A stretch of 64,000 nucleotides of DNA, taken from NCBI GenBank assembly GCA_023954475.1, contig JAMLHW010000011.1, forward strand, positions 1 through 64,000. Direction: 5' to 3'. The position numbers were made by a program, and so were the translations under genes. The notes beneath the pieces were generated by a model. It saw only the letters and a list, made by a program, of their open reading frames with translations. It was not told the origin of the DNA and made no database searches. Below, in pieces: positions 1 to 64,000 of the stretch; the stretch's first letter is position 1, and the number at the start of each line of letters is the position of its first letter. This DNA comes from Anaerolineae bacterium (GTDB lineage Bacteria; Chloroflexota; Anaerolineae; Promineifilales; Promineifilaceae).

Positions 1-64
1 CCGACACACCCGACATGATCAGCGGGTCCGAAAGTACCATCCACCAGCAGAAAGTATGACAGGC

Positions 65-74
65 TTGATATAAT
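65..74 (+). promoter_or_regulatory. Extended -10 promoter of the first regulator gene
   Basis: TGATATAAT (TG at 66-67, TATAAT at 69-74) is a good extended -10 element, with no recognisable -35. Transcription would start near 81, giving a leader of about 56 nt before the ATG at 137. A similar TGATATTAT lies at 763-771 past 7000 (7763-7771), upstream of the operon at 7948. Confidence 0.4.
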
Positions 75-136
75 CCAGTGCAAATGCTCTGCGAGGTCTC
101 TACAATAAATCCGGGAGCGAAAAGGCTGATATCGCG

Positions 137-3100
137 ATGAACAGGCGCTACGAACTGTTGGGCACGCTGGGAATCGAAGACGATGGTCACGTGTCGGCGG
201 TGATGAAGTACGGCAAGGGGTGTGCCCTACTCGCCTATTTGATTGTCGACGGGCAGGCACACAGCCGCGAGACTGTCGCCGATCTGCTCTGGGAAGCCAC
301 CTCAACACAACAATCGCTGCGCAATTTGCGCGCCCTGCTGCACAAACTGCGACCGCTAGCGCCGGAGCTCAGCGTCTCCCGCAAGCAGCTCTCATTCCAG
401 CGAACCGATGCTGTTTCGGCCGATTTTTATACCCTACAAGCGGCGTTGGATAGTGACGATATCGGCCGATTGTACAGCGCCAGGGCGCTGTACAAAGGGA
501 CGTTACTCGACGGGTTCTATCTGGACGATGCCCCTATGTTTTGGGAATGGCAATTGCTGGCTAGAGAGCGCCTGCACCAGCGGGTTTGGGACGGCTATTA
601 CCGCGTCTGCACCACGTATGAGGCAGATCGCAACTGGGGGCTGGGCGTCGACGCGGCGCGGCGCTGGCTGTGGCTGGATCCGCTGGACGAAACGGTGCAC
701 CAATGGTTGATGCGCTTCCTCGCCGCCAACGGCCAGAAAGCGGCTGCCATCGCCCAGTACGAAAAATGCCGCCGGCTGCTTGCCGGGGAGTTGGGCGTTG
801 AACCGGGCACCACGACGCAAGCGCTTGTTGAGCAAATTCGGCAACTGCCGGATGAAGGCAGCAGCACACTCGTACAGCCGGTCACCGTCACTGAGTTGCC
901 GCAGCCGGGCGAATCGGCCGAACCGGGCGCGCTCCCGCCGCACTCGTACCTGCCGTATCACCGCAACGCAATCTTCACCGGTCGCAACAGCGATTTGCGG
1001 CGATTATCAGAAATGCTGTTGCCCACCACCACGAGCAGCGCCGGACGCTTGACCAGCGCGGTGGTGCTGACCGGCATGGGTGGGCTGGGCAAATCCCAGC
1101 TCGCCGTCGAATACGCCTACCGCTACGGGCGCTATTATCCCGGCGGCGTCTTTTGGCTCAATTTTGACGACGCGGAGCATGTCGCTGAACTGGCGGCCGA
1201 ATTTGGCAGCGAACGCGGCATGAACCTGTATGCTGCCGACGACCGCCTCGACCTGCACAGAAAGACCGAGTTGGTGAAACGCGCCTGGCAGGAGCAAACC
1301 CCACGCCTGCTGATCTTTGACAATTGCGAAGATGAAAACCTGGCGGCGGCGTGGCTGCCCGTATCTGGTGGCTGTAGCGTCTTGATCACCAGCCGTCATA
1401 CCACTTGGTCGAAGGCGTTGCCGCTTACCGTGCATCCTCTTGACACCTTGCTCCGCGCCGAGAGCGTCGATTTGCTCAGACGGCTGGCCGAATGGCTCGC
1501 GGAGCCCGAGGCCGACTTGATCGCTGCGGAGGTGGGGGATTGGCCGCTGGCGCTCCATCTGGCAGGCAGTTTCCTGGGTGCCAATCGCGACTTACGGTCC
1601 CAGGCTTATATCCGACAACTACGCGAGCAGCGCCTGTTGCAGCACAGCTCGCTGCGAGGCCGACACGTGCGCTATTCGCCGACGGGTCACGAACCGGATT
1701 TGGCGCACACGTTTGCTGTCAGCTACGAGCAGCTCGATTTCGCCAATCCGATTGGTTGGGTGGCCGGGCAACATCTGGCCCGCATCGTCTGTCTGGCTCC
1801 CAATGAGCCGATTCCGTTGACGCTGCTCTTCGATTCATACAGAGATGTGGATAAGGGGGATATCGGCCGATTGCAAGCCGGCGTCAACCGCCTCATCGCG
1901 CTGGGTTTCCTCAATGCCGTCGATGGCGACACCGTGGTCATACACCCGCTACTCGCGGCGTTTACGATTGACCGCCTGGCCCGCGAACCGCTCGGCGACG
2001 CCGCGCCAACGGCCATCGAAAGCACCCTCATTCGGCAACTGGGCCAGCACAAACAAGCGGGCAAATCGCTGGCAACGCTACCCTTTCCGGCGGCGCATCT
2101 GCGCTACGTCGCCCATCGCAGCCTGGATGCGGGCGGCGAGCAGGCTGTGCGCTTTGCCAGCTTACTTGGTGAATACCTGACCGAGATCGCCGACTATGCG
2201 GAAGCCCGCGTCACGCTACAAACCGCGTTGGACCTCACGGAAAAGCAATTCGGCACCGACAGTCTGGCCATGGCCGAGGTCGCAAACCTCATGGGCAGCC
2301 TGTTAGAAGAAGTTGGACGTTACAAGGATGCCGAGACGTATTATGCGCAGGCTCTGGCGATTCGCCTGGAGCAACTGGGCGAGAATCACCTGGATACGGC
2401 GGCCAGCCTGAACAACATGGGCACGTGTTGCATTCGGATCGGGCCGTACATTTCGGCCGAACCATACTTCGCGCGTGCCCTGGCCATTCGGGAACGACTG
2501 CTGGGACCCGACCACCCGCTGACGCTCGGTGTGATGAACAACCTGGGAGTCATGCACAATTACATGGGCAACCGCGACGAAGCGCGCGCCTACTTTGCCG
2601 GCGTGCTGGCTGCGCGCGAAAGGACGCTTGAACCGGACCACCTGTTGCTGGCGTCATCGTTGAACAACTTGGGCGATTTGTTGAGTCGCACCGGCGAACC
2701 GGGCGCAGGGCGTCCGTATTTGGAGCGGTCGCTAGCTATTCGGTCACGCAAATTGGGTGCGGATCATCCGTTGACGTTGGAGTGTCAGACGAATTTGGGA
2801 TTTTCATTAATTCAAATCGGCGACTTCGTGGAAGCGCAAGTGCAACTGGAGCAAGCATTGGCGGGGGCTTTGTCCAAGCTGGGGGAAATGCATACGCTGA
2901 CGGCGCGTATTTACAATACGCTGGGTACTCTGTTTATGGGAATCGGCCGATACGATGCCGCACGCACCCATTTTGAACAGGCCCTAAAAATCCGCGAGGA
3001 GGTCAGAGGCTCTGACGCCCCCGATACGGCTTACAGCTTGCTCTGCTTAGGCGAACTCCTTATCGCCCTGCACGATGAAAACCGCGCCCGTTCGCTCCTT

Positions 3101-3211
3101 GAACGCGCGTTGGCGATTTTGGAGCAGCGCGTAGAGCCGCCCGCCTCGGAACGCGAACGCGTTCAGCGCTTGTTGGCCGAAATGAGTGAAGCAGTTGCCG
3201 GCAAGAGTTGA
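137..3211 (+). CDS. SARP/BTAD-type transcriptional regulator with NB-ARC NTPase and TPR domains
   Basis: Large signal-responsive transcription activator of the AfsR/SARP type, acting in the cytoplasm on DNA. Residues about 5-90 form the OmpR-like winged helix (LADLLW-like VADLLWEA helix), 95-240 the bacterial transcriptional activator domain ending in ELGVEPG, and about 285-560 an NB-ARC/STAND NTPase with P-loop GMGGLGKS (near 313-320) and Walker B-like LLIFDNCED. Residues about 690-1010 are kinesin-light-chain-like TPRs, repeating patterns such as ALAIRLEQLGENHLDTAASLNN. ATP-driven assembly of STAND regulators on a ligand or partner is known for the family; the signal here is unknown. It is a full paralogue of the gene at 4538-7693. 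It ends 6 bp from the convergent ldhA stop. The Shine-Dalgarno is weak (GGGAG about 20 nt upstream), so the start is likely but not certain. Confidence 0.88.
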   Translation: MNRRYELLGTLGIEDDGHVSAVMKYGKGCALLAYLIVDGQAHSRETVADLLWEATSTQQSLRNLRALLHKLRPLAPELSVSRKQLSFQRTDAVSADFYTLQAALDSDDIGRLYSARALYKGTLLDGFYLDDAPMFWEWQLLARERLHQRVWDGYYRVCTTYEADRNWGLGVDAARRWLWLDPLDETVHQWLMRFLAANGQKAAAIAQYEKCRRLLAGELGVEPGTTTQALVEQIRQLPDEGSSTLVQPVTVTELPQPGESAEPGALPPHSYLPYHRNAIFTGRNSDLRRLSEMLLPTTTSSAGRLTSAVVLTGMGGLGKSQLAVEYAYRYGRYYPGGVFWLNFDDAEHVAELAAEFGSERGMNLYAADDRLDLHRKTELVKRAWQEQTPRLLIFDNCEDENLAAAWLPVSGGCSVLITSRHTTWSKALPLTVHPLDTLLRAESVDLLRRLAEWLAEPEADLIAAEVGDWPLALHLAGSFLGANRDLRSQAYIRQLREQRLLQHSSLRGRHVRYSPTGHEPDLAHTFAVSYEQLDFANPIGWVAGQHLARIVCLAPNEPIPLTLLFDSYRDVDKGDIGRLQAGVNRLIALGFLNAVDGDTVVIHPLLAAFTIDRLAREPLGDAAPTAIESTLIRQLGQHKQAGKSLATLPFPAAHLRYVAHRSLDAGGEQAVRFASLLGEYLTEIADYAEARVTLQTALDLTEKQFGTDSLAMAEVANLMGSLLEEVGRYKDAETYYAQALAIRLEQLGENHLDTAASLNNMGTCCIRIGPYISAEPYFARALAIRERLLGPDHPLTLGVMNNLGVMHNYMGNRDEARAYFAGVLAARERTLEPDHLLLASSLNNLGDLLSRTGEPGAGRPYLERSLAIRSRKLGADHPLTLECQTNLGFSLIQIGDFVEAQVQLEQALAGALSKLGEMHTLTARIYNTLGTLFMGIGRYDAARTHFEQALKIREEVRGSDAPDTAYSLLCLGELLIALHDENRARSLLERALAILEQRVEPPASERERVQRLLAEMSEAVAGKS

Positions 3212-3217
3212 TGAACT

Positions 3218-4225
3218 CTAGCCACGAATCTGATCGAGCAATACAGCATTGTCACATTGCCCGGTCTCTTCAAATTGCTTCAGATTGTCGAGGGTCGTTT
3301 CCGCTATGTTTTGCAGCGCCTGCTGTGTCAAAAACGCCTGATGTCCTGTCACCAGCACATTGGGGAACGTGAGAAGACGCGCAAAGACATCGTCTGTCAC
3401 GATTTCATTGGACAAATCCTGAAAGAACAGATCGCCTTCAATTTCATATACATCGATCGCCAGATAACCGATTTTGCCTGATTTCAGTCCTTCGATGACA
3501 GCCAGCGTATCCAGCAACGCGCCGCGACTGGTATTGACGATAAACACGCCGTCTTTCAAGTGCTTGATCGTGTCCTCGTTGATGATGTGATGGGTATTAG
3601 GTGTCAACGGTAGATGCAGTGTGATGATATCACATTGACGCGCCATCTCGACCGGATCGTCGATGTAGGTTGCCAACGCTTCAGCTTCAGGGTTGCGGTA
3701 GATGTCGTAAGCCAGTAATCGCGCACCAAAACCAGAGAGGTTGCGCAAAACAGACACACCAATGCGTCCCGTGCCGAACACACCGATTGTCTTTTTATGG
3801 AGTTCAATCCCCTGCAGACCGTCCAACTCAAAATTGTTGTCGCGTACCCGATTGTAAGCACGATGAATTTGTCGGCCGAGTGTCAAGATCAGACCGACAG
3901 TGAATTCCGAAACGGCGTTCGGTGAGTAAGCCGGAACACGGACGACGGCCAGCCCCATTTCTTCGGCCGATTCCAGATCGATTTGATTGTAACCGGCACT
4001 ACGTGTGGCAATGATCTTAGTGCCGCCCGCCGCGAGTTTCATAATGGTATCGCGATTGACCCGGTCATTGACAAAGACACAGACAGCTTCGAAACCGGCA
4101 GCCAGCGGGGCTGTGTTTGGTGTCAATTTCGGCTCAAAAAAGGTCAGGTCATGGCCAAACGCGACATTCGATTCTTCAAATGATTTGCGGTCGTACCCTT
4201 TGGTTGCAAAAATCGCGACTTTCAT
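3218..4225 (-). CDS. ldhA: D-lactate dehydrogenase (fermentative 2-hydroxyacid dehydrogenase)
   Basis: NAD-dependent reduction of pyruvate to D-lactate in the cytoplasm. The 335 residues match the length and layout of E. coli LdhA: the Rossmann dinucleotide motif GTGRIG at 151-156, catalytic Arg in NTSRGALLD (R234), Glu in DVYEIEGDLFF (E263) and His in TGHQAFLT (H295). The DLFF and GHQAFLT blocks favour D-LDH over other 2-hydroxyacid dehydrogenases. Start is ATG with GAGGAG about 9 nt upstream. The gene is downstream of, and codirectional with, the regulator at 4538-7693, 312 bp away, and convergent with its paralogue at 137-3211. This invites the inference that one or both regulators govern it, but no operator was identified. 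Confidence 0.92.
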   Translation of the reverse strand: MKVAIFATKGYDRKSFEESNVAFGHDLTFFEPKLTPNTAPLAAGFEAVCVFVNDRVNRDTIMKLAAGGTKIIATRSAGYNQIDLESAEEMGLAVVRVPAYSPNAVSEFTVGLILTLGRQIHRAYNRVRDNNFELDGLQGIELHKKTIGVFGTGRIGVSVLRNLSGFGARLLAYDIYRNPEAEALATYIDDPVEMARQCDIITLHLPLTPNTHHIINEDTIKHLKDGVFIVNTSRGALLDTLAVIEGLKSGKIGYLAIDVYEIEGDLFFQDLSNEIVTDDVFARLLTFPNVLVTGHQAFLTQQALQNIAETTLDNLKQFEETGQCDNAVLLDQIRG

Positions 4226-4537
4226 TTCGCTTTCTATCTCCTCACTGAAGCTCTGTTTGTTTATTCCGTATAACAGGTGAGTGCCAATGGCTCCTCACTG
4301 TAATACGTGCGCACAGTTTAACTGCGATAAAACCAGCTTACCAGTGATCTTCAACATAGCGTCCCGCATATTGTATCAGCCCCTTTCTTGAGCGATCTTG
4401 CGCACTTTGCGTTTATACACTACTCGTTCGTGGATATACATGCAAATTACTGTCAGGTTACTGACAGAGTGCATTACGCATTGGCAACGTGTAGCTTGCG
4501 CTTCACTGTTTTGCGCCTGGTAGTCATGACAACCCGC
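4226..4537. other. Intergenic region with a perfect inverted repeat and a short direct repeat
   Basis: 312 bp between the regulator stop and ldhA. It holds a perfect 7-bp inverted repeat CTGTCAG/CTGACAG at 4450-4467 with a 4-nt loop, possibly the terminator of the upstream minus-strand regulator although no clear T run follows. A 10-nt direct repeat CTCCTCACTG occurs at 4239-4248 (overlapping the ldhA Shine-Dalgarno) and 4291-4300. No convincing promoter or ORF was seen. Confidence 0.35.
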
Positions 4538-7500
4538 TTACTGATTCAACAATGCTGCCCGGCTCGCCTCCATTGCCACTATAAAGCGCCACAGGGCTAA
4601 CTGCTCGAATAGCGTCCACGCCTCCCGCCATAACTTCTCACCAGTTGCTGTGTCACCGTGTGCCAATTCATATAGCGCCCAGTGCCAGAACAGTTCAGCG
4701 CGTTTGAGTTCCGAGTTCAACGTGTCATAGTGGTGCTGTGCCTTGACAAAGCAGGCGTGTGCATCGTAGGCGCTGACCAGCGCCGCGTGTTGGGGATTGG
4801 CCTGTGCCGCAGCGACGACACGTGCAACAGTATGCCAGGCATGGCCCAGCGCACGCGATGATGGTCGAGATTGGGCGGCTGCCAGTGCAGACTCGGCTGC
4901 CGTCAGCGCATCGGCAATTTTATCCTGTTTCAGGCAGGCGATGGCTAGCGTTCGATAGACACCGACCAGTGCGTGCCAATCTTCCGGCATGCGTGTCAAC
5001 AATGACCGGGCGCCGACTTCCGCCTCACGAAAATGGCCTGCCTCCACTTGCGCGTGGTGCAAATTGCTGAGGTCAAGCAATTCCTGCGACCGCACCCCGG
5101 TATGGCGTGACAAATCACGCGACTGGATGAACCATGCGATTGCTTGCTCGAAATCCCCCTGCGCCTTGGCTGTCTCGCCCAAGTTGCCGATGATGGGAGC
5201 ACGGCTCTCCTCCACGCCATATTGATCAACCAGGATTAGTGCAGCCCGCAGCCGCTCTTCGGCACGCTCGAAGCGGTTGAGCAAGAGAATATCGAGCAAA
5301 GCCTGCAGGTTGAGTACCGCAATTGTCACCGCCGGATCGTTGGCTTGGGCAGCCAGTTCGGCCGATTCTTGAGCGGCAGCGAGTGCGGCCTCCGTTTGAT
5401 AGCGGTTGCCCAGGATCCAGCCTTTTTGTTTGAGAATGATCGCCATCATGACCGGGTGGTCGCCGGCGGTCGGACGCAAACGGTGCTCAGCCTCCTCCAT
5501 CAGCATCAGCGATTGCAACTCATTCCCACGTAGCCCGGCGATAATGCCCTGCAAGTAGCATGCGGCTCCCTGCCCATAGGCATCGTCCGGCGCAGCCGCA
5601 GTCAATGCCAGTTCGGCGTAAGTCGTAGCCGCATCGTATTCGGCAATTGCTTGCAGGTGCTGTCCCATGGCAATAGCCAGCCGGTTGGCCGACGGATGGT
5701 CCTGTGCCAGTGCCGCATCGGTGGCATGGCGCAGGTGTGCAACCGCATACGGCAGTGCTAACTGAATCGGGGCCCGCCCCAGGCGTGTTGTCAGCGGCTC
5801 CAACAGCGCACGCGCCACATCCGCAAGCGCCGCTGCATGTTCGTCGGCGTCCATCCGTAATGCAAACCCGGCGACGAGTCGGTGCATGATGACGTGTTCG
5901 TCGCCTTCATATTCCAGTAACCCCAGCGAGATTAACCGAATCAGCCCATCTTCGGCCGATAATTGTGTCTCCATATCGGCGTCAGCAGGCAAAACAGTGG
6001 CCAGCAGTAAACTCCAGGACAGCGGTTCGCCTGGTGCGAAGCAAGCAGCACGTGTGAACAAGCGGCGGGCGATGATGTCGGATTCGGCCGAATCGTTGAG
6101 TTGCGCCACGCTGAGCGCTACCGTATGCGCTACATCCATCACGTGACCAGTCGGGGAGAGTTGGGTGCCACGCCCGTGCAGCGACGGATGGCTCAAACCA
6201 CCCATTGCCCGCAGTTCTTGCAAATAGCGGACAGGCGTGATCTGCCGGTAACGCCGTAGAAAACCACCCGCCAAATGCAGCGCCAGCGGTAATCGGCCGA
6301 CCTCTTCAGCAATGGCTTCAGCTTCCTGGGGTGTGAGATGGGGAGCAAGCGTCTGCAGCAAGCCGGCGCTTTGTGCGAGGGTAAGCAACGGCAGCGACAA
6401 AGTGACGATACCTAGATCGGCCGACCAGTATCCGCGTCGGCTGGTGACTAGCACCGAGCAACCGCCGGTAACCGGCAGCCATTCCATCAGCAGCGACTCA
6501 TCCTCGCAACTGTCAAAAATCAGTAGGCGTGGCACCGGTTCCTGCCACACTTGCTGTACGCGGCCAACTTGCTCGGCTAATGTCAACTTGTCCATAGAGT
6601 GGAAAAGACGCAGGCCACGCTGGTCGCCGGTCGCCGCCACCTCTCCCAGCACATCCTTTACCACGCCGAAGTTGAGCCAATACACGCCCCCACTGTAGTA
6701 ACGTCCATAGCGAAAGCAATACTCAACTGCCAATTGTGTCTTACCGATCCCGCCTATACCCTTAACGACAGCTGCACGAACAGCCGGCTTGTCGTCACTG
6801 TCGGGCAACAGCCAGGACGCCAGTTGCAGCAGCTCATTTATACGCCCCGCAAATGTATTGTTTCGCCGATACATGACTCTGGATTGCGGCGGCAGCGGAC
6901 CAGGCTCCGCTAAATCACCGCCAGGCAACGCTGGCAGCGATGTTGATACCGCGAGAGAAGGCAAAGCGGGAGACGTTGCAACTACCGCTTGCTGCAACTG
7001 CTTCAACAGCGCCCTCGTCTCGTCTTCCGGTTCGACGCCTAATTCCTGCCACAGCCGTAGGCGGCACTGCTCGTACATCTGGGTCGCCCCCCGAAAATCG
7101 CCAACGGCAGCCAGCATCGTTATCAGATGCCGATATGCCGCTTCGTTGAGGTCATCTAGCGCCAGCCAACGGCGGCTGAAATCAACAGCGCGCTGCCAGT
7201 TGGCGTGGGCGGCATGGTCAGCGATGACGCGCTGGAAGATCGCCTCCATACGCATGCGCAACTGTTCACGTGTGATGAGCAGCCATTCGGTAAAGCGCGG
7301 CGCATCGGTGACAGTGAAATTGGCAAGCATTTCACCGCGGTAGACAATGAGCGCCTCCTCCAGAGCATCCATCGTGCCACGACTGAGCGCATCGCGCAGC
7401 ACGTAGTAATCGACAACGGTATCAGAGTGTGGCTGAAAAGCGAGCGTCTTGCGCGTGACAACCAGTTCAGGCACCCATGGTCGGATGCGTGACACTAATT

Positions 7501-7693
7501 GACGCAGATGTTTGAGAGCTTGTTGGCTGGAGGTCGATTCCCAGAGTAGATCGGCCAGAAATTCGCGTGGTTGTGCCTCCCCAGTGACGATCAGGTAACA
7601 TACAAGAGCCGAACCCCGATCGCTCTGCACTACTCTGGACGGCAAACCGTCGTCGTCGATTTCTAGTGTGCCGAATAACTTGAAGCGCCGCAT
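4538..7693 (-). CDS. SARP/BTAD-type transcriptional regulator with NB-ARC NTPase and TPR-like domains (paralogue)
   Basis: The 1,051-residue paralogue of the regulator at 137-3211 has the same order: winged helix (about 5-90), BTAD (95-240, ending ELGVEPED), NB-ARC with P-loop GIGGIGKT near residue 314 and LLIFDSCED, then alpha-solenoid repeats to the C terminus. The shared signatures FRYGRYY and WLNF after the P-loop show a common origin, while the C-terminal repeats have diverged from regular TPRs, as expected if the two sense different partners. It is transcribed divergently from the small gene and giant LamG gene starting at 7948/8193, whose promoter carries a direct repeat of the kind SARPs bind. 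A role as their activator is therefore a reasonable inference, not shown. Confidence 0.88.
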   Translation of the reverse strand: MRRFKLFGTLEIDDDGLPSRVVQSDRGSALVCYLIVTGEAQPREFLADLLWESTSSQQALKHLRQLVSRIRPWVPELVVTRKTLAFQPHSDTVVDYYVLRDALSRGTMDALEEALIVYRGEMLANFTVTDAPRFTEWLLITREQLRMRMEAIFQRVIADHAAHANWQRAVDFSRRWLALDDLNEAAYRHLITMLAAVGDFRGATQMYEQCRLRLWQELGVEPEDETRALLKQLQQAVVATSPALPSLAVSTSLPALPGGDLAEPGPLPPQSRVMYRRNNTFAGRINELLQLASWLLPDSDDKPAVRAAVVKGIGGIGKTQLAVEYCFRYGRYYSGGVYWLNFGVVKDVLGEVAATGDQRGLRLFHSMDKLTLAEQVGRVQQVWQEPVPRLLIFDSCEDESLLMEWLPVTGGCSVLVTSRRGYWSADLGIVTLSLPLLTLAQSAGLLQTLAPHLTPQEAEAIAEEVGRLPLALHLAGGFLRRYRQITPVRYLQELRAMGGLSHPSLHGRGTQLSPTGHVMDVAHTVALSVAQLNDSAESDIIARRLFTRAACFAPGEPLSWSLLLATVLPADADMETQLSAEDGLIRLISLGLLEYEGDEHVIMHRLVAGFALRMDADEHAAALADVARALLEPLTTRLGRAPIQLALPYAVAHLRHATDAALAQDHPSANRLAIAMGQHLQAIAEYDAATTYAELALTAAAPDDAYGQGAACYLQGIIAGLRGNELQSLMLMEEAEHRLRPTAGDHPVMMAIILKQKGWILGNRYQTEAALAAAQESAELAAQANDPAVTIAVLNLQALLDILLLNRFERAEERLRAALILVDQYGVEESRAPIIGNLGETAKAQGDFEQAIAWFIQSRDLSRHTGVRSQELLDLSNLHHAQVEAGHFREAEVGARSLLTRMPEDWHALVGVYRTLAIACLKQDKIADALTAAESALAAAQSRPSSRALGHAWHTVARVVAAAQANPQHAALVSAYDAHACFVKAQHHYDTLNSELKRAELFWHWALYELAHGDTATGEKLWREAWTLFEQLALWRFIVAMEASRAALLNQ

Positions 7694-7762
7694 CAGTGAC
7701 TAAGCATAGCCTGGGCACAATCGTCGTGTTATCTCGCTTTTGAAAACTGTTTTTGTGCTGCT

Positions 7763-7771
7763 TGATATTAT
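7763..7771 (+). promoter_or_regulatory. Possible upstream extended -10 element
   Basis: TGATATTAT (TG at 7763-7764, TATTAT at 7766-7771), in a context (GCTTGATATTAT) nearly identical to the extended -10 upstream of the paralogous regulator at 137. It would drive a longer transcript of the 7948 operon. No -35 is evident. Confidence 0.25.
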
Positions 7772-7887
7772 CTACCCGGCGACGGTGAGATGCAATCGAC
7801 TTGATAGTTTTTTCCTGACTCCCTGCGAATGGGTTTAGCTTTCACACATGCCCCACGAACTACTCATGGGTCGTGCCGTTTGCCTGT

Positions 7888-7938
7888 GACGATCATACGC
7901 TGTCGTGCGACGATCATTCGACGTTTGATATGTATACT
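7888..7938 (+). promoter_or_regulatory. Activator-type promoter: direct repeat GACGATCAT over the -35, then TATACT
   Basis: GACGATCAT is repeated at 7888-7896 and 7909-7917, 21 bp apart (two helical turns). The second copy occupies the -35 position of TATACT at 7933-7938 (17-bp spacing), and there is no sigma70-like -35. Direct repeats overlapping the -35 and in phase with the helix are the known binding arrangement of SARP activators. A divergent SARP gene ends its 5' side at 7693. The transcript would begin within a few nucleotides of ATG 7948. Confidence 0.5.
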
Positions 7939-7947
7939 GTGGCGCGC

Positions 7948-8148
7948 ATGGAAGATAATTATCGAGCCTATCTAATCCGTTTAACTCGCCACGACAGCCG
8001 CTCACCGTGGCGCGGTATGTTGCAGGATGCCCGCGACAATACCGTACGCCACTTCGCCACCGAGCGTGAACTATACCTGTTTTTGATGGAGCAACTGATG
8101 TATACGCCGCCTGCCACTGCTATAGGCAACGGCGACGGGCAAGATTGA
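7948..8148 (+). CDS. Small conserved-looking protein of unknown function, leaderless or nearly so
   Basis: Sixty-six residues starting MEDNYRAYLIRL and containing SPWRGMLQDARDN and a FATERELYLFLMEQL helix. I recognise a general resemblance to short Chloroflexota proteins that combine YLxRL, WR and a C-terminal FLEQL-type helix, with no known function. The ATG at 7948 is preferred to in-frame starts at 7873 and 7930 because the -10 element TATACT ends at 7938, so an earlier start would lie upstream of the mRNA. The gene is followed after 44 bp by the giant exported protein, so the two are probably cotranscribed. Confidence 0.6.
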   Translation: MEDNYRAYLIRLTRHDSRSPWRGMLQDARDNTVRHFATERELYLFLMEQLMYTPPATAIGNGDGQD

Positions 8149-8192
8149 GTATTGGAAGCAATAGCTTGCGTAACAATAAAGGACGCTATCAT

Positions 8193-11100
8193 ATGAAAAA
8201 GAATCACCCCATCCTATTTGTTGGATTATTGCTTACATTGGCTTTGTTGAGTGCTGCACTGCGGTCGGTGGCGAGCGCTGCCCAGGATGACACGCCGGTG
8301 ACTGATCGCGCTGTCGTCGAGCGTGCCTGGGCGTTGACTCATCAGTCGAACAGCTTTGCATACACGTCGCGCATTACGCAGACGGTCCACCCGGCAGCAA
8401 CGCTGGGCAATATCGGCCGAACCCCCCAAACCGACCAAATCGGCCTGCAGGGGCGGCTCGACCGTGCTGCCGAATCCGTCGATCTCACACTTTGGCCCGA
8501 CGCCGCCTTTGATCCCGACTCCGGCATCGCGCTCCAGTTGCGCGGCAACCGTGTCTACCAACGCGCCGAAGACGGCGCCTGGCGCGAGGTCGAGAACATG
8601 ACGGGACTGGCCGCGCCCGGCGGCGATCCATTGGCCTTTCTCAGCGGCGTCACGAACGTCGCCGTGGCGGGCGCCGAGAACCGCGTACTGCCGGGAACAG
8701 ATACTACCGTCCACTATACGCGCTACACGTTCGATTTCAACGGAGCGGCCTTCGCCGAGCACGTACGCGTCGCGACGCAGCGCCAGATGCAGACGACCGG
8801 CGACTTGCTGCCGCAGATGGAATTGGAGCGTTCGGCAGTGCTGACGCAGACGACCGGCAGCGGTGAGATGTGGATCGACGACTACGGCCTGCCTGTGCGC
8901 CTGAGTCTATCGCTCGATCTGGGTGAGCAGGCGAATGGGGAACGGGGTTCGGCCGAAATCACGACCGATCTTTCCGACTTCGACCTCACCGGCATTAGCG
9001 CTGCCGCCACCCCGTTCCACCGTGATCCGGCGCTGTGGCTGCGTACGCGCCTGCTAACGTCCGCCGTCGCCGATACAGCCGCATCAACGGCGTTGGTGCT
9101 TGTTGTCCTTGCCGCCGTTGTTCTATCCATCCCATACTGGCAGCATCGCCGCTTCTACACCGGCATGGCCATCGCCCTCGTTTTCTCCATGGTCGTTCCA
9201 CCGCTGCTGGACACCTACCAGGTACATGCCTTCTCAACCAATCAAGCAGCCCGTCAAGCCCAATTTGAAGCCGACCGTACCGAAGCCGACTCTTTCCGCG
9301 CCGCCCAGGAGCAGTTGACCGCCACCACCTGGCAACCTCTGCGCAATCCGCTGCTTGCCGGCCGCGACCAGGCGGCGATCGACGGCGCACCGGCGGCTTT
9401 TGCGATCCAGTCCACCGGCGTCATCACCGCCACCGACACCGACGGCGACGGGCTGAGCGATGCCGACGAAGCCTACTACGGATCGTGTGCCGACCCGCTG
9501 CTCTGTCCCGACCTGGACGCGACCGACAGCGACGGCGACGGCCTGGGCGACGGGCTGGAGGTTCACGCGCTGGGCACGTTCCCCGATCAATGGGACACGG
9601 ATGACGACCTGATCACTGACACGCTGGAGATTAGCGGCTTCAGCTACAACGGCCTGACCTGGTACCTCGACCCGACCGAAGCCGACAGCAACCGCGACGG
9701 CCTGTCTGACATGGTTGAATGTGAGGTGTGGTCAAGCCTTTCGCCTCTCTTTGATCCGCTCGCCGCCTGCCCCGATACGGACGGCGACGGCACGCCCGAC
9801 GTCTTCGACAGCGACAACGACAACGACGGCGTACACGACAGCGTCGATTTGTCGCCGTTTGATGTGTCGGCCGTCACTTTTGGCGATGCCGCACCGTTTG
9901 AGTTGACGGTGAGCAACGCGGCGGTCGGCCAGCCGTTGCTGGTGGATTTGCAGATTCGGCCGAATAACCCCGACCACCTCACCTACTACAACTCCGTCCT
10001 CGACTGGCCGTCCGGCGACACGCTCGGTCAGGTCGTGCGCACCGCCTCGACCACCTGGGCCGATACCCTCAACGCTGACCTCCAGAGCACCGATGCCAAC
10101 GCCGCCAACGGCGACATCCGCCTCGTGCCGCTTCTGGAAATCACCATCCCATACACCACCGGCCATTACGCCAACCTGCCCGTGCTCGACAGCGCGCCCA
10201 TCACGCGCACCCGCACCATGACCGTCGGCCAATGGCTCGACACGACCGAGCTGGCAGCGCACGGCATCAGCGTCTCCGACGCTCCCGACGGCTCCGGCGA
10301 CCTTTTTCTCTACGCCCCGCTCGTCCTGCAGAAGAACGAAACGGAGGGCGGCCCCGCCGCCTTTTACGCCCGCCTGTTTTATTGGCCGGAGCAGGGCAGC
10401 GGCGGCTTTGTCGATTGGGGCAGCCGCCAGCAGGCGCGGCTGGCATGGTCGGTGCAGATGCTGGTCAACGACTGCACCACACCCGGCGACCCCACCACCT
10501 GCACCACCACCGACCACCTCTCCGTCGTCCACCGCTACGTCGATGACTGGACGCTCACCGGCATGACCGTTGCCGAACAGCACGGCTACGATGTCGCGCT
10601 GCTTTACGAAGACCCCGCCAGCGATCCCGACCTGACTGCCGACGATCAGCTCTGGGCGTTGAGCTGGCAGTTGGGCAACACCTTCCTGCGTGGCCGCGAC
10701 TGCGAACCGTTCGTCGCCGAGGTCTGCCAGCCGGACGGCCAGCGCGACGTACGCATCGACAACGTGGTGCTGCAGATGAACGGCTGGTTCACCGACACCA
10801 TCTACACCGTCGTGGGGGCCAACTCCTACCCCCACATCGGCTACCAGGGTTATGTCGCCACCGTGGACGTGCCGAACGTTCTCAACACCGACTTCGCCGC
10901 CCACACCGGGATCCAGCCCACCATCCTCTTCATGCAGGAAACCACCCAGCGCAGCACGGCGCTGGGTGACGGCATCGTGCTCAACGGCGCGCTGGTTACG
11001 GCCGATCTCGACCCCGCCACCCATTCGTTGGACGTCGTCACCGGCCTCAACTGGGCTCCCTACCAGTATCTGGACGGAAGCTGGCAAAGTATGCCCCTCT

Positions 11101-14100
11101 CGACCTACCTCAGCGGTCTGGTCGCGACCTACCAAACCGTTCCCTTCTTCCAGCCGCTCGATACGTCCGTTCCCCTGTCGGTCGAGGAAGCGGACGGCAA
11201 GCTGATCTGGCTGCAGATCTACTACGCCACGCTCGTAGAAGGCGTGACCCAACTTGTCCAGACAGACGGCACACTGTTGTGGGCGCCTTTCCCGACACCA
11301 GAACTGCCTGAATTCAATATCACCAGCAGTTCACTGCCGTCGCGCAGTGGTACAGGTGTTACCTGGGTTGCCTACGAATGGAAGGGAAATCTGGACGTCA
11401 TCACCAATGTACCCAAGTCATACAAATATGGTAGTTGGAATTACTTCTTTTACCGTTTCCGCGCTAATGCCGAGGCAAACAAGCTCACAGTGGGGCTAAA
11501 AAAGAATTGGGGCAACAGTGAGAGAATCGGCATGTACAACCTGGCGATGCAAGGCGCGATGTTAGCCACGGCCGCTGCCGTTGTCGCCCTGACTGCCGGC
11601 GGCTTGCTGTCGGGAAACAGCGTGGTGCAAGACGTCGGCAAGTACGTCGGTCTCGTTCTGAGCATCGTCGTGCTGACGATTGCGTTCGGAAACTGGGTTC
11701 AGGCTGCGCGGCTGGCGCTCGACGGCGGGCGCTGGTTCAGTAGCCTGAGCAAGCTGAAGGCGGCTTCCAAGAGCTTTCGCTCCGGCCCGGCGAGCATTGC
11801 GCTGGGTATCGTTGTCAGCTTCGCGATGCTGGCACTGCTGGTCATGACCGGCAAACTGACGCCGGGCACTATCGAGTTCAACTTTGCGCTGGCGGCCACG
11901 CTCGCCAGCGTCATCATCACGCTGGCAATCGTGTTGATCGAACTGATTCTCTATGCGCTCGGATTGTCACCGCTTCTCCTGCTGTTCTATCTGGTCGACG
12001 CACTGGTGGAGTTGTTTGGCGTCAAGGGGCTCACGGCGCGCCTGACTGAGTGGCTGGCGCAGTGGCTCTATGTCGTCGAAACCTCCGTTACCAATCTGTC
12101 CGATCAGGCCCGGCTCGACTTCGCGCTCGCCGGCATGGCGCTGACCGACGCCGGCGCAGGGTTCCGCGTGGGCAATTCGTTTGCCCTCTCCATGACGGTC
12201 ACCAACACGCTGCGCTACAACGACCGCCTGACGGAGGAACTGGCGCGGCGTAACACTTTCCGTTACTTCATCGATACCGGCCCGATCGAGCGGGAGGATC
12301 AACTGGCGCTGTCGCAGATGGAAAATGAGTGGCAGGTGCCGGGCGACAAGCAGTTGCGCGTGCGCGAGACGGTGCGCTCAACCACGCCGATCACCTTTAC
12401 GGCCAGCGGCGTCAACGCCGTCCCCAACGCTTACCTGACTGAGTCGTTTGTCAGCTTCTACGAGCAGTGCTGGTTGGGCTTCGGCACGTTCTTCGAAGAG
12501 CTGCGCTGCGACCTGACCGAGTTCCGCGACTCGATGCCGCTGCCGGTCGGGGATTCGCTCGTCTTCGACATCTTCCCGCCGACGCTGTCCGCTTTTCACG
12601 ACATGGCGTGGAGCTTCCCCGACCGCATCACGCAAACGCTGACGCTGCCGCTGCAAACCGACCACGACGGCGACGGGCTGCTCAGCGTGGCGCAGGGCGG
12701 CACCGATCCCGACGACACGCAGTATGATGTGGACGGCGACACGCTCTCCGACTACTTCGAGCAGTCCATCGGCACCAATCCACTGCTGGCGGATACAGAC
12801 GGCGACGGGCTGAGCGACGCCGAGGAGCAGTGGCTGCGCACCAATCCGCTGCTGGCGGACACAGACGGCGACGGGCTGAATGATTACACCGAGGTGCACG
12901 GCTGGCTCTACGCCTACCAGACGACACCGACAGTGCGCACGATGCGCGTGTGGTCCGATCCGTTTTCGGCCGATTTCGACGCCGACAACCTCTCCGACCT
13001 CGACGAATTCATCTTCGCCCAGCACCCGCGCGTGCCCACCGATGCCTCCATCCTGCGCACGCAAGTCACCTTCGACAACCTCTACGTCAGCGAGAGCAAC
13101 GCCCCCCGGTTGCTGCTGCCGTTCGACGAGAGCGTCGGCGCGACCGCCTTCGCCAACGTCTCCGGCGCGGTGCGCTACGCCACGTGCAGCGCTGCCTGCC
13201 CCCAGGCCGGCGGCGCGGGCGTCTTCGGCGCGGCGCTGACCCTCAACGGCGTGGATGAAGCCGTGCAGATCAGCGACGCCGACGCCTACAACTTTGACAC
13301 CGACGACGATTTCACGGTGGCCGTTTGGGTGCGGCCGGACAGCTTGCAGAGCGATCTGCTCAGCCCCAACAACGTCATCGTCGAGAAGTGGCCGGTCCAG
13401 GGGGGCGAGAGCGCCTGGCCGTTCACCATCCGCTACTACAATCAAAACGTAGGCAATCACGGCCGGCTTTACGTCAGTCGCAGCGACGGCCTCGGCCTTC
13501 CGGCGGCCATTGTGTCGACGCAGGCGATCAACGACGGCGCGTTCCATCACATCGCCTTCGTCAAGCAGGGGGAGACGCTGTCTCTCTACCTGGACGGTGC
13601 TCTGGAGGGCACGGCCACCGACACGACGAGCGGGGCGACGACCAACAGTTCGGCGTTGTTTATCGGCCGAACCGGCGTCCCTCCCATTGAAGGCGCTAAC
13701 TTCTTCGGCGGTGACATCGACGATCTGGTGATCTTCGACCGCGCGTTATCGGCCGAATCCATCACCACCCTCGTTAGCGGGCGCTACGACCTCGACGACC
13801 ACATCGTCGCCCCCGGCGCGCCGCTCACCTACGGCGCGACCGTCACCAACACCAACGCCCTGCTCGCCGCCAACGGCAATCTGGTCGCCACCAGCCGCTA
13901 TCTCGACCCGCTCATCGACGAGCCGGAAATGGTGCTCAACTTTGCCGCCGAAGATTTCGTCACCTTCATCCCCAACGACAAGGGCGAAAGCAGCCAGGTC
14001 AGTTGCATCAACACTGCCTGTCCGACGGCTGACGCGCTCGCGTTGGCATTCGACGGCGCAGAGGACGTGCTGACCATTCCGCCGTTCATCTACGAAGACA

Positions 14101-14357
14101 CCAGTCTGACGCTGGCGTTCCGCATCAAGGCCGATGCACTGCCCGCCGCCGGTACCGTGCGCCACATCGTCGACACCGTCCACCAGCGCCGACGGCACGC
14201 CCGTCACCGGCGACCTCGACATCTGGCTCGACTCAACCGGCTACCTCTGGTTCGACGTGGCCGGCGACACGCCGACGACGCTCCTGACCGGCTGCTCCTC
14301 CACCAGCGGCGACAGTTGCACCACCAGCAACCCGTGGACCCAGCCCCAGCGCAGTGA
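8193..14357 (+). CDS. Giant exported LamG/calcium-repeat surface protein, N-terminal part (reading frame broken near 14170)
   Basis: First segment of a gene that originally spanned 8193-21061 (about 4,290 residues). The start is ATG 8193 with AAAGGA 9 nt upstream and a signal peptide (MKKNHPILFVGLLLTLALLS). An upstream TTG at 8145 has no support. Two membrane segments lie at about residues 290-345, aspartate-rich thrombospondin-3-like repeats (DTDGDGLSDADE) at about 415-560, hydrophobic segments at about 1116-1275, a second block of DTDGDGLSDAEE repeats at about 1490-1610, and a LamG domain (WVRPD, FIGRTG, DDLVIFDRAL) at about 1635-1865. A second LamG domain is cut: sense continues to VRHIVDT, after which this frame turns into arginine/histidine-rich nonsense, while the +1 frame continues with SADGTPVTGDLDIW. 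The true breakpoint is about 14160-14190; the stop at 14357 is an artefact of the shift. Confidence 0.75.
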   Translation: MKKNHPILFVGLLLTLALLSAALRSVASAAQDDTPVTDRAVVERAWALTHQSNSFAYTSRITQTVHPAATLGNIGRTPQTDQIGLQGRLDRAAESVDLTLWPDAAFDPDSGIALQLRGNRVYQRAEDGAWREVENMTGLAAPGGDPLAFLSGVTNVAVAGAENRVLPGTDTTVHYTRYTFDFNGAAFAEHVRVATQRQMQTTGDLLPQMELERSAVLTQTTGSGEMWIDDYGLPVRLSLSLDLGEQANGERGSAEITTDLSDFDLTGISAAATPFHRDPALWLRTRLLTSAVADTAASTALVLVVLAAVVLSIPYWQHRRFYTGMAIALVFSMVVPPLLDTYQVHAFSTNQAARQAQFEADRTEADSFRAAQEQLTATTWQPLRNPLLAGRDQAAIDGAPAAFAIQSTGVITATDTDGDGLSDADEAYYGSCADPLLCPDLDATDSDGDGLGDGLEVHALGTFPDQWDTDDDLITDTLEISGFSYNGLTWYLDPTEADSNRDGLSDMVECEVWSSLSPLFDPLAACPDTDGDGTPDVFDSDNDNDGVHDSVDLSPFDVSAVTFGDAAPFELTVSNAAVGQPLLVDLQIRPNNPDHLTYYNSVLDWPSGDTLGQVVRTASTTWADTLNADLQSTDANAANGDIRLVPLLEITIPYTTGHYANLPVLDSAPITRTRTMTVGQWLDTTELAAHGISVSDAPDGSGDLFLYAPLVLQKNETEGGPAAFYARLFYWPEQGSGGFVDWGSRQQARLAWSVQMLVNDCTTPGDPTTCTTTDHLSVVHRYVDDWTLTGMTVAEQHGYDVALLYEDPASDPDLTADDQLWALSWQLGNTFLRGRDCEPFVAEVCQPDGQRDVRIDNVVLQMNGWFTDTIYTVVGANSYPHIGYQGYVATVDVPNVLNTDFAAHTGIQPTILFMQETTQRSTALGDGIVLNGALVTADLDPATHSLDVVTGLNWAPYQYLDGSWQSMPLSTYLSGLVATYQTVPFFQPLDTSVPLSVEEADGKLIWLQIYYATLVEGVTQLVQTDGTLLWAPFPTPELPEFNITSSSLPSRSGTGVTWVAYEWKGNLDVITNVPKSYKYGSWNYFFYRFRANAEANKLTVGLKKNWGNSERIGMYNLAMQGAMLATAAAVVALTAGGLLSGNSVVQDVGKYVGLVLSIVVLTIAFGNWVQAARLALDGGRWFSSLSKLKAASKSFRSGPASIALGIVVSFAMLALLVMTGKLTPGTIEFNFALAATLASVIITLAIVLIELILYALGLSPLLLLFYLVDALVELFGVKGLTARLTEWLAQWLYVVETSVTNLSDQARLDFALAGMALTDAGAGFRVGNSFALSMTVTNTLRYNDRLTEELARRNTFRYFIDTGPIEREDQLALSQMENEWQVPGDKQLRVRETVRSTTPITFTASGVNAVPNAYLTESFVSFYEQCWLGFGTFFEELRCDLTEFRDSMPLPVGDSLVFDIFPPTLSAFHDMAWSFPDRITQTLTLPLQTDHDGDGLLSVAQGGTDPDDTQYDVDGDTLSDYFEQSIGTNPLLADTDGDGLSDAEEQWLRTNPLLADTDGDGLNDYTEVHGWLYAYQTTPTVRTMRVWSDPFSADFDADNLSDLDEFIFAQHPRVPTDASILRTQVTFDNLYVSESNAPRLLLPFDESVGATAFANVSGAVRYATCSAACPQAGGAGVFGAALTLNGVDEAVQISDADAYNFDTDDDFTVAVWVRPDSLQSDLLSPNNVIVEKWPVQGGESAWPFTIRYYNQNVGNHGRLYVSRSDGLGLPAAIVSTQAINDGAFHHIAFVKQGETLSLYLDGALEGTATDTTSGATTNSSALFIGRTGVPPIEGANFFGGDIDDLVIFDRALSAESITTLVSGRYDLDDHIVAPGAPLTYGATVTNTNALLAANGNLVATSRYLDPLIDEPEMVLNFAAEDFVTFIPNDKGESSQVSCINTACPTADALALAFDGAEDVLTIPPFIYEDTSLTLAFRIKADALPAAGTVRHIVDTVHQRRRHARHRRPRHLARLNRLPLVRRGRRHADDAPDRLLLHQRRQLHHQQPVDPAPAQ

Positions 14358-17070
14358 CACCGCCCTGACCCCCGGCGTCTGGCGCCATGTCCTGTGGGCC
14401 GCCACGCCATTGCAAACGCGGCTGTACGTTGACGGCGACCTGGATAGCTGGTATCTGGCATCAGCGACGCCGCCCGTCGTGGTCGGCCCCGGCACACTGG
14501 GCGGCGCGCGCAACAGCACCAATCTGTTCGACGGCAGCCTCGATGAACTCGTCGTCTACGACAAAGAGCACTGGCGCATCGGCGGCATCGTGCCCGATCC
14601 CGTTCTGGAAATTGTCGCCGGTCGCTACACCTTCAAGGACGGCGGCAGCAACAACCGCGTCTACGTGCCGACCGCACTCTACACGTTCAACGGCTACGTG
14701 GCGCCGGGCGATTCCCCCGCCAGCGTCTTTGCCAACCTGGCCGGCCCGCCCGTCGTCTGCGCCAGCGCCGCGACGTGCCCGGCCACTGTCGCCAACGGCT
14801 ACGTCGGTCCGGCGGTCGACTTCGACGGCATCGACGATTACCTGCCGCTGGCGCAGCGCGCCACCGGTCAGGAAGTCAGCGTTTCTTTCAAGCTCAAGGT
14901 CGAAGCGCTGCCTGCCGCCGGGCAGACCGTCTACATTCTCGACTCACTCAGCACCGACCCGACCGCCTACACCATCGTGCCGGCCGTCATCGCGCTCGGC
15001 TCGGACGGTCTCCTGACCTACCCGGTCAGCGGCGTCTTTGGCTATCTCAGCCTGTTCAACTTCGGCACGGCGCTCGGCCAATGGGTAGACATCACGTTTA
15101 ACACAGCGGCCGGCAGTTGCGACGGCAATCCGTGCGTACGAATCACCACGACGGTGAACGGCACGTCCAAGGACCATGACGTGCCGACCGTCAACTTCAT
15201 GACCCCCACCGAAGTCGGTGACGGCCGCCTGGGCAGCCGCCGCAACGGCACCGGTTTCTTCAACGGTCAGATCGACGAATTCAAGGCGTCCGCCACAACC
15301 TTCCCGGACACAACCGACCTCTACGACGTGCCGTTTACGCCGGCGCCCGCGCCGCAGGTCGGCTGGCGCGACGGCGTCAGCAACGGGCGCACCGCCTTCT
15401 GTGACACGCTCGACAGTTGCCCGCTGCCGGCCCCCGGCGGCCTGTTTGGTGACTTGCTGGCGCTGGACGGCAGTGACGACTTCCTGCGCGCCACGCCCAT
15501 CGACCTCGCCGGTCGGTCGTTCACCGTCGCCTTCTGGTATGACCGGGAGACGCTGGGCACGGACGACGTGATCATCTCCCAAGGGCAGCAGTTGCCCGGT
15601 CAGGGATTCCACATCGGTTTCCGCGCCAACAACAACTTCACCTGCGCTTTCTACGGCGATCCGCTCGATACGGCGCCGTTCACCGACCTGAATGCGCACC
15701 ATTGGGCGTGTACCTTCGACGCGGCCACCGGCCTGCGTACCCTCTACCGCGACGGCGTGCAGGTGGCCCAGAATACGCCGACCGCGCCGTATACCGGCAG
15801 CGGCGACGTTCTGATCGGCACGTCGTACGGCGTCACCTTTGCCGAAGGGCTGGTTGACGAACTGGTCATCATTCCGGCGGCGGTCGATGCGGCTGGCATC
15901 AACGTGCTGATGAACAAACCGTATCCGCCCATCACTGTCGATCAGCCGTTTGTGCCGTTCACGGTTGCGCCGCTGAGTTCGGCCGATATCCAAAGCACCG
16001 CCCGGGTCGCCACCAGCGTGCCGGAAAGCGTGCACCTCTTTGCTGAAGAGGTCGAGGCGGCGCTGCAACTGTCGCAGCCGATTCCTTACCCCATCATCGA
16101 CACCTACAGCAGCGACCTGCTCTTCTACCTGCCGCTGGACGACGTGCCGGGCAGCACGCTGTTCGACAACCTGATCGGCAACGACATCGCCTGCGCCGGC
16201 GGCAACGCCGCCCGCTGCCCGGACGCCGGGCTGCGCGGGCCGGTCGATCGCGCCGTCTTCTTCGACGGCGTCGATCTGCTCTATTGGGACACCGACGTCG
16301 ATGTGACGGCCGGCGCGACCATCGCCGGCTGGGTCAAGGCCGACCGCGGCACGGTCGCCAGCGCCGGGCCGCTGGAGCTGGATGTCAACCGCATTCAGGT
16401 CCGCAGCTTCTGCGACATCGACGCCAGCGTCAACTACGAAGCCGGCATGGTGCTGGAATCCACCACCTTCTCCATGCCCGAAAACGAGTGGGTCCACCTG
16501 GCCGCCACCGTCAGCCGCAGCAGCGGCGTCGCCACCGTCTACGTCAACGGCGCCGTCGCCGCCACGCTGGACACCTGCGTCAACGACCACCCGTCCAACA
16601 CCTTCGACAACACCTATTACGAAGCCCTGGCGATTGGCGGCAACATCCCGCAGCTCGGCTACGATCCGCTGCACGGCTATCTGGACGACCTGCGCATCTA
16701 CGATGTCGCGCTGCCGCAGAGCGCCGTACAAACTCTGGTCGACAAATCCGCGCCGCTGCTGCGCTTTGAATTCGACGAAGCGGCCGACAGCGTGACGTTT
16801 GCCGACACCACCGGTGAGATCGTGGGCACGCCGACGCTGCGCGCGTGCGCCGACCTCACCCTGGGCAGCGCCACCGTCACCGCCGCCGCCGCCAACACGA
16901 CGCACATCGACATCGCCCTGGGCGGGCAGCCGGTCACGCAGCGTCCGCTGGACGCCTTTGCGCCCACCGCCGCCCTCAGCATCACGCTCGCCGTCTGCGA
17001 CCAGCAGGCCATTGACCGTCAGCGCCGTCCGCGACGGCGCGGCGGTGGTGCTGGGCAGCGTGACGGTTGA
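14134..17070 (+). CDS. Giant LamG surface protein, middle fragment between two frameshifts
   Basis: Central part of the same polypeptide, in the +1 frame. Meaningful sequence runs from about 14182 to 17010; the nominal ATG at 14134 lies in the out-of-frame overlap and is not a real start. It completes the interrupted LamG domain and carries three more (around 14670-15290, 15355-15880 and 16100-16740). Each has the order: opening strand, CxxCP-type cysteine pair, LDGxDDFL or FDGIDDY strand, FTVAFWY/IAGWVK strand and a closing VDELVI or DDLRIYD strand. Such concanavalin A-like domains usually bind glycans or proteins outside the cell. Base composition is very GC-rich compared with the flanks. 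A second +1 shift near 17000-17025 ends the sense frame at TLAVCDQQ; the +2 frame picks up at LTVSAVRDG. Confidence 0.7.
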   Translation: MHCPPPVPCATSSTPSTSADGTPVTGDLDIWLDSTGYLWFDVAGDTPTTLLTGCSSTSGDSCTTSNPWTQPQRSDTALTPGVWRHVLWAATPLQTRLYVDGDLDSWYLASATPPVVVGPGTLGGARNSTNLFDGSLDELVVYDKEHWRIGGIVPDPVLEIVAGRYTFKDGGSNNRVYVPTALYTFNGYVAPGDSPASVFANLAGPPVVCASAATCPATVANGYVGPAVDFDGIDDYLPLAQRATGQEVSVSFKLKVEALPAAGQTVYILDSLSTDPTAYTIVPAVIALGSDGLLTYPVSGVFGYLSLFNFGTALGQWVDITFNTAAGSCDGNPCVRITTTVNGTSKDHDVPTVNFMTPTEVGDGRLGSRRNGTGFFNGQIDEFKASATTFPDTTDLYDVPFTPAPAPQVGWRDGVSNGRTAFCDTLDSCPLPAPGGLFGDLLALDGSDDFLRATPIDLAGRSFTVAFWYDRETLGTDDVIISQGQQLPGQGFHIGFRANNNFTCAFYGDPLDTAPFTDLNAHHWACTFDAATGLRTLYRDGVQVAQNTPTAPYTGSGDVLIGTSYGVTFAEGLVDELVIIPAAVDAAGINVLMNKPYPPITVDQPFVPFTVAPLSSADIQSTARVATSVPESVHLFAEEVEAALQLSQPIPYPIIDTYSSDLLFYLPLDDVPGSTLFDNLIGNDIACAGGNAARCPDAGLRGPVDRAVFFDGVDLLYWDTDVDVTAGATIAGWVKADRGTVASAGPLELDVNRIQVRSFCDIDASVNYEAGMVLESTTFSMPENEWVHLAATVSRSSGVATVYVNGAVAATLDTCVNDHPSNTFDNTYYEALAIGGNIPQLGYDPLHGYLDDLRIYDVALPQSAVQTLVDKSAPLLRFEFDEAADSVTFADTTGEIVGTPTLRACADLTLGSATVTAAAANTTHIDIALGGQPVTQRPLDAFAPTAALSITLAVCDQQAIDRQRRPRRRGGGAGQRDG

Positions 17071-20000
17071 TGGGGCCAATCCTTCGGCCGATTCCCAAAC
17101 CTTTACCAGCGGCGGCGACGCGGTCACGCTGAACTGGACGATGGGCGCGACCGAGCTGGCCCCCAATCCCAAACCGGGCACGCGCGGACAAATCGGCAAC
17201 ACTGCCTTCTTCGACGGCGCCGGCCGCATCACACTGCCGGTCACTGCGCCGGTTAACGCGCTCACCAGCGATTTCACGCTGCTGGCGTGGATTCGGCCGG
17301 AAACAGTGATCGGCCAGCACACCATCGCCGCCTCCGGCCAGACCGCTTCGGCCAACGGCATCAGCCTGAGTGTGAACGACGGTCATTTGGCCCTGTCTAA
17401 ACACGACGCGACCCTGTTGGCCGCTACGTCCAGCATCAAGCCGGACCAGTGGCAGCACGTCGCCGTCGTCTTCGACAGCGCCTTCGACGCCCACTTCTAC
17501 GTCAACGGCGTCTTCGTCGAAACGGAGACCAGCGCCACCGCCGCCCAGGCCAACAGCGACGACCCGTTCTTCATCGGCGCGACTGAGCTGGCGGGCGTTC
17601 TCGCCAATCCGTGGCTGGGCGAAATCGACGAATTCGCCGTTTACCAGCGGTCACTGACGGCCGATGAAATTCGCGGCACCTACCTGCGCGAATTGCGCTG
17701 GTACCGCGACACGTACCGCGCCGCCATCATTATCGACACGACGCCGCCGACCGTCAGCCTGCTCTCGCAGCCGGGCTACCGTCCGCTCGCCCCGACGCTG
17801 CTCGGCGTCACGGCGACCGACAACAACGGCGTCGCTCTGGTCGAGATCGGCGTGCAGGCTCCCGGCGAGACGGTATTCACCTGGCGCTACGCCCCGCCGT
17901 GTCAGGCCGAAGTCGGCCGCCTCAATCCGCTCAACAGCGGTGCGGCGTGGTGCCCGACGTTTGCGCCGGCGATCGCCGGGCAGCACGCGGTGCAGGTGCG
18001 GGCCTACGACCGGGTCGGCAACGTGGCGTATGGCCCGGTCATCACGCTCACCGTGGACGACCAGCCTCCGACGGCTGCGTCGGGTTACAGCAACACGCGG
18101 CTGTCGGCAACGCCTCTGCCCAACCGCACGCTGGCCTGGGCGGTCACGCTGAGCGGCACGATCAGCGATCCGCCGGTCGGCGCTGTCGCCGGCAGCGGCG
18201 TCGCCACTGACACGGTGACGGTTGAGCTGATCCACATCAAGAGCGGCGAACTGCTGGGCAGCACCGCGCAGACGGCCGTGGTGAGCGGCGGGACCTGGTC
18301 GATTGATTACGTGACGAGCGGCAAGCGGCCGTCCGGCGCGTACTCGGTGAGAGTCGCGGTGGCGGATGCCGTCGGCAACGCGCTGGCGCCGACCGTGGTC
18401 GGCACCGTGCGGCTCGATGCACGCCCGCCGAGCAGCGATCTCTACGTCCGGCCGCGCGGCGACGGGAATAACGGGGTGGGAGGATTCGGCCGAACCAACG
18501 CCGCCACCTACCCCGACACCTGGCTCAGCGGCTACCTCACCCAAAGCGTGACCCTCTACGGCACCACCAGCGAATTCCCCGTGTGGGGCGGCGCCCTGGC
18601 CCGCTTCAGCTTTGAGGAGAGCAGCCCGCCATTCTACAACGGCAGCGCGCTGACCGATGGGCAACATCTGACGTGCGCCACCTGCCCGTCGTCCGTCAAC
18701 GGCGCCTTCGGCAAGCGGTTGTACTTGCCGTCCGGCGATGTCCTGACCGTGATCACCGATACGGCCGAGATCGACGCGCTGCAAACGCTGTCCATCGCCT
18801 TCTGGTGGATGCAGGACAGCCCGCTGCCGTTCGGCACGGCGACGCTCGTGGCGCTCGACGGCAAGGGTGTGGTGCAACTGGCACCTGACCGGGCGCAGTT
18901 CAGCCTGACCATCGACGGCGTGCCGCAGACCATAACCGTGCCCAACCCCGTGCCCGAGGGCCAGTGGACGCATATCGCCGCCACTTACGACGGCGTCACC
19001 ATGCGGCTCTACGAGAACGGGGTGGAAGTCGCCGCGCTGGCGGTCAGCGGCGCTGTCGCCGCCGGCACCGGGCTGCAAGTCGGTGATTTGGCCTACGGCG
19101 CGGACGGTTTCTTCGACGAGTTGGTCATCCATGACCGGGCGCTGACGGCGCAGGAGGTCGAAGCGCTGGCTGATCCGACGCCGGTCGGCATCGGCGCGGT
19201 CGAGCTGTGGCTGGAAAAAGCACCGCTCGGCGGCCTGCCTGATCCGGAAGCATGGACCAGCGCCACGGTGACCACCGGCGGCGGCGTGGCGATGTGGGAG
19301 TACACGCTGCCGACCGACCTGGAAGGATATTACTTCATCCACGTGCGCAGCAGCGACCTGAACGGCAATGTGGGCAACCCCGTCACGCCGTGGCACGACG
19401 TCATCGACATGGTGGCGCCGCGCATCCAGTTCGAGGCGGTGTCGATCGGCCTGGGCGCGGCGACGCAGACGCAATACACCTTCACCATCGACGACTTCGT
19501 GCTCGACCCGGCCACCGTCACCCACCCGTGCCATCCGACCGAACTCGTCTACGACGTGTACGATCTGCCCGGCCAGGCGCTGGACGGCGCCGTCTACCGC
19601 ATCACCGGCACCTGCCGCATCTACGACCCCAGCCAGGGGCTGAACCCGCCGCCCGGCACGGTCGCGGCGTGCGATGCGGTCGGCCATTGCGGTAGCGACA
19701 CGCAAGATCCCATCTTCGGTGAGTCAGCCAATGTCGCCATCGCCACGCCGATGCGCTTTGAAACGCTCCCACTGACAACGACGATTCCCATCACGGGCGG
19801 TGTTTTCGGCTATCTAGAGCCGGTGAACACATTGACGGTGACGGCCAACGCGGCGCTCATCGCGGTGCTGGACATAGGCGGCGTTTACTTGGATACTTGG
19901 TCGGCCGACTGGTCACCGACCGCGACTGGACCATACACGCTCGCAGCTGTCGCCCAACTGGCAGGCGGCACGCTGTTGACCGACACGATACAGGTAACGC

Positions 20001-21061
20001 TGACACCCTTGCCGGAATGCGCGGATGTGGCTGTGGTAGCCGGATGGAATATGGTGTCGCTGCCGGTACTGCCGGTGGATGCCACTGTCGCAACCTTGTT
20101 CCCCAATGCGACGTCCCCGGCGTACGCTTATCAGAACGGCTATGTCGAAGTGTCGGTGCTGGAATTAGGGCAGAGCTACTGGCTCAAGTTCGATGCAGAT
20201 GAGACGGTTTCTGTCTGCGGCCAAAGTGCGCCGGTCAGCAACAGTATCGCTGTCAGCGCCGGCTGGAACATGATCGGCATCTACGATAGCAGCGTCGCCG
20301 TGGGCGACATCACTGCCTCGGCAGGCATCACGATTGAGTCGCCGTTCTACGGCTACACCGGCGGGTATGTGGTCGCAACCGATCTGGAACCGGGACAGGG
20401 GTATTGGGTCAAGGTTTCGGCCGATGGTACCCTATCATGGCCCGCTGCCCTGGCCGCACCGGTCAGTCGCAGCGGCGGCATGGCGCCGGAGCAAGGCGGC
20501 GTGTGTACGCCTGACTGGTCGGCCGAGATCACCGTTACCGATACCGGCGGTGGGTTGCAGCGCCTGCAAATCGGCGTCGCCCCCGGCACCACACCGGCTT
20601 ACGATCCCGGCTGTGACACGTTGGCACCGCCGCCACCGCCCGGCGGTGCATTCGATGCCCGGCTCCAGACAACCACCGAAGATGTGCTGGCTGACTACCA
20701 GGGCACACCCGGTACGTGGATCGTTGCGTTTGATGCCGGTACCGGCGCTGATCCGATTAGCCTGGCCTGGGACCCGTCTGCATTGCCCAACAACGCAGAC
20801 GGTTATTACATCCAGGATCGGTTGGGAGGCATATTGCTGCGTGTCAATATGGCGGAGGCCAACAGTGTGACGGTGACGCTGCCGTTGAGCGACCTGGAGA
20901 TCGTCTACGAAGGCCCGACCGCTGTCACGCTGGCTTCGGTGCAAGCCGCCGGCTTTGACGCACCTGATGCGGCTTTGGTCTGGCAGGTGACGGCGTTGGC
21001 TGCGCTGCTGGGTGTCACATTGCTCTTGATGTGGCGGCGGCGCGAATGGCTTGTGCGGTAA
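16799..21061 (+). CDS. Giant LamG surface protein, C-terminal part with membrane anchor
   Basis: Last third of the split gene; sense sequence begins about 17010 (LTVSAVRDG), and the nominal TTG start at 16799 is in the out-of-frame overlap. It carries a LamG domain (about 17090-17690), Ig-like/cadherin-like segments (DTTPPTVSLL, AYDRVGNVAYG), another LamG domain (about 18580-19170), more Ig-like sheets, two copies of a GWNMVSLP/GWNMIGIY module common on surface proteins of Chloroflexota and Bacteroidota, and a C-terminal hydrophobic helix (WQVTALAALLGVTLLLMW) followed by RRREWLVR. That end is the layout of a stop-transfer anchor with a cytoplasmic basic tail. The product, if intact, would be a membrane-held adhesin-like filament. 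A strong hairpin follows the stop. Confidence 0.75.
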   Translation: MPTPPVRSWARRRCARAPTSPWAAPPSPPPPPTRRTSTSPWAGSRSRSVRWTPLRPPPPSASRSPSATSRPLTVSAVRDGAAVVLGSVTVDGANPSADSQTFTSGGDAVTLNWTMGATELAPNPKPGTRGQIGNTAFFDGAGRITLPVTAPVNALTSDFTLLAWIRPETVIGQHTIAASGQTASANGISLSVNDGHLALSKHDATLLAATSSIKPDQWQHVAVVFDSAFDAHFYVNGVFVETETSATAAQANSDDPFFIGATELAGVLANPWLGEIDEFAVYQRSLTADEIRGTYLRELRWYRDTYRAAIIIDTTPPTVSLLSQPGYRPLAPTLLGVTATDNNGVALVEIGVQAPGETVFTWRYAPPCQAEVGRLNPLNSGAAWCPTFAPAIAGQHAVQVRAYDRVGNVAYGPVITLTVDDQPPTAASGYSNTRLSATPLPNRTLAWAVTLSGTISDPPVGAVAGSGVATDTVTVELIHIKSGELLGSTAQTAVVSGGTWSIDYVTSGKRPSGAYSVRVAVADAVGNALAPTVVGTVRLDARPPSSDLYVRPRGDGNNGVGGFGRTNAATYPDTWLSGYLTQSVTLYGTTSEFPVWGGALARFSFEESSPPFYNGSALTDGQHLTCATCPSSVNGAFGKRLYLPSGDVLTVITDTAEIDALQTLSIAFWWMQDSPLPFGTATLVALDGKGVVQLAPDRAQFSLTIDGVPQTITVPNPVPEGQWTHIAATYDGVTMRLYENGVEVAALAVSGAVAAGTGLQVGDLAYGADGFFDELVIHDRALTAQEVEALADPTPVGIGAVELWLEKAPLGGLPDPEAWTSATVTTGGGVAMWEYTLPTDLEGYYFIHVRSSDLNGNVGNPVTPWHDVIDMVAPRIQFEAVSIGLGAATQTQYTFTIDDFVLDPATVTHPCHPTELVYDVYDLPGQALDGAVYRITGTCRIYDPSQGLNPPPGTVAACDAVGHCGSDTQDPIFGESANVAIATPMRFETLPLTTTIPITGGVFGYLEPVNTLTVTANAALIAVLDIGGVYLDTWSADWSPTATGPYTLAAVAQLAGGTLLTDTIQVTLTPLPECADVAVVAGWNMVSLPVLPVDATVATLFPNATSPAYAYQNGYVEVSVLELGQSYWLKFDADETVSVCGQSAPVSNSIAVSAGWNMIGIYDSSVAVGDITASAGITIESPFYGYTGGYVVATDLEPGQGYWVKVSADGTLSWPAALAAPVSRSGGMAPEQGGVCTPDWSAEITVTDTGGGLQRLQIGVAPGTTPAYDPGCDTLAPPPPPGGAFDARLQTTTEDVLADYQGTPGTWIVAFDAGTGADPISLAWDPSALPNNADGYYIQDRLGGILLRVNMAEANSVTVTLPLSDLEIVYEGPTAVTLASVQAAGFDAPDAALVWQVTALAALLGVTLLLMWRRREWLVR

Positions 21062-21066
21062 CGAAA

Positions 21067-21125
21067 CTAGATTGAGCATCGGCCGAATCAGTGCGCATGT
21101 TTGTGCTGATTCGGCCGGTTTCTAG
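21067..21125 (+). terminator. Strong hairpin terminator after the giant gene
   Basis: Perfect 12-bp stem CGGCCGAATCAG (21080-21091) with CTGATTCGGCCG (21106-21117), 14-nt loop, and an outer CTAGA/TCTAG pair at 21067-21071 and 21121-21125. The left arm incorporates a TCGGCCGA palindrome. Only a short T run (GTTTCT) follows. Confidence 0.6.
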
Positions 21126-21237
21126 ACTAAGCTGACCCTCAATCTCGGCTTCGCATAGCCACCATACCACCCGACTCTAAATCAACCCCTTATAATGGTT
21201 GCAAACAATTTCCAACCTCATCGACAAAAAAATGCTC

Positions 21238-22509
21238 CTACAATACTTCATGCCACACTACATAGTCTTGCGCAGCTTCTTCAGGGCGTTTCCAGAATAG
21301 ACGCCGCTTCAGTATATTGGTTCGCGTAAGAGCCTGTGCTGCTGCCTGTCCGTCACGATAGTACAATCGCGCAAAATCCGTCTCCGGTCGTTCCCCCGCG
21401 CCCCTTGTCACGAGGTCTGCCAGTCTGGTGTTTATTTTGCGCTGCCTGCCGCGTGCGCAGGTTTGCAGTTTCGTTGTGTAGCTATTGGGTAATTGCCGTG
21501 CAGCGTAATGCTGGCCACATTTGCCGTGCCTGCCGCGATGGTCGACAAAGTGAAAGACGGCGTTACCGTGCGCATAGGCGTCATTTTCGGCCGAATCACT
21601 CCCCCACCCTGCTCCAATCGTGAAGTTACGCTTGCGGCCGATGCCCGCCTGTTGTTCGTAGTGGGCTTGCGTTCGAGCTGGCACACCTGTCACTTGCTCA
21701 ATTGCAGCACGGGAGACTGGCTGACCTGCTGGGCGTCCGGCGTGGAATGCAGCGTAAAACAACGCCCGTGCTTGTCCGATTGAGCCTGTCAGGCCTGCCA
21801 GCGGTAACATCACAGCCCGATTTTGTAACCGCGCAATGCCGAGATTGGCAGCAACGCGTGCTGCGCCAAAGATCCACAATCGCCCCTGGTCATCCCGATC
21901 CCAGAAAACGCTTTTTCCCTGGCCCAAGATCTGTCGCAACCGTCTTCGGCCGAAGAGTGCTACAGACAGTGGATCAGATTGCCCCTTAACTCTTCCTTTA
22001 TGGTGAGCTTCTTTCTTGACAAATGCTCGCTGTATCGCATCCATGGCAATCCAGCCGCGTCCATCACGATCCAGGTACCGACACAAAAGCCACACGCGGC
22101 CCACAGCAACCTGTTCATTCTTGAGTATGGCATTGAGCAATGTCGGATATGCTTTTATAGTGGTAGGTGGTGGAAAAGATTGTTTTATTACTATGCGAAG
22201 TTTTTTTGATTCAGAACGTATCGCACCCTGTAAATTACCACCAGAAGACCTGCGCAAGATAGCCGTCATCCGCGCGCTGTCCCAGCCCAAATGCGCCGGT
22301 AACTTGCTGTCTTTTGCCCTGGACAGAGGTGTATCGAGGTGCCGGCCTACAGCACTCTGCCGGTGCCGCACTTGAGCCCGCAGACTAAGCAAACGCTCGT
22401 TGGCAGCCAGTAACGAGGCGCTCGGATCGGCTACCGGCAAACTATCGCGCTGAATTGCGTCAGCCTGTGGCGTGTTGACACCTTTGGCTGGCTGTGCTAT
22501 GCTTTTCAT
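21238..22509 (-). CDS. Putative plasmid-type replication initiator (two winged-helix segments)
   Basis: Protein of 423 residues read from ATG 22509. Two segments look like winged-helix DNA-binding folds: one around VGRVWLLCRYLDRDGRGWIA with following AIQRAFV, and one around ALFYAAFHAGRPAG with SRAAIEQVTGVPARTQ. Paired winged helices are typical of iteron-plasmid Rep proteins, and similar proteins recur in Chloroflexota, but I cannot name a family with certainty. The C terminus is basic. The 68-codon upstream extension to 22713 is rejected: it has no recognisable sequence and is covered in antisense by a small RNA gene whose promoter lies inside this gene's 5' end. Position beside partition genes and an antirepressor supports a replication or element-maintenance role. 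A phage or regulator origin remains possible. Confidence 0.5.
   Translation of the reverse strand: MKSIAQPAKGVNTPQADAIQRDSLPVADPSASLLAANERLLSLRAQVRHRQSAVGRHLDTPLSRAKDSKLPAHLGWDSARMTAILRRSSGGNLQGAIRSESKKLRIVIKQSFPPPTTIKAYPTLLNAILKNEQVAVGRVWLLCRYLDRDGRGWIAMDAIQRAFVKKEAHHKGRVKGQSDPLSVALFGRRRLRQILGQGKSVFWDRDDQGRLWIFGAARVAANLGIARLQNRAVMLPLAGLTGSIGQARALFYAAFHAGRPAGQPVSRAAIEQVTGVPARTQAHYEQQAGIGRKRNFTIGAGWGSDSAENDAYAHGNAVFHFVDHRGRHGKCGQHYAARQLPNSYTTKLQTCARGRQRKINTRLADLVTRGAGERPETDFARLYYRDGQAAAQALTRTNILKRRLFWKRPEEAAQDYVVWHEVL
22475..22503 (+). promoter_or_regulatory. Sigma70 promoter of small RNA 1
   Basis: TTGACA (22475-22480), 17-bp spacer, TATGCT (22498-22503). It lies within the first codons of the minus-strand putative rep gene. 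Expected start is about 22510. Confidence 0.7.
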
Positions 22510-22655
22510 GGTTATACTAGCCTGTTGGAGACACAAAATCCCCTCCCCATACGGGGCCGTCTGCGCCAGTGCTCGCAACACTGGCCAGGCGCGAACAGGC
22601 TCTAAAGTTTTGTCGCAATTTGGGCCGGATGTGTACAGACATCCGGCCTTTTGCG
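22510..22655 (+). ncRNA. C-rich structured small RNA, copy 1 of 3
   Basis: A closing stem pairs AGCCTGTT (22519-22526) with AACAGGCT (22594-22601). Inside are AAAATCCCCTCCCC, a CCCC/GGGG hairpin (22545-22556) with an ATAC loop, and a 7-bp hairpin GCCAGTG/CACTGGC (22565-22585). ACAAAA (22533-22538) can also pair with TTTTGT (22608-22613), which would make a pseudoknot. An intrinsic terminator follows: GGCCGGATGT/ACATCCGGCC (22623-22648, perfect 10 bp) then TTTTGC. No ORF or Shine-Dalgarno is apparent. Copies 2 and 3 keep the layout but change the stem sequences, strong evidence that the structure is selected. It is complementary to the leader of the divergent putative rep gene. Confidence 0.75.
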
Positions 22656-22719
22656 TTTCAGGCAGTTGACAAGACACCTGTATGCCAGGCGCTTCGCTGC
22701 AAATCGCACACAACTACCC

Positions 22720-22756
22720 TCATCTGGACAGGAATTGAAGATTCACGTCCAGATGA
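22720..22756. repeat. 37-bp near-perfect inverted repeat between small RNAs 1 and 2
   Basis: TCATCTGGAC (22720-22729) is the exact complement of GTCCAGATGA (22747-22756), with an inner GAAT/ATTC pair (22732-22735, 22741-22744). It has no T run, so it is more likely a protein-binding site or RNA element in the leader of the minus-strand rep-like gene than a terminator. Confidence 0.5.
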
Positions 22757-22772
22757 CGATGTTTGGTCACTA

Positions 22773-22801
22773 TTGATTACGGCGCACAATTCTGCTATGC
22801 T
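22773..22801 (+). promoter_or_regulatory. Sigma70 promoter of small RNA 2
   Basis: TTGATT (22773-22778), 17-bp spacer, TATGCT (22796-22801): the same -10 and spacing as copy 1. Start about 22807. Confidence 0.7.
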
Positions 22802-22806
22802 TAGTC

Positions 22807-22950
22807 AAACGCGGCTCAGGGGTGCAAACAAAACCCCTCCCTCAACAGGGATGCTACAGTTGATGTAAGCGCACTGACTGTAGCGCGACGGTATGCGTTT
22901 AGAACACAGCAGCAAAGGCTAGATGTTTGGCGACAGGCTAGCCTTTTTGC
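22807..22950 (+). ncRNA. C-rich structured small RNA, copy 2 of 3
   Basis: Closing stem AAACGC (22807-22812) with GCGTTT (22895-22900); conserved ACAAAACCCCTCCC; small CCC/GGG hairpin (22839-22850); 8-bp hairpin GCTACAGT/ACTGTAGC (22853-22884); terminator AAAGGCTAG/CTAGCCTTT (22914-22946, perfect 9 bp) then TTGCTTTT. CAAACA (22825-22830) complements TGTTTG (22924-22929) in the terminator loop, a possible tertiary contact. Except for the A-rich/C-rich block and the TTTTGC tail, the primary sequence differs from copy 1. Confidence 0.75.
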
Positions 22951-23061
22951 TTTTCAGGGCACTGACTGTTACTGCAACTACTCAGCAACCTGATTTCATC
23001 GGCCGATTTCCCAGGGTACAACCCATAGCGACAGACGAAAGCGGATTTCCGAGCTGATGCA

Positions 23062-23090
23062 TTGACATCGCGATCTACCTATGTTATCCT
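23062..23090 (+). promoter_or_regulatory. Sigma70 promoter of small RNA 3
   Basis: TTGACA (23062-23067), 17-bp spacer, TATCCT (23085-23090). Start about 23097. Confidence 0.7.
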
Positions 23091-23096
23091 TTGCTT

Positions 23097-23243
23097 GAAC
23101 GCAATTGGCGTGAGGCAAAAAAACACCCCTCCCTAAAATCGGGGACAATCGGTATTAGTGTTCCCGCACCTGTACCGATGACGCAAATTGAGTTTAGATA
23201 TCCGAAGCGATTAAAGCTGGTGTTCCCGCACCGGCTTTTTTGC
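23097..23243 (+). ncRNA. C-rich structured small RNA, copy 3 of 3
   Basis: Closing stem CAATTGGCGT (23102-23111) with ACGCAAATTG (23181-23190), nine pairs and one G-A mismatch; conserved CACCCCTCCC; CCC/GGG hairpin (23131-23143); 7-bp hairpin ATCGGTA/TACCGAT (23148-23179) with an inner GTG/CAC; terminator AAAGCTGGTG/CACCGGCTTT (23213-23238, one G-U) then TTTGC. Spacing from copy 2 is about 290 bp, as between copies 1 and 2. Confidence 0.75.
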
Positions 23244-23354
23244 TTAATGGTGTCTGTCCCTGTGGACTACAAACACCGAATGCTGCCTTCCAGTTGTCTG
23301 AACTGCAGCGGTCGATCTTTCTCTCCACATCCCCAGCACAGCAAGCGACAGCGA

Positions 23355-24836
23355 TCAAACCGACCAAGTAGCCAAATCGTCGTCAACCTGTTTTAGATCG
23401 AGTAGCCGGATACCAAGAGACTGCCAGCGCCGTGAACGACTGGCCCGGTTCTCTAGAATCCGATGAGCCTGCTTCTCTGCATCGGCTGACCAGCCCTGCG
23501 CAGAAAACAGAACAAAATAGACATTCCACGGTTCGTCGTCTTTTGGTAACAGCGTCGCCGTTTTCTGTACCAGTTCCTCTATGGCGGTAGGCCCCTGCGC
23601 ATCTTCCCAGTAGCAGTCACCAAGTACGAGCGTGTTGTCCACATCGTTTATTCCCACAACGTCGATCGTCGTGCTTCGCGTCCATTCACTGCCGACTTCA
23701 TCAATACGGAGTCCGAGATCTCCAGTGGCGCTACTCATCAATAACCAGTCGCGACACAGTTCTTGCCATGTGTTGGCGGCAATGAAACTGGGAAGCTCGC
23801 GCTCAATGAGTTCCAGCACCGACTGCACCTGCCCTAGAGCCAGCTTCGACTGATATGCCGATAAGAAACGATAAAAGAAGCGCAAGTACGGATCGGTCAA
23901 GAAGTAGCGACCACGTCGGGAATCTGTTCCGCGCTGCGAAATGGGAACGCGTCTTTCCACAAATCCCGTATCGCGCAATACGCTGAGATAAAAAGATGCC
24001 TTGCTGCTGGACATACCGGCGCGCTTGGCAATGTCGCCCAGTGCTTGATGCCCGTCAGCGACAGCACGCATCAGGCCAACATAGTTGTGCAAATCAGTGA
24101 TGAAATCTTGCAGCAGGATACGTGACTCGTCAATCATCCAGGCGTAGGCCGGCAAAATATTCTGACGCAAATTGTCCATGACGCCGCGTTGCAGGTTGAC
24201 ACGCTCCCAATATGCGGGCACACCGCCCCACATGGCGTACATCGAAACACGCTCAGCCGGACTATAACCCGGAAAGTAATCTTTTGTGGCGCCATATGGC
24301 AGCGGCGGTAGCATCATTTGAGCGGTGGCACGTCCATAGAGCGGTGCTTCATAGTCAATCAGATGGCGATAGATTTGTCCCATCTGCGAGCCGGAGAGCG
24401 CCAACATCAAATTAGAGTTGCTCAGCCAGCGATCCCATGCTTTTTGCAAAATACCGACAAGATCAGGATTGACATCGATGAGGTAGGTCACCTCATCGAT
24501 GAAGAGAGCAATCCGGCGCTCTTGCGCATGAAAAGCCAACTGCCGAAAAGCTTGCTCCCACGTCGTGTAAGTGAAATCTGGAGGAATCTCGGCTTCAGGA
24601 TCAACATAAGCCATTAAGGCGTGTGTGAATGAGCGCAGTTGGGTTAGTGCCGAAGCAGGCTCGGCAACCCAATACAAACCACTATGCGGCTGCTGTTGCA
24701 GCCAATGGGTAAGCAAACGGGTCTTGCCGACACGACGCCGACCGTATAGAATAAGTAATGTCGCTCTTGATGAATCCCAAAGATTGTCTAGAACTTCTAG
24801 CTCTCGACTGCGACCGACAAAGTTCGCTCGGTACAT
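23355..24836 (-). CDS. Archaeal-type AAA ATPase with DUF234 C-terminal domain
   Basis: 493 residues. The N-terminal ATPase has FVGRSRELEVL, P-loop GRRRVGKT (about 32-39), Walker B ALFIDEVTYL and sensor LALSGSQMG; a winged helix follows (IAKRAGMSSSKASFYLSVLRDTG), then the DUF234 region with FLTDPYLRFFYRF and a nuclease-like C terminus (LRIDEVGSEW, TTIDVVGIN, DTLVLGDCYW pattern). The family is widespread in archaea and Chloroflexota with unknown physiological role. The restriction-endonuclease-like D-x(n)-(E/D)-x-K pattern is only partly visible. No operon partner. The gene sits in a 3.7-kb stretch without a single TCGGCCGA palindrome, so recent acquisition is possible. Confidence 0.85.
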   Translation of the reverse strand: MYRANFVGRSRELEVLDNLWDSSRATLLILYGRRRVGKTRLLTHWLQQQPHSGLYWVAEPASALTQLRSFTHALMAYVDPEAEIPPDFTYTTWEQAFRQLAFHAQERRIALFIDEVTYLIDVNPDLVGILQKAWDRWLSNSNLMLALSGSQMGQIYRHLIDYEAPLYGRATAQMMLPPLPYGATKDYFPGYSPAERVSMYAMWGGVPAYWERVNLQRGVMDNLRQNILPAYAWMIDESRILLQDFITDLHNYVGLMRAVADGHQALGDIAKRAGMSSSKASFYLSVLRDTGFVERRVPISQRGTDSRRGRYFLTDPYLRFFYRFLSAYQSKLALGQVQSVLELIERELPSFIAANTWQELCRDWLLMSSATGDLGLRIDEVGSEWTRSTTIDVVGINDVDNTLVLGDCYWEDAQGPTAIEELVQKTATLLPKDDEPWNVYFVLFSAQGWSADAEKQAHRILENRASRSRRWQSLGIRLLDLKQVDDDLATWSV

Positions 24837-25364
24837 GCCATCACCTCAGATCATAGCTGCGCATAGCCTAGTTACAACTATAATAATCGAACCCTCGGCG
24901 TTTGTCAATAGTATTGTTGTGTTGCCCCGCTCTCAATTCAAGCAATGGCAGACCGGGCTACGCTGACCCCATTGCTGAATTGTTTCAGTATGGAAGCACA
25001 AATTCGTATGACAGCCACTATAAGCACAATTTACTGCAAGTTGGGGGTTCGTAAATTGTATGGCCGATGGGCAGAGAGTGATGGTGGAGGATGCTATCTT
25101 GGGGTAGACAAAACAGCAGGTAGATGGTTTTGGCTACAGCCGCTACACTATTTCTATTTGAGCTGTTCTAACTTTTAGCTGTGCACATGAAGCAACGCGC
25201 CGGACAGGACGCAGAATAGCTTATTCAGGTGCCCATAACAGCCATTGGCATACTCCCCGGCGCGAGGAATATGCCAATACATGCCCTTTCTATTTGTTAA
25301 ATGATTGAGAACTAGCGGAAGATGCTACTCGCGAAACCTCAACCACAGTGGCCATGACAGAGCT
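24837..25364. other. 528-bp intergenic region with one hairpin
   Basis: Contains a 9-bp inverted repeat ATTGGCATA (25244-25252) with TATGCCAAT (25270-25278), which can serve as a terminator or regulatory hairpin downstream of the minus-strand CPBP gene; no T run is obvious. Short ORFs here (such as 24945-25178) show no Shine-Dalgarno or recognisable sequence. Confidence 0.3.
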
Positions 25365-26213
25365 TCAAGCCTCACTTATCTCAACCGCGGCCTGCGGATG
25401 TCGCGCTACAGCAGGAACTCCTTCTTCCTCAGGCATCAGAACGTCCGTGATCCCTGCCCCTTTGTGGAACATCGTCCGGCGGTTCAGCACGACTACGATG
25501 ACGGCAACGGCCATCCAAATGATGTTATCATAGGGTTGGGCGTCGGGGAACATAGGATTCATCAACTGGAAGTGGTACAGATAGGCGATGAGCAGACTGC
25601 CCCGGGAAACGTTGAAGAATAGCGTCAGGATGACGTAGACTGCGACAACTCCGCCGAAATAAGGGATAAAGGACCAGTTGCTCATAGGCGATCCGCTCAG
25701 CAAGAACGCGGGGATGTGCCAAGCGGCAATGGTGATGCCAATAATCAGGCCGGCCCAAATCGGGGCGAATCGGCGTTGCAGGAGCGGCAAGGCAACTCCG
25801 CGCCAGCCAAACTCTTCGATAGGGCCGAGGAACAAAGCGAGCGCCAGCGCCGGCAACAGCGCACTCCAGGTTGTAAAGGAAAACGGGTCACCGATGGTGC
25901 CCTTGATAGCGGCACCAGTGTAGACAACCGCGGGAATGCCCAGGATCAAGAACAGCCACCATTTCACCGGGGCGCGCCACAGCGTCAAACGCTTGAAGAA
26001 ACTGCCCAGACCCTCGAGTCCATAGTGACGCCAGACCAGGAACACGCCGGCGATGCCGGGCGCATACACGGCCAGGATGTAAAGCGGGTTGCTCATGCTG
26101 ATCTCGCCAAAGATGGCGACCACCTGATCGTAGAAGAAAATCAGGATTGCAGCGATTCCCCAGGTCAAGCCGAATGACAACAGCAGAAACGGGAAAAGGG
26201 TTTTCATTTTCAT
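25365..26213 (-). CDS. CPBP family intramembrane metalloprotease (CAAX protease-like)
   Basis: 282 residues with about seven membrane helices. The CPBP catalytic motif is intact: EEFGWRG (E133, E134, R138) and AWHIP (H166), which in the Rce1/abortive-infection family coordinate zinc and cleave prenylated or other membrane substrates. The substrate is unknown. The start at 26213 is chosen because GGAG lies 8 nt upstream and a hydrophobic N terminus (MKMKTLFPFLLLSFG) follows; the 36-codon extension to 26321 looks non-coding. The gene is divergent from a NarL-type kinase/regulator pair, with paired palindromes in the shared upstream region, suggesting control by that pair. Confidence 0.87.
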   Translation of the reverse strand: MKMKTLFPFLLLSFGLTWGIAAILIFFYDQVVAIFGEISMSNPLYILAVYAPGIAGVFLVWRHYGLEGLGSFFKRLTLWRAPVKWWLFLILGIPAVVYTGAAIKGTIGDPFSFTTWSALLPALALALFLGPIEEFGWRGVALPLLQRRFAPIWAGLIIGITIAAWHIPAFLLSGSPMSNWSFIPYFGGVVAVYVILTLFFNVSRGSLLIAYLYHFQLMNPMFPDAQPYDNIIWMAVAVIVVVLNRRTMFHKGAGITDVLMPEEEGVPAVARHPQAAVEISEA

Positions 26214-26413
26214 CGGATTTTCTCCTATATGATTCTGATTGTGAGACTCTCGAACGTCACCTGGACCTGCTTCTTGTGAAGATCCCGGCTTTCCCTGTAG
26301 AAGATGATGTACTTTGTTCATGATTCACTCCTTGCAATTTCTGGTCATGTGGTGATGTCACCATGATAGGGGAAACCGGCATCCGCCACATCGTCCGGGT
26401 GAACATTGTCCGC

Positions 26414-26444
26414 TTGCCCTTTTGGGCACTGCCCGAGTGGGCAA
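26414..26444. promoter_or_regulatory. Tandem palindromes between CPBP protease and kinase genes
   Basis: Two adjacent inverted repeats: TGCCC-TTTT-GGGCA (26415-26428) and TGCCC-GAGT-GGGCA (26430-26443), flanked by T and A so that the whole block reads TTGCCC...GGGCAA. The repeat-to-repeat distance is 15 bp. This is typical of a dimeric regulator binding side by side, plausibly the response regulator encoded just downstream. Confidence 0.5.
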
Positions 26445-26478
26445 TGGCAGCGATGAGTGGGAGCGATACAATAATGAG

Positions 26479-27996
26479 ATGATGACCCGCTTACGCGCTC
26501 GCTTGCGCCGCTTACAATGGAAACTCACCTGGAGTTACACCTGGGTAGCCGCCTTATCGTTTTTGATTGTCGAAACGATGCTGTTGGTTTTGCTGATGAG
26601 TGTGCTTGGATTCAATCCGCTGCGGCGAGACATCGAGGTATATAATGAAATCGTCGCACCAATTCTCACTGACGACATTCGGCCGATAATACTGGCTCAT
26701 CTGCGCAGCCAGCCAGTGAATGCAATAGCTCTGCAAGCTGATTTAGAGCAAATACTGGGCCTTGAGCCTTTTGAGACCTCTCGTTCTCCGTTCGAGATCG
26801 AGCAGTTTGCTTCTGTTTTTGTGCTGGACGCTCAACAAAACCTGTTGGCTTCAACTCCCCAATATGCAACAGTGCCGCCGGATGGCCGATACTTTGACCC
26901 CGCCGTCCTGACTGGCGATGATAGCCTAACACCATTGATCACGGCTGTTTTGGCCGGAGATTCCCGCTTTGAGCAACCCTACGTGCACGACACACCTGAT
27001 GCGCGTTACCTGGTCTTCGTCGAAGCGCTGGCGGCTGAGGAAGGGCAATTATTAGGTGTTGAAGTGGCCATTATTCGCACGCCGACTCCGGCAACCGTGC
27101 TGCTGTTAGTGGCGGTTGTAATCGTGGGTGGCTTAACTATTTTTTCCCTGGCAGCGGCGATGCTAGGGACATTGTTTGGCTGGCGTACGGCGCGCAAGTT
27201 CAGTGGACGGCTGGCACATTTGTCAGCAGTTTCGGCTGCCTGGAGCCAGGGCGATTTTGAACGTCAGATTGAAGATGATGAGGCAGATGAAATTGGGGAA
27301 TTGGGAGAAAACCTCAATCAGGTGGCCGTCGATTTACAGACTTTGCTGGCTGACAAGGAGCAGATTGCCGTGCTGGAAGAACGGAACCGCATGGCACGAG
27401 AACTCCATGATACACTGGCACAAGGCGTGGCCGGTTTGGTATTGCAGTTGGAGGCCGTCAAACATTACCTGAATGAAGGCGAGATCGCTGAATCGCAACT
27501 GATTGTGGCTGAGGCCAGCACGCAAGCACGGGACGCATTGCGCAAAGCGCGCGAAGCGATTGACAATTTACGAGCCGAGGCGTTGTTTGCTGCTGATTTT
27601 ATAGCGGCCGTTACCCAACAGGCGCAAAAATTCGGCTCCAGCAATAACATTTCGGTTGAATTGGATGCCCAACTGCCTGATTCGCTGCTCTTACCACCCG
27701 CCACTTCCCAGCATGCACGGCGAGCCCTGGCCGAAATGCTGACTAATGTGGCCCGACATGCGGAAGCGACGCAGATTTGGGTGAAACTGCGCTTGGTAGA
27801 TGATGACAGTTTGTTGATTGAGGTTGTAGATAATGGGGTGGGTTTTGATGTAGACACAGCCGCCCGTCCCGGACATTATGGACTTATCGGCCTGAAAGAA
27901 CGGGCGCGGCTCACCGGTGGCCGTTTTTCCATCAAAAGTTCGCCGGAATATGGCACGACGGCCCTTCTACGCCTGCCATTGGAGAATATAGGATGA
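26479..27996 (+). CDS. NarL-type sensor histidine kinase (HisKA_3)
   Basis: Membrane sensor kinase of about 505 residues. Helix 1 (WVAALSFLIVETMLLVLLMSV) and helix 2 (around residues 205-235) enclose an extracytoplasmic sensor region; a HAMP-like segment follows, then the HisKA_3 phosphoacceptor in MARELHDTLAQGVAGL (His near residue 309) and an HATPase domain with DNGVGFD and GLIGLKERA. It would autophosphorylate and pass phosphate to the regulator at 27993, with which it overlaps by 4 bp (ATGA). The start is ATG 26479 (or 26482); a TTG at 26422 lies inside the palindromic operator and is unlikely. Extracellular ligand unknown. Confidence 0.88.
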   Translation: MMTRLRARLRRLQWKLTWSYTWVAALSFLIVETMLLVLLMSVLGFNPLRRDIEVYNEIVAPILTDDIRPIILAHLRSQPVNAIALQADLEQILGLEPFETSRSPFEIEQFASVFVLDAQQNLLASTPQYATVPPDGRYFDPAVLTGDDSLTPLITAVLAGDSRFEQPYVHDTPDARYLVFVEALAAEEGQLLGVEVAIIRTPTPATVLLLVAVVIVGGLTIFSLAAAMLGTLFGWRTARKFSGRLAHLSAVSAAWSQGDFERQIEDDEADEIGELGENLNQVAVDLQTLLADKEQIAVLEERNRMARELHDTLAQGVAGLVLQLEAVKHYLNEGEIAESQLIVAEASTQARDALRKAREAIDNLRAEALFAADFIAAVTQQAQKFGSSNNISVELDAQLPDSLLLPPATSQHARRALAEMLTNVARHAEATQIWVKLRLVDDDSLLIEVVDNGVGFDVDTAARPGHYGLIGLKERARLTGGRFSIKSSPEYGTTALLRLPLENIG

Positions 27997-28646
27997 CTGA
28001 TTCCATTCGCGTCTTGATTACTGATGATCATTTTATCGTACGACAGGGCTTACGGCTTATCTTGAACACGGCCAAGGACATTGATTTGGTGGGCGAAGCA
28101 ACCAATGGTGAGGAAGCGTTACAGTTATCGGCCGAATACAAACCCCATGTCGTCCTTATGGATTTGCGGATGCCCGTGATGGATGGCTTAACCGCCATTG
28201 AACAATTAGCACAACTGCATCCGCAAGTGGCAGTTATTATCCTCACTACTTACAACGAAGATGAGATGATGCTGCGTGGCTTAAAGCTAGGGGCGCGCGG
28301 CTATTTGTTGAAGGATACGGATCGAGAGACCCTATTGAATACGATACGGGCAGCAGCGCGGGGCGAATCTCTCTTTAAACCGGACGTTGTGCAGCGCGCT
28401 TTGGCAGTGCAGGCAGCGTCCCCTGCCACCAAAGCAAGCCCGACCCAAGACTCAATCAACCTGACGCCACGCGAATTGGAAGTATTGCAGGCAGCCGCGA
28501 CCGGGGAACGCAACAAAGAGATAGCTGTCCGTTTCGGTATTTCACCGCGCACGGTGAAGGCACATTTGACCAGCGTATACAATAAGCTCGGTGTGGATTC
28601 ACGGGCGGCAGCCATTGCCATTGCCGCGCAGAAAGGATGGCTATAG
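27993..28646 (+). CDS. NarL/LuxR-family response regulator
   Basis: 217 residues: receiver domain with acidic pair DDH (11-12), phosphoacceptor D57 in VLMDLRMP and conserved K in YLLKDTD, then a LuxR-type HTH (LTPRELEVLQAAATGERNKE, RTVKAHLTSVYNKLGV). It is translationally coupled to the kinase at 26479. Likely targets are its own operon and the divergent CPBP protease gene, through the palindromes at 26414-26444. Closest functional analogues are LiaR/DegU-type regulators of envelope stress; this assignment is inference. Confidence 0.92.
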   Translation: MTDSIRVLITDDHFIVRQGLRLILNTAKDIDLVGEATNGEEALQLSAEYKPHVVLMDLRMPVMDGLTAIEQLAQLHPQVAVIILTTYNEDEMMLRGLKLGARGYLLKDTDRETLLNTIRAAARGESLFKPDVVQRALAVQAASPATKASPTQDSINLTPRELEVLQAAATGERNKEIAVRFGISPRTVKAHLTSVYNKLGVDSRAAAIAIAAQKGWL

Positions 28647-28670
28647 CATCGAGATGCCGCTACATTGACC

Positions 28671-28697
28671 GCCCCGCACGCTTCGTGCAATTGGGGC
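28671..28697 (+). terminator. Hairpin downstream of the response regulator
   Basis: GCCCC (28671-28675) with GGGGC (28693-28697) and inner GCAC/GTGC, with an AATT bulge. No T run, so a weak or rho-assisted terminator. Confidence 0.35.
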
Positions 28698-28807
28698 GAG
28701 CGCGTGGCGAAGCGCAATCATAGATCAGTATGATACCTGGTTCTATATCTGCAGAGCTTGAGTACTTTCGCGAAATGATCGCCGCGTCAGGTTCTGATGC
28801 AAGTAAA

Positions 28808-29620
28808 TCAAAAAGGTATACTTTTGCTGCCGGTTATTTCCTCAAACCAATCCGCCAGCCATGTCATTGCAGTCTGAAACTTTGCTGCTGGCAACAACTT
28901 GTATGACGTAATGCCAAATTTACGATACATCTCACCATATACTGCGCCAAATTCATTCTTCCTCGTCTGCTTGCCCAGTGCAATAGCAATTGCTTTCACT
29001 GCCTGGGAAATCTGGCTGGCCTGGTCAGGTGTAACATGGCGCCCCGGATCGCCCAATGTAGATTCAACTTGTTCCAAACGTATCTCATGATCAGCCAACT
29101 GACTGGCATGTGTTTCCAGCTGCGCTTCGAGAAGTATCTGGTTGCGGGCCAGTTTAACTAATGCTTGCAGCATTTTGTAAGCCTGGACTGCTTCAGAATC
29201 AGTGCGCAGCAATTCGTCAAAAGTAGGATCGGCCGTTAGTCGCCCTTCCTGAAATGCCTCCCACAATACCTTAGCCGATTCCTTCTGATATTGAACCAGC
29301 TTATCTTTAATGTCTTCCTTCACCCGGCGCACATCTACGCCAGATAACCACATGGGAACAAGGTCAACGCGCAACATTCCCGCCTGCTGCGGATGTCCGG
29401 CATTGGGTATTTCTACCTCGGCATTTTTGTATCCTTCTGACAAAACAACGTGTCGGCGAATTCGCTGCATTTGACCCTGTCGATTTAGCCCAAGTGCCTG
29501 ACAGAGGTGGCGCAGGGAAACATAGACTTGCTTGTCATCAGCGCGTACGGCGATGAGTTCATCATTCAAGAAGAAAACGCTTTTTTGCTCAAGTACCACG
29601 ATTTCTGGGCTATTGGTCAT
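28808..29620 (-). CDS. Phage antirepressor-like protein (P22_AR_N plus ORF6C-type domains)
   Basis: 270 residues. Residues about 15-120 match the phage antirepressor N-terminal domain (VYVSLRHLCQALGLNRQGQM, QRIRRHVVLSEG, WLSGVD). A central coiled region (LEAQLETHASQLADHEIRLE) follows, then an ORF6C-like end (KNEFGAVYGEMYRKFGITSYKLLP, AMTWLADWF). In phages such proteins neutralise the prophage repressor. No other phage structural or lysis gene is nearby, so this may be a domesticated or plasmid-borne copy. Two palindromic operators sit 26-85 bp upstream of the start, suggesting tight autoregulation. It is codirectional with the ParA/RHH pair upstream. Confidence 0.85.
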   Translation of the reverse strand: MTNSPEIVVLEQKSVFFLNDELIAVRADDKQVYVSLRHLCQALGLNRQGQMQRIRRHVVLSEGYKNAEVEIPNAGHPQQAGMLRVDLVPMWLSGVDVRRVKEDIKDKLVQYQKESAKVLWEAFQEGRLTADPTFDELLRTDSEAVQAYKMLQALVKLARNQILLEAQLETHASQLADHEIRLEQVESTLGDPGRHVTPDQASQISQAVKAIAIALGKQTRKNEFGAVYGEMYRKFGITSYKLLPAAKFQTAMTWLADWFEEITGSKSIPF

Positions 29621-29645
29621 AGTTTACTCGTTTGTTGAGGGGGGA

Positions 29646-29703
29646 GTTGTATCATACAACCCCCCCATTTATACATGCAACAGACGGGGTTGTATCACGC
29701 AAC
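29646..29703 (-). promoter_or_regulatory. Paired palindromic operators upstream of the antirepressor gene
   Basis: GTTGTATCATACAAC (29646-29660) is a perfect 7+1+7 palindrome, and GTTGTATCACGCAAC (29689-29703) is a close copy, 43 bp apart (four helical turns). Both are flanked by G runs on the left and C runs on the right, extending the dyad to about 11 bp per arm. Confidence 0.65.
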
Positions 29704-29966
29704 CCCCGGCCCCAAAATAATATCTATTGACGGGTGGATACGTCGAATTAACATCGGGCACATCGGGCCAGTGCAGGACAGCCCGATTCGGCAATAATTG
29801 GTGGATTGAGGCAGCTAAACATCTGTACACTACATACCCTACTGCGTTGCGGCAATGTTGGTGATGGTCATGGCGATTTTGTATGCTTGCACTGAAGGAA
29901 AATCGGCCGATATGATTTCCGTCGTGTTGAATACATCAGCCACCAGTGAAGCACCCGATTCAAGAG
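29704..29966. other. Intergenic region between the antirepressor operators and the RHH gene
   Basis: About 260 bp with one TCGGCCGA copy at 29903. No convincing ORF, tRNA or terminator was found; together with the operators it forms a 346-bp gene-free stretch. Confidence 0.3.
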
Positions 29967-30281
29967 CTATTCGATTTCCGGCATGGACAACACACGTTTA
30001 CTCGTCACGCTGCGGTCACGCTCCAACCGAATGCGCCCTGCCTTGTGCTCCCGAACAAACCACGTCATCGCATAAATGCGCAAACTGTGAACACTGTAGC
30101 CATGTTCCACAGCAAGTTCTTCGAAATATTGATATACATTCAGCGGTATGCGCGTCGATGTATGATGTTTTGGCTGCTCCTCGCGCATAGGCCAGGTCTG
30201 CCTTTCGATTTGATTTTGTGCCGGTTCCACGGGAACGGTTGGCTGAAATAGATTCGTGCTTATCGTAGATTTCTTCGCCAT
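29967..30281 (-). CDS. Small ribbon-helix-helix protein, probable ParB-like partition partner
   Basis: 104 residues with a basic, disordered N terminus and a ribbon-helix-helix pattern at about 39-82 (TSTRIPLNVYQYFEELAVE, followed by a second helix SLRIYAMTWFVREH). It overlaps the end of the parA-like gene by 22 bp, the usual layout for type Ib partition operons in which a small RHH protein binds the centromere and activates ParA. The RHH call is by pattern only. Its likely binding sites are the AT-rich TTGTATTA repeats upstream of parA. Confidence 0.6.
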   Translation of the reverse strand: MAKKSTISTNLFQPTVPVEPAQNQIERQTWPMREEQPKHHTSTRIPLNVYQYFEELAVEHGYSVHSLRIYAMTWFVREHKAGRIRLERDRSVTSKRVLSMPEIE

Positions 30282-31015
30282 TGGTTGATCTCCTCTGCAA
30301 CTGCGACATACGCAGCTGAAGCCGGGTGGCTCGGCTGATACGTGACAATACTCTCCCCAACCCCAAGTGCTTCCGCGACCTTGACCGTGCGCGGGATAAC
30401 TGCGTCAAGGAGCGGCAATTCAGCCTGCTCCATGATGACCAGCGCTTCGCGATGATGGTTGACGCGTTTCATGTACTGGGTGACAAGTACACCGATCACT
30501 TCGAGTATCGGATTGAGAAACTCTTGAACCTGTACAATTGTCGTCAGTAGAAACTCACGTAGACCGTAAAGATCGGCAGCCTGGGGCTGCGTCGGCACGA
30601 CGACACCGCGCGATGCTACCAACGCATTTACCGTTAGCAAGCCCAAAGACGGGGGTGTGTCAATAATGGCGACGTCAAATTCGCTGGCAAGAGGGGCCAG
30701 AATGCGGCTCAGGAGACGCTCACGACCGATGCGCCCACTAATAGCGATCTCCGCTTCCGCCATTTCAATCTGCGACGGCATGATTGCCAGGCTTTCCGAT
30801 AACAGAGCAACTGCAGATTGCGGTCTGGCCGTTCCCATCAGCACATCGTATAACGTATGCGGATGGGAAACACCAATCGCTTTTGTCAACGTCGCCTGAG
30901 GATCGATATCGACCAAGAGCACTCGTTCATGCTCAGCAAACACAGACGCGACTGCATGCGCAGATGTCGTCTTCCCTACGCCACCCTTCATGGTCGCCAT
31001 ACTGATAATGTTCAA
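30260..31015 (-). CDS. parA: ParA-family partition ATPase
   Basis: 251 residues starting at TTG 31015, MNIISMATMKGGVGKTTS. This start is fixed by a perfect GGAGG six nucleotides upstream and by the usual ParA N terminus; an upstream in-frame ATG at 31063 would add 16 unrelated residues. The deviant Walker A KGGVGKT (10-16), Walker A' LLVDIDPQATLT and Walker B VAIIDTPPSLG are all present. There is no N-terminal HTH, so it belongs to the short ParA/Soj/type Ib class that separates plasmids or chromosomal origins. It is followed by the RHH gene, with AT-rich repeats immediately upstream. Confidence 0.9.
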   Translation of the reverse strand: MNIISMATMKGGVGKTTSAHAVASVFAEHERVLLVDIDPQATLTKAIGVSHPHTLYDVLMGTARPQSAVALLSESLAIMPSQIEMAEAEIAISGRIGRERLLSRILAPLASEFDVAIIDTPPSLGLLTVNALVASRGVVVPTQPQAADLYGLREFLLTTIVQVQEFLNPILEVIGVLVTQYMKRVNHHREALVIMEQAELPLLDAVIPRTVKVAEALGVGESIVTYQPSHPASAAYVAVAEEINQWRRNLR

Positions 31016-31059
31016 TTGTCGCCTCCATAATCTGGTTTGTTCTACTTGTAACAAGTTTA

Positions 31060-31440
31060 GCACAAGTAACTAATGTATCAAAGTATATACAAGTATTATT
31101 TGTATTACAAATATTACCAATAACACGATGCATTTAACAGCCGATGCACACCAGATTCCAGCAATCGGACAATGGTGATAGCAAAACACAACAAACACGA
31201 TGAACTAAGCAATAAAAACCACCAAATTTGCGCCACAACGAATTTTGGTGCCACTCATAGACTCCGTTGAACTGAATGATCTTCAGCGCAGCGCAACGCA
31301 ATTTTGACGATTGCAGTGAAACGTCTTGAAAAGGGCCTCGGCGCGGCCACAAATGTCACATTATGTATTACATTATTTACTTGTATAAATTGTATTATTA
31401 TTATTACTAATAATACTTGTATTACATATAATACAAAAGG
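31060..31440. repeat. AT-rich repeat region upstream of parA, candidate centromere
   Basis: Two AT-rich clusters (31060-31130 and 31350-31440) carry repeats of TTGTATTA or TGTATTA: 31100, 31364, 31390, 31417 on the + strand and TAATACAA at 31429 on the other. ACAAGTATTATT at 31089 is a related variant. They stand out sharply from the GC-rich surroundings. Iterated A+T-rich boxes beside parA are the known form of parS/parC sites and of iteron origins. The 533 bp between parA and the next gene hold no supported ORF. Confidence 0.5.
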
Positions 31441-31512
31441 TAACGTCCATACAGTCACGCTGATCACTAGACGGCAATGGACAAGGAGTGCACACAACAA
31501 ACGACGACAGTA

Positions 31513-31542
31513 TCGACACAGTTCCGACTTATTGCTTATAAT
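31513..31542 (+). promoter_or_regulatory. Promoter for a leaderless MalT-like regulator mRNA
   Basis: TCGACA (31513-31518), 18-bp spacer and consensus TATAAT (31537-31542). The expected start coincides with the A of ATG 31549, six nucleotides after the -10, so the mRNA would be leaderless. Confidence 0.55.
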
Positions 31543-31548
31543 GGGCAC

Positions 31549-34368
31549 ATGCCTGAGCCTATGCTACAGACCAAGTTTTTTGTCCCTTCAAAACGGCAGC
31601 CCCTTGTTCTACGCCCCCGACTGGTGCAACAGCTCAATGCCGGACTCCAGATGGGTCACCAACTCACCCTCGTCTCCGCTCCTGCAGGCTTCGGCAAAAC
31701 AACGCTCGTCGGTGAATGGATCGCCGATTTGCAGTTGAACGAGTGGGGCAGGGCCAATCGCCAAGCAACCGGCAGCAAGCGGCTTGCCTGGCTTTCTCTG
31801 GATGCAGGTGACAACGATTTGAAGCGTTTCATGCGCTATCTGGTGACGGCCATTCGCCAGGCGTATGACGACAACACCACAATCGGCCGAACTGCGCTGG
31901 CTATGCTGCAATCCCCACAACTTCCGCCTGTCCCCACAATCCTCACCTCCCTCCTCAACGAGCTGGCCGCTGCGCCGGACACACTCATTCTTGTGCTCGA
32001 CGACTATCATCTGATCGATGCACAACCGGTTCACGATGCACTGGAATTCTTCATTGAGAACAGTCCACCAACGGTACACGTCGCGGTCGCCACACGCGAG
32101 GATCCGGGGCTACCGTTGGCCCGTTTTCGCGCCCGGGCGCAGTTAACCGAACTACGAGCAGCGGATTTGCGCTTTACGCTAGCGGAAGCGGCTGAGTTTC
32201 TCAACCGCGTGATGGGGCTGGATCTCGCCGCTGCTGACGTGGCCGCGCTAGAAAGGCGTACCGAAGGGTGGATCACCGGCTTACAACTGGCTGCAATCTC
32301 AATGCAAGGGAGCCATGATAGCGCCGACTTCATCCGATCATTTACAGGCAGCCACCGGTTTGTGCTTGACTATCTGATCGAAGAGGTTCTCGAGCAGCAA
32401 TCTGATAATGTGCAGGCATTTTTGCTACAAACGGCCATACTGAAACAATTATCAGGCCCTCTCTGTGATGCTGTTACAAACCAAACCAACGGACAGGAAA
32501 CCCTGGCAATGCTGGAGCGTGCCAACCTGTTCATCATTCCGCTCGATGGTGAACGGGGTTGGTACCGTTATCATCATCTCTTTGCCGACTTGTTGAAGCA
32601 AATCCTCCACCGGACGTCGCCGGGCATGATGCCAGACCTCCATATGCGTGCAAGTAAATGGTATGAGCAAAATAATCATCTACCCGATGCCATTCGCCAC
32701 GCGCTCGATGCGCACGAATTTGAGCGCGCTGCAGATCTTGCTGAAGTGGCGTGGGAGCCAATGAATCTAAAGTATCAAGCCGTTGCCTGGCTGCGCTGGG
32801 TGAAGGCCATACCAGTCGAATTGGTCCGCTCCAGGCCTGTACTCAGTGTGGGATGCGGATGGGCATCACTGGATGCCGGTGATCTAGAGGGGGCCGAGAC
32901 ACATTTACGCGATGCTGAAAGATGGCTGGCAGCATCCCAAAATTCCATTGATCCAACTGAAAGTTCAAGCGGCAAACGGGCGCAGGCGCAAGGTAGTGAA
33001 ACGGAATCGTCGATTGACGGGGATATCCGCGCGCTATCAGCCTCGGTTGCGAATGCCCGAGCTTATCTTGCCCAGGCACTCGGTGATGTGAACGGGACAA
33101 TATGGTACACGCAGAAGGCACTCGGTTTTTTGCGCAGGCAGGATCATTTTGAGCACGGACTCGCTGAAGTGTTAACGGGGTTCGCTTATTGGTCAAGCGG
33201 AAACCTGAACGCGGCCCAAAAAGCTATCGCGAATGCAGTGATCAGTATGCAACAAGAAGGCAGACTGCTGTTCGTTATTAGCTTTACGTCCTACCTGGCA
33301 GACATCATGGTGGCACAGGGTCGTCTCAACGAGGCAAGAAGCACCTATATGCAGCTACTCGAGATCGCAACCGAGGCGGACAAACCAGGCATACCGGAAC
33401 GGGCCGTCCTGCATTTTGGTCTGTGTGAACTATATCTGCAACAGGGGCAATCGGAAACCGCCGCGCTACACTTACAAAAGGGAGAAGCATTGGGCCAACA
33501 GTATTGGTTTGCGCCCTGGTATCGACACTGGATCGGCGCTCGTTCAAGCGCGTTGCTTGCACGGGGTGACCTCGATGGTGTGATCGACATTCTGGTGAGC
33601 GCGGAACGCTTCTTCTATCGTCACCCGATTCCAGATATTCGTTCACTGGATTCCATGCTCGCGCGGGCCTGGTTGGCCCATGGCAAGCTAGGCGAAGCGT
33701 TGCGCTGTGTGCGCAGACAGGGCGTAACGGTCGATGATGAACTTAGCTATCTGCGAGAGTTCGAACATATAACCCTGGCCAGAGTGCTTGTCGCCCGCTA
33801 TCAACATGGTCACGACTCCATCAACGAGGCGGCTGAATTGCTGGCGCGTCTTTTGGGAGCGGCGGAAGCCGGAAGCAGAAAAGGCAGCGTCATTGAGATT
33901 CTGGTGCTACAGGCGCTTGTGTTCGAGGTGCAGGACGAAATCCATCAAGCACTCGCAGCCGTGGAACGTGCCATCGTTTTGGCTGAACCGGAGGGATACG
34001 TTCGCATCTTCGCCGCCGAGGGCCGCCCAATGGCGCGGTTGCTTTCCAAAGCATTACAAAGTGGGATCGCACCCAACTATGTACGCCACTTGTTGGCCAC
34101 TTGTACGACGGACAGCTCGTTTTCGGCCGAAAAGCCATCATTGCAATCAGCGAATGTCGCATTGATCGAGCCGCTTAGCGAACGTGAACTGGAAGTACTA
34201 CAACTCATCGCCGACGGTTTAACCAACAGACAGATCGCGGTACAGCTCTTTCTCACCCTCAATACGGTCAAGGTACACACCCGCAACATCTACGGCAAGC
34301 TCGATGTGCACAGCCGCACACAAGCAGTTGCCGCCGCCAGAGAATTGGGTCTGCTACCAGCCGGCTGA
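31549..34368 (+). CDS. MalT-like LuxR-family ATP-dependent transcriptional regulator
   Basis: 939 residues. The N-terminal STAND NTPase begins MLQTKFFVPSKRQ and has P-loop SAPAGFGKTT (43-52) and Walker B LILVLDDYHLI; a winged helix and an alpha-solenoid/TPR region follow (about 350-850), and a C-terminal LuxR HTH (LSERELEVLQLIADGLTNRQ, NTVKVHTRNIYGKLDVHSRT). MalT-family proteins multimerise on binding an inducer and ATP and activate transcription; the inducer here is unknown. ATG 31549 is preferred to ATG 31477 because a consensus TATAAT ends six bases before it, so the earlier ATG would lie outside the transcript. It is convergent with the EAD1 gene. Confidence 0.88.
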   Translation: MPEPMLQTKFFVPSKRQPLVLRPRLVQQLNAGLQMGHQLTLVSAPAGFGKTTLVGEWIADLQLNEWGRANRQATGSKRLAWLSLDAGDNDLKRFMRYLVTAIRQAYDDNTTIGRTALAMLQSPQLPPVPTILTSLLNELAAAPDTLILVLDDYHLIDAQPVHDALEFFIENSPPTVHVAVATREDPGLPLARFRARAQLTELRAADLRFTLAEAAEFLNRVMGLDLAAADVAALERRTEGWITGLQLAAISMQGSHDSADFIRSFTGSHRFVLDYLIEEVLEQQSDNVQAFLLQTAILKQLSGPLCDAVTNQTNGQETLAMLERANLFIIPLDGERGWYRYHHLFADLLKQILHRTSPGMMPDLHMRASKWYEQNNHLPDAIRHALDAHEFERAADLAEVAWEPMNLKYQAVAWLRWVKAIPVELVRSRPVLSVGCGWASLDAGDLEGAETHLRDAERWLAASQNSIDPTESSSGKRAQAQGSETESSIDGDIRALSASVANARAYLAQALGDVNGTIWYTQKALGFLRRQDHFEHGLAEVLTGFAYWSSGNLNAAQKAIANAVISMQQEGRLLFVISFTSYLADIMVAQGRLNEARSTYMQLLEIATEADKPGIPERAVLHFGLCELYLQQGQSETAALHLQKGEALGQQYWFAPWYRHWIGARSSALLARGDLDGVIDILVSAERFFYRHPIPDIRSLDSMLARAWLAHGKLGEALRCVRRQGVTVDDELSYLREFEHITLARVLVARYQHGHDSINEAAELLARLLGAAEAGSRKGSVIEILVLQALVFEVQDEIHQALAAVERAIVLAEPEGYVRIFAAEGRPMARLLSKALQSGIAPNYVRHLLATCTTDSSFSAEKPSLQSANVALIEPLSERELEVLQLIADGLTNRQIAVQLFLTLNTVKVHTRNIYGKLDVHSRTQAVAAARELGLLPAG

Positions 34369-34486
34369 TGCCGTGCAACCCATAGTTGCGGCACTCACTA
34401 CTGGACAGGCGGCGACGGTCCACAGACAACATTACCACGCGGAAATACGAACATTGTGACAGCGGTCAAGGTAGATACGACAGCGC

Positions 34487-35398
34487 TCATACGCCAAACG
34501 CGTGCGGCTGCGCCTCATACGCTCGACGCAACGCCTGGATACGGGCGCTGGTTTCGTTGTCCATAGATGCACCCCGGATCAGGTCTGCCATACGACCTTC
34601 ACGCTCCGCCCACCGGATCAGATCATCGACAATGTCGCTGAAATTATCGCCGATGGTTGCAACGACATCCAGCCGGACGCCCAACTGCGCTCGCAGCATG
34701 TGCGCCAAGCTACCGGAGTCATAAGCATTGATCAGCGCAGCATGAACCTGCCGGTAGCTTTCGGCCGATAGCAAGCTGGCTGTAGAATTCACAACCAGGG
34801 TGCCGGATGGGATCTGTTGGGCAGCAGCCAAAGCGCGGAGTTCTGTCGCCAGTGTATGAGCCTGCCGGTTGAATTGCTCCGGGACAACCGGTGTGCAGGT
34901 GAAACTGTGCCAACCGATGATCGGTTGCGGTGCGACCGAATCCAGTTGCATGAAACCGCTTAGCCAGCCGACGATAAACCGATCGCGAAACCGCCATCCG
35001 TACTGTGGCAATGGATCGATGGATGCCAGATCAGGCAGAAAATGCTGTGGCAAGACGATGTGGATGACTGCCTCGTGCTCGCTGTGCATGCCAGGATTGT
35101 GGGCGCGAAACTGGTGCCGATAGCGGAGCACCTGGCATCCGCCATCAACTTCTTCGGCCGATACGTCGAAATCATCCCTGTACTGCACGAGATGTAATGC
35201 GTCTTCCGGGCTTTTCTCGATGCGCAGCGTTCCGTCGGCGATATCGATCTCATTGGCCGTCGGCGGACGACTTTGTGGGCTGCAATACTTGCAGAAGACG
35301 AGATAACCGCCAAGAAAGCGTCGTTCTTCATACACCGTGACACAGGCATCACCTGTGCAGTCAATTACGCCTGTGATGACAAGAGGGGTCATACCCAT
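34487..35398 (-). CDS. EAD1 (effector-associated domain 1) protein with novel N-terminal domain
   Basis: 303 residues from ATG 35398, which has AAGGAG 8 nt upstream; a longer reading to 35518 lacks support. Residues about 206-295 match EAD1, a death-like adaptor helical domain (SYRQVHAALINAYDSGSLAH, LIRWAEREGRMADLI). EADs are known from bacterial conflict and immunity systems, where matching copies on two proteins bring sensor and effector together. The first 200 residues are not a family I recognise; they have Cys clusters (DCTGDAC, CKYC), a LRYRHQFRAHNPG segment and the FIVGWLSGFMQLD region. No enzymatic motif is evident. No second EAD1 protein lies in the window, so its partner must be encoded elsewhere. 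Confidence 0.7.
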   Translation of the reverse strand: MGMTPLVITGVIDCTGDACVTVYEERRFLGGYLVFCKYCSPQSRPPTANEIDIADGTLRIEKSPEDALHLVQYRDDFDVSAEEVDGGCQVLRYRHQFRAHNPGMHSEHEAVIHIVLPQHFLPDLASIDPLPQYGWRFRDRFIVGWLSGFMQLDSVAPQPIIGWHSFTCTPVVPEQFNRQAHTLATELRALAAAQQIPSGTLVVNSTASLLSAESYRQVHAALINAYDSGSLAHMLRAQLGVRLDVVATIGDNFSDIVDDLIRWAEREGRMADLIRGASMDNETSARIQALRRAYEAQPHAFGV

Positions 35399-35913
35399 GG
35401 TTTTACTCCTTGAATCGGCCGAAACATACCATACGGCACTCCGGACACAGAAGTCTATCCGACAAGCCAGGATTCTCTGTGTTGCACAATCACTATACAG
35501 GCTCGTTAACATCATCACAAGTGCTACATGTCATATCTTTTCTTGCAAGACCAATGCCGCAAAAAGCTGTTGCAACGCAATGGCATCCGGCGTGAACGAA
35601 AGCGTTTTTCGACGGATACAAACTCAAAACCGGAGTTGACGCCCAAGGCAGCGAGGTGCCTGACATTGCAGCATAGTGTGCTGCAAACGATACGAACATC
35701 GACCTACGACCGCCAAGCAAGCTACGGGTGATGTTAAAGGACACGATGTTGTCACCAGTGAGACTTGCCGAATAGACTCAATGTGATTACCCTCGGCTGA
35801 ATATGGTCTATGTACCGCACAGCTTGCCGTTGCCTAGTCGCAGGCATCTCGTCGCGCACTCTACCAGGTGGCAAGTTGGTTCCGTAACAAATTCGAGCAT
35901 GGAGTGCAACAAC
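35399..35913. other. 515-bp intergenic region with a small perfect dyad
   Basis: Divergent promoter region for the EAD1 gene and the membrane-protein/propeller pair. It holds a perfect dyad TTGCAGCA (35666-35673) / TGCTGCAA (35679-35686) with a 5-nt spacer, a likely operator, and a TCGGCCGA copy at 35415. Small ORFs here have no support. Confidence 0.35.
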
Positions 35914-36447
35914 ATGTCACGAGTAAATGATCACATACAGCAATGGCGTCTAGTAACACTGGTGCTTCTGCTTGTAGCTTTGCTGGGACCCTGGCTCTTT
36001 GATCGCGTGAATGTGCCCGCAGAATATCCTTGTTCTGCTCCTTATATCCGATTGGAAGGTGATTTTTGCGGCATGCCGCACTCAGGTATGTGGCTTGTGG
36101 CAACGTTTGTCAGCGGATTCGGCCGAGGCGCAATTGCTGGTGAGTTTTCATTGGTTGAAACAGGTCGCGCTCTACTTTCTAGCCTGATTCCCTTCATACT
36201 GGTCATGCCGGTTCTTAGTGCACTAATCCTCATTTGGCGCGGAAATAATAACATACTGCTGCGCGTGATGAACGTGGTCATATGGGGCTTGGCTGCCACT
36301 CTGAGCTGGTTTATGATCTTGATGCAAACACCTTCAGGCATACCTCCGCTTCAATTTTGGGGTCTTTGGCTCTATGGTGGCGTGACAACTGCAAATTTCG
36401 TCTTCGAGGCTATAGCGCTGTTCGGTAGAGGGAGGCGTGAACAATGA
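35914..36447 (+). CDS. Four-helix integral membrane protein of unknown function
   Basis: About 177 residues from ATG 35914, chosen because GGAG lies 9 nt upstream and the first hydrophobic helix (LVTLVLLLVALLGPWLF) follows closely. About four or five membrane segments; a short extracytoplasmic stretch contains two cysteines (YPCSAPY, GDFCGMPH) that could form a disulfide. No family recognised. It overlaps the FG-GAP protein gene by 4 bp (ATGA), so the two are translationally coupled and probably work together at the membrane. Confidence 0.7.
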   Translation: MSRVNDHIQQWRLVTLVLLLVALLGPWLFDRVNVPAEYPCSAPYIRLEGDFCGMPHSGMWLVATFVSGFGRGAIAGEFSLVETGRALLSSLIPFILVMPVLSALILIWRGNNNILLRVMNVVIWGLAATLSWFMILMQTPSGIPPLQFWGLWLYGGVTTANFVFEAIALFGRGRREQ

Positions 36448-37745
36448 CACATCAGGCACAATCTGCACAAGCCGGTAATGCACAGGAAAAACCATCCGGA
36501 TTCAGGCGACATAGAAATTGGGTTGTCGTAGGGGTTCTGGGTGGGATTATGGGCTTGATTATACTGACGCCTTTGCTGCTGAGCGCCTGGATCGTGACTC
36601 TGGACAATCAGGGTACATTTCACAACACGACCGATTCGGCCGATTTCGACGGCGACGGCGACCTCGATGTCCTCCTGCACAATGTCCGCACTGAATCGGA
36701 GTTCACCGCATTTGGTGGACCGACTCTGTGGTGGAATCAGGGAAATGGTCAATTCTCGGCCAGCCAATTACAACAACCGGCAGGCGAGGCCGGCGGCTGG
36801 GCTTCAGCTGCCGGTGATTTTGATCTGGATGGCGATTTCGACTTGGCCGTCTTTATGGGGCATCATCTGCGCCTACAGATGAACCAGGGCGGAGCCCAAG
36901 AAGGACAAATGGGCGTTTTTAACAGAGGTGTTGCTCTCAGTGGGCCAGAGGAAAATGGACAGTACGGCACTTTCATAGTGGGCGATCTCGACAGCGACGG
37001 GTGGGTAGATGGCGTCGTTGTCGGTTGCTGCGGGCGCATCTTTACACTGAAAAATGATGATGATACGCCTAACGTCTCAGGGGTATGGCTCAACAAATGG
37101 GGTGAGGGAAATGGGCCAGGCCAAATGTTCGGATTATCTGCGCTCGACGGGCTGGCAGTACGGGCGGCACAATTGGGCGATCTCGACGGTGACGGGGATC
37201 TCGATCTGTTTGCGGCTGTCATGGCACCCAATACAGGACGCCATACAGATTCGGCCGATCGCATTATTCTCAACGATGGAGCAGGCAACTTTACCGATTC
37301 CGGCCAGCGCCTGGGTACAAGCGACAGCACAGCTGTAGCATTGGGCGATCTGGATGGCGATGGTGACCTGGACGCGATAGTCGGTAGCGTACAAGGAGCA
37401 CATGTGTGGCTCAATCAAGGTCGGGCCCAAGGCGGGCAGGAAGGCCAATTTGCGATGGTCGCGCAGTCGTTAGGCAGCGAACACGTGGCACATCTATTCC
37501 TGAATGACTTCGATCAGGATGGCGATCTGGATGTCCTGCTTGGCAGTGCTACACGAGCACACATCTGGTGGAACGATGGGCAAGCGGTACTATCGCAAGC
37601 GGACCAACGCTTGCGTTACTCCAAACGGGACGGTTTAGCAGTCGGTGATTTCGACGGCAACGGGCTGGCTGACATCTTCACCGCTGCCTATGACGACAGC
37701 TATCGAGTCTGGTTCAACAGGGGAAACGGAATATTTAGGCCCTAA
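36444..37745 (+). CDS. Membrane-anchored FG-GAP/VCBS beta-propeller protein
   Basis: 433 residues: a single N-terminal membrane helix (about 27-50, VVVGVLGGIMGLIILTPLLL) and then an extracytoplasmic seven-bladed-propeller-like region with repeated calcium-binding loops (DFDGDGDLDVLL, DFDLDGDFDLAVF, DLDGDGDLDLFAA, DFDQDGDLDVLLG, DFDGNGLADIF). Such FG-GAP propellers mediate binding to ligands or other surface proteins. Coupled to the membrane protein just upstream. The SADFDGDGD segment is encoded across a TCGGCCGA palindrome. No catalytic domain is attached. Confidence 0.85.
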   Translation: MTHQAQSAQAGNAQEKPSGFRRHRNWVVVGVLGGIMGLIILTPLLLSAWIVTLDNQGTFHNTTDSADFDGDGDLDVLLHNVRTESEFTAFGGPTLWWNQGNGQFSASQLQQPAGEAGGWASAAGDFDLDGDFDLAVFMGHHLRLQMNQGGAQEGQMGVFNRGVALSGPEENGQYGTFIVGDLDSDGWVDGVVVGCCGRIFTLKNDDDTPNVSGVWLNKWGEGNGPGQMFGLSALDGLAVRAAQLGDLDGDGDLDLFAAVMAPNTGRHTDSADRIILNDGAGNFTDSGQRLGTSDSTAVALGDLDGDGDLDAIVGSVQGAHVWLNQGRAQGGQEGQFAMVAQSLGSEHVAHLFLNDFDQDGDLDVLLGSATRAHIWWNDGQAVLSQADQRLRYSKRDGLAVGDFDGNGLADIFTAAYDDSYRVWFNRGNGIFRP

Positions 37746-37833
37746 AACCGCACGCCTCTTTTAAGCACAGAGCCACACAAAGAAATGATTTTGCTGCGAC
37801 TCTGTACTTACTGAACCTGTTAGAGGTTTAGTA

Positions 37834-39012
37834 TTATTCAGCGAGTGGCAACGATTTATGCCGCTGTTCCGCCAGCCATTTAATCTCTTCGGCGGCAGCA
37901 ACGCGGCGCATGCTCAGACCAATGCGTTGTTGCTCAGGCTGGATAGAGACGATGCGAGTGAGCACGCGCTCGTTCAGTTGCAAAAGATCGCCGGGTTTCC
38001 CAGACACATATAGGGGCATTTCGCTTACGTGAATCAAGCCCTCAACCCCTGCATCAAAGCGTACAAATGCACCGAAATCGGTTATCGATGTCACGACACC
38101 GTCAATCAGATCGCCGACCGTGTACTCTGCTGCAAACTGTTCCCACGGATCTGGCAGAAGCTGCTTACGGCTGAGACTGACGCGTTTGCGCTCAACATCA
38201 ATATCTATCACCATAACTTCGATCTCGTCGTCGACTGTCAATTTGGCAGAAGGATGATCAATATGGTGCCAGGTTATTTCAGAAATGTGCAGCAGCCCTG
38301 TCAGTACGCCGAAGTTGATGAACGCGCCGTATTTGACCAGATTGACAATCTGTCCTGATATGACCTGCCCAATTGCGAGTGTTTCCAACTGTTTTTTCTG
38401 CTGCTCTTCGTATGCTTTGGCCGCCGACATGATGATTCGTTGGCGATTGCGATCCAGTTCGATTATCTGGACCGGTAGTACAGAACCGACGAGTTTGGCT
38501 TTTTTGTGGGTGTATTCACGACGATCATGTGTGTTTTTGAGCATCGGAATGTGCGAATTGGGTACAAATCCTTCTAATCGGCCGAATTGCACCAGAATGC
38601 CGCCTTTATTGTGTCCGACAACTTCCAACTCCATCAAAGATTGGTCATTGAAGCATTCCTCAGCACGTTGCCAGTCCTGTTCTCTTTGTCCTTTTTCCAA
38701 CGAGACCAACAATTCCTGATTATTGACAGGTGTGTGCGTAACATAAACCGGAACGACATCACCAGTCTCCAATTCATCGAGAAAGTGATCATCCACTTCT
38801 GCCAACTCCTGTGGCGGAACAATGGCATCCCTTTTGGCACCTACATCGAGAATAACCAGATTATCGTCCAGCACGAGGATTGTGCCTTCCACAATCTCGC
38901 CACGACGCAACAATTCGGGCTCATGTGCATTGAGGAGCGTTTCGAAGCGCTCATCACTGGGCAGGGTAGGGGAGGTTGGTTGATTGGTCGTTTTTACTTG
39001 TTGAACTAACAT
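37834..39012 (-). CDS. rpsA: Ribosomal protein S1-like RNA-binding protein (four S1 domains)
   Basis: 392 residues with four OB-fold S1 domains at about 38-107, 125-198, 213-284 and 298-370 (for example GQIVNLVKYGAFINFG and GVVTSITDFGAFVRFD with LIHVSEM). S1 binds mRNA on the 30S subunit and helps start translation; four-domain forms are usual outside Proteobacteria. The start ATG has AAGGAG 5 nt upstream. It is the only translation-related gene here; whether it is the main S1 or a second copy cannot be told from the window. A C-rich small RNA family and leaderless genes in the same region make translation control of interest, but no link is shown. Confidence 0.88.
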   Translation of the reverse strand: MLVQQVKTTNQPTSPTLPSDERFETLLNAHEPELLRRGEIVEGTILVLDDNLVILDVGAKRDAIVPPQELAEVDDHFLDELETGDVVPVYVTHTPVNNQELLVSLEKGQREQDWQRAEECFNDQSLMELEVVGHNKGGILVQFGRLEGFVPNSHIPMLKNTHDRREYTHKKAKLVGSVLPVQIIELDRNRQRIIMSAAKAYEEQQKKQLETLAIGQVISGQIVNLVKYGAFINFGVLTGLLHISEITWHHIDHPSAKLTVDDEIEVMVIDIDVERKRVSLSRKQLLPDPWEQFAAEYTVGDLIDGVVTSITDFGAFVRFDAGVEGLIHVSEMPLYVSGKPGDLLQLNERVLTRIVSIQPEQQRIGLSMRRVAAAEEIKWLAEQRHKSLPLAE

Positions 39013-39371
39013 AAACTCCTTTTCTTGGTTGATGATTGATATGGTCGGATTCCGACCTTGTCTTTGGCAGTTTGCCGCACTGCTGGTTTCAGCATAACAA
39101 ATGATGGCTAATATCGCAACGTTTCCTGAGAGTAAGAGCGATTAATTTTCGTGTGTGGCTTGTGGGATTACGTCGAGCCGCAACCATAATTATTGCCGGT
39201 ATTTGACCTATTGAGCGTAGCGTGCTTTGGTAGCCTGCTCAAAGATTTCACTATCGCCGGTAACAGTGCGAGCAGCAATCTATTGGCTTTTGCCTGTCAG
39301 TTTCTCGTGTTGCACACACGACGTTCCTTCCACATGCATCGGATTTGAGCGAAGTTCGATGACTGATTACT

Positions 39372-39455
39372 CTGTAACAAAAGAAGCCTAGCTTTTTCGT
39401 CTGGTGCAAACTCTACTCATAGCAAAAGCTAGGCTTCTAAAAACTTCCGTTACAG
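39372..39455. repeat. Long perfect inverted repeat (15-bp stem plus outer 7-bp arms)
   Basis: AGAAGCCTAGCTTTT (39382-39396) is exactly complementary to AAAAGCTAGGCTTCT (39424-39438), with outer arms CTGTAAC (39372-39378) and GTTACAG (39449-39455). Read on the minus strand the stem is followed by TTTTGTT, like an intrinsic terminator, but no minus-strand gene lies upstream. It could end an unannotated small RNA or be a small non-autonomous element. Confidence 0.6.
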
Positions 39456-39513
39456 TGTACTGATTCTGACGTTTTCACTGGCTTAAAACTGCATGTTATT
39501 TACGCAATTCGTG

Positions 39514-39544
39514 GACAAAGATCGTTCCCAATACGGTCTTTCTG
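39514..39544 (+). repeat. Repeated intergenic hairpin, copy A
   Basis: GACAAAGATCG, nine-base loop, CGGTCTTTCTGC; stem AAAGATCG/CGGTCTTT (39517-39541, one G-U). It shares GACAAAGAYCG-N9-CGGTCTKTCTGC and a downstream GTTTCCAC/GTTCCAC with copy B at 50346-50376. Confidence 0.45.
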
Positions 39545-39723
39545 CTGAGATTGTTTCCACTCCCCACTGATTACAGTCAAACCTGACTCATATATGCTAT
39601 TGATAAAGCATAAGCCGCCCGCCGCAGTGGAGCGGATACTGCCCCGGAAGCGTGTTTTGTCACGCTCGCTCGCTGCCACTGGCGCACAGCCTGAACGCCT
39701 TCGTGAGTTTTCAGAGTATCGTC

Positions 39724-40221
39724 ATGCAGCTTCTAACTGACTCTCCGTACATCGACATCATCGTTGTCGTCATCGCCAACGTGATCAACCTGGGAATGGT
39801 TGCGATTTTCTTGGTGCGTACGCAAGGCAAACCGCAGTTGGAGCGACGTATCGGCCGACTGCAAATCATGCTGGCCTTACCCTTATTCACAGCCGTAGTC
39901 TACAACACCATCAAGCAACGGCCGTGGTGGACATTGGTTCTGCCTGCCTTGTTGGTTGCCTTTTTGGTGATCGAACTGGTGCTGGATTACATCCTTAACA
40001 CCAACTTCCGCCGGATGCGGCTGCTCGGACCCTATCTGTTGCTCTACTACGTGGCCCTGACAGGTATGATCGGCTACGCCTTTCTAACGCATGAACTGCT
40101 CGGCTTCGTCACGTTGGTAACCTATTATGCCCAATTGGGTGCTACCGCTTATTCGTACCGCAAAGTCGGGCACGGTATAGGATCGCCAAACAGTCCCGCA
40201 TTCAATCAAGGCCATACCTGA
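39724..40221 (+). CDS. Integral membrane protein of unknown function
   Basis: About 165 residues with four to five membrane helices: IDIIVVVIANVINLGMVAIF, IMLALPLFTAVVYNT, LVLPALLVAFLVIELVLDYI, LLLYYVALTGMIGYAF and LLGFVTLVTYYAQLG. No family recognised. ATG 39724 is chosen because the first helix begins shortly after and the upstream 24 codons look random; the Shine-Dalgarno is weak. Its stop overlaps the start of the acetyltransferase gene by one base, so it heads a four-gene operon. Confidence 0.7.
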   Translation: MQLLTDSPYIDIIVVVIANVINLGMVAIFLVRTQGKPQLERRIGRLQIMLALPLFTAVVYNTIKQRPWWTLVLPALLVAFLVIELVLDYILNTNFRRMRLLGPYLLLYYVALTGMIGYAFLTHELLGFVTLVTYYAQLGATAYSYRKVGHGIGSPNSPAFNQGHT

Positions 40222-41171
40222 TGGCAACAATAATGAGACCTTACCGATCAGAAAACGATTTTTGGCAGATGCGGATCTTCTTGCGCGATCTATTCTTGCG
40301 TAATGGCCGCTGCGAGCGGAGTTGGCAGACGTATCGGCTCGACTACTGGCGTTGGCATGGCGCCGCCAATCTGGAACATGGGCCATTGGCGGAAAAAGTG
40401 TTTCTGTGGGAATCGGCCGAATTCGGCCTCGTCGCCATCCTCAACAGTGAAGCGCCCGGCTACGCCTACCTGCAACTGCCTGCCGAACACCGGAGCACAG
40501 CTTTGTTGCATGAGATGGTGTCCGTTGCACTGCAGCACTTGAGCGTGCCGCAACCATCAGGCACCTGCCGATTGTTGCTCAGCTGTTTTGACGACGACAG
40601 GGAGCTACAAACCATTTTGAGCGCACGCGACTTCCGTAAAACACCCTACCACGAAAATGGCCATGCGCGCTCCCTTTTGGAGCCCCTTCCCACTGTTGAT
40701 CTGCCCGCTGGCTACAGTATCCGCGCCCTGCGTGATGAGACTGAGCTACCGGCACGCAGCTGGCTCTCGTGGCGGGCATTCCATCCTGACGAGCCGGACA
40801 GCGCCTTCGAGGGCTGGGATTGGTATCGGAACATTCAACGTGCCCCGCTGTACCACCGCGAGCTTGACCTTGTTGTCGAAGCGCCAGAGGACATGTTAGT
40901 TGCGTTTACCACCATCTGGTTTGATGATGTGACGCGTACCGGCGCTTTCGAACCGGTCGGCACCCATCCCGACTATCAACGCCGTGGTTTGGGTCGGGCC
41001 CTGCTGACTGAAGGTATGCGGCGGCTGCGCGAACGTGGAGCCACATTGGCAACTGTCGGCTCCGGGACACCGGCGGCCCGTGCTTTTTATGAATCGCTCG
41101 GTATGGTCGTTGCCGACCGAGCCGAGTTTTGGGAATACAACAACCCCTGCGTCACACTGACGCACAACTGA
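40221..41171 (+). CDS. GNAT family N-acetyltransferase (tandem GNAT fold)
   Basis: 316 residues. The C-terminal half has a complete GNAT core: PVGTHPDYQRRGLGRALL, matching the acetyl-CoA binding V/G-x-x-x-x-Q/R-x-x-G-x-G/A motif, then a strand and helix (ARAFYESLGMVVA). The N-terminal half resembles a degenerate GNAT fold, as in many Chloroflexota tandem-GNAT proteins. It would acetylate an unknown amine. One-base overlap with the preceding gene, and 14 bp before a small conserved gene with a strong Shine-Dalgarno. Confidence 0.85.
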   Translation: MATIMRPYRSENDFWQMRIFLRDLFLRNGRCERSWQTYRLDYWRWHGAANLEHGPLAEKVFLWESAEFGLVAILNSEAPGYAYLQLPAEHRSTALLHEMVSVALQHLSVPQPSGTCRLLLSCFDDDRELQTILSARDFRKTPYHENGHARSLLEPLPTVDLPAGYSIRALRDETELPARSWLSWRAFHPDEPDSAFEGWDWYRNIQRAPLYHRELDLVVEAPEDMLVAFTTIWFDDVTRTGAFEPVGTHPDYQRRGLGRALLTEGMRRLRERGATLATVGSGTPAARAFYESLGMVVADRAEFWEYNNPCVTLTHN

Positions 41172-41185
41172 CTGGAGGTAGTGAG

Positions 41186-41368
41186 ATGAAATATCGTGTA
41201 CACCGTTTTGAAATAAAAATGACTCGTGATCAGCACAGACTGGAAGAGTTCCTCAATCAACTGGAAGGCGAATTGGTGACGATCATTCCTAATGTCACGC
41301 CCGTGCCGGCGACCTTTGTCGACTTTGTCCTGATTGTTGAGCGTCTGTACACTGAAAAATCGCCGTAG
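41186..41368 (+). CDS. Small protein of unknown function
   Basis: 60 residues beginning MKYRVHRFEIKM, with a central helix (DQHRLEEFLNQLEGEL) and strands (VTIIPNV, FVDFVLIVERL): a compact alpha/beta fold, likely a small ferredoxin-like sandwich. The start is fixed by TGGAGG seven nucleotides upstream of ATG 41186. It is cotranscribed with the acetyltransferase and serine hydrolase genes. No catalytic residues visible. Confidence 0.65.
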   Translation: MKYRVHRFEIKMTRDQHRLEEFLNQLEGELVTIIPNVTPVPATFVDFVLIVERLYTEKSP

Positions 41369-41414
41369 TAGCCTGTGTCGCTGAAGACGACCGGGTCTAA
41401 AAAGGAGCGGCAGA

Positions 41415-43496
41415 ATGAGAACCAAAGGTTTATTCGTCTTCATGGCACTGCTAGTGGGAATTGCGGTCAGTGCATCACCCGCATCGGCTCAATCACAGGC
41501 GGTGGACGAGGCAACGCTAGCGGCGTTTTCGGCCGAATTGGAGACCATCCGTCAAGCGCTGCACATCCCCGGCTGGTCGGTCGCCATCGTGTCCGGGCAG
41601 GAGTTAGTGTGGGCAGAAGGGTTTGGCTATGCGGACATCGAAGAGGGTATTCCGGCTTCGGCCGAAACACCTTACCACCTCGCCTCCGTCACCAAACCTA
41701 TTGCCGCCACGTTGTTGATGCAACTCGTAGAAGAAGGCGTCGTCAACTTGAACGATCCGGTCGCGCAATACGGCGTCCGGCGCGATAATCCGGATATCAC
41801 TGTGTGGCATTTGCTCACGCACACATCGGAAGGCGTTCCGGGTACCACGCATCAGTACAGCGGCAACTACTACGCCGACTTGGGTCAGGTCATCCAGGCA
41901 GCAACCGGGCAACCGTTTGCCACGCTACTGGCAGAGCGCATGCTGGTTCCGCTGAACATGGAACGCACGGCCCCAAATCCAGACTGGTATCCCGGCAGTC
42001 CCGCTGCCTTCCCGACTGTTATGGGTTGGACATCTGATCTGCGCCAAACTCCGTCTGTCTACCACGATCTGGCGCGCCCATACCAATTTGACGCTGACTA
42101 TGACAATGTGTCTGGCTCCTACCCTATGCACTTCAGCCCTGCGGCCGGTCTGCTGTCCACCGTCGTCGATATTGCCAAATTTGACATTGCGCTCGATCAA
42201 GGCGTGCTCGTCACACCGGCGACGCGTGAGCAAATGTTCACGCCGGCGCGCTCAAATGATGGTGATGAATTGATCTACAGCTTGGGCTGGTACACACAAA
42301 CCTACCGCGATGACCGGCTCGTATATCACAGCGGCGGCTGGGATCCGTCCGTCTCTGCGCTGCTGTTGAAGGTGCCCGATCAGCAGTTGACCTTTATTCT
42401 GTTGGCCAACAACTACAATCTGACGCGTCCGTTTCCGCTGGGAGAGGGCGATGTTCTCTATTCAACACCCGCGTTGGCGTTCTACAAACATTTCGTCTTG
42501 CCACGCCACGCAGATAGTGCCGTGCCAACGATCAATTGGGAAGCACCCGCTACAAGCATCGTGCAGCAACTACGCCAGGTGCCAGATCCGGCGGTTCGCG
42601 ACCTACTGGAGCACGAATTGTGGTCGTATCGTAAGCTGTTTGCCAGCGTCGGCCGATTTGACCGCGCCGAGATGCTGTATACCGTTCATCAACAGGCGTT
42701 TCCTGAATATGCAGCGTCACGCATCGATCCGGTCGCATACGGTGGCAATGGGCCGGTGGCTGATCCACAGCCCGTCTCACTACGGCCTGATCACGTGTTG
42801 ACTATCGGCCGATTCTTTACAGCCTGGCTGCTGCTGACGCTACTGGCGTTTGTCGTTTTGCTGATTGACTTGCGACGTTCACTGGGGGTTGCGCTGCCGA
42901 TCAAGCTGGCATGGCTATTCGCCACACTGCTGTTTGGCATTTTGAGCTGGATAGCGTATCGGGTTTCCGACTATCGCTATCAGCGCAAAAACGGCGAACC
43001 AATGCCAGCCTGGCTGCGAGCGTTTGGCCCCACATTGTATAGCGTTACCGGACAGGTGGCTGCACTGCTTGTGGTCTTGGCCATTGTGGTAGTCTACTTC
43101 CCGGATAGCGATGGGGCAGCTCTGTTTGCCATACCGGCTATGTTCCTGACGGGATGGCTGCTGCTCAGAGGTCCGCTGGCGGCCTGGGCACGACAGAAGA
43201 CGTATTGGCAAGCGTTACGCCACACGTTCTTCATCGAGTTGGCATCCACGTTGCCTGTTGTCATCGGTGTGCTGACCGTTCTGGTTTTGGTGACTGATCG
43301 ATACTTGCGCAGCCTGGGACCAATGAGTCCGTTTTATTGGGCGACTTTGCCGTTGGCAGGCGTGGCCGGTGCGCTGCTACTCTATCCGGTCAACTGCTGG
43401 CTGGTGCAGCGCGGGCGATGTGACTGGCCTGCCATGTATCAGGGCAGTGACAGTGATTTGGTTTTATCGCATGAAACGCTAGCCAAAGTGTACTGA
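41415..43496 (+). CDS. Exported serine hydrolase of the class C beta-lactamase family with membrane domain
   Basis: 693 residues: signal peptide (about 1-25, FVFMALLVGIAVSASPASA), then a penicillin-binding-like hydrolase with nucleophile motif SVTK (S91, K94), a YSG in place of the usual YxN (Y148), and HSGG near residue 310, then a C-terminal region of about five to six membrane helices from about residue 460. The catalytic Ser/Lys/Tyr set is retained, so esterase or D-amino-peptidase activity is plausible; beta-lactamase activity should not be assumed. GGAG eight nucleotides upstream supports the ATG. Last gene of the 39724 operon. Confidence 0.85.
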   Translation: MRTKGLFVFMALLVGIAVSASPASAQSQAVDEATLAAFSAELETIRQALHIPGWSVAIVSGQELVWAEGFGYADIEEGIPASAETPYHLASVTKPIAATLLMQLVEEGVVNLNDPVAQYGVRRDNPDITVWHLLTHTSEGVPGTTHQYSGNYYADLGQVIQAATGQPFATLLAERMLVPLNMERTAPNPDWYPGSPAAFPTVMGWTSDLRQTPSVYHDLARPYQFDADYDNVSGSYPMHFSPAAGLLSTVVDIAKFDIALDQGVLVTPATREQMFTPARSNDGDELIYSLGWYTQTYRDDRLVYHSGGWDPSVSALLLKVPDQQLTFILLANNYNLTRPFPLGEGDVLYSTPALAFYKHFVLPRHADSAVPTINWEAPATSIVQQLRQVPDPAVRDLLEHELWSYRKLFASVGRFDRAEMLYTVHQQAFPEYAASRIDPVAYGGNGPVADPQPVSLRPDHVLTIGRFFTAWLLLTLLAFVVLLIDLRRSLGVALPIKLAWLFATLLFGILSWIAYRVSDYRYQRKNGEPMPAWLRAFGPTLYSVTGQVAALLVVLAIVVVYFPDSDGAALFAIPAMFLTGWLLLRGPLAAWARQKTYWQALRHTFFIELASTLPVVIGVLTVLVLVTDRYLRSLGPMSPFYWATLPLAGVAGALLLYPVNCWLVQRGRCDWPAMYQGSDSDLVLSHETLAKVY

Positions 43497-43507
43497 CGGG
43501 TCATTCT

Positions 43508-43531
43508 CACTCCTATACGGGTATCAGAGTG
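43508..43531 (+). terminator. Hairpin after the serine hydrolase gene
   Basis: CACTC (43508-43512) with GAGTG (43527-43531) and inner ATAC/GTAT; no T run. Confidence 0.35.
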
Positions 43532-43658
43532 CAGGGAGAACTGTGCCTGTTGTGATCTTTATCTGGTTTATGTCTGACGAACGTCACTTCCAAACGCAAG
43601 GCGGATTGTCAATGATTGGGGCAAGCGCACCTGTTCAGTGCGTTCAGTGAACGCTGCT

Positions 43659-46600
43659 ATGGGAGCACAGCGTATTTCGGCCGAATTGCATATTGCCCCC
43701 TGGCGTCTTCGGCATCTTGCATTACTATGTCTGGCCGTTGTGACGTTGTGTACATGTGCGCCACACCGCAGTGAACCCACCGTAACGCCAACGTCTACCC
43801 CTTCAAGTGCGATCGCTTTGCCGTCGCGACCGATTAATTTGTCATTCGAACGCCTGAATCTGGAAGCAGGACTCTCGCAGAGCGGTGTCTACGACATCGT
43901 GCAAGACACCCGGGGATTTCTCTGGATTGCCACGGAAGACGGACTCAATCGCTATGACGGGTATGCGTTTGAGGTGTTTCGGCCGATACCGGGCGATCCG
44001 AACAGCATTGCCGACGGCTTTGTCCAGGCACTCCTAGTCGACAGTGACGGCCAGTTGTGGATCGGCACGAACGCCGGCCTCGATCGCTACGATGCACAGA
44101 CCAATACTTTCATCCACATAGGTGCTGATGGTGCGCTACACAACGCCGATGTGCTGGCATTATTCGAAGATCGGTCTGGTAGCTTGTGGGTCGGCATGCA
44201 CGGCGGCGGGTATGCACGCCTGGACAGGGCAACCGGTCTGGTTGAGCGCGTCCTGCTACCCGAGAACGGGGGAACATTGGACGTGCAGGCTATCGCCCAG
44301 GACGTTCACGGCACGATATGGATCGGTGCGGAACAGGGACTATACAGAGACGGCTCCCCGGAACGCGCATTGCCGGGCAACATCCATGCCCTGTATGTGG
44401 ATCAGGAGGGTCACTTGTGGATTGGTTCGGCCGAAAATGTGACCGTCGCTACCCCCAGTTCAACCTCACTGGCAATCATCGACCAATTTGAGCACGATCC
44501 CGACAATCCAAACACCTTGACAGCCGGTGAAATCCGCGTCATCAAATCAGATCAGTCAGGCACCATCTGGATTGGCACGACCACCGGGCTCAATCGCTTC
44601 GATCCGGACACGGGACATTTTACACGGTATGAATACGATCCCGACGACGACACGTCTATCGGCACGCCCTACGTGCGCTCACTGTTTGAAGATCGGGAAG
44701 GCATTTTGTGGGTGGGAACGTACGGCGGCGGTCTCGCCAAAGCGTCGCCCTTTGCGCAACAATTCCGGCTGCTGCTCGACGGCCCCGGCGTCACCGGCAT
44801 GGTTGAAAACCCACCGGGCACGCTGTGGGCGGGAACGCTGGACGACGGTTTGTTCCGCATCGACCTGAATACGGGCGAGACCACTCAATACACGCACGAT
44901 CCTGACGATCCGGCCTCGCTTGTCAGCGATCACGTCTGGGATGTCTACCTCGACAGCCAGAAGGCGGTGTGGATTGGCACGGTTGAAGGGTTGAGCCGCT
45001 TCGATCCGGCAAACGGTGTGTTTACCCGTTTTGTCCACGATCCAACCGACGCAAACTCGTTGGGCCACAATCACGTTTGGGCGATTTTGGAGGACAGCGA
45101 CGGCATCTTCTGGTTCGGGACAGAGGCCGGTCTCGATCGCTTTGATCCTGATAGCAGGCAGTTCACCCATTTCATGCCCGACGCATCCGATCCAACCAGC
45201 TTGAGCAGCCACACAGTGATTGAGCTGTATGAGGATTCGGCCGAAAATCTGTGGGTCGGCACCTTTAACAGCGGCCTGGATAAACTCGACCGCGCCACCG
45301 GCCGATTCACCCATTACGCACCTGAGAACGACAACCCTGATGCGCTAAGTCATCAAGCCGTCATTTACATCGAAGAAGCTGAAGACGGAAGTTTGTGGAT
45401 CGGCACCTACGGCGGCGGCTTGAACCATTTTGATGTCGCTACAGAGACATTTACCCATTTCAGTTCGGCCGATGGCTTACCGAACGACGTCGTCTACGCC
45501 ATGCTCGAAGATGGGACCGGCGGCTACTGGATCAGCACCAATCGCGGATTGTCCCACTTTGATCCGGCGACAAACAGTTTCGAAAACTATGACGCCGGTG
45601 ACGGCTTGCAGAGCAACGAGTTCAACTTGCACGCTGCGCTACAGGCAAACAATGGCGATCTCCTCTTCGGCGGCATTGACGGACTGACCGCATTTGATCC
45701 ACGACAGGTTACAGGTAACCCCACGCCGCCGCCTGTCGTCTTGACCCACGTGACCCAGGGCGGGGATGTGGCTGCCTTGACAGCGCCCGCACAACTAACC
45801 CTGACGTGGCCGCAGAACTTCTTCGAGTTTGAATTCGCCGCACTCAGCTACGTCCAGCCGGATGCCAACCAATACGCATACATGCTGGAAGGATTTGACG
45901 ATCAGTGGAATGAAAATGGGACGCGTCGTTTCGGCCGATACACCAACCTCCCCGGCGGCACGTACACCTTGTACATCAAAGGCAGCAACGGCGACGGCGT
46001 GTGGAGTGAAAACGATGCCGCGTTGACCGTCACTGTCGTGCCACCGTTGTGGGAACGCACGTGGGCACAAGTATTGTTCTTGTTAACCATCGCCGCTACC
46101 GCTGTCACGGTCTACGGCCTGCGTGTACGCACCATCGAACAGCGTAGCCGCCAACTGGAAACTGAGGTAGCGGAACGCACGAGCGATTTAGCCGGATTGA
46201 ACGCCATCGCGGCTGTTGTCAGCCAATCACTCGACTTGCAGGAAACGCTCGACTCGGCACTGGCCAAAACGGTCGAAGTGATGCGCTGTGACGGGGGTGG
46301 CATCTACCTGCTGCACAACAAAGGGTCGGTTCAAGATCCGTCGCGCCTGTCGCTGAAAGCCCATCACGGATTGGCAATGCCGCTGGTGACAGAGATTGAT
46401 GACCTGCTGGTCGGTGAGGGATTTTCCGGTCGCGCCGTTCAATCGGGGCAGCCGCTCGTGGTCACCGATTTGACGCAAGACCAGCGGCTGACGCGTCACT
46501 ATGTCGTTGAAAGCGGTTTTCAAGCGCTGGCGGTGGCACCGTTGCTGGCGCGCAACACGCCGATTGGCGCATTGTTTGTCATGACCCGGCAACAACGTGA

Positions 46601-47828
46601 ATTCGACGAACGCGATCGCAGCCTGCTGTCAGCCATTGGTGGGCAGGTGGGTGTAGCGGTTGAGCAGGCGACGCTGTTTTCGGCCGAACAGCGCCGCGCC
46701 GAACAATTCCGCGTCATTACCGAAGTAGGACAGCACATCACATCGATCCTCGACATCGATGACCTACTCGTGCAAATTGTGCGCCTGGTGCAACAATCAT
46801 TTGGCTTCTATCACGTCGGCATTGGACTGATTGACGGTGATGAGTTCGTTTACAAGGTAGGCGCCGGCCCGTTGTGGGATGATCCTGATTTTGAGTTCAG
46901 CCCGGCACGATTCAAGCTCGGTGCAGAAGGGATCGGCAGCTATGTCGCCGATAGCGGCCAGCCGCTGCTGATTCCGGATGTGTTGCGCGAATCGCGCTAC
47001 GTCGCCATGCAAGGTTCATCCACCCGCTCGGAGTTGACCGTGCCGATCAAGGCCAAAGGCGCGGTGCTCGGTGTGCTCGATGCGCAAAGCGACCGGCTCA
47101 ACGCATTTGATAAATCAGATGTCACCGTCTTGCAAACATTGGCGTTGCAAGCCGGCATCGCCATTGAAAACGCCCGCCTGTATGAGCAGGCACAGGCGGG
47201 TGCGATTCTGGAAGAGCGGCAACGCATCGCCCGCGAACTGCACGACTCGGTGACGCAGGCATTGTATGGCGTCACCCTTTATTCACAGGCAGCGTCCGGC
47301 CAATTGGCGCAGGGGCACCCGGATCGTGCCGCCGACCACCTCGAAGAATTGCAGGATACGGCGCAGGAAGCACTCGCTGAAATGCGGCTGCTGATTCACG
47401 AATTGCGCCCGCCACTATTAGCGGAAGAGGGGCTCGCTGCGGCGTTACAAGCGCGTTTGCAATCGGTTGAAGGGCGTGCCGGTTTGCAGACGACGTTCAA
47501 GGTGGTTGCTTCGGCCGATTTTCCCGTTGAACAGCGCCTGCCCAAACCGATTGAGCAGGGTTTGTATCGCATTGGCCAGGAAGCGCTCAATAACACACTC
47601 AAACACGCGCGCGCCGCCCATATCGACGTTCTCTTGCGACTCGATCCGCGCCGCGTCGTGCTGGAAATTCGCGATGATGGTATCGGCTTTGATCCAGCAC
47701 TCGCTGCAGAGGGCGGTGGCGCTGGGTTAATCGGCATGGCGCAGCGCGCAGTAGAGATGGGCGGTCAATTCACAATCGATTCCAGTGTGCAGCAAGGCAC
47801 TCATATTTGCGTAGAGGTACCATTATGA
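43659..47828 (+). CDS. Two-component regulator propeller sensor histidine kinase with two GAF domains
   Basis: About 1,389 residues. N-terminal export signal (LALLCLAVVTLCTC), two seven-bladed periplasmic propellers made of Reg_prop repeats (FLWIATEDGLNRYDG, LWIGTNAGLDRYDA and many more, about 65-680), a Y_Y_Y beta-sandwich (about 700-790), one membrane helix (VLFLLTIAATAVTVYGL), two cytoplasmic GAF domains (about 845-1000 and 1020-1175), the HisKA_3 phosphoacceptor in ARELHDSVTQALYGV (near 1194) and an HATPase with DDGIGFD. The propeller-Y_Y_Y front end is typical of polysaccharide sensors in Bacteroidota. Overlaps the regulator gene by 4 bp. The start is ATG 43659; GTG 43638 is possible, since no strong Shine-Dalgarno separates them. 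Confidence 0.88.
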   Translation: MGAQRISAELHIAPWRLRHLALLCLAVVTLCTCAPHRSEPTVTPTSTPSSAIALPSRPINLSFERLNLEAGLSQSGVYDIVQDTRGFLWIATEDGLNRYDGYAFEVFRPIPGDPNSIADGFVQALLVDSDGQLWIGTNAGLDRYDAQTNTFIHIGADGALHNADVLALFEDRSGSLWVGMHGGGYARLDRATGLVERVLLPENGGTLDVQAIAQDVHGTIWIGAEQGLYRDGSPERALPGNIHALYVDQEGHLWIGSAENVTVATPSSTSLAIIDQFEHDPDNPNTLTAGEIRVIKSDQSGTIWIGTTTGLNRFDPDTGHFTRYEYDPDDDTSIGTPYVRSLFEDREGILWVGTYGGGLAKASPFAQQFRLLLDGPGVTGMVENPPGTLWAGTLDDGLFRIDLNTGETTQYTHDPDDPASLVSDHVWDVYLDSQKAVWIGTVEGLSRFDPANGVFTRFVHDPTDANSLGHNHVWAILEDSDGIFWFGTEAGLDRFDPDSRQFTHFMPDASDPTSLSSHTVIELYEDSAENLWVGTFNSGLDKLDRATGRFTHYAPENDNPDALSHQAVIYIEEAEDGSLWIGTYGGGLNHFDVATETFTHFSSADGLPNDVVYAMLEDGTGGYWISTNRGLSHFDPATNSFENYDAGDGLQSNEFNLHAALQANNGDLLFGGIDGLTAFDPRQVTGNPTPPPVVLTHVTQGGDVAALTAPAQLTLTWPQNFFEFEFAALSYVQPDANQYAYMLEGFDDQWNENGTRRFGRYTNLPGGTYTLYIKGSNGDGVWSENDAALTVTVVPPLWERTWAQVLFLLTIAATAVTVYGLRVRTIEQRSRQLETEVAERTSDLAGLNAIAAVVSQSLDLQETLDSALAKTVEVMRCDGGGIYLLHNKGSVQDPSRLSLKAHHGLAMPLVTEIDDLLVGEGFSGRAVQSGQPLVVTDLTQDQRLTRHYVVESGFQALAVAPLLARNTPIGALFVMTRQQREFDERDRSLLSAIGGQVGVAVEQATLFSAEQRRAEQFRVITEVGQHITSILDIDDLLVQIVRLVQQSFGFYHVGIGLIDGDEFVYKVGAGPLWDDPDFEFSPARFKLGAEGIGSYVADSGQPLLIPDVLRESRYVAMQGSSTRSELTVPIKAKGAVLGVLDAQSDRLNAFDKSDVTVLQTLALQAGIAIENARLYEQAQAGAILEERQRIARELHDSVTQALYGVTLYSQAASGQLAQGHPDRAADHLEELQDTAQEALAEMRLLIHELRPPLLAEEGLAAALQARLQSVEGRAGLQTTFKVVASADFPVEQRLPKPIEQGLYRIGQEALNNTLKHARAAHIDVLLRLDPRRVVLEIRDDGIGFDPALAAEGGGAGLIGMAQRAVEMGGQFTIDSSVQQGTHICVEVPL

Positions 47829-48478
47829 CCCAAGTGATCCGTGTTTTTGTAGCCGATGATCACGCCATCATCCGCACCGGCATGCGTGCCATGCTTGAAC
47901 TGGAACCCGACATGGACGTGATCGGTGAAGCTGAGAATGGCCGGGAAGCGGTCGACCGGGTACTGTTATTGCAGCCGGATGTCGTGTTGATGGATCTCGT
48001 CATGCCGGAACTGGACGGCATTGAGGCCATCACACAGATCAAAGCCCAACGACCTGAAACGCGCATCCTCGTCCTGACAACGTTTGCCGGCGAGGACAAG
48101 ATTTTCCCGGCAATCAAAGCCGGTGCACTGGGCTACCAGCTCAAGGATTCCAAACCGGACGAATTGGTCAACGCCATCCGGCAGGTGCATCGCGGCGAGT
48201 CGGCACTGCATCCGGTCATTGCGCGCAAAGTGTTGCAGGAACTATCGCGCCCTGCAGCTGAGCCGCCGACGCCTGACCCGTTGACGCCGCGCGAGTTGGA
48301 CGTGCTGCGTCTCGTCGCGCAGGGGTTGACCAACGATGAAATTGCGGCGCAACTGGTGATCAGTGAAGCGACCGTGCGCACGCATGTCAGTCACATCATG
48401 GGCAAACTGCATCTCGCCAGCCGCACGCAGGTAGCACTGTATGCGCTGCGTGAAGGATTTGCCTCTTTGGACGAGTAA
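47825..48478 (+). CDS. NarL/LuxR-family response regulator paired with the propeller kinase
   Basis: 217 residues: receiver with DDH (11-12), D57 in VLMDLVMP and K in YQLKDSK, then a LuxR HTH (LTPRELDVLRLVAQGLTNDE, ATVRTHVSHIMGKLHL). The start ATG overlaps the kinase stop, so the pair is coupled and almost certainly cognate. The following gene begins 36 bp later and may be part of the same transcript. Confidence 0.93.
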   Translation: MTQVIRVFVADDHAIIRTGMRAMLELEPDMDVIGEAENGREAVDRVLLLQPDVVLMDLVMPELDGIEAITQIKAQRPETRILVLTTFAGEDKIFPAIKAGALGYQLKDSKPDELVNAIRQVHRGESALHPVIARKVLQELSRPAAEPPTPDPLTPRELDVLRLVAQGLTNDEIAAQLVISEATVRTHVSHIMGKLHLASRTQVALYALREGFASLDE

Positions 48479-48513
48479 ATGACCTAACTGACCAACTGAT
48501 GTTTGGAGGCGCT

Positions 48514-50301
48514 GTGAAAACACGAGCCAGGTTAATGACTTTGCTATTGATGCTGTTGGTAGCAGGGTGTGCCAGAGCGCAAACCCCGGAGTCTGTCGCG
48601 CCTGAGAGCTTGTCACCATCAAATTGGACCGATGAGGATCAGGCAAAATACGCGGAACTTAACTACTTCACCTTTGGTGAGACAGTCAGTGCGTCTGGTT
48701 CAGACGGTATGGTGATTGGAATGAGCGGTGCACCTGCTGTGCGTGCCGGACTCGACGCATTACAGCAAGGGGGCAGTGCGGCCGATGCGGCCATGACGAC
48801 GGCTCTGGCGCAGGTTGCACTGCAACCAGGTAATTTCGTTACCTATGCCGGCATCATGACCATGGTCTATTACGAGGAAGAGACCAACCGCGTTTATAGC
48901 ATGAATGCTGCCTACAACGTGCCGCAGGGAGAGCATGATCCGTACTCGATTCCTTCGATTGGGGATGGCATACCCGATGGACGCACGGTTTTGGTTCCGG
49001 GTTTCATGGCAGGTGTAGAAGCGGCACACGAACGTTTCGGCCGATTGCCGTTTGATGTACTTTTTGAACCGGCCATATTTTTTGCCGAGGAAGGTTTTGA
49101 ACTCGATCCTTACCATGCCGATCTGATGCGACAATATGAGCCTATCCTGCGACGCTTACCAGAAACTGAAAGTCTGTTTACGGACGAGAATGGCGATCTG
49201 TTTGCAGCTGGAGATTTGTTCCATCAGCCAGAGCTTGCAGCCACTTTACGCGCCGTTGCAGCTAATGGCAGCACATATATGTATACAGGCCCATGGGCGG
49301 AGAAATTAGTCAGGGCCGTGCAAGAACACGGTGGCACGCTGACGATGCAAGATATGCAAGATTATGCCGTCATCTGGTCTGAACCAGTAGCAGCAGAGTA
49401 TGGAGATTACACGATTTATGCACCCGGTTTGCCCGCGTTTGGCGGTGTCAACATGGTTGAGGGGATTAATCTGTGGCAAGAAGCTGGTTTAATGCCAGCA
49501 GATCCTTATACGGATTCGGCCGAATCCCTTTTCTGGTTGAAACAGATCGTCCGTTCATCTTATCTCAGCACATTCACGCCTGAGCAACTGGACGCCATGT
49601 TTCCGGACGCCGATCTTTCTTTTGACTCCCGTGCGAGTCGGGACACAGCTCGATTCCTTTGGCAGCAAATCCGGCAGGATCACTTCCCGTTCACTACAGC
49701 GCCCTCTGCTGACACACACAGTTCTGCCATTGTCGCCGTTGATCGCGAAGGCAACATCGCATCTGTCGTGCATTCTATTAACGCATTGTTCTGGGGCGAA
49801 ACAGGGATTGCCATCGACGGCGTTGTGATACCTGATTCAGCTGCGCATCAACAAGAAATGATGGCAGTTGCCGGTGCCGGAAATCGCTTGCCTGATCCGA
49901 CAAATCCCGTGATTATTTTGCGTGACGGTGTTCCTTCACATGCTGCTGCAACAATTGGACAGGTGCACCTGGAGGGTCTTCCACGCCTGTTGACCATGCT
50001 CGATGCTGACCTGCTACCGGCAGAGGTGATTGGTTTGCCTGCGTTTCTATCGCCTGACGTGTCGGTTGATGGCTCGGGGTTTGCATTTATAGATCGCGTC
50101 ATTACCGGAGAGTTTGACGCGGAAATAATCAATGAGGTACGCCGCAAAGGCCAGCCAGTGACGCTGTTACCCGAAGAGACCTCTTTCGAAGAATTGGTCA
50201 TGCTGCGAGGCTGGTGGATAGGAATTGCCGTTGACCCGAACACGGGTGATACCCATGGGGTCGCTCCACGCGATTTCGGCGGCTACGCTTTGGGTTACTG
50301 A
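48514..50301 (+). CDS. Gamma-glutamyltransferase-like lipoprotein
   Basis: 595 residues, an N-terminal nucleophile hydrolase resembling gamma-glutamyltranspeptidase, which transfers or hydrolyses the gamma-glutamyl group of glutathione-like peptides outside the membrane. Start is GTG 48514 with GGAGG six nucleotides upstream; the ATG at 48499 precedes that ribosome site. The signal ends in a lipobox LVAGC (Cys19), so the protein is membrane-tethered. QGGSAADAAMTTALA and the self-processing Thr in ADTHSSAIVAVD (T401) are conserved. The oxyanion-region GxxSGG is not obvious (FGGVNMVEG instead), so substrate preference may differ from classic GGT. Follows the propeller two-component pair by 36 bp. 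Confidence 0.82.
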   Translation: MKTRARLMTLLLMLLVAGCARAQTPESVAPESLSPSNWTDEDQAKYAELNYFTFGETVSASGSDGMVIGMSGAPAVRAGLDALQQGGSAADAAMTTALAQVALQPGNFVTYAGIMTMVYYEEETNRVYSMNAAYNVPQGEHDPYSIPSIGDGIPDGRTVLVPGFMAGVEAAHERFGRLPFDVLFEPAIFFAEEGFELDPYHADLMRQYEPILRRLPETESLFTDENGDLFAAGDLFHQPELAATLRAVAANGSTYMYTGPWAEKLVRAVQEHGGTLTMQDMQDYAVIWSEPVAAEYGDYTIYAPGLPAFGGVNMVEGINLWQEAGLMPADPYTDSAESLFWLKQIVRSSYLSTFTPEQLDAMFPDADLSFDSRASRDTARFLWQQIRQDHFPFTTAPSADTHSSAIVAVDREGNIASVVHSINALFWGETGIAIDGVVIPDSAAHQQEMMAVAGAGNRLPDPTNPVIILRDGVPSHAAATIGQVHLEGLPRLLTMLDADLLPAEVIGLPAFLSPDVSVDGSGFAFIDRVITGEFDAEIINEVRRKGQPVTLLPEETSFEELVMLRGWWIGIAVDPNTGDTHGVAPRDFGGYALGY

Positions 50302-50345
50302 TTTTTTCGACTACACATATGTTGTAGTACTCCCCACAAATCATT

Positions 50346-50376
50346 GACAAAGACCGCCTTGAAAACGGTCTGTCTG
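50346..50376 (+). repeat. Repeated intergenic hairpin, copy B (possible terminator)
   Basis: GACAAAGACCG, nine-base loop, CGGTCTGTCTGC; stem AGACCG/CGGTCT (50351-50371), with GAC/GTC pairing outside an AA bulge. Same layout as copy A at 39514. It lies 45 bp after the GGT-like gene. Confidence 0.45.
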
Positions 50377-50501
50377 CACAATCTAGTTCCACATATTCCT
50401 GACGACAAATTGTGCTCATTTTTGTAAGCTGTAGTCAACTGGAAAAGATGATTCACCGGCTGTCATTGTTGACAGCGCTGGGTTGTCACAAGAGGTGTAT
50501 G

Positions 50502-50741
50502 ATGTTTACTTACAAAGATGTCTATGTCAAGCAGGAATACCACAATGAGAATCTGCGGGCTGTAGAGCATCGTCGCCTGATTCGCGAAGTTACTTCGGCC
50601 GAAAAAACGATTCTCCACTACTTGTACCTAAACGCCACAAATAGTCTGAAGCGCGTTTTTGCAGGGATACGTTCTCGACCAGTTGTCGAGGAACAGATGG
50701 CAGGCACCGCTCCAATAACGCCGGTTCACCGGCAGCGCTGA
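50502..50741 (+). CDS. Small protein of unknown function
   Basis: 79 residues from ATG 50502 (ATG 50499 is immediately before); AGAGGTG lies 5 nt upstream. The N-terminal half (FTYKDVYVKQEYHNENLRAVEHRRLIRE) is charged and probably helical; a basic C-terminal half follows (LKRVFAGIRSR). Similar short proteins occur in Chloroflexota but I know no function. It precedes a single-domain receiver gene by 14 bp in an apparent operon. Confidence 0.5.
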   Translation: MFTYKDVYVKQEYHNENLRAVEHRRLIREVTSAEKTILHYLYLNATNSLKRVFAGIRSRPVVEEQMAGTAPITPVHRQR

Positions 50742-50755
50742 TTGTGGGGTTGATC

Positions 50756-51121
50756 ATGGGCCGTGTCTTGCGTGTACTTATTGCCGATGACCGATCCCGT
50801 TCACGCAGTGGGCTGCGGGCAATTCTGGCGATGTGCCCTGATTTGGAAGTAGTTGGTGAGGCAACCGACGGTCAGGAATCGGTTGCTCTCGCTGCTACTA
50901 TCCATCCTGATGTCGTTTTGATGGATATGCGCATGCCCGTGATGGACGGCGAGACGGCGATACGCGAGATCAACCGATTGTTTCCACGCATTCGGGTGAT
51001 TGCACTGTCCTTGTATAGAGAGTACGAAGAGCGTGCGCTGGCAGCAGGTGCAGAGGCGTTTTTGCTGAAAGGATGTTCGGCCGAAACGCTCTTTGCCGCC
51101 ATGCATGGAGGTGCGATGTGA
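50756..51121 (+). CDS. Single-domain response regulator (receiver only)
   Basis: 121 residues, a complete receiver domain: DDR acidic pair (11-12), phosphoacceptor D57 in VLMDMRMP, and the conserved K in AFLLKGCS. It ends right after the domain with no output helix, so it is a CheY/Spo0F-like phosphate carrier or a decayed NarL regulator that lost its HTH. Its D57 region is nearly the same as in the NarL-type regulator at 27993. The stop overlaps the GTG start of the CPBP protease gene (coupled translation), suggesting that it controls the protease or shares its pathway. Confidence 0.85.
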   Translation: MGRVLRVLIADDRSRSRSGLRAILAMCPDLEVVGEATDGQESVALAATIHPDVVLMDMRMPVMDGETAIREINRLFPRIRVIALSLYREYEERALAAGAEAFLLKGCSAETLFAAMHGGAM

Positions 51122-52011
51122 CAACACACAACCTGGTAGTCAAATCACAATCGACACGCATATGGGTCATCGGTTTGTTTATGCTTGGTGGTGGTGCGCT
51201 GTTTCTCCTGGGCAACAACTGGAACAAGCTGTTTCCCACCAATACGAGCACAGTCTATAAGACTGGCTTGGCACTCGTTTTCCTCGTTACAGCGCTGGCG
51301 CTGCGACGCCATGCCACATTGAAGTTGTACTGGCCGTTGGCTTATGCGCTGTTTGTAGGCGCTGCGGCAAATCTGGTCAACTGGCTCTTGGGAAACTGGT
51401 TGTTGCCGTTGATTTCGGCCGAAATGACAGTTGCACAGGATCTTGCAGTCGACAAACTTGCCCAGTGTATTCCGGTAGTGGCTACAATCATCATCCTCAC
51501 GCTGTTGGCAGGTGATGATCTCGGTTCAATCTTTCTGCGGCGAGGGCGGGTCAAAGCCTGGCTGACATTTGGCTTGATCAGTTTCGCTGTTTGCGCACTG
51601 CTCTTTGCGGTGATCGCGGTTTTGCAGGCAGATAATCCCGGAACAAGCGGGTTAACGGCAGGTGGCGTGCCACTGGCTACGATTGGCGCAGCGCTACCGT
51701 TCATTCTGATCTTCGTCTTTGCCAATGCGATCATGGAGGAACTCTGGTTTAGAGGCATCTTTCTCAACAAACTTGCACCACTCACCAGTGCGTTTGCCGC
51801 CATAACGGCTACGAGCCTTATCTTTGGTGTTGCCCACATTGGGGCAACCTACATTTCCCCCGTCGAGATGTTCGTTTTCCCGCTGATCGTTTTTGGTGTC
51901 GGCGTGTTAAACGCGTTTGTAATGCTTAAAACAGACAGCATTTGGGGATCGGTGTTGTTCCACGCAGGTTATGATTTACTGATCATCATTCCTGTCATTC
52001 TGGTAGGTTGA
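51118..52011 (+). CDS. CPBP family intramembrane metalloprotease
   Basis: 297 residues, about eight membrane helices. Motif 1 EELWFRG (E207, E208, R212), motif 2 FGVAH (H240) and FHAGYD (H282) form the CPBP zinc site. GTG 51118 is the start: it overlaps the previous stop and has GGAGGTG six nucleotides upstream; the ORF is open further upstream but overlaps the receiver gene. This is the second CPBP protease in the window that lies next to a receiver-type regulator. Confidence 0.87.
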   Translation: MTTHNLVVKSQSTRIWVIGLFMLGGGALFLLGNNWNKLFPTNTSTVYKTGLALVFLVTALALRRHATLKLYWPLAYALFVGAAANLVNWLLGNWLLPLISAEMTVAQDLAVDKLAQCIPVVATIIILTLLAGDDLGSIFLRRGRVKAWLTFGLISFAVCALLFAVIAVLQADNPGTSGLTAGGVPLATIGAALPFILIFVFANAIMEELWFRGIFLNKLAPLTSAFAAITATSLIFGVAHIGATYISPVEMFVFPLIVFGVGVLNAFVMLKTDSIWGSVLFHAGYDLLIIIPVILVG

Positions 52012-52030
52012 TGGATATGGAGTGTATGCA

Positions 52031-52246
52031 ATGAACGCAAAACAAGAAATGGAATCCAGGTATATGGGGTTGGGCACGGCTTTGGGCATGGCAGGAGGCG
52101 GCTTGATTGGTTTTGCCGTCTGGATGGCGACCGGTCTGTTTATCTTCCTGCCGGTGTTCATTGGGGCTGGTTTGCCGGTTGGTTACGCAATTGGGCAGAA
52201 GTTGACTGAAAAACATTCGGCCGAATATAGCGACAAAGAACAATAG
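52031..52246 (+). CDS. Small two-helix membrane protein
   Basis: 71 residues, MNAKQEMESRYMGLGTALG start, two glycine-rich membrane helices (AGGGLIGFAVWMATGLFIFL, VFIGAGLPVGYAIG) and a charged tail. GGAG nine nucleotides upstream of ATG 52031. It is 19 bp after the CPBP gene, so last in that operon; a possible substrate or modulator of the protease, which is inference only. Confidence 0.6.
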   Translation: MNAKQEMESRYMGLGTALGMAGGGLIGFAVWMATGLFIFLPVFIGAGLPVGYAIGQKLTEKHSAEYSDKEQ

Positions 52247-52366
52247 ATCGGTAGAAGACATTTGCAAACGTTAGCGTGGTTATACCTGGCGCGTCAACAC
52301 GTGCAACTGGCGGTTTCACTACTGGAAGAAGCCACGATGTTTTCAACCCTTGACCAAATCCTCCAC

Positions 52367-54028
52367 CTACACGGTCTTCAAATATTGATGCACCATGCTG
52401 ACCACGTTAGCGCCCTGACCGACGGCTGATGCCACGCGCCTCACTGCCATATGGCGCACGTCTCCAGCAGCAAAAACACCCGGCACGTTTGTTTCCAGCA
52501 AAAATGGATCTCGTTTGAGCGGCCAACTTGCAGGGTACTTGCCGTCTTGCTTGAGATCAGGCCCGGTCAGGATAAAGCCGGCACGGTTGCGCTCAACAAC
52601 ATCGCCGACCATTTCCGTATACGGGATAGCGCCAATGAAGATGAAACACGCTGCTGCAGGGAGAGTGCGCGCCTCGTCCGTCTTGCTAGTCTGCAGCGTG
52701 ATGGCTTCCAATCGCTCGTCACCGTGCAGCTCAGCAACAACTGTACCCGCCAATACCTCGATATTATCCGTATCCTCAATCTGGTCAATCAGGTATTGAG
52801 ACATGCCCTTCTGCAGAGAACTGCTCCGAACCAGCATCGTGACGTTGCTGGCATAACGCGAAAAGAACATCGCACCTTGCCCAGCGGAATTCGCACCGCC
52901 AACGACGAAAACGGGCTGGTTGCGATAGTGGGATGCCTCTGTTAAGGCGGCACCATAGTAAACACCCGCACCGCTGAGCCTGTCCGCACCCGGGACGTTC
53001 AGGCGTTTCACACTGACGCCCATCGCCAGGATCACCGCGCGACAGCGCAGTTCGGCCCCATCACCCAGGACGACGATTTTGTACGATCCATCAAGACGCA
53101 GCGCCACAGCTTCCTGAGGCGTTAATATCTCAGCACCCAATCGCTTTGCCTGTGCGGTTGCCCTGCGCGCCAGATCGGCGCCACTCAAACCCTTGGGGAA
53201 GCCCAGATAATTCTCGATACGTGAACTCGTGCCGGCCTGACCGCCCGTCGCCTCGCGGTCGATCAGCAGCGTGCGCAATCCTTCCGATGCGCCGTAGACT
53301 GCTGCGCCCAGACCGGCAGGCCCCGCACCAATGATGATCAAATCATAAAAATCCTCGGTAGCCTGTGTCTGCAATCCAACCTTTTCCGCCAAATGACGGT
53401 GATCCGGCTGCAACATGACCGTGCCGTCAGGAAAGAAAACGACAGGCAGTTTGTGTGTGTCGCCGCTGACCGACTCGACCAATGCCAGGGCATTGCTATC
53501 TTGTTCTATGTCGAGCCATTGGTAAGGAATATGGTTGCGAGCCAGAAAATCCTTGGTGTCGTGCGAGCTAGCCGACCAAAGGGTACCGGCAACGCGGATA
53601 CCGTCAAATGGCAACTCAACATTCGCCCACCAGTCGCCGAGCAAATCATCGAGGATGGGATAGAGATTCTGCTCCGGTGGATTCCAGGGTTTCATTAAGT
53701 AGTAGTCAAGACCGATTTGATTGATGCTGGCGATGGCGGCTTCGGTATCGGCATAGGCGGTCAGTAATACCTTGCGGGTATCGGGAAAGAGTGTGGCTGC
53801 CTGGGCAAGGAATTGTGTGCCTTCCATATTAGGCATGCGCTGGTCAATCAGAAAAAGTGCAATCGGTGTATTGCGCCGCTTTAGTTCGCCGACGATTTCA
53901 AGCGCTTCCGCGCCGCTACCTGCTTTCACAATTCGATAGCGTTCACCGTAATAAGGGCGCAAATCGCGGTAAATGGCATTTAGTACCTGCGGTTCGTCGT
54001 CCACTGTCATGATGACTGGTTTCACCAT
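52367..54028 (-). CDS. Fused receiver / thioredoxin-like / thioredoxin reductase-like flavoprotein
   Basis: 553 residues: receiver domain 1-125 (VDDEP, D62 in LIDQRMPNMEG, K in YYLMKPW), a glutaredoxin-like segment about 135-210 (GTLWSASSHDTKDFL, KLPVVFFPDG), and a TrxR-like FAD/NAD(P)H oxidoreductase (FAD motif IIGAGPAGLGAA, second nucleotide motif VVGGANSAGQGA, C-terminal GVFAAGDVR). The redox-active CxxC of thioredoxin reductase is absent: the expected site reads GVYYGAALTEA, and the glutaredoxin-like part also lacks cysteines. So it is not a disulfide reductase in the usual sense. The start at 54028 has AGGAG about 11 nt upstream. Last gene of the 58319-52367 phosphorelay operon, 135 bp after the kinase. 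Confidence 0.87.
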   Translation of the reverse strand: MVKPVIMTVDDEPQVLNAIYRDLRPYYGERYRIVKAGSGAEALEIVGELKRRNTPIALFLIDQRMPNMEGTQFLAQAATLFPDTRKVLLTAYADTEAAIASINQIGLDYYLMKPWNPPEQNLYPILDDLLGDWWANVELPFDGIRVAGTLWSASSHDTKDFLARNHIPYQWLDIEQDSNALALVESVSGDTHKLPVVFFPDGTVMLQPDHRHLAEKVGLQTQATEDFYDLIIIGAGPAGLGAAVYGASEGLRTLLIDREATGGQAGTSSRIENYLGFPKGLSGADLARRATAQAKRLGAEILTPQEAVALRLDGSYKIVVLGDGAELRCRAVILAMGVSVKRLNVPGADRLSGAGVYYGAALTEASHYRNQPVFVVGGANSAGQGAMFFSRYASNVTMLVRSSSLQKGMSQYLIDQIEDTDNIEVLAGTVVAELHGDERLEAITLQTSKTDEARTLPAAACFIFIGAIPYTEMVGDVVERNRAGFILTGPDLKQDGKYPASWPLKRDPFLLETNVPGVFAAGDVRHMAVRRVASAVGQGANVVSMVHQYLKTV

Positions 54029-54163
54029 GTTGTTTTTACTCCTGTACATGCTTTTTTAGGTGTCGATACGTGAATTGGTGAATCGCTTGCTGCTTTATGA
54101 TTGCCAACGCTTTGCGATTACCAAATCGTGAAACGCGGCGTGAACTGCTACCCAGATTGATTG

Positions 54164-55597
54164 TCACTCTTCGGTTCGACTGTTCGCAAGCGGAAGCTTT
54201 ATTTGGAAGCAGGTGGAGTCGGGTTGGGAATCGACGGTAATCGATCCACCGTGCTTTTGTACAATTATGTTGTGACTGATATTCAGGCCAAGGCCGGTGC
54301 CTTCACCCGGTGCCTTTGTTGTGTAGAATGGGTCAAACAGTCGGCCCTGAATCGATTCAGGGATGCCTGGGCCGTTATCTTCAATTTCAACAACCACCCA
54401 TGGGGCCTCCCAACGCGTGCGCAGATACAGTTCGCCGTGACCGTTCATGGCGTCGACGGCGTTGTCGATGATGTTAGTCCACACTTGATTGAGTTCGGTG
54501 CCACGCGCTTCGATGAGGGGCAAATCGGCCGAATACGCTCGATGAACACTCACCCCCTGTTTCAGCTTGTTGCGCAACATGATGAGCGTGTTGTCTAGTC
54601 CCTCGTGAATATCGACATTTTGAATCGGGGCCTGATCGAGATAGGTAAACGTCTTGAGCGCTCTGACGATTTCCGCGACACGCCCTGATCCTTCGGCAAT
54701 TTCGCGCAGCACACTCGCCAACGTGTAGCGCCCAATTGCCCAGTTGAGAACGAATTCTAACTGGTTGCCGTCGAAGCACTCGGCCAACATGTTGAGACGA
54801 TCTGTGTCAAAAGACATATTGACCAGACTGGGGGCCAGATCCCACCCGTTGTCAATTGCTGCCTGCTCCAACCACGCTTCAATTTCACTTTCCTTATCGA
54901 GTCTAATCAGCGCATTGAGTTCGCCCGGCTTCGTCGCCTCATCGCGTATTTCCCGGTCTAGAGATTCGAGCAGCGCGATTTGGTGTTCACTGAGACCCGC
55001 CCGATCCAGCTTGAAGTGTGCCGCTAGCTGACGCTCGCTTGCCTCAGACAAATGCTGCGCACCGCGCAGAACAGCTGCTACTGGATTGTTCAGCTCATGT
55101 GCCATCCCTGCACTGAGCTTACCCAATGTCGCCAGCTTCTCGCTTTGACGCAGCATGATCTCCTGCTGCAAATACGACCGTTCCAGGTCGCGCAATTTCT
55201 TGCGCTGCAGACTGGTCTGCACACGAGCATTGAGAACTGTGGGATTGTACGGTTTGGGCAGGTAGTCGACCGCACCCATCTCAATACAGCGCACCACACT
55301 ATCGATATCGTCAACGGCCGAGATGACGATCACCGGAATGTCGCGCAAGCCAGAATTGGCGTTCATTTGCTCGAGCACCTGGTAGCCGTCCATTTCCGGC
55401 ATGACAATGTCCAACAGCACGACGTCGAAAGCCGTCGTACGCATCAATGCCAGCGCTTCGATACCGTTGCCGGCTATTGTAGTTGTGTGCCCTTGCTGTT
55501 CCAAAATGCGTGCCAGCTTCAGACGGTTCAGAGCGTAGTCATCGACAACAAGGATATGACCCACGCTCGTATTGTTTGCATCACTATTCATGTCCAT
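54164..55597 (-). CDS. Receiver-coupled sensor histidine kinase (soluble)
   Basis: 477 residues: N-terminal receiver (DD at 19-20, D63 in VVLLDIVMPEMDG, K in DYLPKPY), a linking helix, a HisKA-type dimerisation domain with phosphoacceptor His in LSAGMAHELNNPVAA (about residue 166), an insert, and an HATPase (WTNIIDNAVDAMN, DNGPGIPE, GTGLGLNIS). It lacks membrane helices, so it probably receives phosphate from the upstream hybrid kinase and passes it on, or is a cytosolic sensor. Seven base pairs follow the hybrid kinase stop. A MNSDANN start at 55591 is possible. Confidence 0.9.
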   Translation of the reverse strand: MDMNSDANNTSVGHILVVDDYALNRLKLARILEQQGHTTTIAGNGIEALALMRTTAFDVVLLDIVMPEMDGYQVLEQMNANSGLRDIPVIVISAVDDIDSVVRCIEMGAVDYLPKPYNPTVLNARVQTSLQRKKLRDLERSYLQQEIMLRQSEKLATLGKLSAGMAHELNNPVAAVLRGAQHLSEASERQLAAHFKLDRAGLSEHQIALLESLDREIRDEATKPGELNALIRLDKESEIEAWLEQAAIDNGWDLAPSLVNMSFDTDRLNMLAECFDGNQLEFVLNWAIGRYTLASVLREIAEGSGRVAEIVRALKTFTYLDQAPIQNVDIHEGLDNTLIMLRNKLKQGVSVHRAYSADLPLIEARGTELNQVWTNIIDNAVDAMNGHGELYLRTRWEAPWVVVEIEDNGPGIPESIQGRLFDPFYTTKAPGEGTGLGLNISHNIIVQKHGGSITVDSQPDSTCFQIKLPLANSRTEE

Positions 55598-55604
55598 GGG
55601 TATT

Positions 55605-58319
55605 TCAATTCACTTTGAAGCCGTGAGCGGCTACGTTAGCACGCAGTTGCTGCACAGCTTCTGCGACCGCTGGATACAATTGCTGCAGGTGACTAACGGA
55701 TGACGACGCGGCTGTTAGGTGATCGTTTTTCGCCAACGCCTCCAGTTCGGCGCAGATGTGTGAGAAGGCGGTAGCACCCACATCGGCGCTGCCTGATTTG
55801 AGCGTGTGGGCAGCGAGCCGGATTTCGGCCGAATCTCCTGATTCAACCCCATGTGCCAGCCGCTCCATGAGCTCCACGCTCGTCGAAAGGAAGCTGTCGA
55901 GTAATTGCACCATAAAATCGTCATCCTGGCCTGTTACATCATACAGATTCGCCAACACCGCAGCGTCGAGCAAGGCCTCTTCGTGCGCCGCTGTCTGTAC
56001 CGGATCGTGATGCCGGGCATGGTCGGCATCGTCTGGAATCACAACGCGTTGCAGCGCGTTCACCAGCGCATCGATGCGAACCGGTTTACTGACATAATCA
56101 TTCATTCCTGCTGCGAAACACGCCTCGCGATCTCCCTGCATCGCATTGGCCGTCATGGCAATGATGTGAATGTCTGCCTGGGCATGTTGATCCTTTTGCG
56201 CCCTGATGTACCGGGTCGCTTCAAGCCCATCCATTTCCGGCATCTGCATATCCATCAAGATAACATCGTAATGCTGACGCGCTAATGCCTCGAGCACTTC
56301 AACCCCATTGGCGGCAACATCTGCCCGATAGCCTAATCGCTCCAAAATGCGCAGGGCCAGCATTTGATTCGTCGGATGATCTTCAGCCAAAAGGATATGC
56401 AGTGGCCACTGTGCGCCGATCGATGTGTCAAACTGCGATGCATCCTGCTGTGGCGTCAGAGCATCTCTGGCGTCGGATCTGTGTGCGACTTGCCGGCCCG
56501 TGAGTACGTCAACAAATACGTTGAAAAGCTGAGACGATTTAATTGGTTTCATCACTGAGGCCTTCAACCCAAGCCTCTTCATCGTACTGTCAGCCACCGG
56601 ATTCCCCATGGAAGTCAACAGAATGAGCGGCAAGTCATCCTCGGAGTATGTCTGTCGGATGCCTTCGGCCAGCATAAGCCCATCCATATCCGGCATCTGC
56701 ATGTCGAGTACGCCCAGATCAAAGGTGCGTCCCTGAGCCATCCACGCCAGTGCCTCTTCCGGTTTTTCGGTTGCCGCGGGCTGCATACCCCAAGACTCTG
56801 CCTGCAGGGACAGGATGCGCCGATTGGTCGCATTGTCATCGACGATCAAAATCGTTTTGTCCAACAACATCGATTGTGCTTCTTCGCGCTCGGGCTGGGG
56901 CAAGGCGGGCGTGGCAGCAGCCTGAATGGTGAAATGAAAGGTTGAGCCCTGCCCTGGAATGCCGGCGCTCTCGACCCACATCGTTCCACCCATCATTTCG
57001 GCCAGGCGCTTGCTGATGGCAAGGCCCAATCCGGTGCCCCCATACCGGCGTGTCGTTGACGCATCCAGTTGGCTAAATGATTGGAAGAGACGATCAATTT
57101 TATCGGCCGAAATCCCAATACCCGTATCGCGCACAGCAAAATGCAACTCGTGGCGCTGCCTGACAGATCGATTCTCTGCATCCTCCCCGTCAGCCAGCGG
57201 ATGACTGTACACCGACAACACCACTTCGCCGCGATCGGTAAACTTGATCGCATTACCGAGCAAATTGACCAGGATTTGACGCAGACGCGTAACGTCGCCA
57301 ATCAACATTTCAGGCGTACCGGGTACAATCTCGTAGGCCAAATCCAGCCCTTTTTCACCAGCCTTGGCGGCCATTAAATCGAGGCTGCTCTCCAGGCAAT
57401 CGCGCAATTCAAATGCCCGCTCTTCTAATTCGAGCTTATCAGCCTCGATTTTAGAGAAGTCGAGGATGTCGTTAATGATCGCCAGGAGTGTATCGCTGCT
57501 GGAACGGATGATCTCCGTAAACTCTTGCTGCTCCTTGTTCAGATCGGTATCCAGTAGCAGGCTCGTCATGCCGATAACCGCATTCATCGGCGTGCGGATT
57601 TCATGACTCATGTTGGCGAGAAATGTGCTTTTGGCCTCATTGGCGGTCTCAGCCGCGCGTTGCGCCTGCTCTGAAATTTTGCGCTCCTGTCGCAACAGAT
57701 GGATCGCCTGGCTGCGCTGCCGCACAAAAGTTTGCAGCAGAATGTAAGCAACGGCGGAAACCGTGCCGATATTCACGACAAACAGCGCCGTGACCACCGG
57801 AGTGGAAAGCGTAACGGGGGGTGAAAGGCGTGGTTGCACCAGCGCGCTGATGACGAGAAGCACGAGATAACCAACAAACCAGAAGATTGCGGCTCTCGGA
57901 GCCATTATCAGCAATGCGCCCAGTGGCGTCATCAATGCCCAGAGAATGACTGCGCTGCCGGTGATGTAGCCACCGAGGGACAGCATGAGGACAAAGGGAA
58001 CCAACAGAAGCAGCACGAGTTGGTTAAAGCGAAATATCTTGTAGCGTTTCAGGACAAAGCGAAACAACAAGCCGTTGACAAGGGTCAAAATGGAATAGGA
58101 CAATGGCGCGAGGATAGCAGCTTGCGGACCGTTGAGAACCCAATACATACCGCCCCAGATGAGGCCGGCGATACTTGTAATTGCAGCGATTCCAGCCGTG
58201 ATCCGCTTCTGCAGACGCTCATCCTCCGTGTCGCCAGTTTCGTCGATCAACTGACTGAGGAGTGTTTGCAGATGACCGGATCGCCTGGGAAGTGTTTCTT
58301 GTTCGCTTTGTGACGCCAT
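55605..58319 (-). CDS. Hybrid sensor histidine kinase with two receivers and HPt domain
   Basis: 904 residues from ATG 58319 (AAGGA nine nucleotides upstream; the extension to 58412 looks non-coding). Order: about five to six membrane helices (residues 45-205), HisKA with [15 protein letters not shown], HATPase ([22 protein letters not shown]), a receiver ([25 protein letters not shown]), a second receiver ([27 protein letters not shown] in YVSKP), and a C-terminal HPt ([13 protein letters not shown]). This is a full BarA/ArcB-type phosphorelay in one chain. First gene of an operon with a receiver-kinase and a receiver-reductase fusion. The sensed signal is unknown. Confidence 0.92.
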
Positions 58320-58728
58320 CTCATTTATTCCTTGTGCGCCCAACTCCTGGCCCCTCTGTGTCCTAGTTACATCGATGCCCGGACGCCCTAACTTGAGAAC
58401 CGATGCCGTCATCCCTTTCCAAATCTTATCTCACAAACTATGGAGCGCAACCATACACTAATCGCGTTATCAAACTCTTTGGTGCAGGTGTCATTGTCTG
58501 ACCCCGGCTTGAGTACATCCCGTGACTGGCTGTCAGTCATGTGGTTCCTGCCAAATGCGGAGGCTTTCGGCTCCGGGCGCGGTCATCTCGTGCGTGTCCC
58601 GGAGGCGAAATAGGGTGAACAGATGCGCGCTGTTCCACACGAAGAAATGCAGGTCAGGGGACGCGTGGCAATCTTGAGCGATATGTCGATTATATGAATG
58701 GTAACATGGCGGACAATCGGCCGACCGG
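58320..58728. other. 409-bp intergenic region with a GC-rich dyad
   Basis: Upstream of the phosphorelay operon and downstream of the hydrolase gene. CTCCGGG (58571-58577) pairs with CCCGGAG (58598-58604), possibly the hydrolase terminator on the minus strand. A TCGGCCGA copy is at 58717. No ORF supported. Confidence 0.3.
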
Positions 58729-60291
58729 CTACTGGGTTACAAACCCGAAGATGAGCCGGTCCATACAATCGGCGTCTGGTGCGGTGTCCGGTGTATCGAC
58801 AAATGCTTTCGCCATCTCAGCGCCGCAGCGCGTTGAAATGGTAACACCATGTCCAATACCTTCAAAAATGAAGGTATAGGCGTTTTCCAATGTCTCTGCT
58901 GCTGCTTGTGCATAGGCCGGCGGGGTAACAGGATCATAGTCACCGGCTAAAATCAGTGTATGTACGTCACTTACGACAGGCTCGTCTTCGATGGATTCGG
59001 CCGAATCGACATCCCAAACAGCGCAACTGGCTAATTCAAGCGTCATTGCTTTTTCTGCAACAATGACAAGCTGCACGGGCAAGTTTTCATTTACTGCGTC
59101 CAAATCAACCTGCTTCAAGAAAGGAATTTCTTCTACACATGTCACAGATGTCGCCATTCCCTCACTCACGGATGCGTTTACGACAGTGGAATCCGCGAGA
59201 AAGTTGACCAGAATTGAACTATATCCCTGCTCGATTTGAGTCAGCATCTTAGGAATATTGATGATCAAGCTGTGACTGTACATCATACCCATGACAGCTG
59301 AGATCAGATCATCGCCAGTGAACGGCGCACGATACGATTTTAGATTGATGCGATTGGCGATTGGAACAGTCATCGGTTCCTCATTGAGATCATCGACAAG
59401 TTTGTAGAAACGGGTCTCCAAATCCGGATACGCCGCGTTGCACGACTCGTTGTTTTCACATCGCTCAAACAGCAGATCAAACGCAGAATCGATACCAACA
59501 ATTCCATCGCTGATGCCATTTATCTGGGGCGGGAAGACCGAGTCGAGGATGACGCTGCGTATCGTGCCGGTTTCGCCAAAATCCCGCATGGCAGTCAATG
59601 CCAGCCGTGTACCGTAAGAAATGCCTAGCAGATTCCACACATCATAGCCAAGCGCTCGTCGCAGATCGTCCAAATCGGCCGCACTGGCAGCGCTATTGTA
59701 AGCTGACAGGTCGATACCTTCAGCGATCAATCGGTTATGACATACCTGACGGGCGTCGCTATCAATCCGCAGCCATTCATCATCATTGAGATTGCTTTCA
59801 AGATTAGCCAACGACGCTTCGACTATCTCCGGGCAATCAAGTGAGGGTTCGGAGTAACCGACGCCACGTTGATCAAAGAGAATCAGATCGCGATTTTCGA
59901 GAAGACCGCTAAACGTGCGGATTAGCCATTCGAAATTGGCTAGCGCGCTTCCACCCGGCCCACCTTCAAGATAGACGACCGGATCAGGTTCGGCATCACT
60001 GCTCTGACTGGACAAAATCGCAACATGCAAACGAATCATTCGCTCTGGATTGCTGCGATCTTCAGGAACAATAAGGTAGCCACATTCAACTTCGCTGTCT
60101 GATGGTGTGGAAAACTGGCATTCGGCCGATTCAAAAACCGGCGTGTACATAGGGGTCGCTGTTGGCGCAGTAGTCGGTATTGGCATTGGCTCTGGCACAG
60201 ATGCAGGTGTTGGCTCACCGGACATTGTCGAGCAAGCGGCACCCAACAAAATCAGTGAGAATGCGATGCAAACAAGATGTGCGCGAATCAT
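58729..60291 (-). CDS. Alpha/beta-hydrolase lipoprotein of the tripeptidyl aminopeptidase (TAP) family
   Basis: 520 residues. Start ATG 60291 with GGAGAG eight nucleotides upstream; an earlier in-frame start to 60408 adds random-looking sequence. Lipoprotein signal ending LLGAAC, a Pro/Thr-rich linker (PTTAPTATP), then the hydrolase: oxyanion region YLEGGPGGSA, DQRGVGYSEP, nucleophile elbow GISYGT (S225), acid in GDYDPVTPP and His in EGIGHGV near the end, together with the cysteine-bearing cap region typical of the TAP/SlpD family, which cleave N-terminal peptides in the envelope. All three catalytic residues are present. Single gene. Confidence 0.88.
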   Translation of the reverse strand: MIRAHLVCIAFSLILLGAACSTMSGEPTPASVPEPMPIPTTAPTATPMYTPVFESAECQFSTPSDSEVECGYLIVPEDRSNPERMIRLHVAILSSQSSDAEPDPVVYLEGGPGGSALANFEWLIRTFSGLLENRDLILFDQRGVGYSEPSLDCPEIVEASLANLESNLNDDEWLRIDSDARQVCHNRLIAEGIDLSAYNSAASAADLDDLRRALGYDVWNLLGISYGTRLALTAMRDFGETGTIRSVILDSVFPPQINGISDGIVGIDSAFDLLFERCENNESCNAAYPDLETRFYKLVDDLNEEPMTVPIANRINLKSYRAPFTGDDLISAVMGMMYSHSLIINIPKMLTQIEQGYSSILVNFLADSTVVNASVSEGMATSVTCVEEIPFLKQVDLDAVNENLPVQLVIVAEKAMTLELASCAVWDVDSAESIEDEPVVSDVHTLILAGDYDPVTPPAYAQAAAETLENAYTFIFEGIGHGVTISTRCGAEMAKAFVDTPDTAPDADCMDRLIFGFVTQ

Positions 60292-60429
60292 GTCAATTCT
60301 CTCCGAGAAAAAAGTGACATCATGATAATATGAACTGCTAAAAACGGCTACCGTTGTAAGTTCAAGCGCAACTTTTTCGCGATCCTCAATCGGCCGATGT
60401 AACCTCATCTGTCGACGGATGAGATTGCA

Positions 60430-60912
60430 TTACGCGACAGCGATACGCCCACGTGCTTTTTCGGGAGAACGCATCTGCATCATCGGCATACCGACACCAT
60501 AGGTGATGAAATCGCCGACCGGCGTCACTTCGATGACGCAGGAATCGGTCATTAGTTCATCGTCCATTTTGATACCGCGGTACAGAGCTTTCAATATGTC
60601 TGACGCGACGTCAGCGCTATCCAAAATGCGTGCCTCACCGGAAAACGTGATGGTCGCCGCCGGTATCTTCACCCAGGGAATGAACGGGATGCGTTTCACA
60701 ATCGGAATGGTCAACGAAACATGCGGATTGTGGGCAATATGGCGTGTTTTCCACGCATTCTTTTCTGTTGCGATGTAGAGCTTACCGCTGCGCACGGCGT
60801 AGACGATGCCGACGGTGCGCGCCTCGTCCTGTGACGTTACCATGCCGAGCACAGCAAACAAATTATCTCGGATTTCCTGCCAAACGCGTTCATTGGTGAG
60901 TGTTGTGGCCAT
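60430..60912 (-). CDS. Pyridoxamine 5'-phosphate oxidase-like FMN/F420-binding protein
   Basis: 160 residues with the split-barrel flavin-reductase pattern: ARTVGIVYAVRSGKLYIATE, ARHIAHNP-like TRHIAHNPHVSLTIP, and ITFSGEARIL. Members use FMN, F420 or haem and reduce or oxidise small molecules; the substrate cannot be predicted. AGGAGG five nucleotides upstream of the ATG. Upstream of, and codirectional with, the TAP-like hydrolase gene, 138 bp away. Confidence 0.8.
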   Translation of the reverse strand: MATTLTNERVWQEIRDNLFAVLGMVTSQDEARTVGIVYAVRSGKLYIATEKNAWKTRHIAHNPHVSLTIPIVKRIPFIPWVKIPAATITFSGEARILDSADVASDILKALYRGIKMDDELMTDSCVIEVTPVGDFITYGVGMPMMQMRSPEKARGRIAVA

Positions 60913-61242
60913 TGTTACCTCCTGGACTGTGATTTATTTCACAAACCTGCTTACTATACGGCTCAATCAGGCATAAGTTGTAAAACTTTCGCTCGTGCCC
61001 ACTGCTCCAAGATGACACAAGCGCTTGCCGCGAGTTGACAAGCCGGTATGGGAGTTTTGCTGCAACACCAGCCTGGCAAAATCCTTATCAGTCGGGTTGG
61101 GCCAGCACGTTTGGATTGCTAGGCAAGCATTAATCAGGTTTACCGTGCAAAAGAACAAACGGCCTACCAGGAAGTGGCAGGCCGTTTGCTCTTCTAATGA
61201 TGGCATTCATGTCAAACTGCAAACGCCATATACATCCAACGC
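60913..61242. other. 330-bp intergenic region containing a terminator
   Basis: Holds the terminator of the P-type ATPase gene (61156-61188) and the promoter region of the FMN-binding protein gene. No supported ORF. Confidence 0.35.
61156..61188 (-). terminator. Terminator of the P-type ATPase gene
   Basis: Ten-base-pair perfect stem CAAACGGCCT (61156-61165) with AGGCCGTTTG (61179-61188), 13-nt loop, 54 bp after the ATPase stop. On the minus strand it is followed by TTCTTTTGC, an acceptable U-rich tract. Confidence 0.65.
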
Positions 61243-64000
61243 CTAACCTGCCAGCAGCTCGGCAACCTGGCGGCGGCGCAGAAAGAACTTGACTACTTCA
61301 TCGATTAACAGCAGCGCAAATGCTAAGACGATACAAATCAACCATTGGTTTCCAGTCAGCGAAATCGTACCCAGGATACGTTGCAGGAATCCCAACTCCG
61401 TACCAAGCAACGCCAGCAGCAAGGCCAGTCCATACAAACCAAGCTGACGCCGGTCAGCCACTGTATCGCGGATGAAAACAGTGTCAAATTCGGAACGGGC
61501 GCTGAGGCCAAGAGCAATATTAAACAGGGAAAAGACCACAAACCCCATAGTAGCAGCCAGCGCAGTATTGGTTGACTCGTAGGTAGTTTCAATTGCCAGC
61601 GTGCCAAGGGCTATCAGCACACCGGTCAAAATAAGACGTGTCCATTGAGAACGAGATAAAACAGGCTGGCTCAACGGCCGAGGCTTGCGATCCATCAATC
61701 CCGGTGACGGTTTATCAAAGCCCAGTGCAATGGCGATGGGAACCTGAATGAGGAAGTTGATATACAACACCACCAATGTGGCAAAAGGCACGCCACCCAG
61801 TATAAAAAAGAGCGCCGCGCCCAGGTAGCTGATGATGAAGGCAGAGAGCATCCCCATCTGAAAGCGAATGTATTTGGAGAGGTTGTCGTAAATAGCACGA
61901 CCGTACTCCACTGCCTTAACAATCGTCGCGAAATTATCATCTGTTAGAATCATCACCGCCGCCTCTTTAGAGACCTCTGTGCCGGTAATGCCCATCGCTA
62001 CGCCAATATCAGCTTTCTTCAGGGCGGGGGCATCATTCACTCCATCGCCAGTCATGGCCACGATATTTTGCTTGCGCTGCAGCAAATCCACCAGCCGAAT
62101 CTTGTCCTCCGGAGCCACGCGAGCAATCACACCAATGTCGGGTAGATTTTGCAGCAGTTCGTCATCGCTCATGGCGGAAAACTCTGCACCTGTAAGCGCT
62201 TTACCTTCAATACCTAATTGATGCCCAATGGCCGCGGCCGTAACCGCATGGTCGCCTGTAATCATCCGCACCTGAATACCGGCGCTGTGGCACTTGGCAA
62301 TGGCATCTTTTGCCTCAGAACGCGGCGGATCCACAATACCGACCATCCCCATCAAGGTCAGATCATTGATCTGTTCAATCAGATTGCCCTTGGCATCAAA
62401 CGTCTGCGGATCGAAGTCTTTCCGCGCTATCACCATCACGCGCTCACCGCCGGCGGCCATGCGCTCATTTTCCTTGAGCGCCAGATCGCGATTTTCGTCC
62501 GTGACGGCTACATCGGCTTCTTCCGGCATCCAGAAGTAGCTACCGCGTGTAATCAACACATCCGGTGCACCCTTGACAAAAGCGCGCACCACCGGCGCTC
62601 CTTGCTCATCTTTCATGTTGTGGAAGGTAGCCATAAACTTGTAGTCGGAGTCGAAGGGCACTTCAGCCACACGCGGGTACATTTCACGGGCCGAGTCCAC
62701 GTGAATGCCACCCTTTTCGGCCAGCACAATCAAGGCGCCTTCAGTGGGGTCGCCGATGAGCGATTCCCCATCCAAACGGGCATCGGCACAGAGCGCCATA
62801 CCCAACATCATCTGTTCTAAATCTATTTTTGTCCCGCCTGCGCTCTTGATCTGCCCTTCGGTACTGTAGGCGGTTGTTCCCTTTTGCCAGGGCTGGCCGG
62901 CCGGAACGCCGCGATACAATTGCAGTTCACCTGCTGTGCCGTAGCCTTCACCGGTGACGCTGTAACGGTTCTGTCCTGGGATAGAAAACTCTACGGCCGT
63001 CATTTTGTTCAGCGTCAGTGTACCGGTCTTGTCGGAGCAAATAGCGGAAACGGAACCCAGCGTTTCGACGGATGGCAGTCGTTTGACGATGGCGTTTTGC
63101 TCAGCCAGGATGCGCGTTCCCATCGAGTACATTGTCGTCACTACCGCAGGCATACCGGTGGGAATGGCCGAGATAGCCAGCGCGATTCCCGCCAGGAAAA
63201 TGGCGTCGAATTCCTGTCCCTGAGATAGCCCTAAAATCACCATCAACACGAAGGTGATACCGGCCATACCGGCAATGATCACCACCAGCCGGTCCAGTTG
63301 TTTTTGCAGGGGTGTTTTGTCCGCTTCGGTCTTGTTGAGCAGGTCAGCGATGTGGCCCATCTCCGTGCCCATGCCTGTGGTGGTCACCAGCATTTCGCCA
63401 CGCCCCCGGGTAACGGCCGTGTTCATGTAGGCCATGCAGTGTCGGTCACCCAGCGGCACTTCGTCTTTGGTAATCGCCTCTGTATCTTTGGGTGATGCTA
63501 CACTTTCACCAGTGAGTGCTGCCTCTTCAATTTCCAGCGTGGCGGTGACAAAGAGACGGCCGTCCGCCGGTACGCGATTACCCGCCTCCATCAATACAAT
63601 ATCACCCGGCACCAGTTCTTCGGCGTCGATCTCAATCGCTTGCCCATCGCGGCGCACCCGGGCAATATTTTTCATCATCTTTTCCAGTGCTGCCAGGCTG
63701 GCCTCTGCTTTCGACTCCTGGTTTAAGCCCAGAATGGCATTAAAGACTGTCAAACCAAGCAACACGATGGTTGTGCTCCATTGCCCGGTGAAAATCTGAT
63801 TGACGACAGCCGCACCCAACAACAAGATTTGCATGAAGTCCTGATACTGGCGCAAGAACGCCTGCCAACCCGGCTCTTTAGCCTTTCCCTCCAGTTTGTT
63901 AGGCCCATACTGCTGCAATCGTTGCTGTGCCTCAGCCGCGCTAAGCCCCTTAGCCGGGTCGACCTGAAGTTGCTGTGCGGCTGCTTCGGCCGACAGGCTA
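61243..64000 (-). CDS. Cation-transporting P-type ATPase (partial, continues beyond the window)
   Basis: The reading frame is open to the window edge: codons upstream of TTG 63918 encode SLSAEAAAQQLQ and GLSAAEAQQRLQQYGPNKL, the usual cation-ATPase N-terminal domain, so the start is outside the window. Landmarks: TGESVA of the actuator domain, CSDKTGTLT phosphorylation site, FVKGAPD, TGDHAVTA, and MTGDGVNDAPALKKADIG hinge, then the C-terminal membrane helices. The overall layout is P2-type (SERCA/PMR-like), but the M4 ion-binding stretch reads AIPTGMP where Ca2+ pumps have PEGLP, so the transported ion is uncertain. Its 2.7 kb holds only one TCGGCCGA copy, at the far N-terminal end. Confidence 0.92.
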   Translation of the reverse strand, partial: SLSAEAAAQQLQVDPAKGLSAAEAQQRLQQYGPNKLEGKAKEPGWQAFLRQYQDFMQILLLGAAVVNQIFTGQWSTTIVLLGLTVFNAILGLNQESKAEASLAALEKMMKNIARVRRDGQAIEIDAEELVPGDIVLMEAGNRVPADGRLFVTATLEIEEAALTGESVASPKDTEAITKDEVPLGDRHCMAYMNTAVTRGRGEMLVTTTGMGTEMGHIADLLNKTEADKTPLQKQLDRLVVIIAGMAGITFVLMVILGLSQGQEFDAIFLAGIALAISAIPTGMPAVVTTMYSMGTRILAEQNAIVKRLPSVETLGSVSAICSDKTGTLTLNKMTAVEFSIPGQNRYSVTGEGYGTAGELQLYRGVPAGQPWQKGTTAYSTEGQIKSAGGTKIDLEQMMLGMALCADARLDGESLIGDPTEGALIVLAEKGGIHVDSAREMYPRVAEVPFDSDYKFMATFHNMKDEQGAPVVRAFVKGAPDVLITRGSYFWMPEEADVAVTDENRDLALKENERMAAGGERVMVIARKDFDPQTFDAKGNLIEQINDLTLMGMVGIVDPPRSEAKDAIAKCHSAGIQVRMITGDHAVTAAAIGHQLGIEGKALTGAEFSAMSDDELLQNLPDIGVIARVAPEDKIRLVDLLQRKQNIVAMTGDGVNDAPALKKADIGVAMGITGTEVSKEAAVMILTDDNFATIVKAVEYGRAIYDNLSKYIRFQMGMLSAFIISYLGAALFFILGGVPFATLVVLYINFLIQVPIAIALGFDKPSPGLMDRKPRPLSQPVLSRSQWTRLILTGVLIALGTLAIETTYESTNTALAATMGFVVFSLFNIALGLSARSEFDTVFIRDTVADRRQLGLYGLALLLALLGTELGFLQRILGTISLTGNQWLICIVLAFALLLIDEVVKFFLRRRQVAELLAG

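Follow-up and report, generated by a model that had tools for sequence, protein, structure and literature searches.

SARPs are the antibiotic switches of the Actinobacteria, and by the rule that applies to them the second repeat of the operator stands 8 bp upstream of the –10 element. Little regulation has been worked out in the Chloroflexota. Among the closest described systems is that of AfsR, a large SARP of Streptomyces coelicolor, at the afsS promoter. There, two SARP protomers are reported to sit next to each other on a pair of 11-bp repeats whose centre is at –29.5, with sigma region 4 resting on the protomers rather than in the –35 element, and with R92 and T88 contacting T–38 and G–36, respectively, of the template strand (PMC10936776). 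PimR, a SARP-LAL regulator that acts at the pimM promoter, is described as using heptameric direct repeats with 4-nt spacers, in three copies, located between the regulator and target genes (PMC5930380); this operator does not overlap a –35 and serves antibiotic genes. EmbR of Mycobacterium tuberculosis has the SARP domain fold too, and carries an FHA domain (PMC10936776). Leaderless genes of the TANNNT kind, finally, are described as carrying a –10 element immediately ahead of the start codon, its first T ~12 bp from the ATG (PMC3160421).

The region considered here, 7886–7947, lies in what we call the window: the entire 64,000-nt stretch of DNA analysed, with which contig C3 of an Anaerolineae genome of 5.12 Mb begins. 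Like AfsR and afsS, it combines a large SARP-type regulator with two 11-bp repeats that overlap the –35 position, and the gene next to it, the putative target, encodes a small protein, a likeness of arrangement (compare PMC10972967). Unlike AfsR, the system belongs to another phylum, the regulator gene diverges from its target, the repeat has another word, and a gene for an exported protein lies downstream. As with PimR, the predicted operator sits between regulator and target, with heptamers 4 nt apart and perhaps three of them; it differs in overlapping –35. The regulator has ATPase/TPR-like parts in the place of the FHA domain of EmbR. The –10 element is close to the start codon, as in leaderless TANNNT genes, with the differences that an activator site is predicted and that the distance from the first T to the ATG is 15 bp. 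It is very probable, judging from the sequence, that 7886–7947 is an AfsR-type, SARP-dependent promoter serving a small-protein gene with little or no leader, together with the gene of a giant exported protein.

The repeat and its geometry

A sequence-only reading of this DNA had pointed to GACGATCAT, repeated at a 21-bp period over the –35 of TATACT, as a SARP-type operator. The repeat is present, as an exact 9-mer at 7888–7896 and 7909–7917, and a 17-bp spacer would put the –35 hexamer at 7910–7915, within the second copy. In the form GACGATCATN{10,14}GACGATCAT, the pair occurs a single time in the 5.12-Mb genome. Dinucleotide shuffles of the 254-bp intergenic region produce an exact 9-mer at period 21 in 3 cases of 1000, and 44 of the 1000 contain one at some period between 8 and 60; taken alone, the 21-bp repeat is just moderately unlikely by chance. 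The pair that was named is the outer one, and an inner pair was overlooked: in GACGATCATTC/GACGTTTGATA (7909–7930) a further copy follows 11 bp downstream, directly upstream of the –10 (Table 1). The direct repeat is real, then, and it is the choice of pair that has to be amended. For the composite of 11-bp repeat, 7–9 bp and TANNNT, none of 1000 shuffles of the intergenic region reached the score of this locus. With –38 assigned to the first base of the heptamer and the –10 counted from –12, as is the convention, the downstream heptamer runs from –27 to –21 and 8 bp are left, which is the spacer found in the window. This identity of spacing with AfsR at afsS lends weight to the SARP-type interpretation of the repeat.

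Table 1. Features of the putative promoter and of the genes on either side of it
Feature	Positions	Strand	Remark
SARP-type regulator of 1051 aa (DNA-binding N-terminus, BTAD, TPR-like C-terminus)	4538–7693	–	
Recognition helix, residues 56–71 (predicted)	7481–7528	–	from alignment, AfsR contacts and covariation
Outer heptamer GTGACGA, possible third half-site	7886–7892	+	21 bp upstream of heptamer 1
Operator heptamer 1 (predicted), GCGACGA, upstream half-site	7907–7913	+	over the –35 position
Operator heptamer 2 (predicted), TCGACGT, downstream half-site	7918–7924	+	11 bp from heptamer 1
Spacer, 8 bp, heptamer 2 to –10	7925–7932	+	
–10 element TATACT	7933–7938	+	
Predicted transcription start region	7944–7948	+	placed at the customary distance of +1 from a –10
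Small protein, 66 aa, beta-beta-beta-alpha	7948–8148	+	start codon 9 nt after –10
Shine-Dalgarno-like AAAGGA of second gene	8178–8183	+	9 nt before ATG
Giant protein, first open frame	8193–14357	+	signal-like N-terminus; TSP3 and laminin-G-like domains

The alternative that fares best keeps the 21-bp repeat as the operator proper and treats the 11-bp similarity as secondary. The heptamers at 11 bp are imperfect copies, matching at 7 of 10 bases, and the 21-bp copies are more alike, matching at 12 of 14 (a likeness that no shuffle of 1000 reached at this period and 26 of 1000 reached at some period between 8 and 60); SARP spacers of 4–15 nt, moreover, are among those reported (PMC10972967). The relatives speak against it, for at the place linked to the –10 they keep a period of 11, not 21, and we consider this alternative unlikely.

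The relatives are other loci of the small-protein family described below. The earliest batch comprised 40 regions covering 41 of the 46 places other than the window that a single query had found, with L045, a small-protein match that lacks a start codon, left out; removal of near-duplicate upstream regions later reduced 123 to 119. Counting 10-base windows with at least 9 identities in the 250 bp upstream, period 11 was found at 18 of 42 loci in the early set (0.22 in shuffles) and at 39 of 119 (shuffle mean 0.64, maximum 3), with periods 10 and 12 at 1 and 2 of the 119. It recurred in two later sets, at 11 of 40 loci against 0.37 in shuffles, and at 16 of 40 against 0–3 for other periods, the second comparison being one across periods and not with shuffles. 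Composite scores of at least 8.5 were reached at 64 of 119 loci (0.27 in shuffles), and in the later sets at 12 of 40 (0.05 in shuffles) and 13 of 40. Because the composite score, which combines repeat, spacer and TANNNT, was shaped after the set of 119 had been viewed, the later sets weigh more, as does the simple test by period. An 8-bp spacer is the commonest, in 30 of 40 operators with scores of at least 9, under a scoring that itself gave 8 bp a bonus of 0.5. Throughout, the repeated word differs from locus to locus while the geometry stays fixed.

Period 21 was seen at 8 of 119 loci (0.6 expected). We rejected it as a feature of the family: the copies are mostly unrelated repeats, and they coincide with the operator solely at the window and at L039. 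Since the period-21 repeats at other loci are nearly all unrelated sequence, we take the 11-bp heptamer pair as the predicted core operator and the 21-bp copy as an outer, local extra.

Within its own genome the word is rare. CGACG-N6-CGACG followed by 8–10 bp and TANNNT occurs once, at 7908 (1 match in the reversed control), and the 4-base form, GACG, occurs at 5 sites (3 in controls), 3 of which adjoin BTAD genes of the same genome, on contigs C2, C3 and C8. There are 14 BTAD places in the genome in all, and the action of the regulator in the window is probably local. One of these sites, G000:C2:40846-40875 (minus strand), is a putative operator of the GTGACG type divergent from a BTAD gene; profile searches of the genome for the small protein list no family match there, and hence this type of site is not tied to the small protein.

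The regulator, its proposed action and the predicted start of the message

The divergent gene had been read as that of a SARP, and this holds up. Its product matches Pfam BTAD (E=1.5e-16), and an AlphaFold model of residues 1–244 (pLDDT 97.3) has AfsR (8k60/8hvr) and EmbR chains as its six best PDB matches. No Pfam match covers the winged helix by itself; as modelled, the N-terminus is a winged-helix DNA-binding domain followed by BTAD, which is the SARP architecture. The remainder is TPR-like, with matches below cut-off to Pfam TPR_MalT (29.4 bits) and, over residues 276–960, to NCBIfam FxSxx_TPR. The P-loop, VVKGIGGIGKT, was read by eye; Pfam finds no NB-ARC in this protein, and finds one, below cut-off, in its paralogue in the window. 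That paralogue is a second BTAD regulator, at 137–3211 (+), with an NB-ARC-like part and many TPR matches. It scores 299.8 against the FxSxx_TPR cut-off of 300, and lies at the start of the contig, where its upstream region is lost.

From these parts we infer a course of events similar to that at afsS. Two copies of the 4538–7693 regulator would bind side by side on 7907–7913 and 7918–7924, where they would stand in for a –35 element and pass sigma region 4 on to the fair –10, TATACT. This would be sigma adaptation, as performed by AfsR. RNA polymerase would then start at about 7944–7948 to make a message with no leader or almost none, in which the ATG of the 66-aa protein would be the first codon. 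The giant exported protein, beginning 44 nt downstream with a Shine-Dalgarno site of its own, would be co-transcribed, and the NB-ARC-like/TPR half of the regulator presumably gates its activity in response to some signal.

Could the site act in the opposite sense? Lying between divergent genes, it might serve the SARP to control its own gene, or to block the promoter of the small protein; a minus-strand TATGAT occurs inside the repeat (L014 forward scan, 8.48), and one SARP, Atr32, is reported to have a negative role (PMC10972967). The repeat, however, is placed and spaced relative to the plus-strand –10 as an activator site would be, and at L037, L163 and L172 the SARP gene lies upstream on the same strand, which makes divergence inessential. 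Repression or autoregulation is quite unlikely on these grounds, and activation is the action we favour.

The small protein might also begin further upstream, or its leader be longer, in which case TATACT would be fortuitous. In-frame alternatives exist, ATG at 7930 and GTG at 7939 and 7873, and in 37 of 64 strong operators among the relatives the ATG follows the –10 at a distance above 20 nt. Alignment with relatives at an N-terminal M-x-x-x-Y supports the ATG at 7948, however, and L036, L037 and L055 have an ATG 6–7 nt after an equally spaced –10; a start elsewhere is accordingly quite unlikely. Over the 64 strong operators, the first in-frame ATG after the –10 comes at 6–9 nt in 19, at 10–20 nt in 4, at 21–50 nt in 18 and beyond 50 nt in 19, and in the remaining 4 at less than 6 nt or at a negative distance. 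Leaderless genes are reported for 4 of 12 Chloroflexi genomes, where they make up 4.7% of genes (2011 survey, PMC3160421). Because 19 of the 64 relatives have so short a distance, and because leaderless genes have been recorded in Chloroflexi, a short or absent leader at the 7948 gene seems likely, with ~0–4 nt predicted. The start codon is indeed about as close to the –10 as the sequence-only reading had it, at 9 nt; its further claim, that the promoter is leaderless, finds support in relatives with a similar distance, with the reservation that the leader predicted here need not be strictly zero.

Operator words and recognition helices

That the word varies and the geometry does not makes the DNA specificity of SARPs readable, and testable, from this set of loci. 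For 60 divergent pairs of regulator and operator, permutations served to gauge the mutual information that each of 222 protein columns shares with the positions of the heptamer (pairs with composite scores below 7.5 were excluded from these training 60, and below 7 from the hold-outs). The highest column of the 222 is R64 (z 12.6 with position 5), followed by Q65 (z 7.9 with position 2 and 6.5 with position 3) and K61 (z 7.5 with position 3). The fourth, F7, is outside the helix; Q58, T54 and R69 come next. By profile alignment, R64, Q65 and R69 correspond to R87, T88 and R92 of AfsR, and so Q65 and R69 fall on the two residues for which base contacts are described in AfsR (PMC10936776). Over all 85 pairs, R64 and Q65 again rank first and second, of 224 columns.

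Distance between operators follows distance between helices when the rest of the domain is allowed for (partial Mantel 0.33, 0 of 5000 permutations), and the reverse term, rest of the domain given the helix, is 0.13 (268 of 5000). Pooling of 75 pairs leaves the helix term at 0.305 (0 of 2000 permutations). Part of the signal fades when relatedness is restricted: after thinning to pairs below 50% identity, which retained 40 of the 60, R64 is still first and helix versus other columns gives p=0.13, and after thinning of the 85 pairs (57 kept, 28 dropped) R64 is first once more and p=0.20 for the helix; R64 is thus the one column that remains clearly distinct under thinning. In the first hold-out, of 15 pairs, the helix has a partial coefficient of –0.07 and the remainder of the domain one of 0.45.

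Prediction behaves in much the same way. In training, leave-one-out prediction from the nearest helix gives 2.04 mismatches against 3.15 at random (n=50), and betters overall similarity only when close relatives are excluded. Predicting new operators in this manner was tried on the 15 hold-out pairs and abandoned, being no better than random (3.17 vs 3.28 mismatches, p=0.40); locus by locus, L213, L215 and L216, which have close helices, came out well and L223 badly. The rules for single residues, all of them chosen after looking at the data, fare variously. R64 with CG held in 12 of 13 against 0 of 2 in the first hold-out (p=0.029), and the strict form of the rule, C at position 5 of both copies, gave no significant difference in 25 later pairs (18 of 23 against 1 of 2, p=0.43). 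K65 goes with G at position 2 in 9 of 9 training cases and 1 of 2 later ones; T65 goes with G at position 4 in 2 of 2 and 2 of 2, and all four T65 loci have AGCG. By eye, the five loci with the helix D-A-K-N-N-L-R-Q (L228, L233, L238, L256 and L259) all have (T/C)AAA(C/T)G. On the strength of the pooled covariation and this agreement by eye, set against the weakening in thinned and held-out pairs, it is likely that a recognition code exists in the family and that relatedness explains part of the signal. In four loci, L065, L111, L062 and L131, the helix has NLS for NLR and the repeats are of the AGAG/AAGG kind, lacking the usual CG.

It is very unlikely that some other OmpR/PhoB-type regulator, such as a PhoP-like one, reads the repeats and that the neighbouring SARP is incidental: such regulators likewise use 11-bp direct repeats, PhoP is reported to share the afsS site of Streptomyces with AfsR and to compete with it there (PMC10972967), and 15 of 41 loci that have no divergent SARP in the sequence covered bear 11-bp repeats as well, but one shared regulator should read one word, and the word instead varies by locus, tracks the helix of the neighbouring SARP and, in its 5-base form at the window, is unique in the genome. 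The claim with which we began, of a SARP-type repeat over –35 read by the divergent SARP, is further supported by the conservation of the 11-bp repeat across the family, by the pairing with SARP genes and by the covariation of operator and recognition helix.

Small proteins, exported proteins and their distribution

The 66-aa protein belongs to no Pfam or NCBIfam family. It is modelled as three strands and one helix, with no PDB fold match at E<=0.001, and 92 members of its own family, compared with Pfam, give scattered weak matches. A single query finds relatives in 23 of 59 genomes. With a 37-sequence profile, the family is found in 46 of 52 genomes of the same taxonomic family, in up to 43 copies per genome, and of 301 genomes sampled from the phylum 51 contain it. 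One peptide pattern retrieved 22 loci in titled records, 21 with Chloroflexi, Chloroflexota or Anaerolineae-level names, Ardenticatenaceae included, and one from Candidatus Aquidulcis, which we take to be a Chloroflexota name as well.

A SARP-type N-terminus lies divergently within 600 bp of 80 of 124 small-protein domains (121 loci). Where at least 1500 bp of upstream sequence is covered, 74 of 107 have the divergent SARP and 33 do not; the later sets are lower, at 15 of 41 and 15 of 40. All five copies in the window's own genome (on C3, C8, C20, C1 and C12) are divergent to a BTAD gene. Tandem layouts, with a same-strand SARP gene upstream, occur at L237, L241, L243 and L246 as well as at the three loci mentioned above.

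Downstream, 103 of 124 small-protein genes are followed by a same-strand frame of at least 150 aa that starts within 900 bp. A crude test, for a charged start and a hydrophobic stretch, gives 91 of the 103 the look of exported proteins; of the other frames at these loci, 37 of 149 pass it. Pfam matches in 98 of the 103, cut at 560 aa for scanning, include beta-helix (9), TSP3 (9), transglutaminase (8), beta-lactamase (6), trypsin (4) and solute-binding (4) domains, among others.

The mechanism proposed is a known one. The module in Chloroflexota, its private operators and the small-protein family are apparently undescribed in the literature searched, and no paper on SARP binding or operators in Chloroflexota was among the matches listed from the open-licence literature. 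What we see is the promoter logic of SARPs recurring many times over in this phylum, in connection with exported proteins and a nameless family of small ones, and the set predicts targets for regulators in uncultured genomes. Whether the Anaerolineae have multiplied a cassette of SARP, private operator, small protein and exported protein, each word having coevolved with its own helix, is a matter on which we lean, by a little, to the negative side. If they have, up to dozens of exported-protein operons per genome would be insulated from each other, and the small protein would serve either the exported protein or the regulator as a dedicated partner. Taken together, the loci would amount, too, to a natural recognition code for SARPs, with T65 for G at position 4, for example, K65 for G at position 2, and loss of R64 accompanied by loss of the central C.

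In the window, the frames 8145–14357, 14134–17070 and 16799–21061 (+) are successive and overlapping, and all have laminin-G-like domains; 8145–21061 resembles one gene of ~12.9 kb cut by two frame changes, for which assembly error, decay and frameshifting are options. The largest set of small-protein genes, 43 copies against 5 in the window's genome, is that of G031, a genome of 7.8 Mb.

Follow-up and report, generated by a model that had tools for sequence, protein, structure and literature searches.

The locus described here raises the question of what three small RNA genes, set in tandem beside a long open reading frame on the other strand, could be doing in a bacterium of the Chloroflexota. 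The sequence-only reading had placed three such genes, sharing a fold, at 22475-23243 of the window, by which we mean the whole 64,000-nucleotide stretch of DNA analysed, and had proposed that they represent a new C-rich RNA family. The genes are indeed present there (Table 1), with a predicted length of about 145 nt each and a common layout of closing stem, A-rich stretch with CCCCTCCC, CCC/GGG hairpin, longer hairpin, closing strand and T-tailed terminator. The promoters claimed for them are found too, those of units 1 and 3 scoring 10 of 12 with a 17-nt spacer and a TG before the -10 element and that of unit 2 being weaker; the intrinsic terminators of units 1 and 3 were picked up by a terminator scan, and the fold of unit 2 contains a 9-bp AAAGGCTAG/CTAGCCTTT stem with a large loop. 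GTGTTCCCGCACC is common to the apical and terminator hairpins of unit 3. All three units fold better than their dinucleotide shuffles (z = -5.0, -2.5 and -3.8, in order). That no ORF is apparent holds for conserved ORFs on the RNA strand but not for the opposite strand, which carries a 423-codon gene, here called rep-like, and, behind the complement of each C-rich motif, start codons and short ORFs.

Table 1. Coordinates of the RNA units, their promoters and the features of the opposite strand in the window
Feature	Position	Strand	Detail
Promoter of RNA unit 1	22475..22503	+	TTGACA-17-TATGCT
RNA unit 1, nearest to rep	22510..22655	+	predicted core 22518-22602; terminator stem 22622-22649 and T tail
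Promoter of RNA unit 2	22773..22801	+	TTGATT-17-TATGCT; weaker -35 TTGATT
RNA unit 2	22808..22950	+	predicted core 22809-22900; terminator stem about 22914-22946
Promoter of RNA unit 3	23062..23090	+	TTGACA-17-TATCCT
RNA unit 3	23097..23243	+	predicted core 23102-23190; terminator stem 23213-23238
rep-like gene, 423 codons	21238..22509	-	ATG 22509, at 5' end of RNA unit 1
GGGGAGGGG, Shine-Dalgarno-like complement of unit 1 C-rich motif	22540..22548	-	
Putative leader ORF GTG TCT CCA ACA GGC TAG	22517..22534	-	stop 7 nt before rep ATG
GGGAGGGG, complement of unit 2 C-rich motif	22834..22841	-	then TTG and short ORF
GGGAGGGG, complement of unit 3 C-rich motif	23126..23133	-	then TTG

No known RNA family accounts for these genes. 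With 4227 Rfam models and a score at or above the family gathering score as the criterion, nothing was found anywhere in the window, in line with the earlier statement that no named family is known to have this layout; at E<=10 the array region gave one chance-level match, the best score for the region being 16.2 bits against a cut-off of 80. At the canonical loci, as we call the copies with a UUGGCGG loop, which occur once per genome and are kept in most genomes with several copies, the best score was 26.6 bits against a cut-off of 50, and ctRNA_p42d (RF00489) reached 22.8 bits against 50 at one of them, over the terminator. Identity with a known family was rejected on the lack of an Rfam match in the window and at the canonical loci. 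A phage or plasmid record as the source was likewise rejected, there being no phage DNA match and no phage or plasmid protein match; none of the viral contigs matched, and small circular plasmids were set aside, 22 short contigs having no terminal overlap.

The RNA is widespread among relatives of its host and is closely tied to the rep-like gene. Searched at the DNA level, the window's own genome proved to carry the RNA at one further locus, on a different contig (L003/L075): three additional units next to a paralogous rep-like gene, with 38% identity to that of the window. This second tripled array lies at L003:2400-3300 (G000:C8). In a protein search the rep-like gene was found in 42 of the 52 genomes of the bacterial family, with up to 14 matches per genome, and the same RNA stands upstream of most rep-like loci, pointing away from the gene. 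The covariance model and genome search that had been suggested as a check gave a clear answer: model R1, built from 19 units, detects the RNA across the bacterial family, in 40 of its 52 genomes, each of which also has the rep-like protein, and 87 of its 89 matches are divergent from a rep-like gene less than 3 kb away, at 70 loci, 11 loci having two to four RNAs in tandem. These relatives are placed among Anaerolineae/Ardenticatenia metagenome genomes of Chloroflexota, and protein searches outside the bacterial family found weak relatives only. In other Chloroflexota, distantly related Rep-like cores (L193:303-1160 and L194:4510-5436) have tyrosine recombinase genes close by, which suggests mobile elements.

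Six weak covariance-model matches fell outside the bacterial family, and five (L187, L188 and L190-L192) were dismissed as chance or C-rich repeats by their look. Only the sixth, L189, has a promoter, C-rich core, hairpin and terminator, and here (L189:2520-4150, in another GTDB family) the RNA lies beside a gene for a 480-aa protein, followed by ParA and ParB genes. This protein bears a DnaA_N domain at its C-terminus, with an E of 2e-5, just under the cut-off, and profile comparison rejected it as a homologue of the Rep family; it is as if the RNA module were portable between non-homologous proteins. The loop GTTGCCGC of the L189 RNA occurs in both hairpin and terminator.

The claim that the stems covary proved sound. 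Of 25 pairs compared across 91 relatives, 20 show changes on both sides, and the covariation is far above controls: double-changed cells number 286, where shuffles give 113 and slid partners 64-86, and the covariation score is 0.286, as against 0.130 and 0.06-0.08 respectively, in an alignment that was fitted to the model, so that the covariation leans towards the structure. This covariation, together with the lack of an Rfam match, supports the proposal of a new RNA family. Its closing stem, AAGCTACC/GGTAGCTT in the commonest RNA type, is followed in the predicted core by a GGGG/CCCC hairpin, a CCCC-AAUAAA-GGGG hairpin and an outer helix, poorly aligned and 48% paired, with an apical stem GGTG-loop-CACC.

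The commonest apical loop is UUGGCGG (30 of 91), and UUGG or its complement (UUGG/CCAA) is present in 12 of 44 distinct apical loops where 2.5 are expected; the general YUNR motif is weakly enriched (21 as against 15.4, p 0.05), and the window loops, CTCGCAA, TAAGCGC and TTCCCGC, have no clear motif of the U-turn type (YUNR, e.g. UUGGCG). The apical loop is often repeated in the terminator hairpin, 21 of 88 RNAs sharing a 6-mer with the 3' flank (4 expected), as with CTGCCAA, the doubled loop sequence of L091. Identical loop pairs within genomes number one where 16.7 are expected, and such differences look like incompatibility-driven divergence, a count that is confounded by the one UUGGCGG ortholog per genome and thus does not serve as proof.

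What conserves the C-rich stretch is indicated by the opposite strand. Read in the direction of the gene, CCCCTCCCC becomes GGGGAGGGG, a Shine-Dalgarno site, and a start codon follows 3-8 nt later in 74 of 81 distinct relatives, compared with 32 +/- 4 in shuffles (maximum 50 in 2000 shuffles), shuffle-based figures overstating independence because the relatives share descent. At a spacing of 6, the first base of the NTG is G in 18 cases, A in 15, T in 14 and C in none, and the ORF that follows has mostly 5-14 codons, being longer or open in a minority. The C-rich stretch is thus most likely conserved because a leader ORF before the rep-like gene has its ribosome-binding site in the complement, so that the family, which stands as an RNA family, is best read as an antisense control RNA and not as the C-rich RNA without an assigned role that was first proposed. 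In the window, the distance from the leader stop to the rep ATG would correspond to a termination-reinitiation geometry.

Promoters are found on both strands. That of the RNA itself scores at least 10 in 88% of 91 relatives and in 0.3% of shuffles. On the gene strand, 127-332 nt past the RNA, a convergent promoter with a score of 11 accompanies 35 of 89 matches (0.6% of shuffles); it is nearly always of the form TTGACA, 17-nt spacer, extended TG, nTAnACT (TTGACA-N14-TG-nTAnACT), a few having another -10, and in some arrays the -10 past the outermost RNA copy is of a different type. At canonical loci a transcript from this promoter would run across the entire complement of the RNA and on into the rep-like gene. 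A promoter scan recognised no convergent rep promoter at the window array. Between units 1 and 2 of the window is a 25-nt imperfect inverted repeat, CATCTGGAC/GTCCAGATG (22711-22765), a possible operator or terminator on the rep strand. A GTTTGGGTTGCCTGTTGC-like stretch recurs in the rep leader, between the RNA promoter and the rep start, at L008, L014, L021 and L023, possibly as a partner for further pairing.

The rep-like protein matches nothing in Pfam, NCBIfam, PHROGs or PADLOC, Rep family models included, and has no meaningful sequence match in the PDB. AlphaFold2 models of 20 relatives had a mean pLDDT of 77, and a Foldseek search of the PDB with the model gave nothing strong. VIA-align placed RepE54 of plasmid F across both winged helices over 157-174 residues (about 160) at a Z of about 6, a middling match below the level that excludes a common arrangement, so the resemblance of the predicted fold to RepE is suggestive only. 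The predicted core (residues 115-348) would be like RepE in aligning across its two winged helices, and is unlike it in having 8-11% identity and no Pfam match, which makes it a candidate RepE-like protein at most. In BFVD, the model of the protein encoded at 21238-22512 of the window has a strong structural match to the viral protein A0A1P8DJE9 (E 1.7e-15). Genes for ParA-type ATPases are found near the rep-like gene at nine of 21 loci, including the window (30260-31063), and ParB genes at four of 21; P22-type antirepressors and a TraG-like ATPase (T4SS) are recurrent neighbours. A P22-type antirepressor gene (28808-29620) and the ParA-like ATPase gene both lie within 10 kb of the window array, and five loci (window 23355-24836, L082, L088, L089 and L092) have a gene of the ATPase_2-DUF234 type upstream of rep and in the same orientation.

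The canonical rep/RNA loci are situated at a switch of GC skew in the ten contigs tested, one of them 1.0 Mb long. In G032:C2, the locus is at 872.6-874.2 kb of a 1,004-kb contig, and a two-state model of skew, in which the contig is taken to be circular, gives an origin at 870 kb, with uneven sampling and an R2 of 0.24. The cumulative skew minimum of G003:C12 falls in the bin at 27 kb, with the locus at 26.1-27.6 kb of 259 kb; in contig 12 of G000, a mostly negative skew over 137 kb reverses at the canonical locus (600-601.7 kb), 2 kb from the contig end. In seven more contigs, skew goes from negative on the left of the locus to positive on its right, and in six of these the minimum is no more than about 3 kb away, several left arms being short and divergent genes possibly adding to the local skew. 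The switch looks like that at a replication origin, in some genomes the origin of a large replicon. An origin at the window locus is not supported, the skew minimum of its 182-kb contig being elsewhere.

'Candidatus Promineofilum breve' is reported to have two chromosomes and a plasmid (PMC6753630), and the three contigs of G032, two of 3.99 and 1.00 Mb, fit this replicon set. With dnaA of G032 located on the 1.0-Mb contig itself, at 670 kb, we can only infer that the canonical locus may be on a second chromosome. We offer tentatively, as a possibility we rather doubt, that it marks the origin of a vertically inherited chromid whose Rep would be under antisense RNA control, and that the extra copies would supply RNAs with altered loops for replicon compatibility or for repression in trans of incoming replicons.

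The reading we favour, and consider very probable from the arrangement of the sequences, is that members of this family are countertranscribed RNAs (ctRNAs) that limit the synthesis of a plasmid-type replication initiator as cis-antisense RNAs. Transcription, duplex formation, translational coupling and the initiator function of the protein are what we infer. The rep mRNA would start at the convergent promoter beyond the RNA gene or genes, run through the complement of the RNA and carry a short leader ORF preceded by the strong ribosome-binding site GGGGAGGGG; translation of this ORF would lead to that of rep. The RNA, made from its strong promoter in proportion to copy number, would kiss the rep mRNA via the UUGGCGG-type apical loop and then pair along its length, its CCCCTCCCC covering the leader ribosome-binding site, so that Rep synthesis would fall as copies rise. 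In the window the rep ATG is at the 5' end of unit 1, so the leader of the rep mRNA has to overlap at least part of that unit in antisense; by its position, unit 1 is predicted to stand in antisense relation to the adjacent rep leader. Units 2 and 3 would be extra copies, pairing with a longer leader or acting in trans, and a cis-antisense role for them would need a transcript that crosses both. Having neither the canonical rep promoter nor a position at the skew minimum, the window copy may be a remnant or differently driven, and that it works as a ctRNA today in the same way as the family is only somewhat better than an even bet.

Other readings have to be weighed against this one. C-rich seeds are known in other bacterial sRNAs, and their similarity to CCCCTCCC, together with arrays of two to four RNAs with different loops, might suggest trans-acting sRNAs that silence many mRNAs through the C-rich stretch as an unpaired anti-Shine-Dalgarno seed, the neighbouring gene being incidental. 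We regard this as improbable, since the same gene family is beside 87 of the 89 matches, the complement keeps the identity of a start codon (never C in the 47 cases), the convergent promoter is conserved, and the C-tracts are paired in the predicted fold.

Even less probable to our mind is that the structures are conserved as parts of the rep mRNA leader alone, with the promoter and terminator on the RNA strand as by-products. The hairpins are visible on both strands, and the GGGG/CCCC hairpin prefers A-C, which is G-U on the mRNA, over G-U by 85 to 10; but the closing stem prefers G-U over A-C by 63 to 21, in an alignment that leans that way, and the conservation of the RNA-strand promoter noted above and the T-tailed terminators on that strand also speak against this reading. 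A divergent RNA next to a protein of no known family, at up to 14-16 matches per genome, could also recall an RNA antitoxin or guide RNA with its protein (a type III toxin-antitoxin system, a transposon guide or similar), an identity to which we give hardly any credence, as PADLOC, Pfam, PHROGs and NCBIfam gave no match, the protein resembles a Rep fold, ParA/ParB genes are nearby and the skew switches at the canonical loci.

As ctRNAs, the RNAs recall control systems of well-studied plasmids. In the gene orders repY-repZ of the IncI complex (ColIb-P9) and tap-repA of IncFII (R1/R100), a divergent RNA promoter lies next to rep. The new RNA would be like the Inc RNA/RNAI of the IncI complex and CopA of IncFII in being complementary to the rep leader, with a divergent promoter beside rep, in having a leader ORF that would be translated ahead of rep, and, in its commonest loop type, in a possible kissing loop of the UUGGCG kind. 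Passages of PMC10724649 describe a kissing loop of the 5'-rUUGGCG-3' kind in ColIb-P9 Inc RNA (Asano 1998, Blomberg 1992) and, with references therein, the blocking of leader-peptide translation by CopA. The new RNA differs from these systems in having no covariance-model match to any Rfam control RNA, a predicted core of four helices in place of one or two stem-loops, a C-rich complement of the leader Shine-Dalgarno site, tandem copies, a Rep without a sequence match and a host among the Chloroflexota.

The Pseudomonas and ColE2-type control module, a short antisense RNA with a leader peptide, is portable across non-homologous Reps (PMC5304414), and the new RNA resembles these ColE2-type and Pseudomonas REx-C modules in also being found beside a different, DnaA_N-bearing protein with ParA/ParB (L189), whereas both RNA and Rep are different and some of the new copies are on very large contigs. 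In repABC chromids an antisense ctRNA controls the initiator of a secondary chromosome, along with ParA/ParB-type genes (PMC6090056); antisense control beside such genes would be shared with this ctRNA (inc-alpha/RepE RNA; RF00489), which in contrast has its place between repB and repC and a length of about 50 nt. The new RNA is best read as working like a ctRNA of the CopA/Inc type, outside every Rfam control-RNA family tested. What we describe is a new RNA family and a new Rep-like family in what would be a circuit of known type, the tandem arrays and doubled loops being unusual.

In summary, the analysis provides a likely function for an RNA family absent from Rfam and for a protein family that Pfam lacks, both from a group of environmental bacteria in which few replicons have been described. 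It also suggests that origins controlled by antisense RNA exist on very large replicons other than those of the repABC systems. Further loci can be found with the covariance model, and in RNA arrays with matched double loops the incompatibility of replicons may be readable from sequence.
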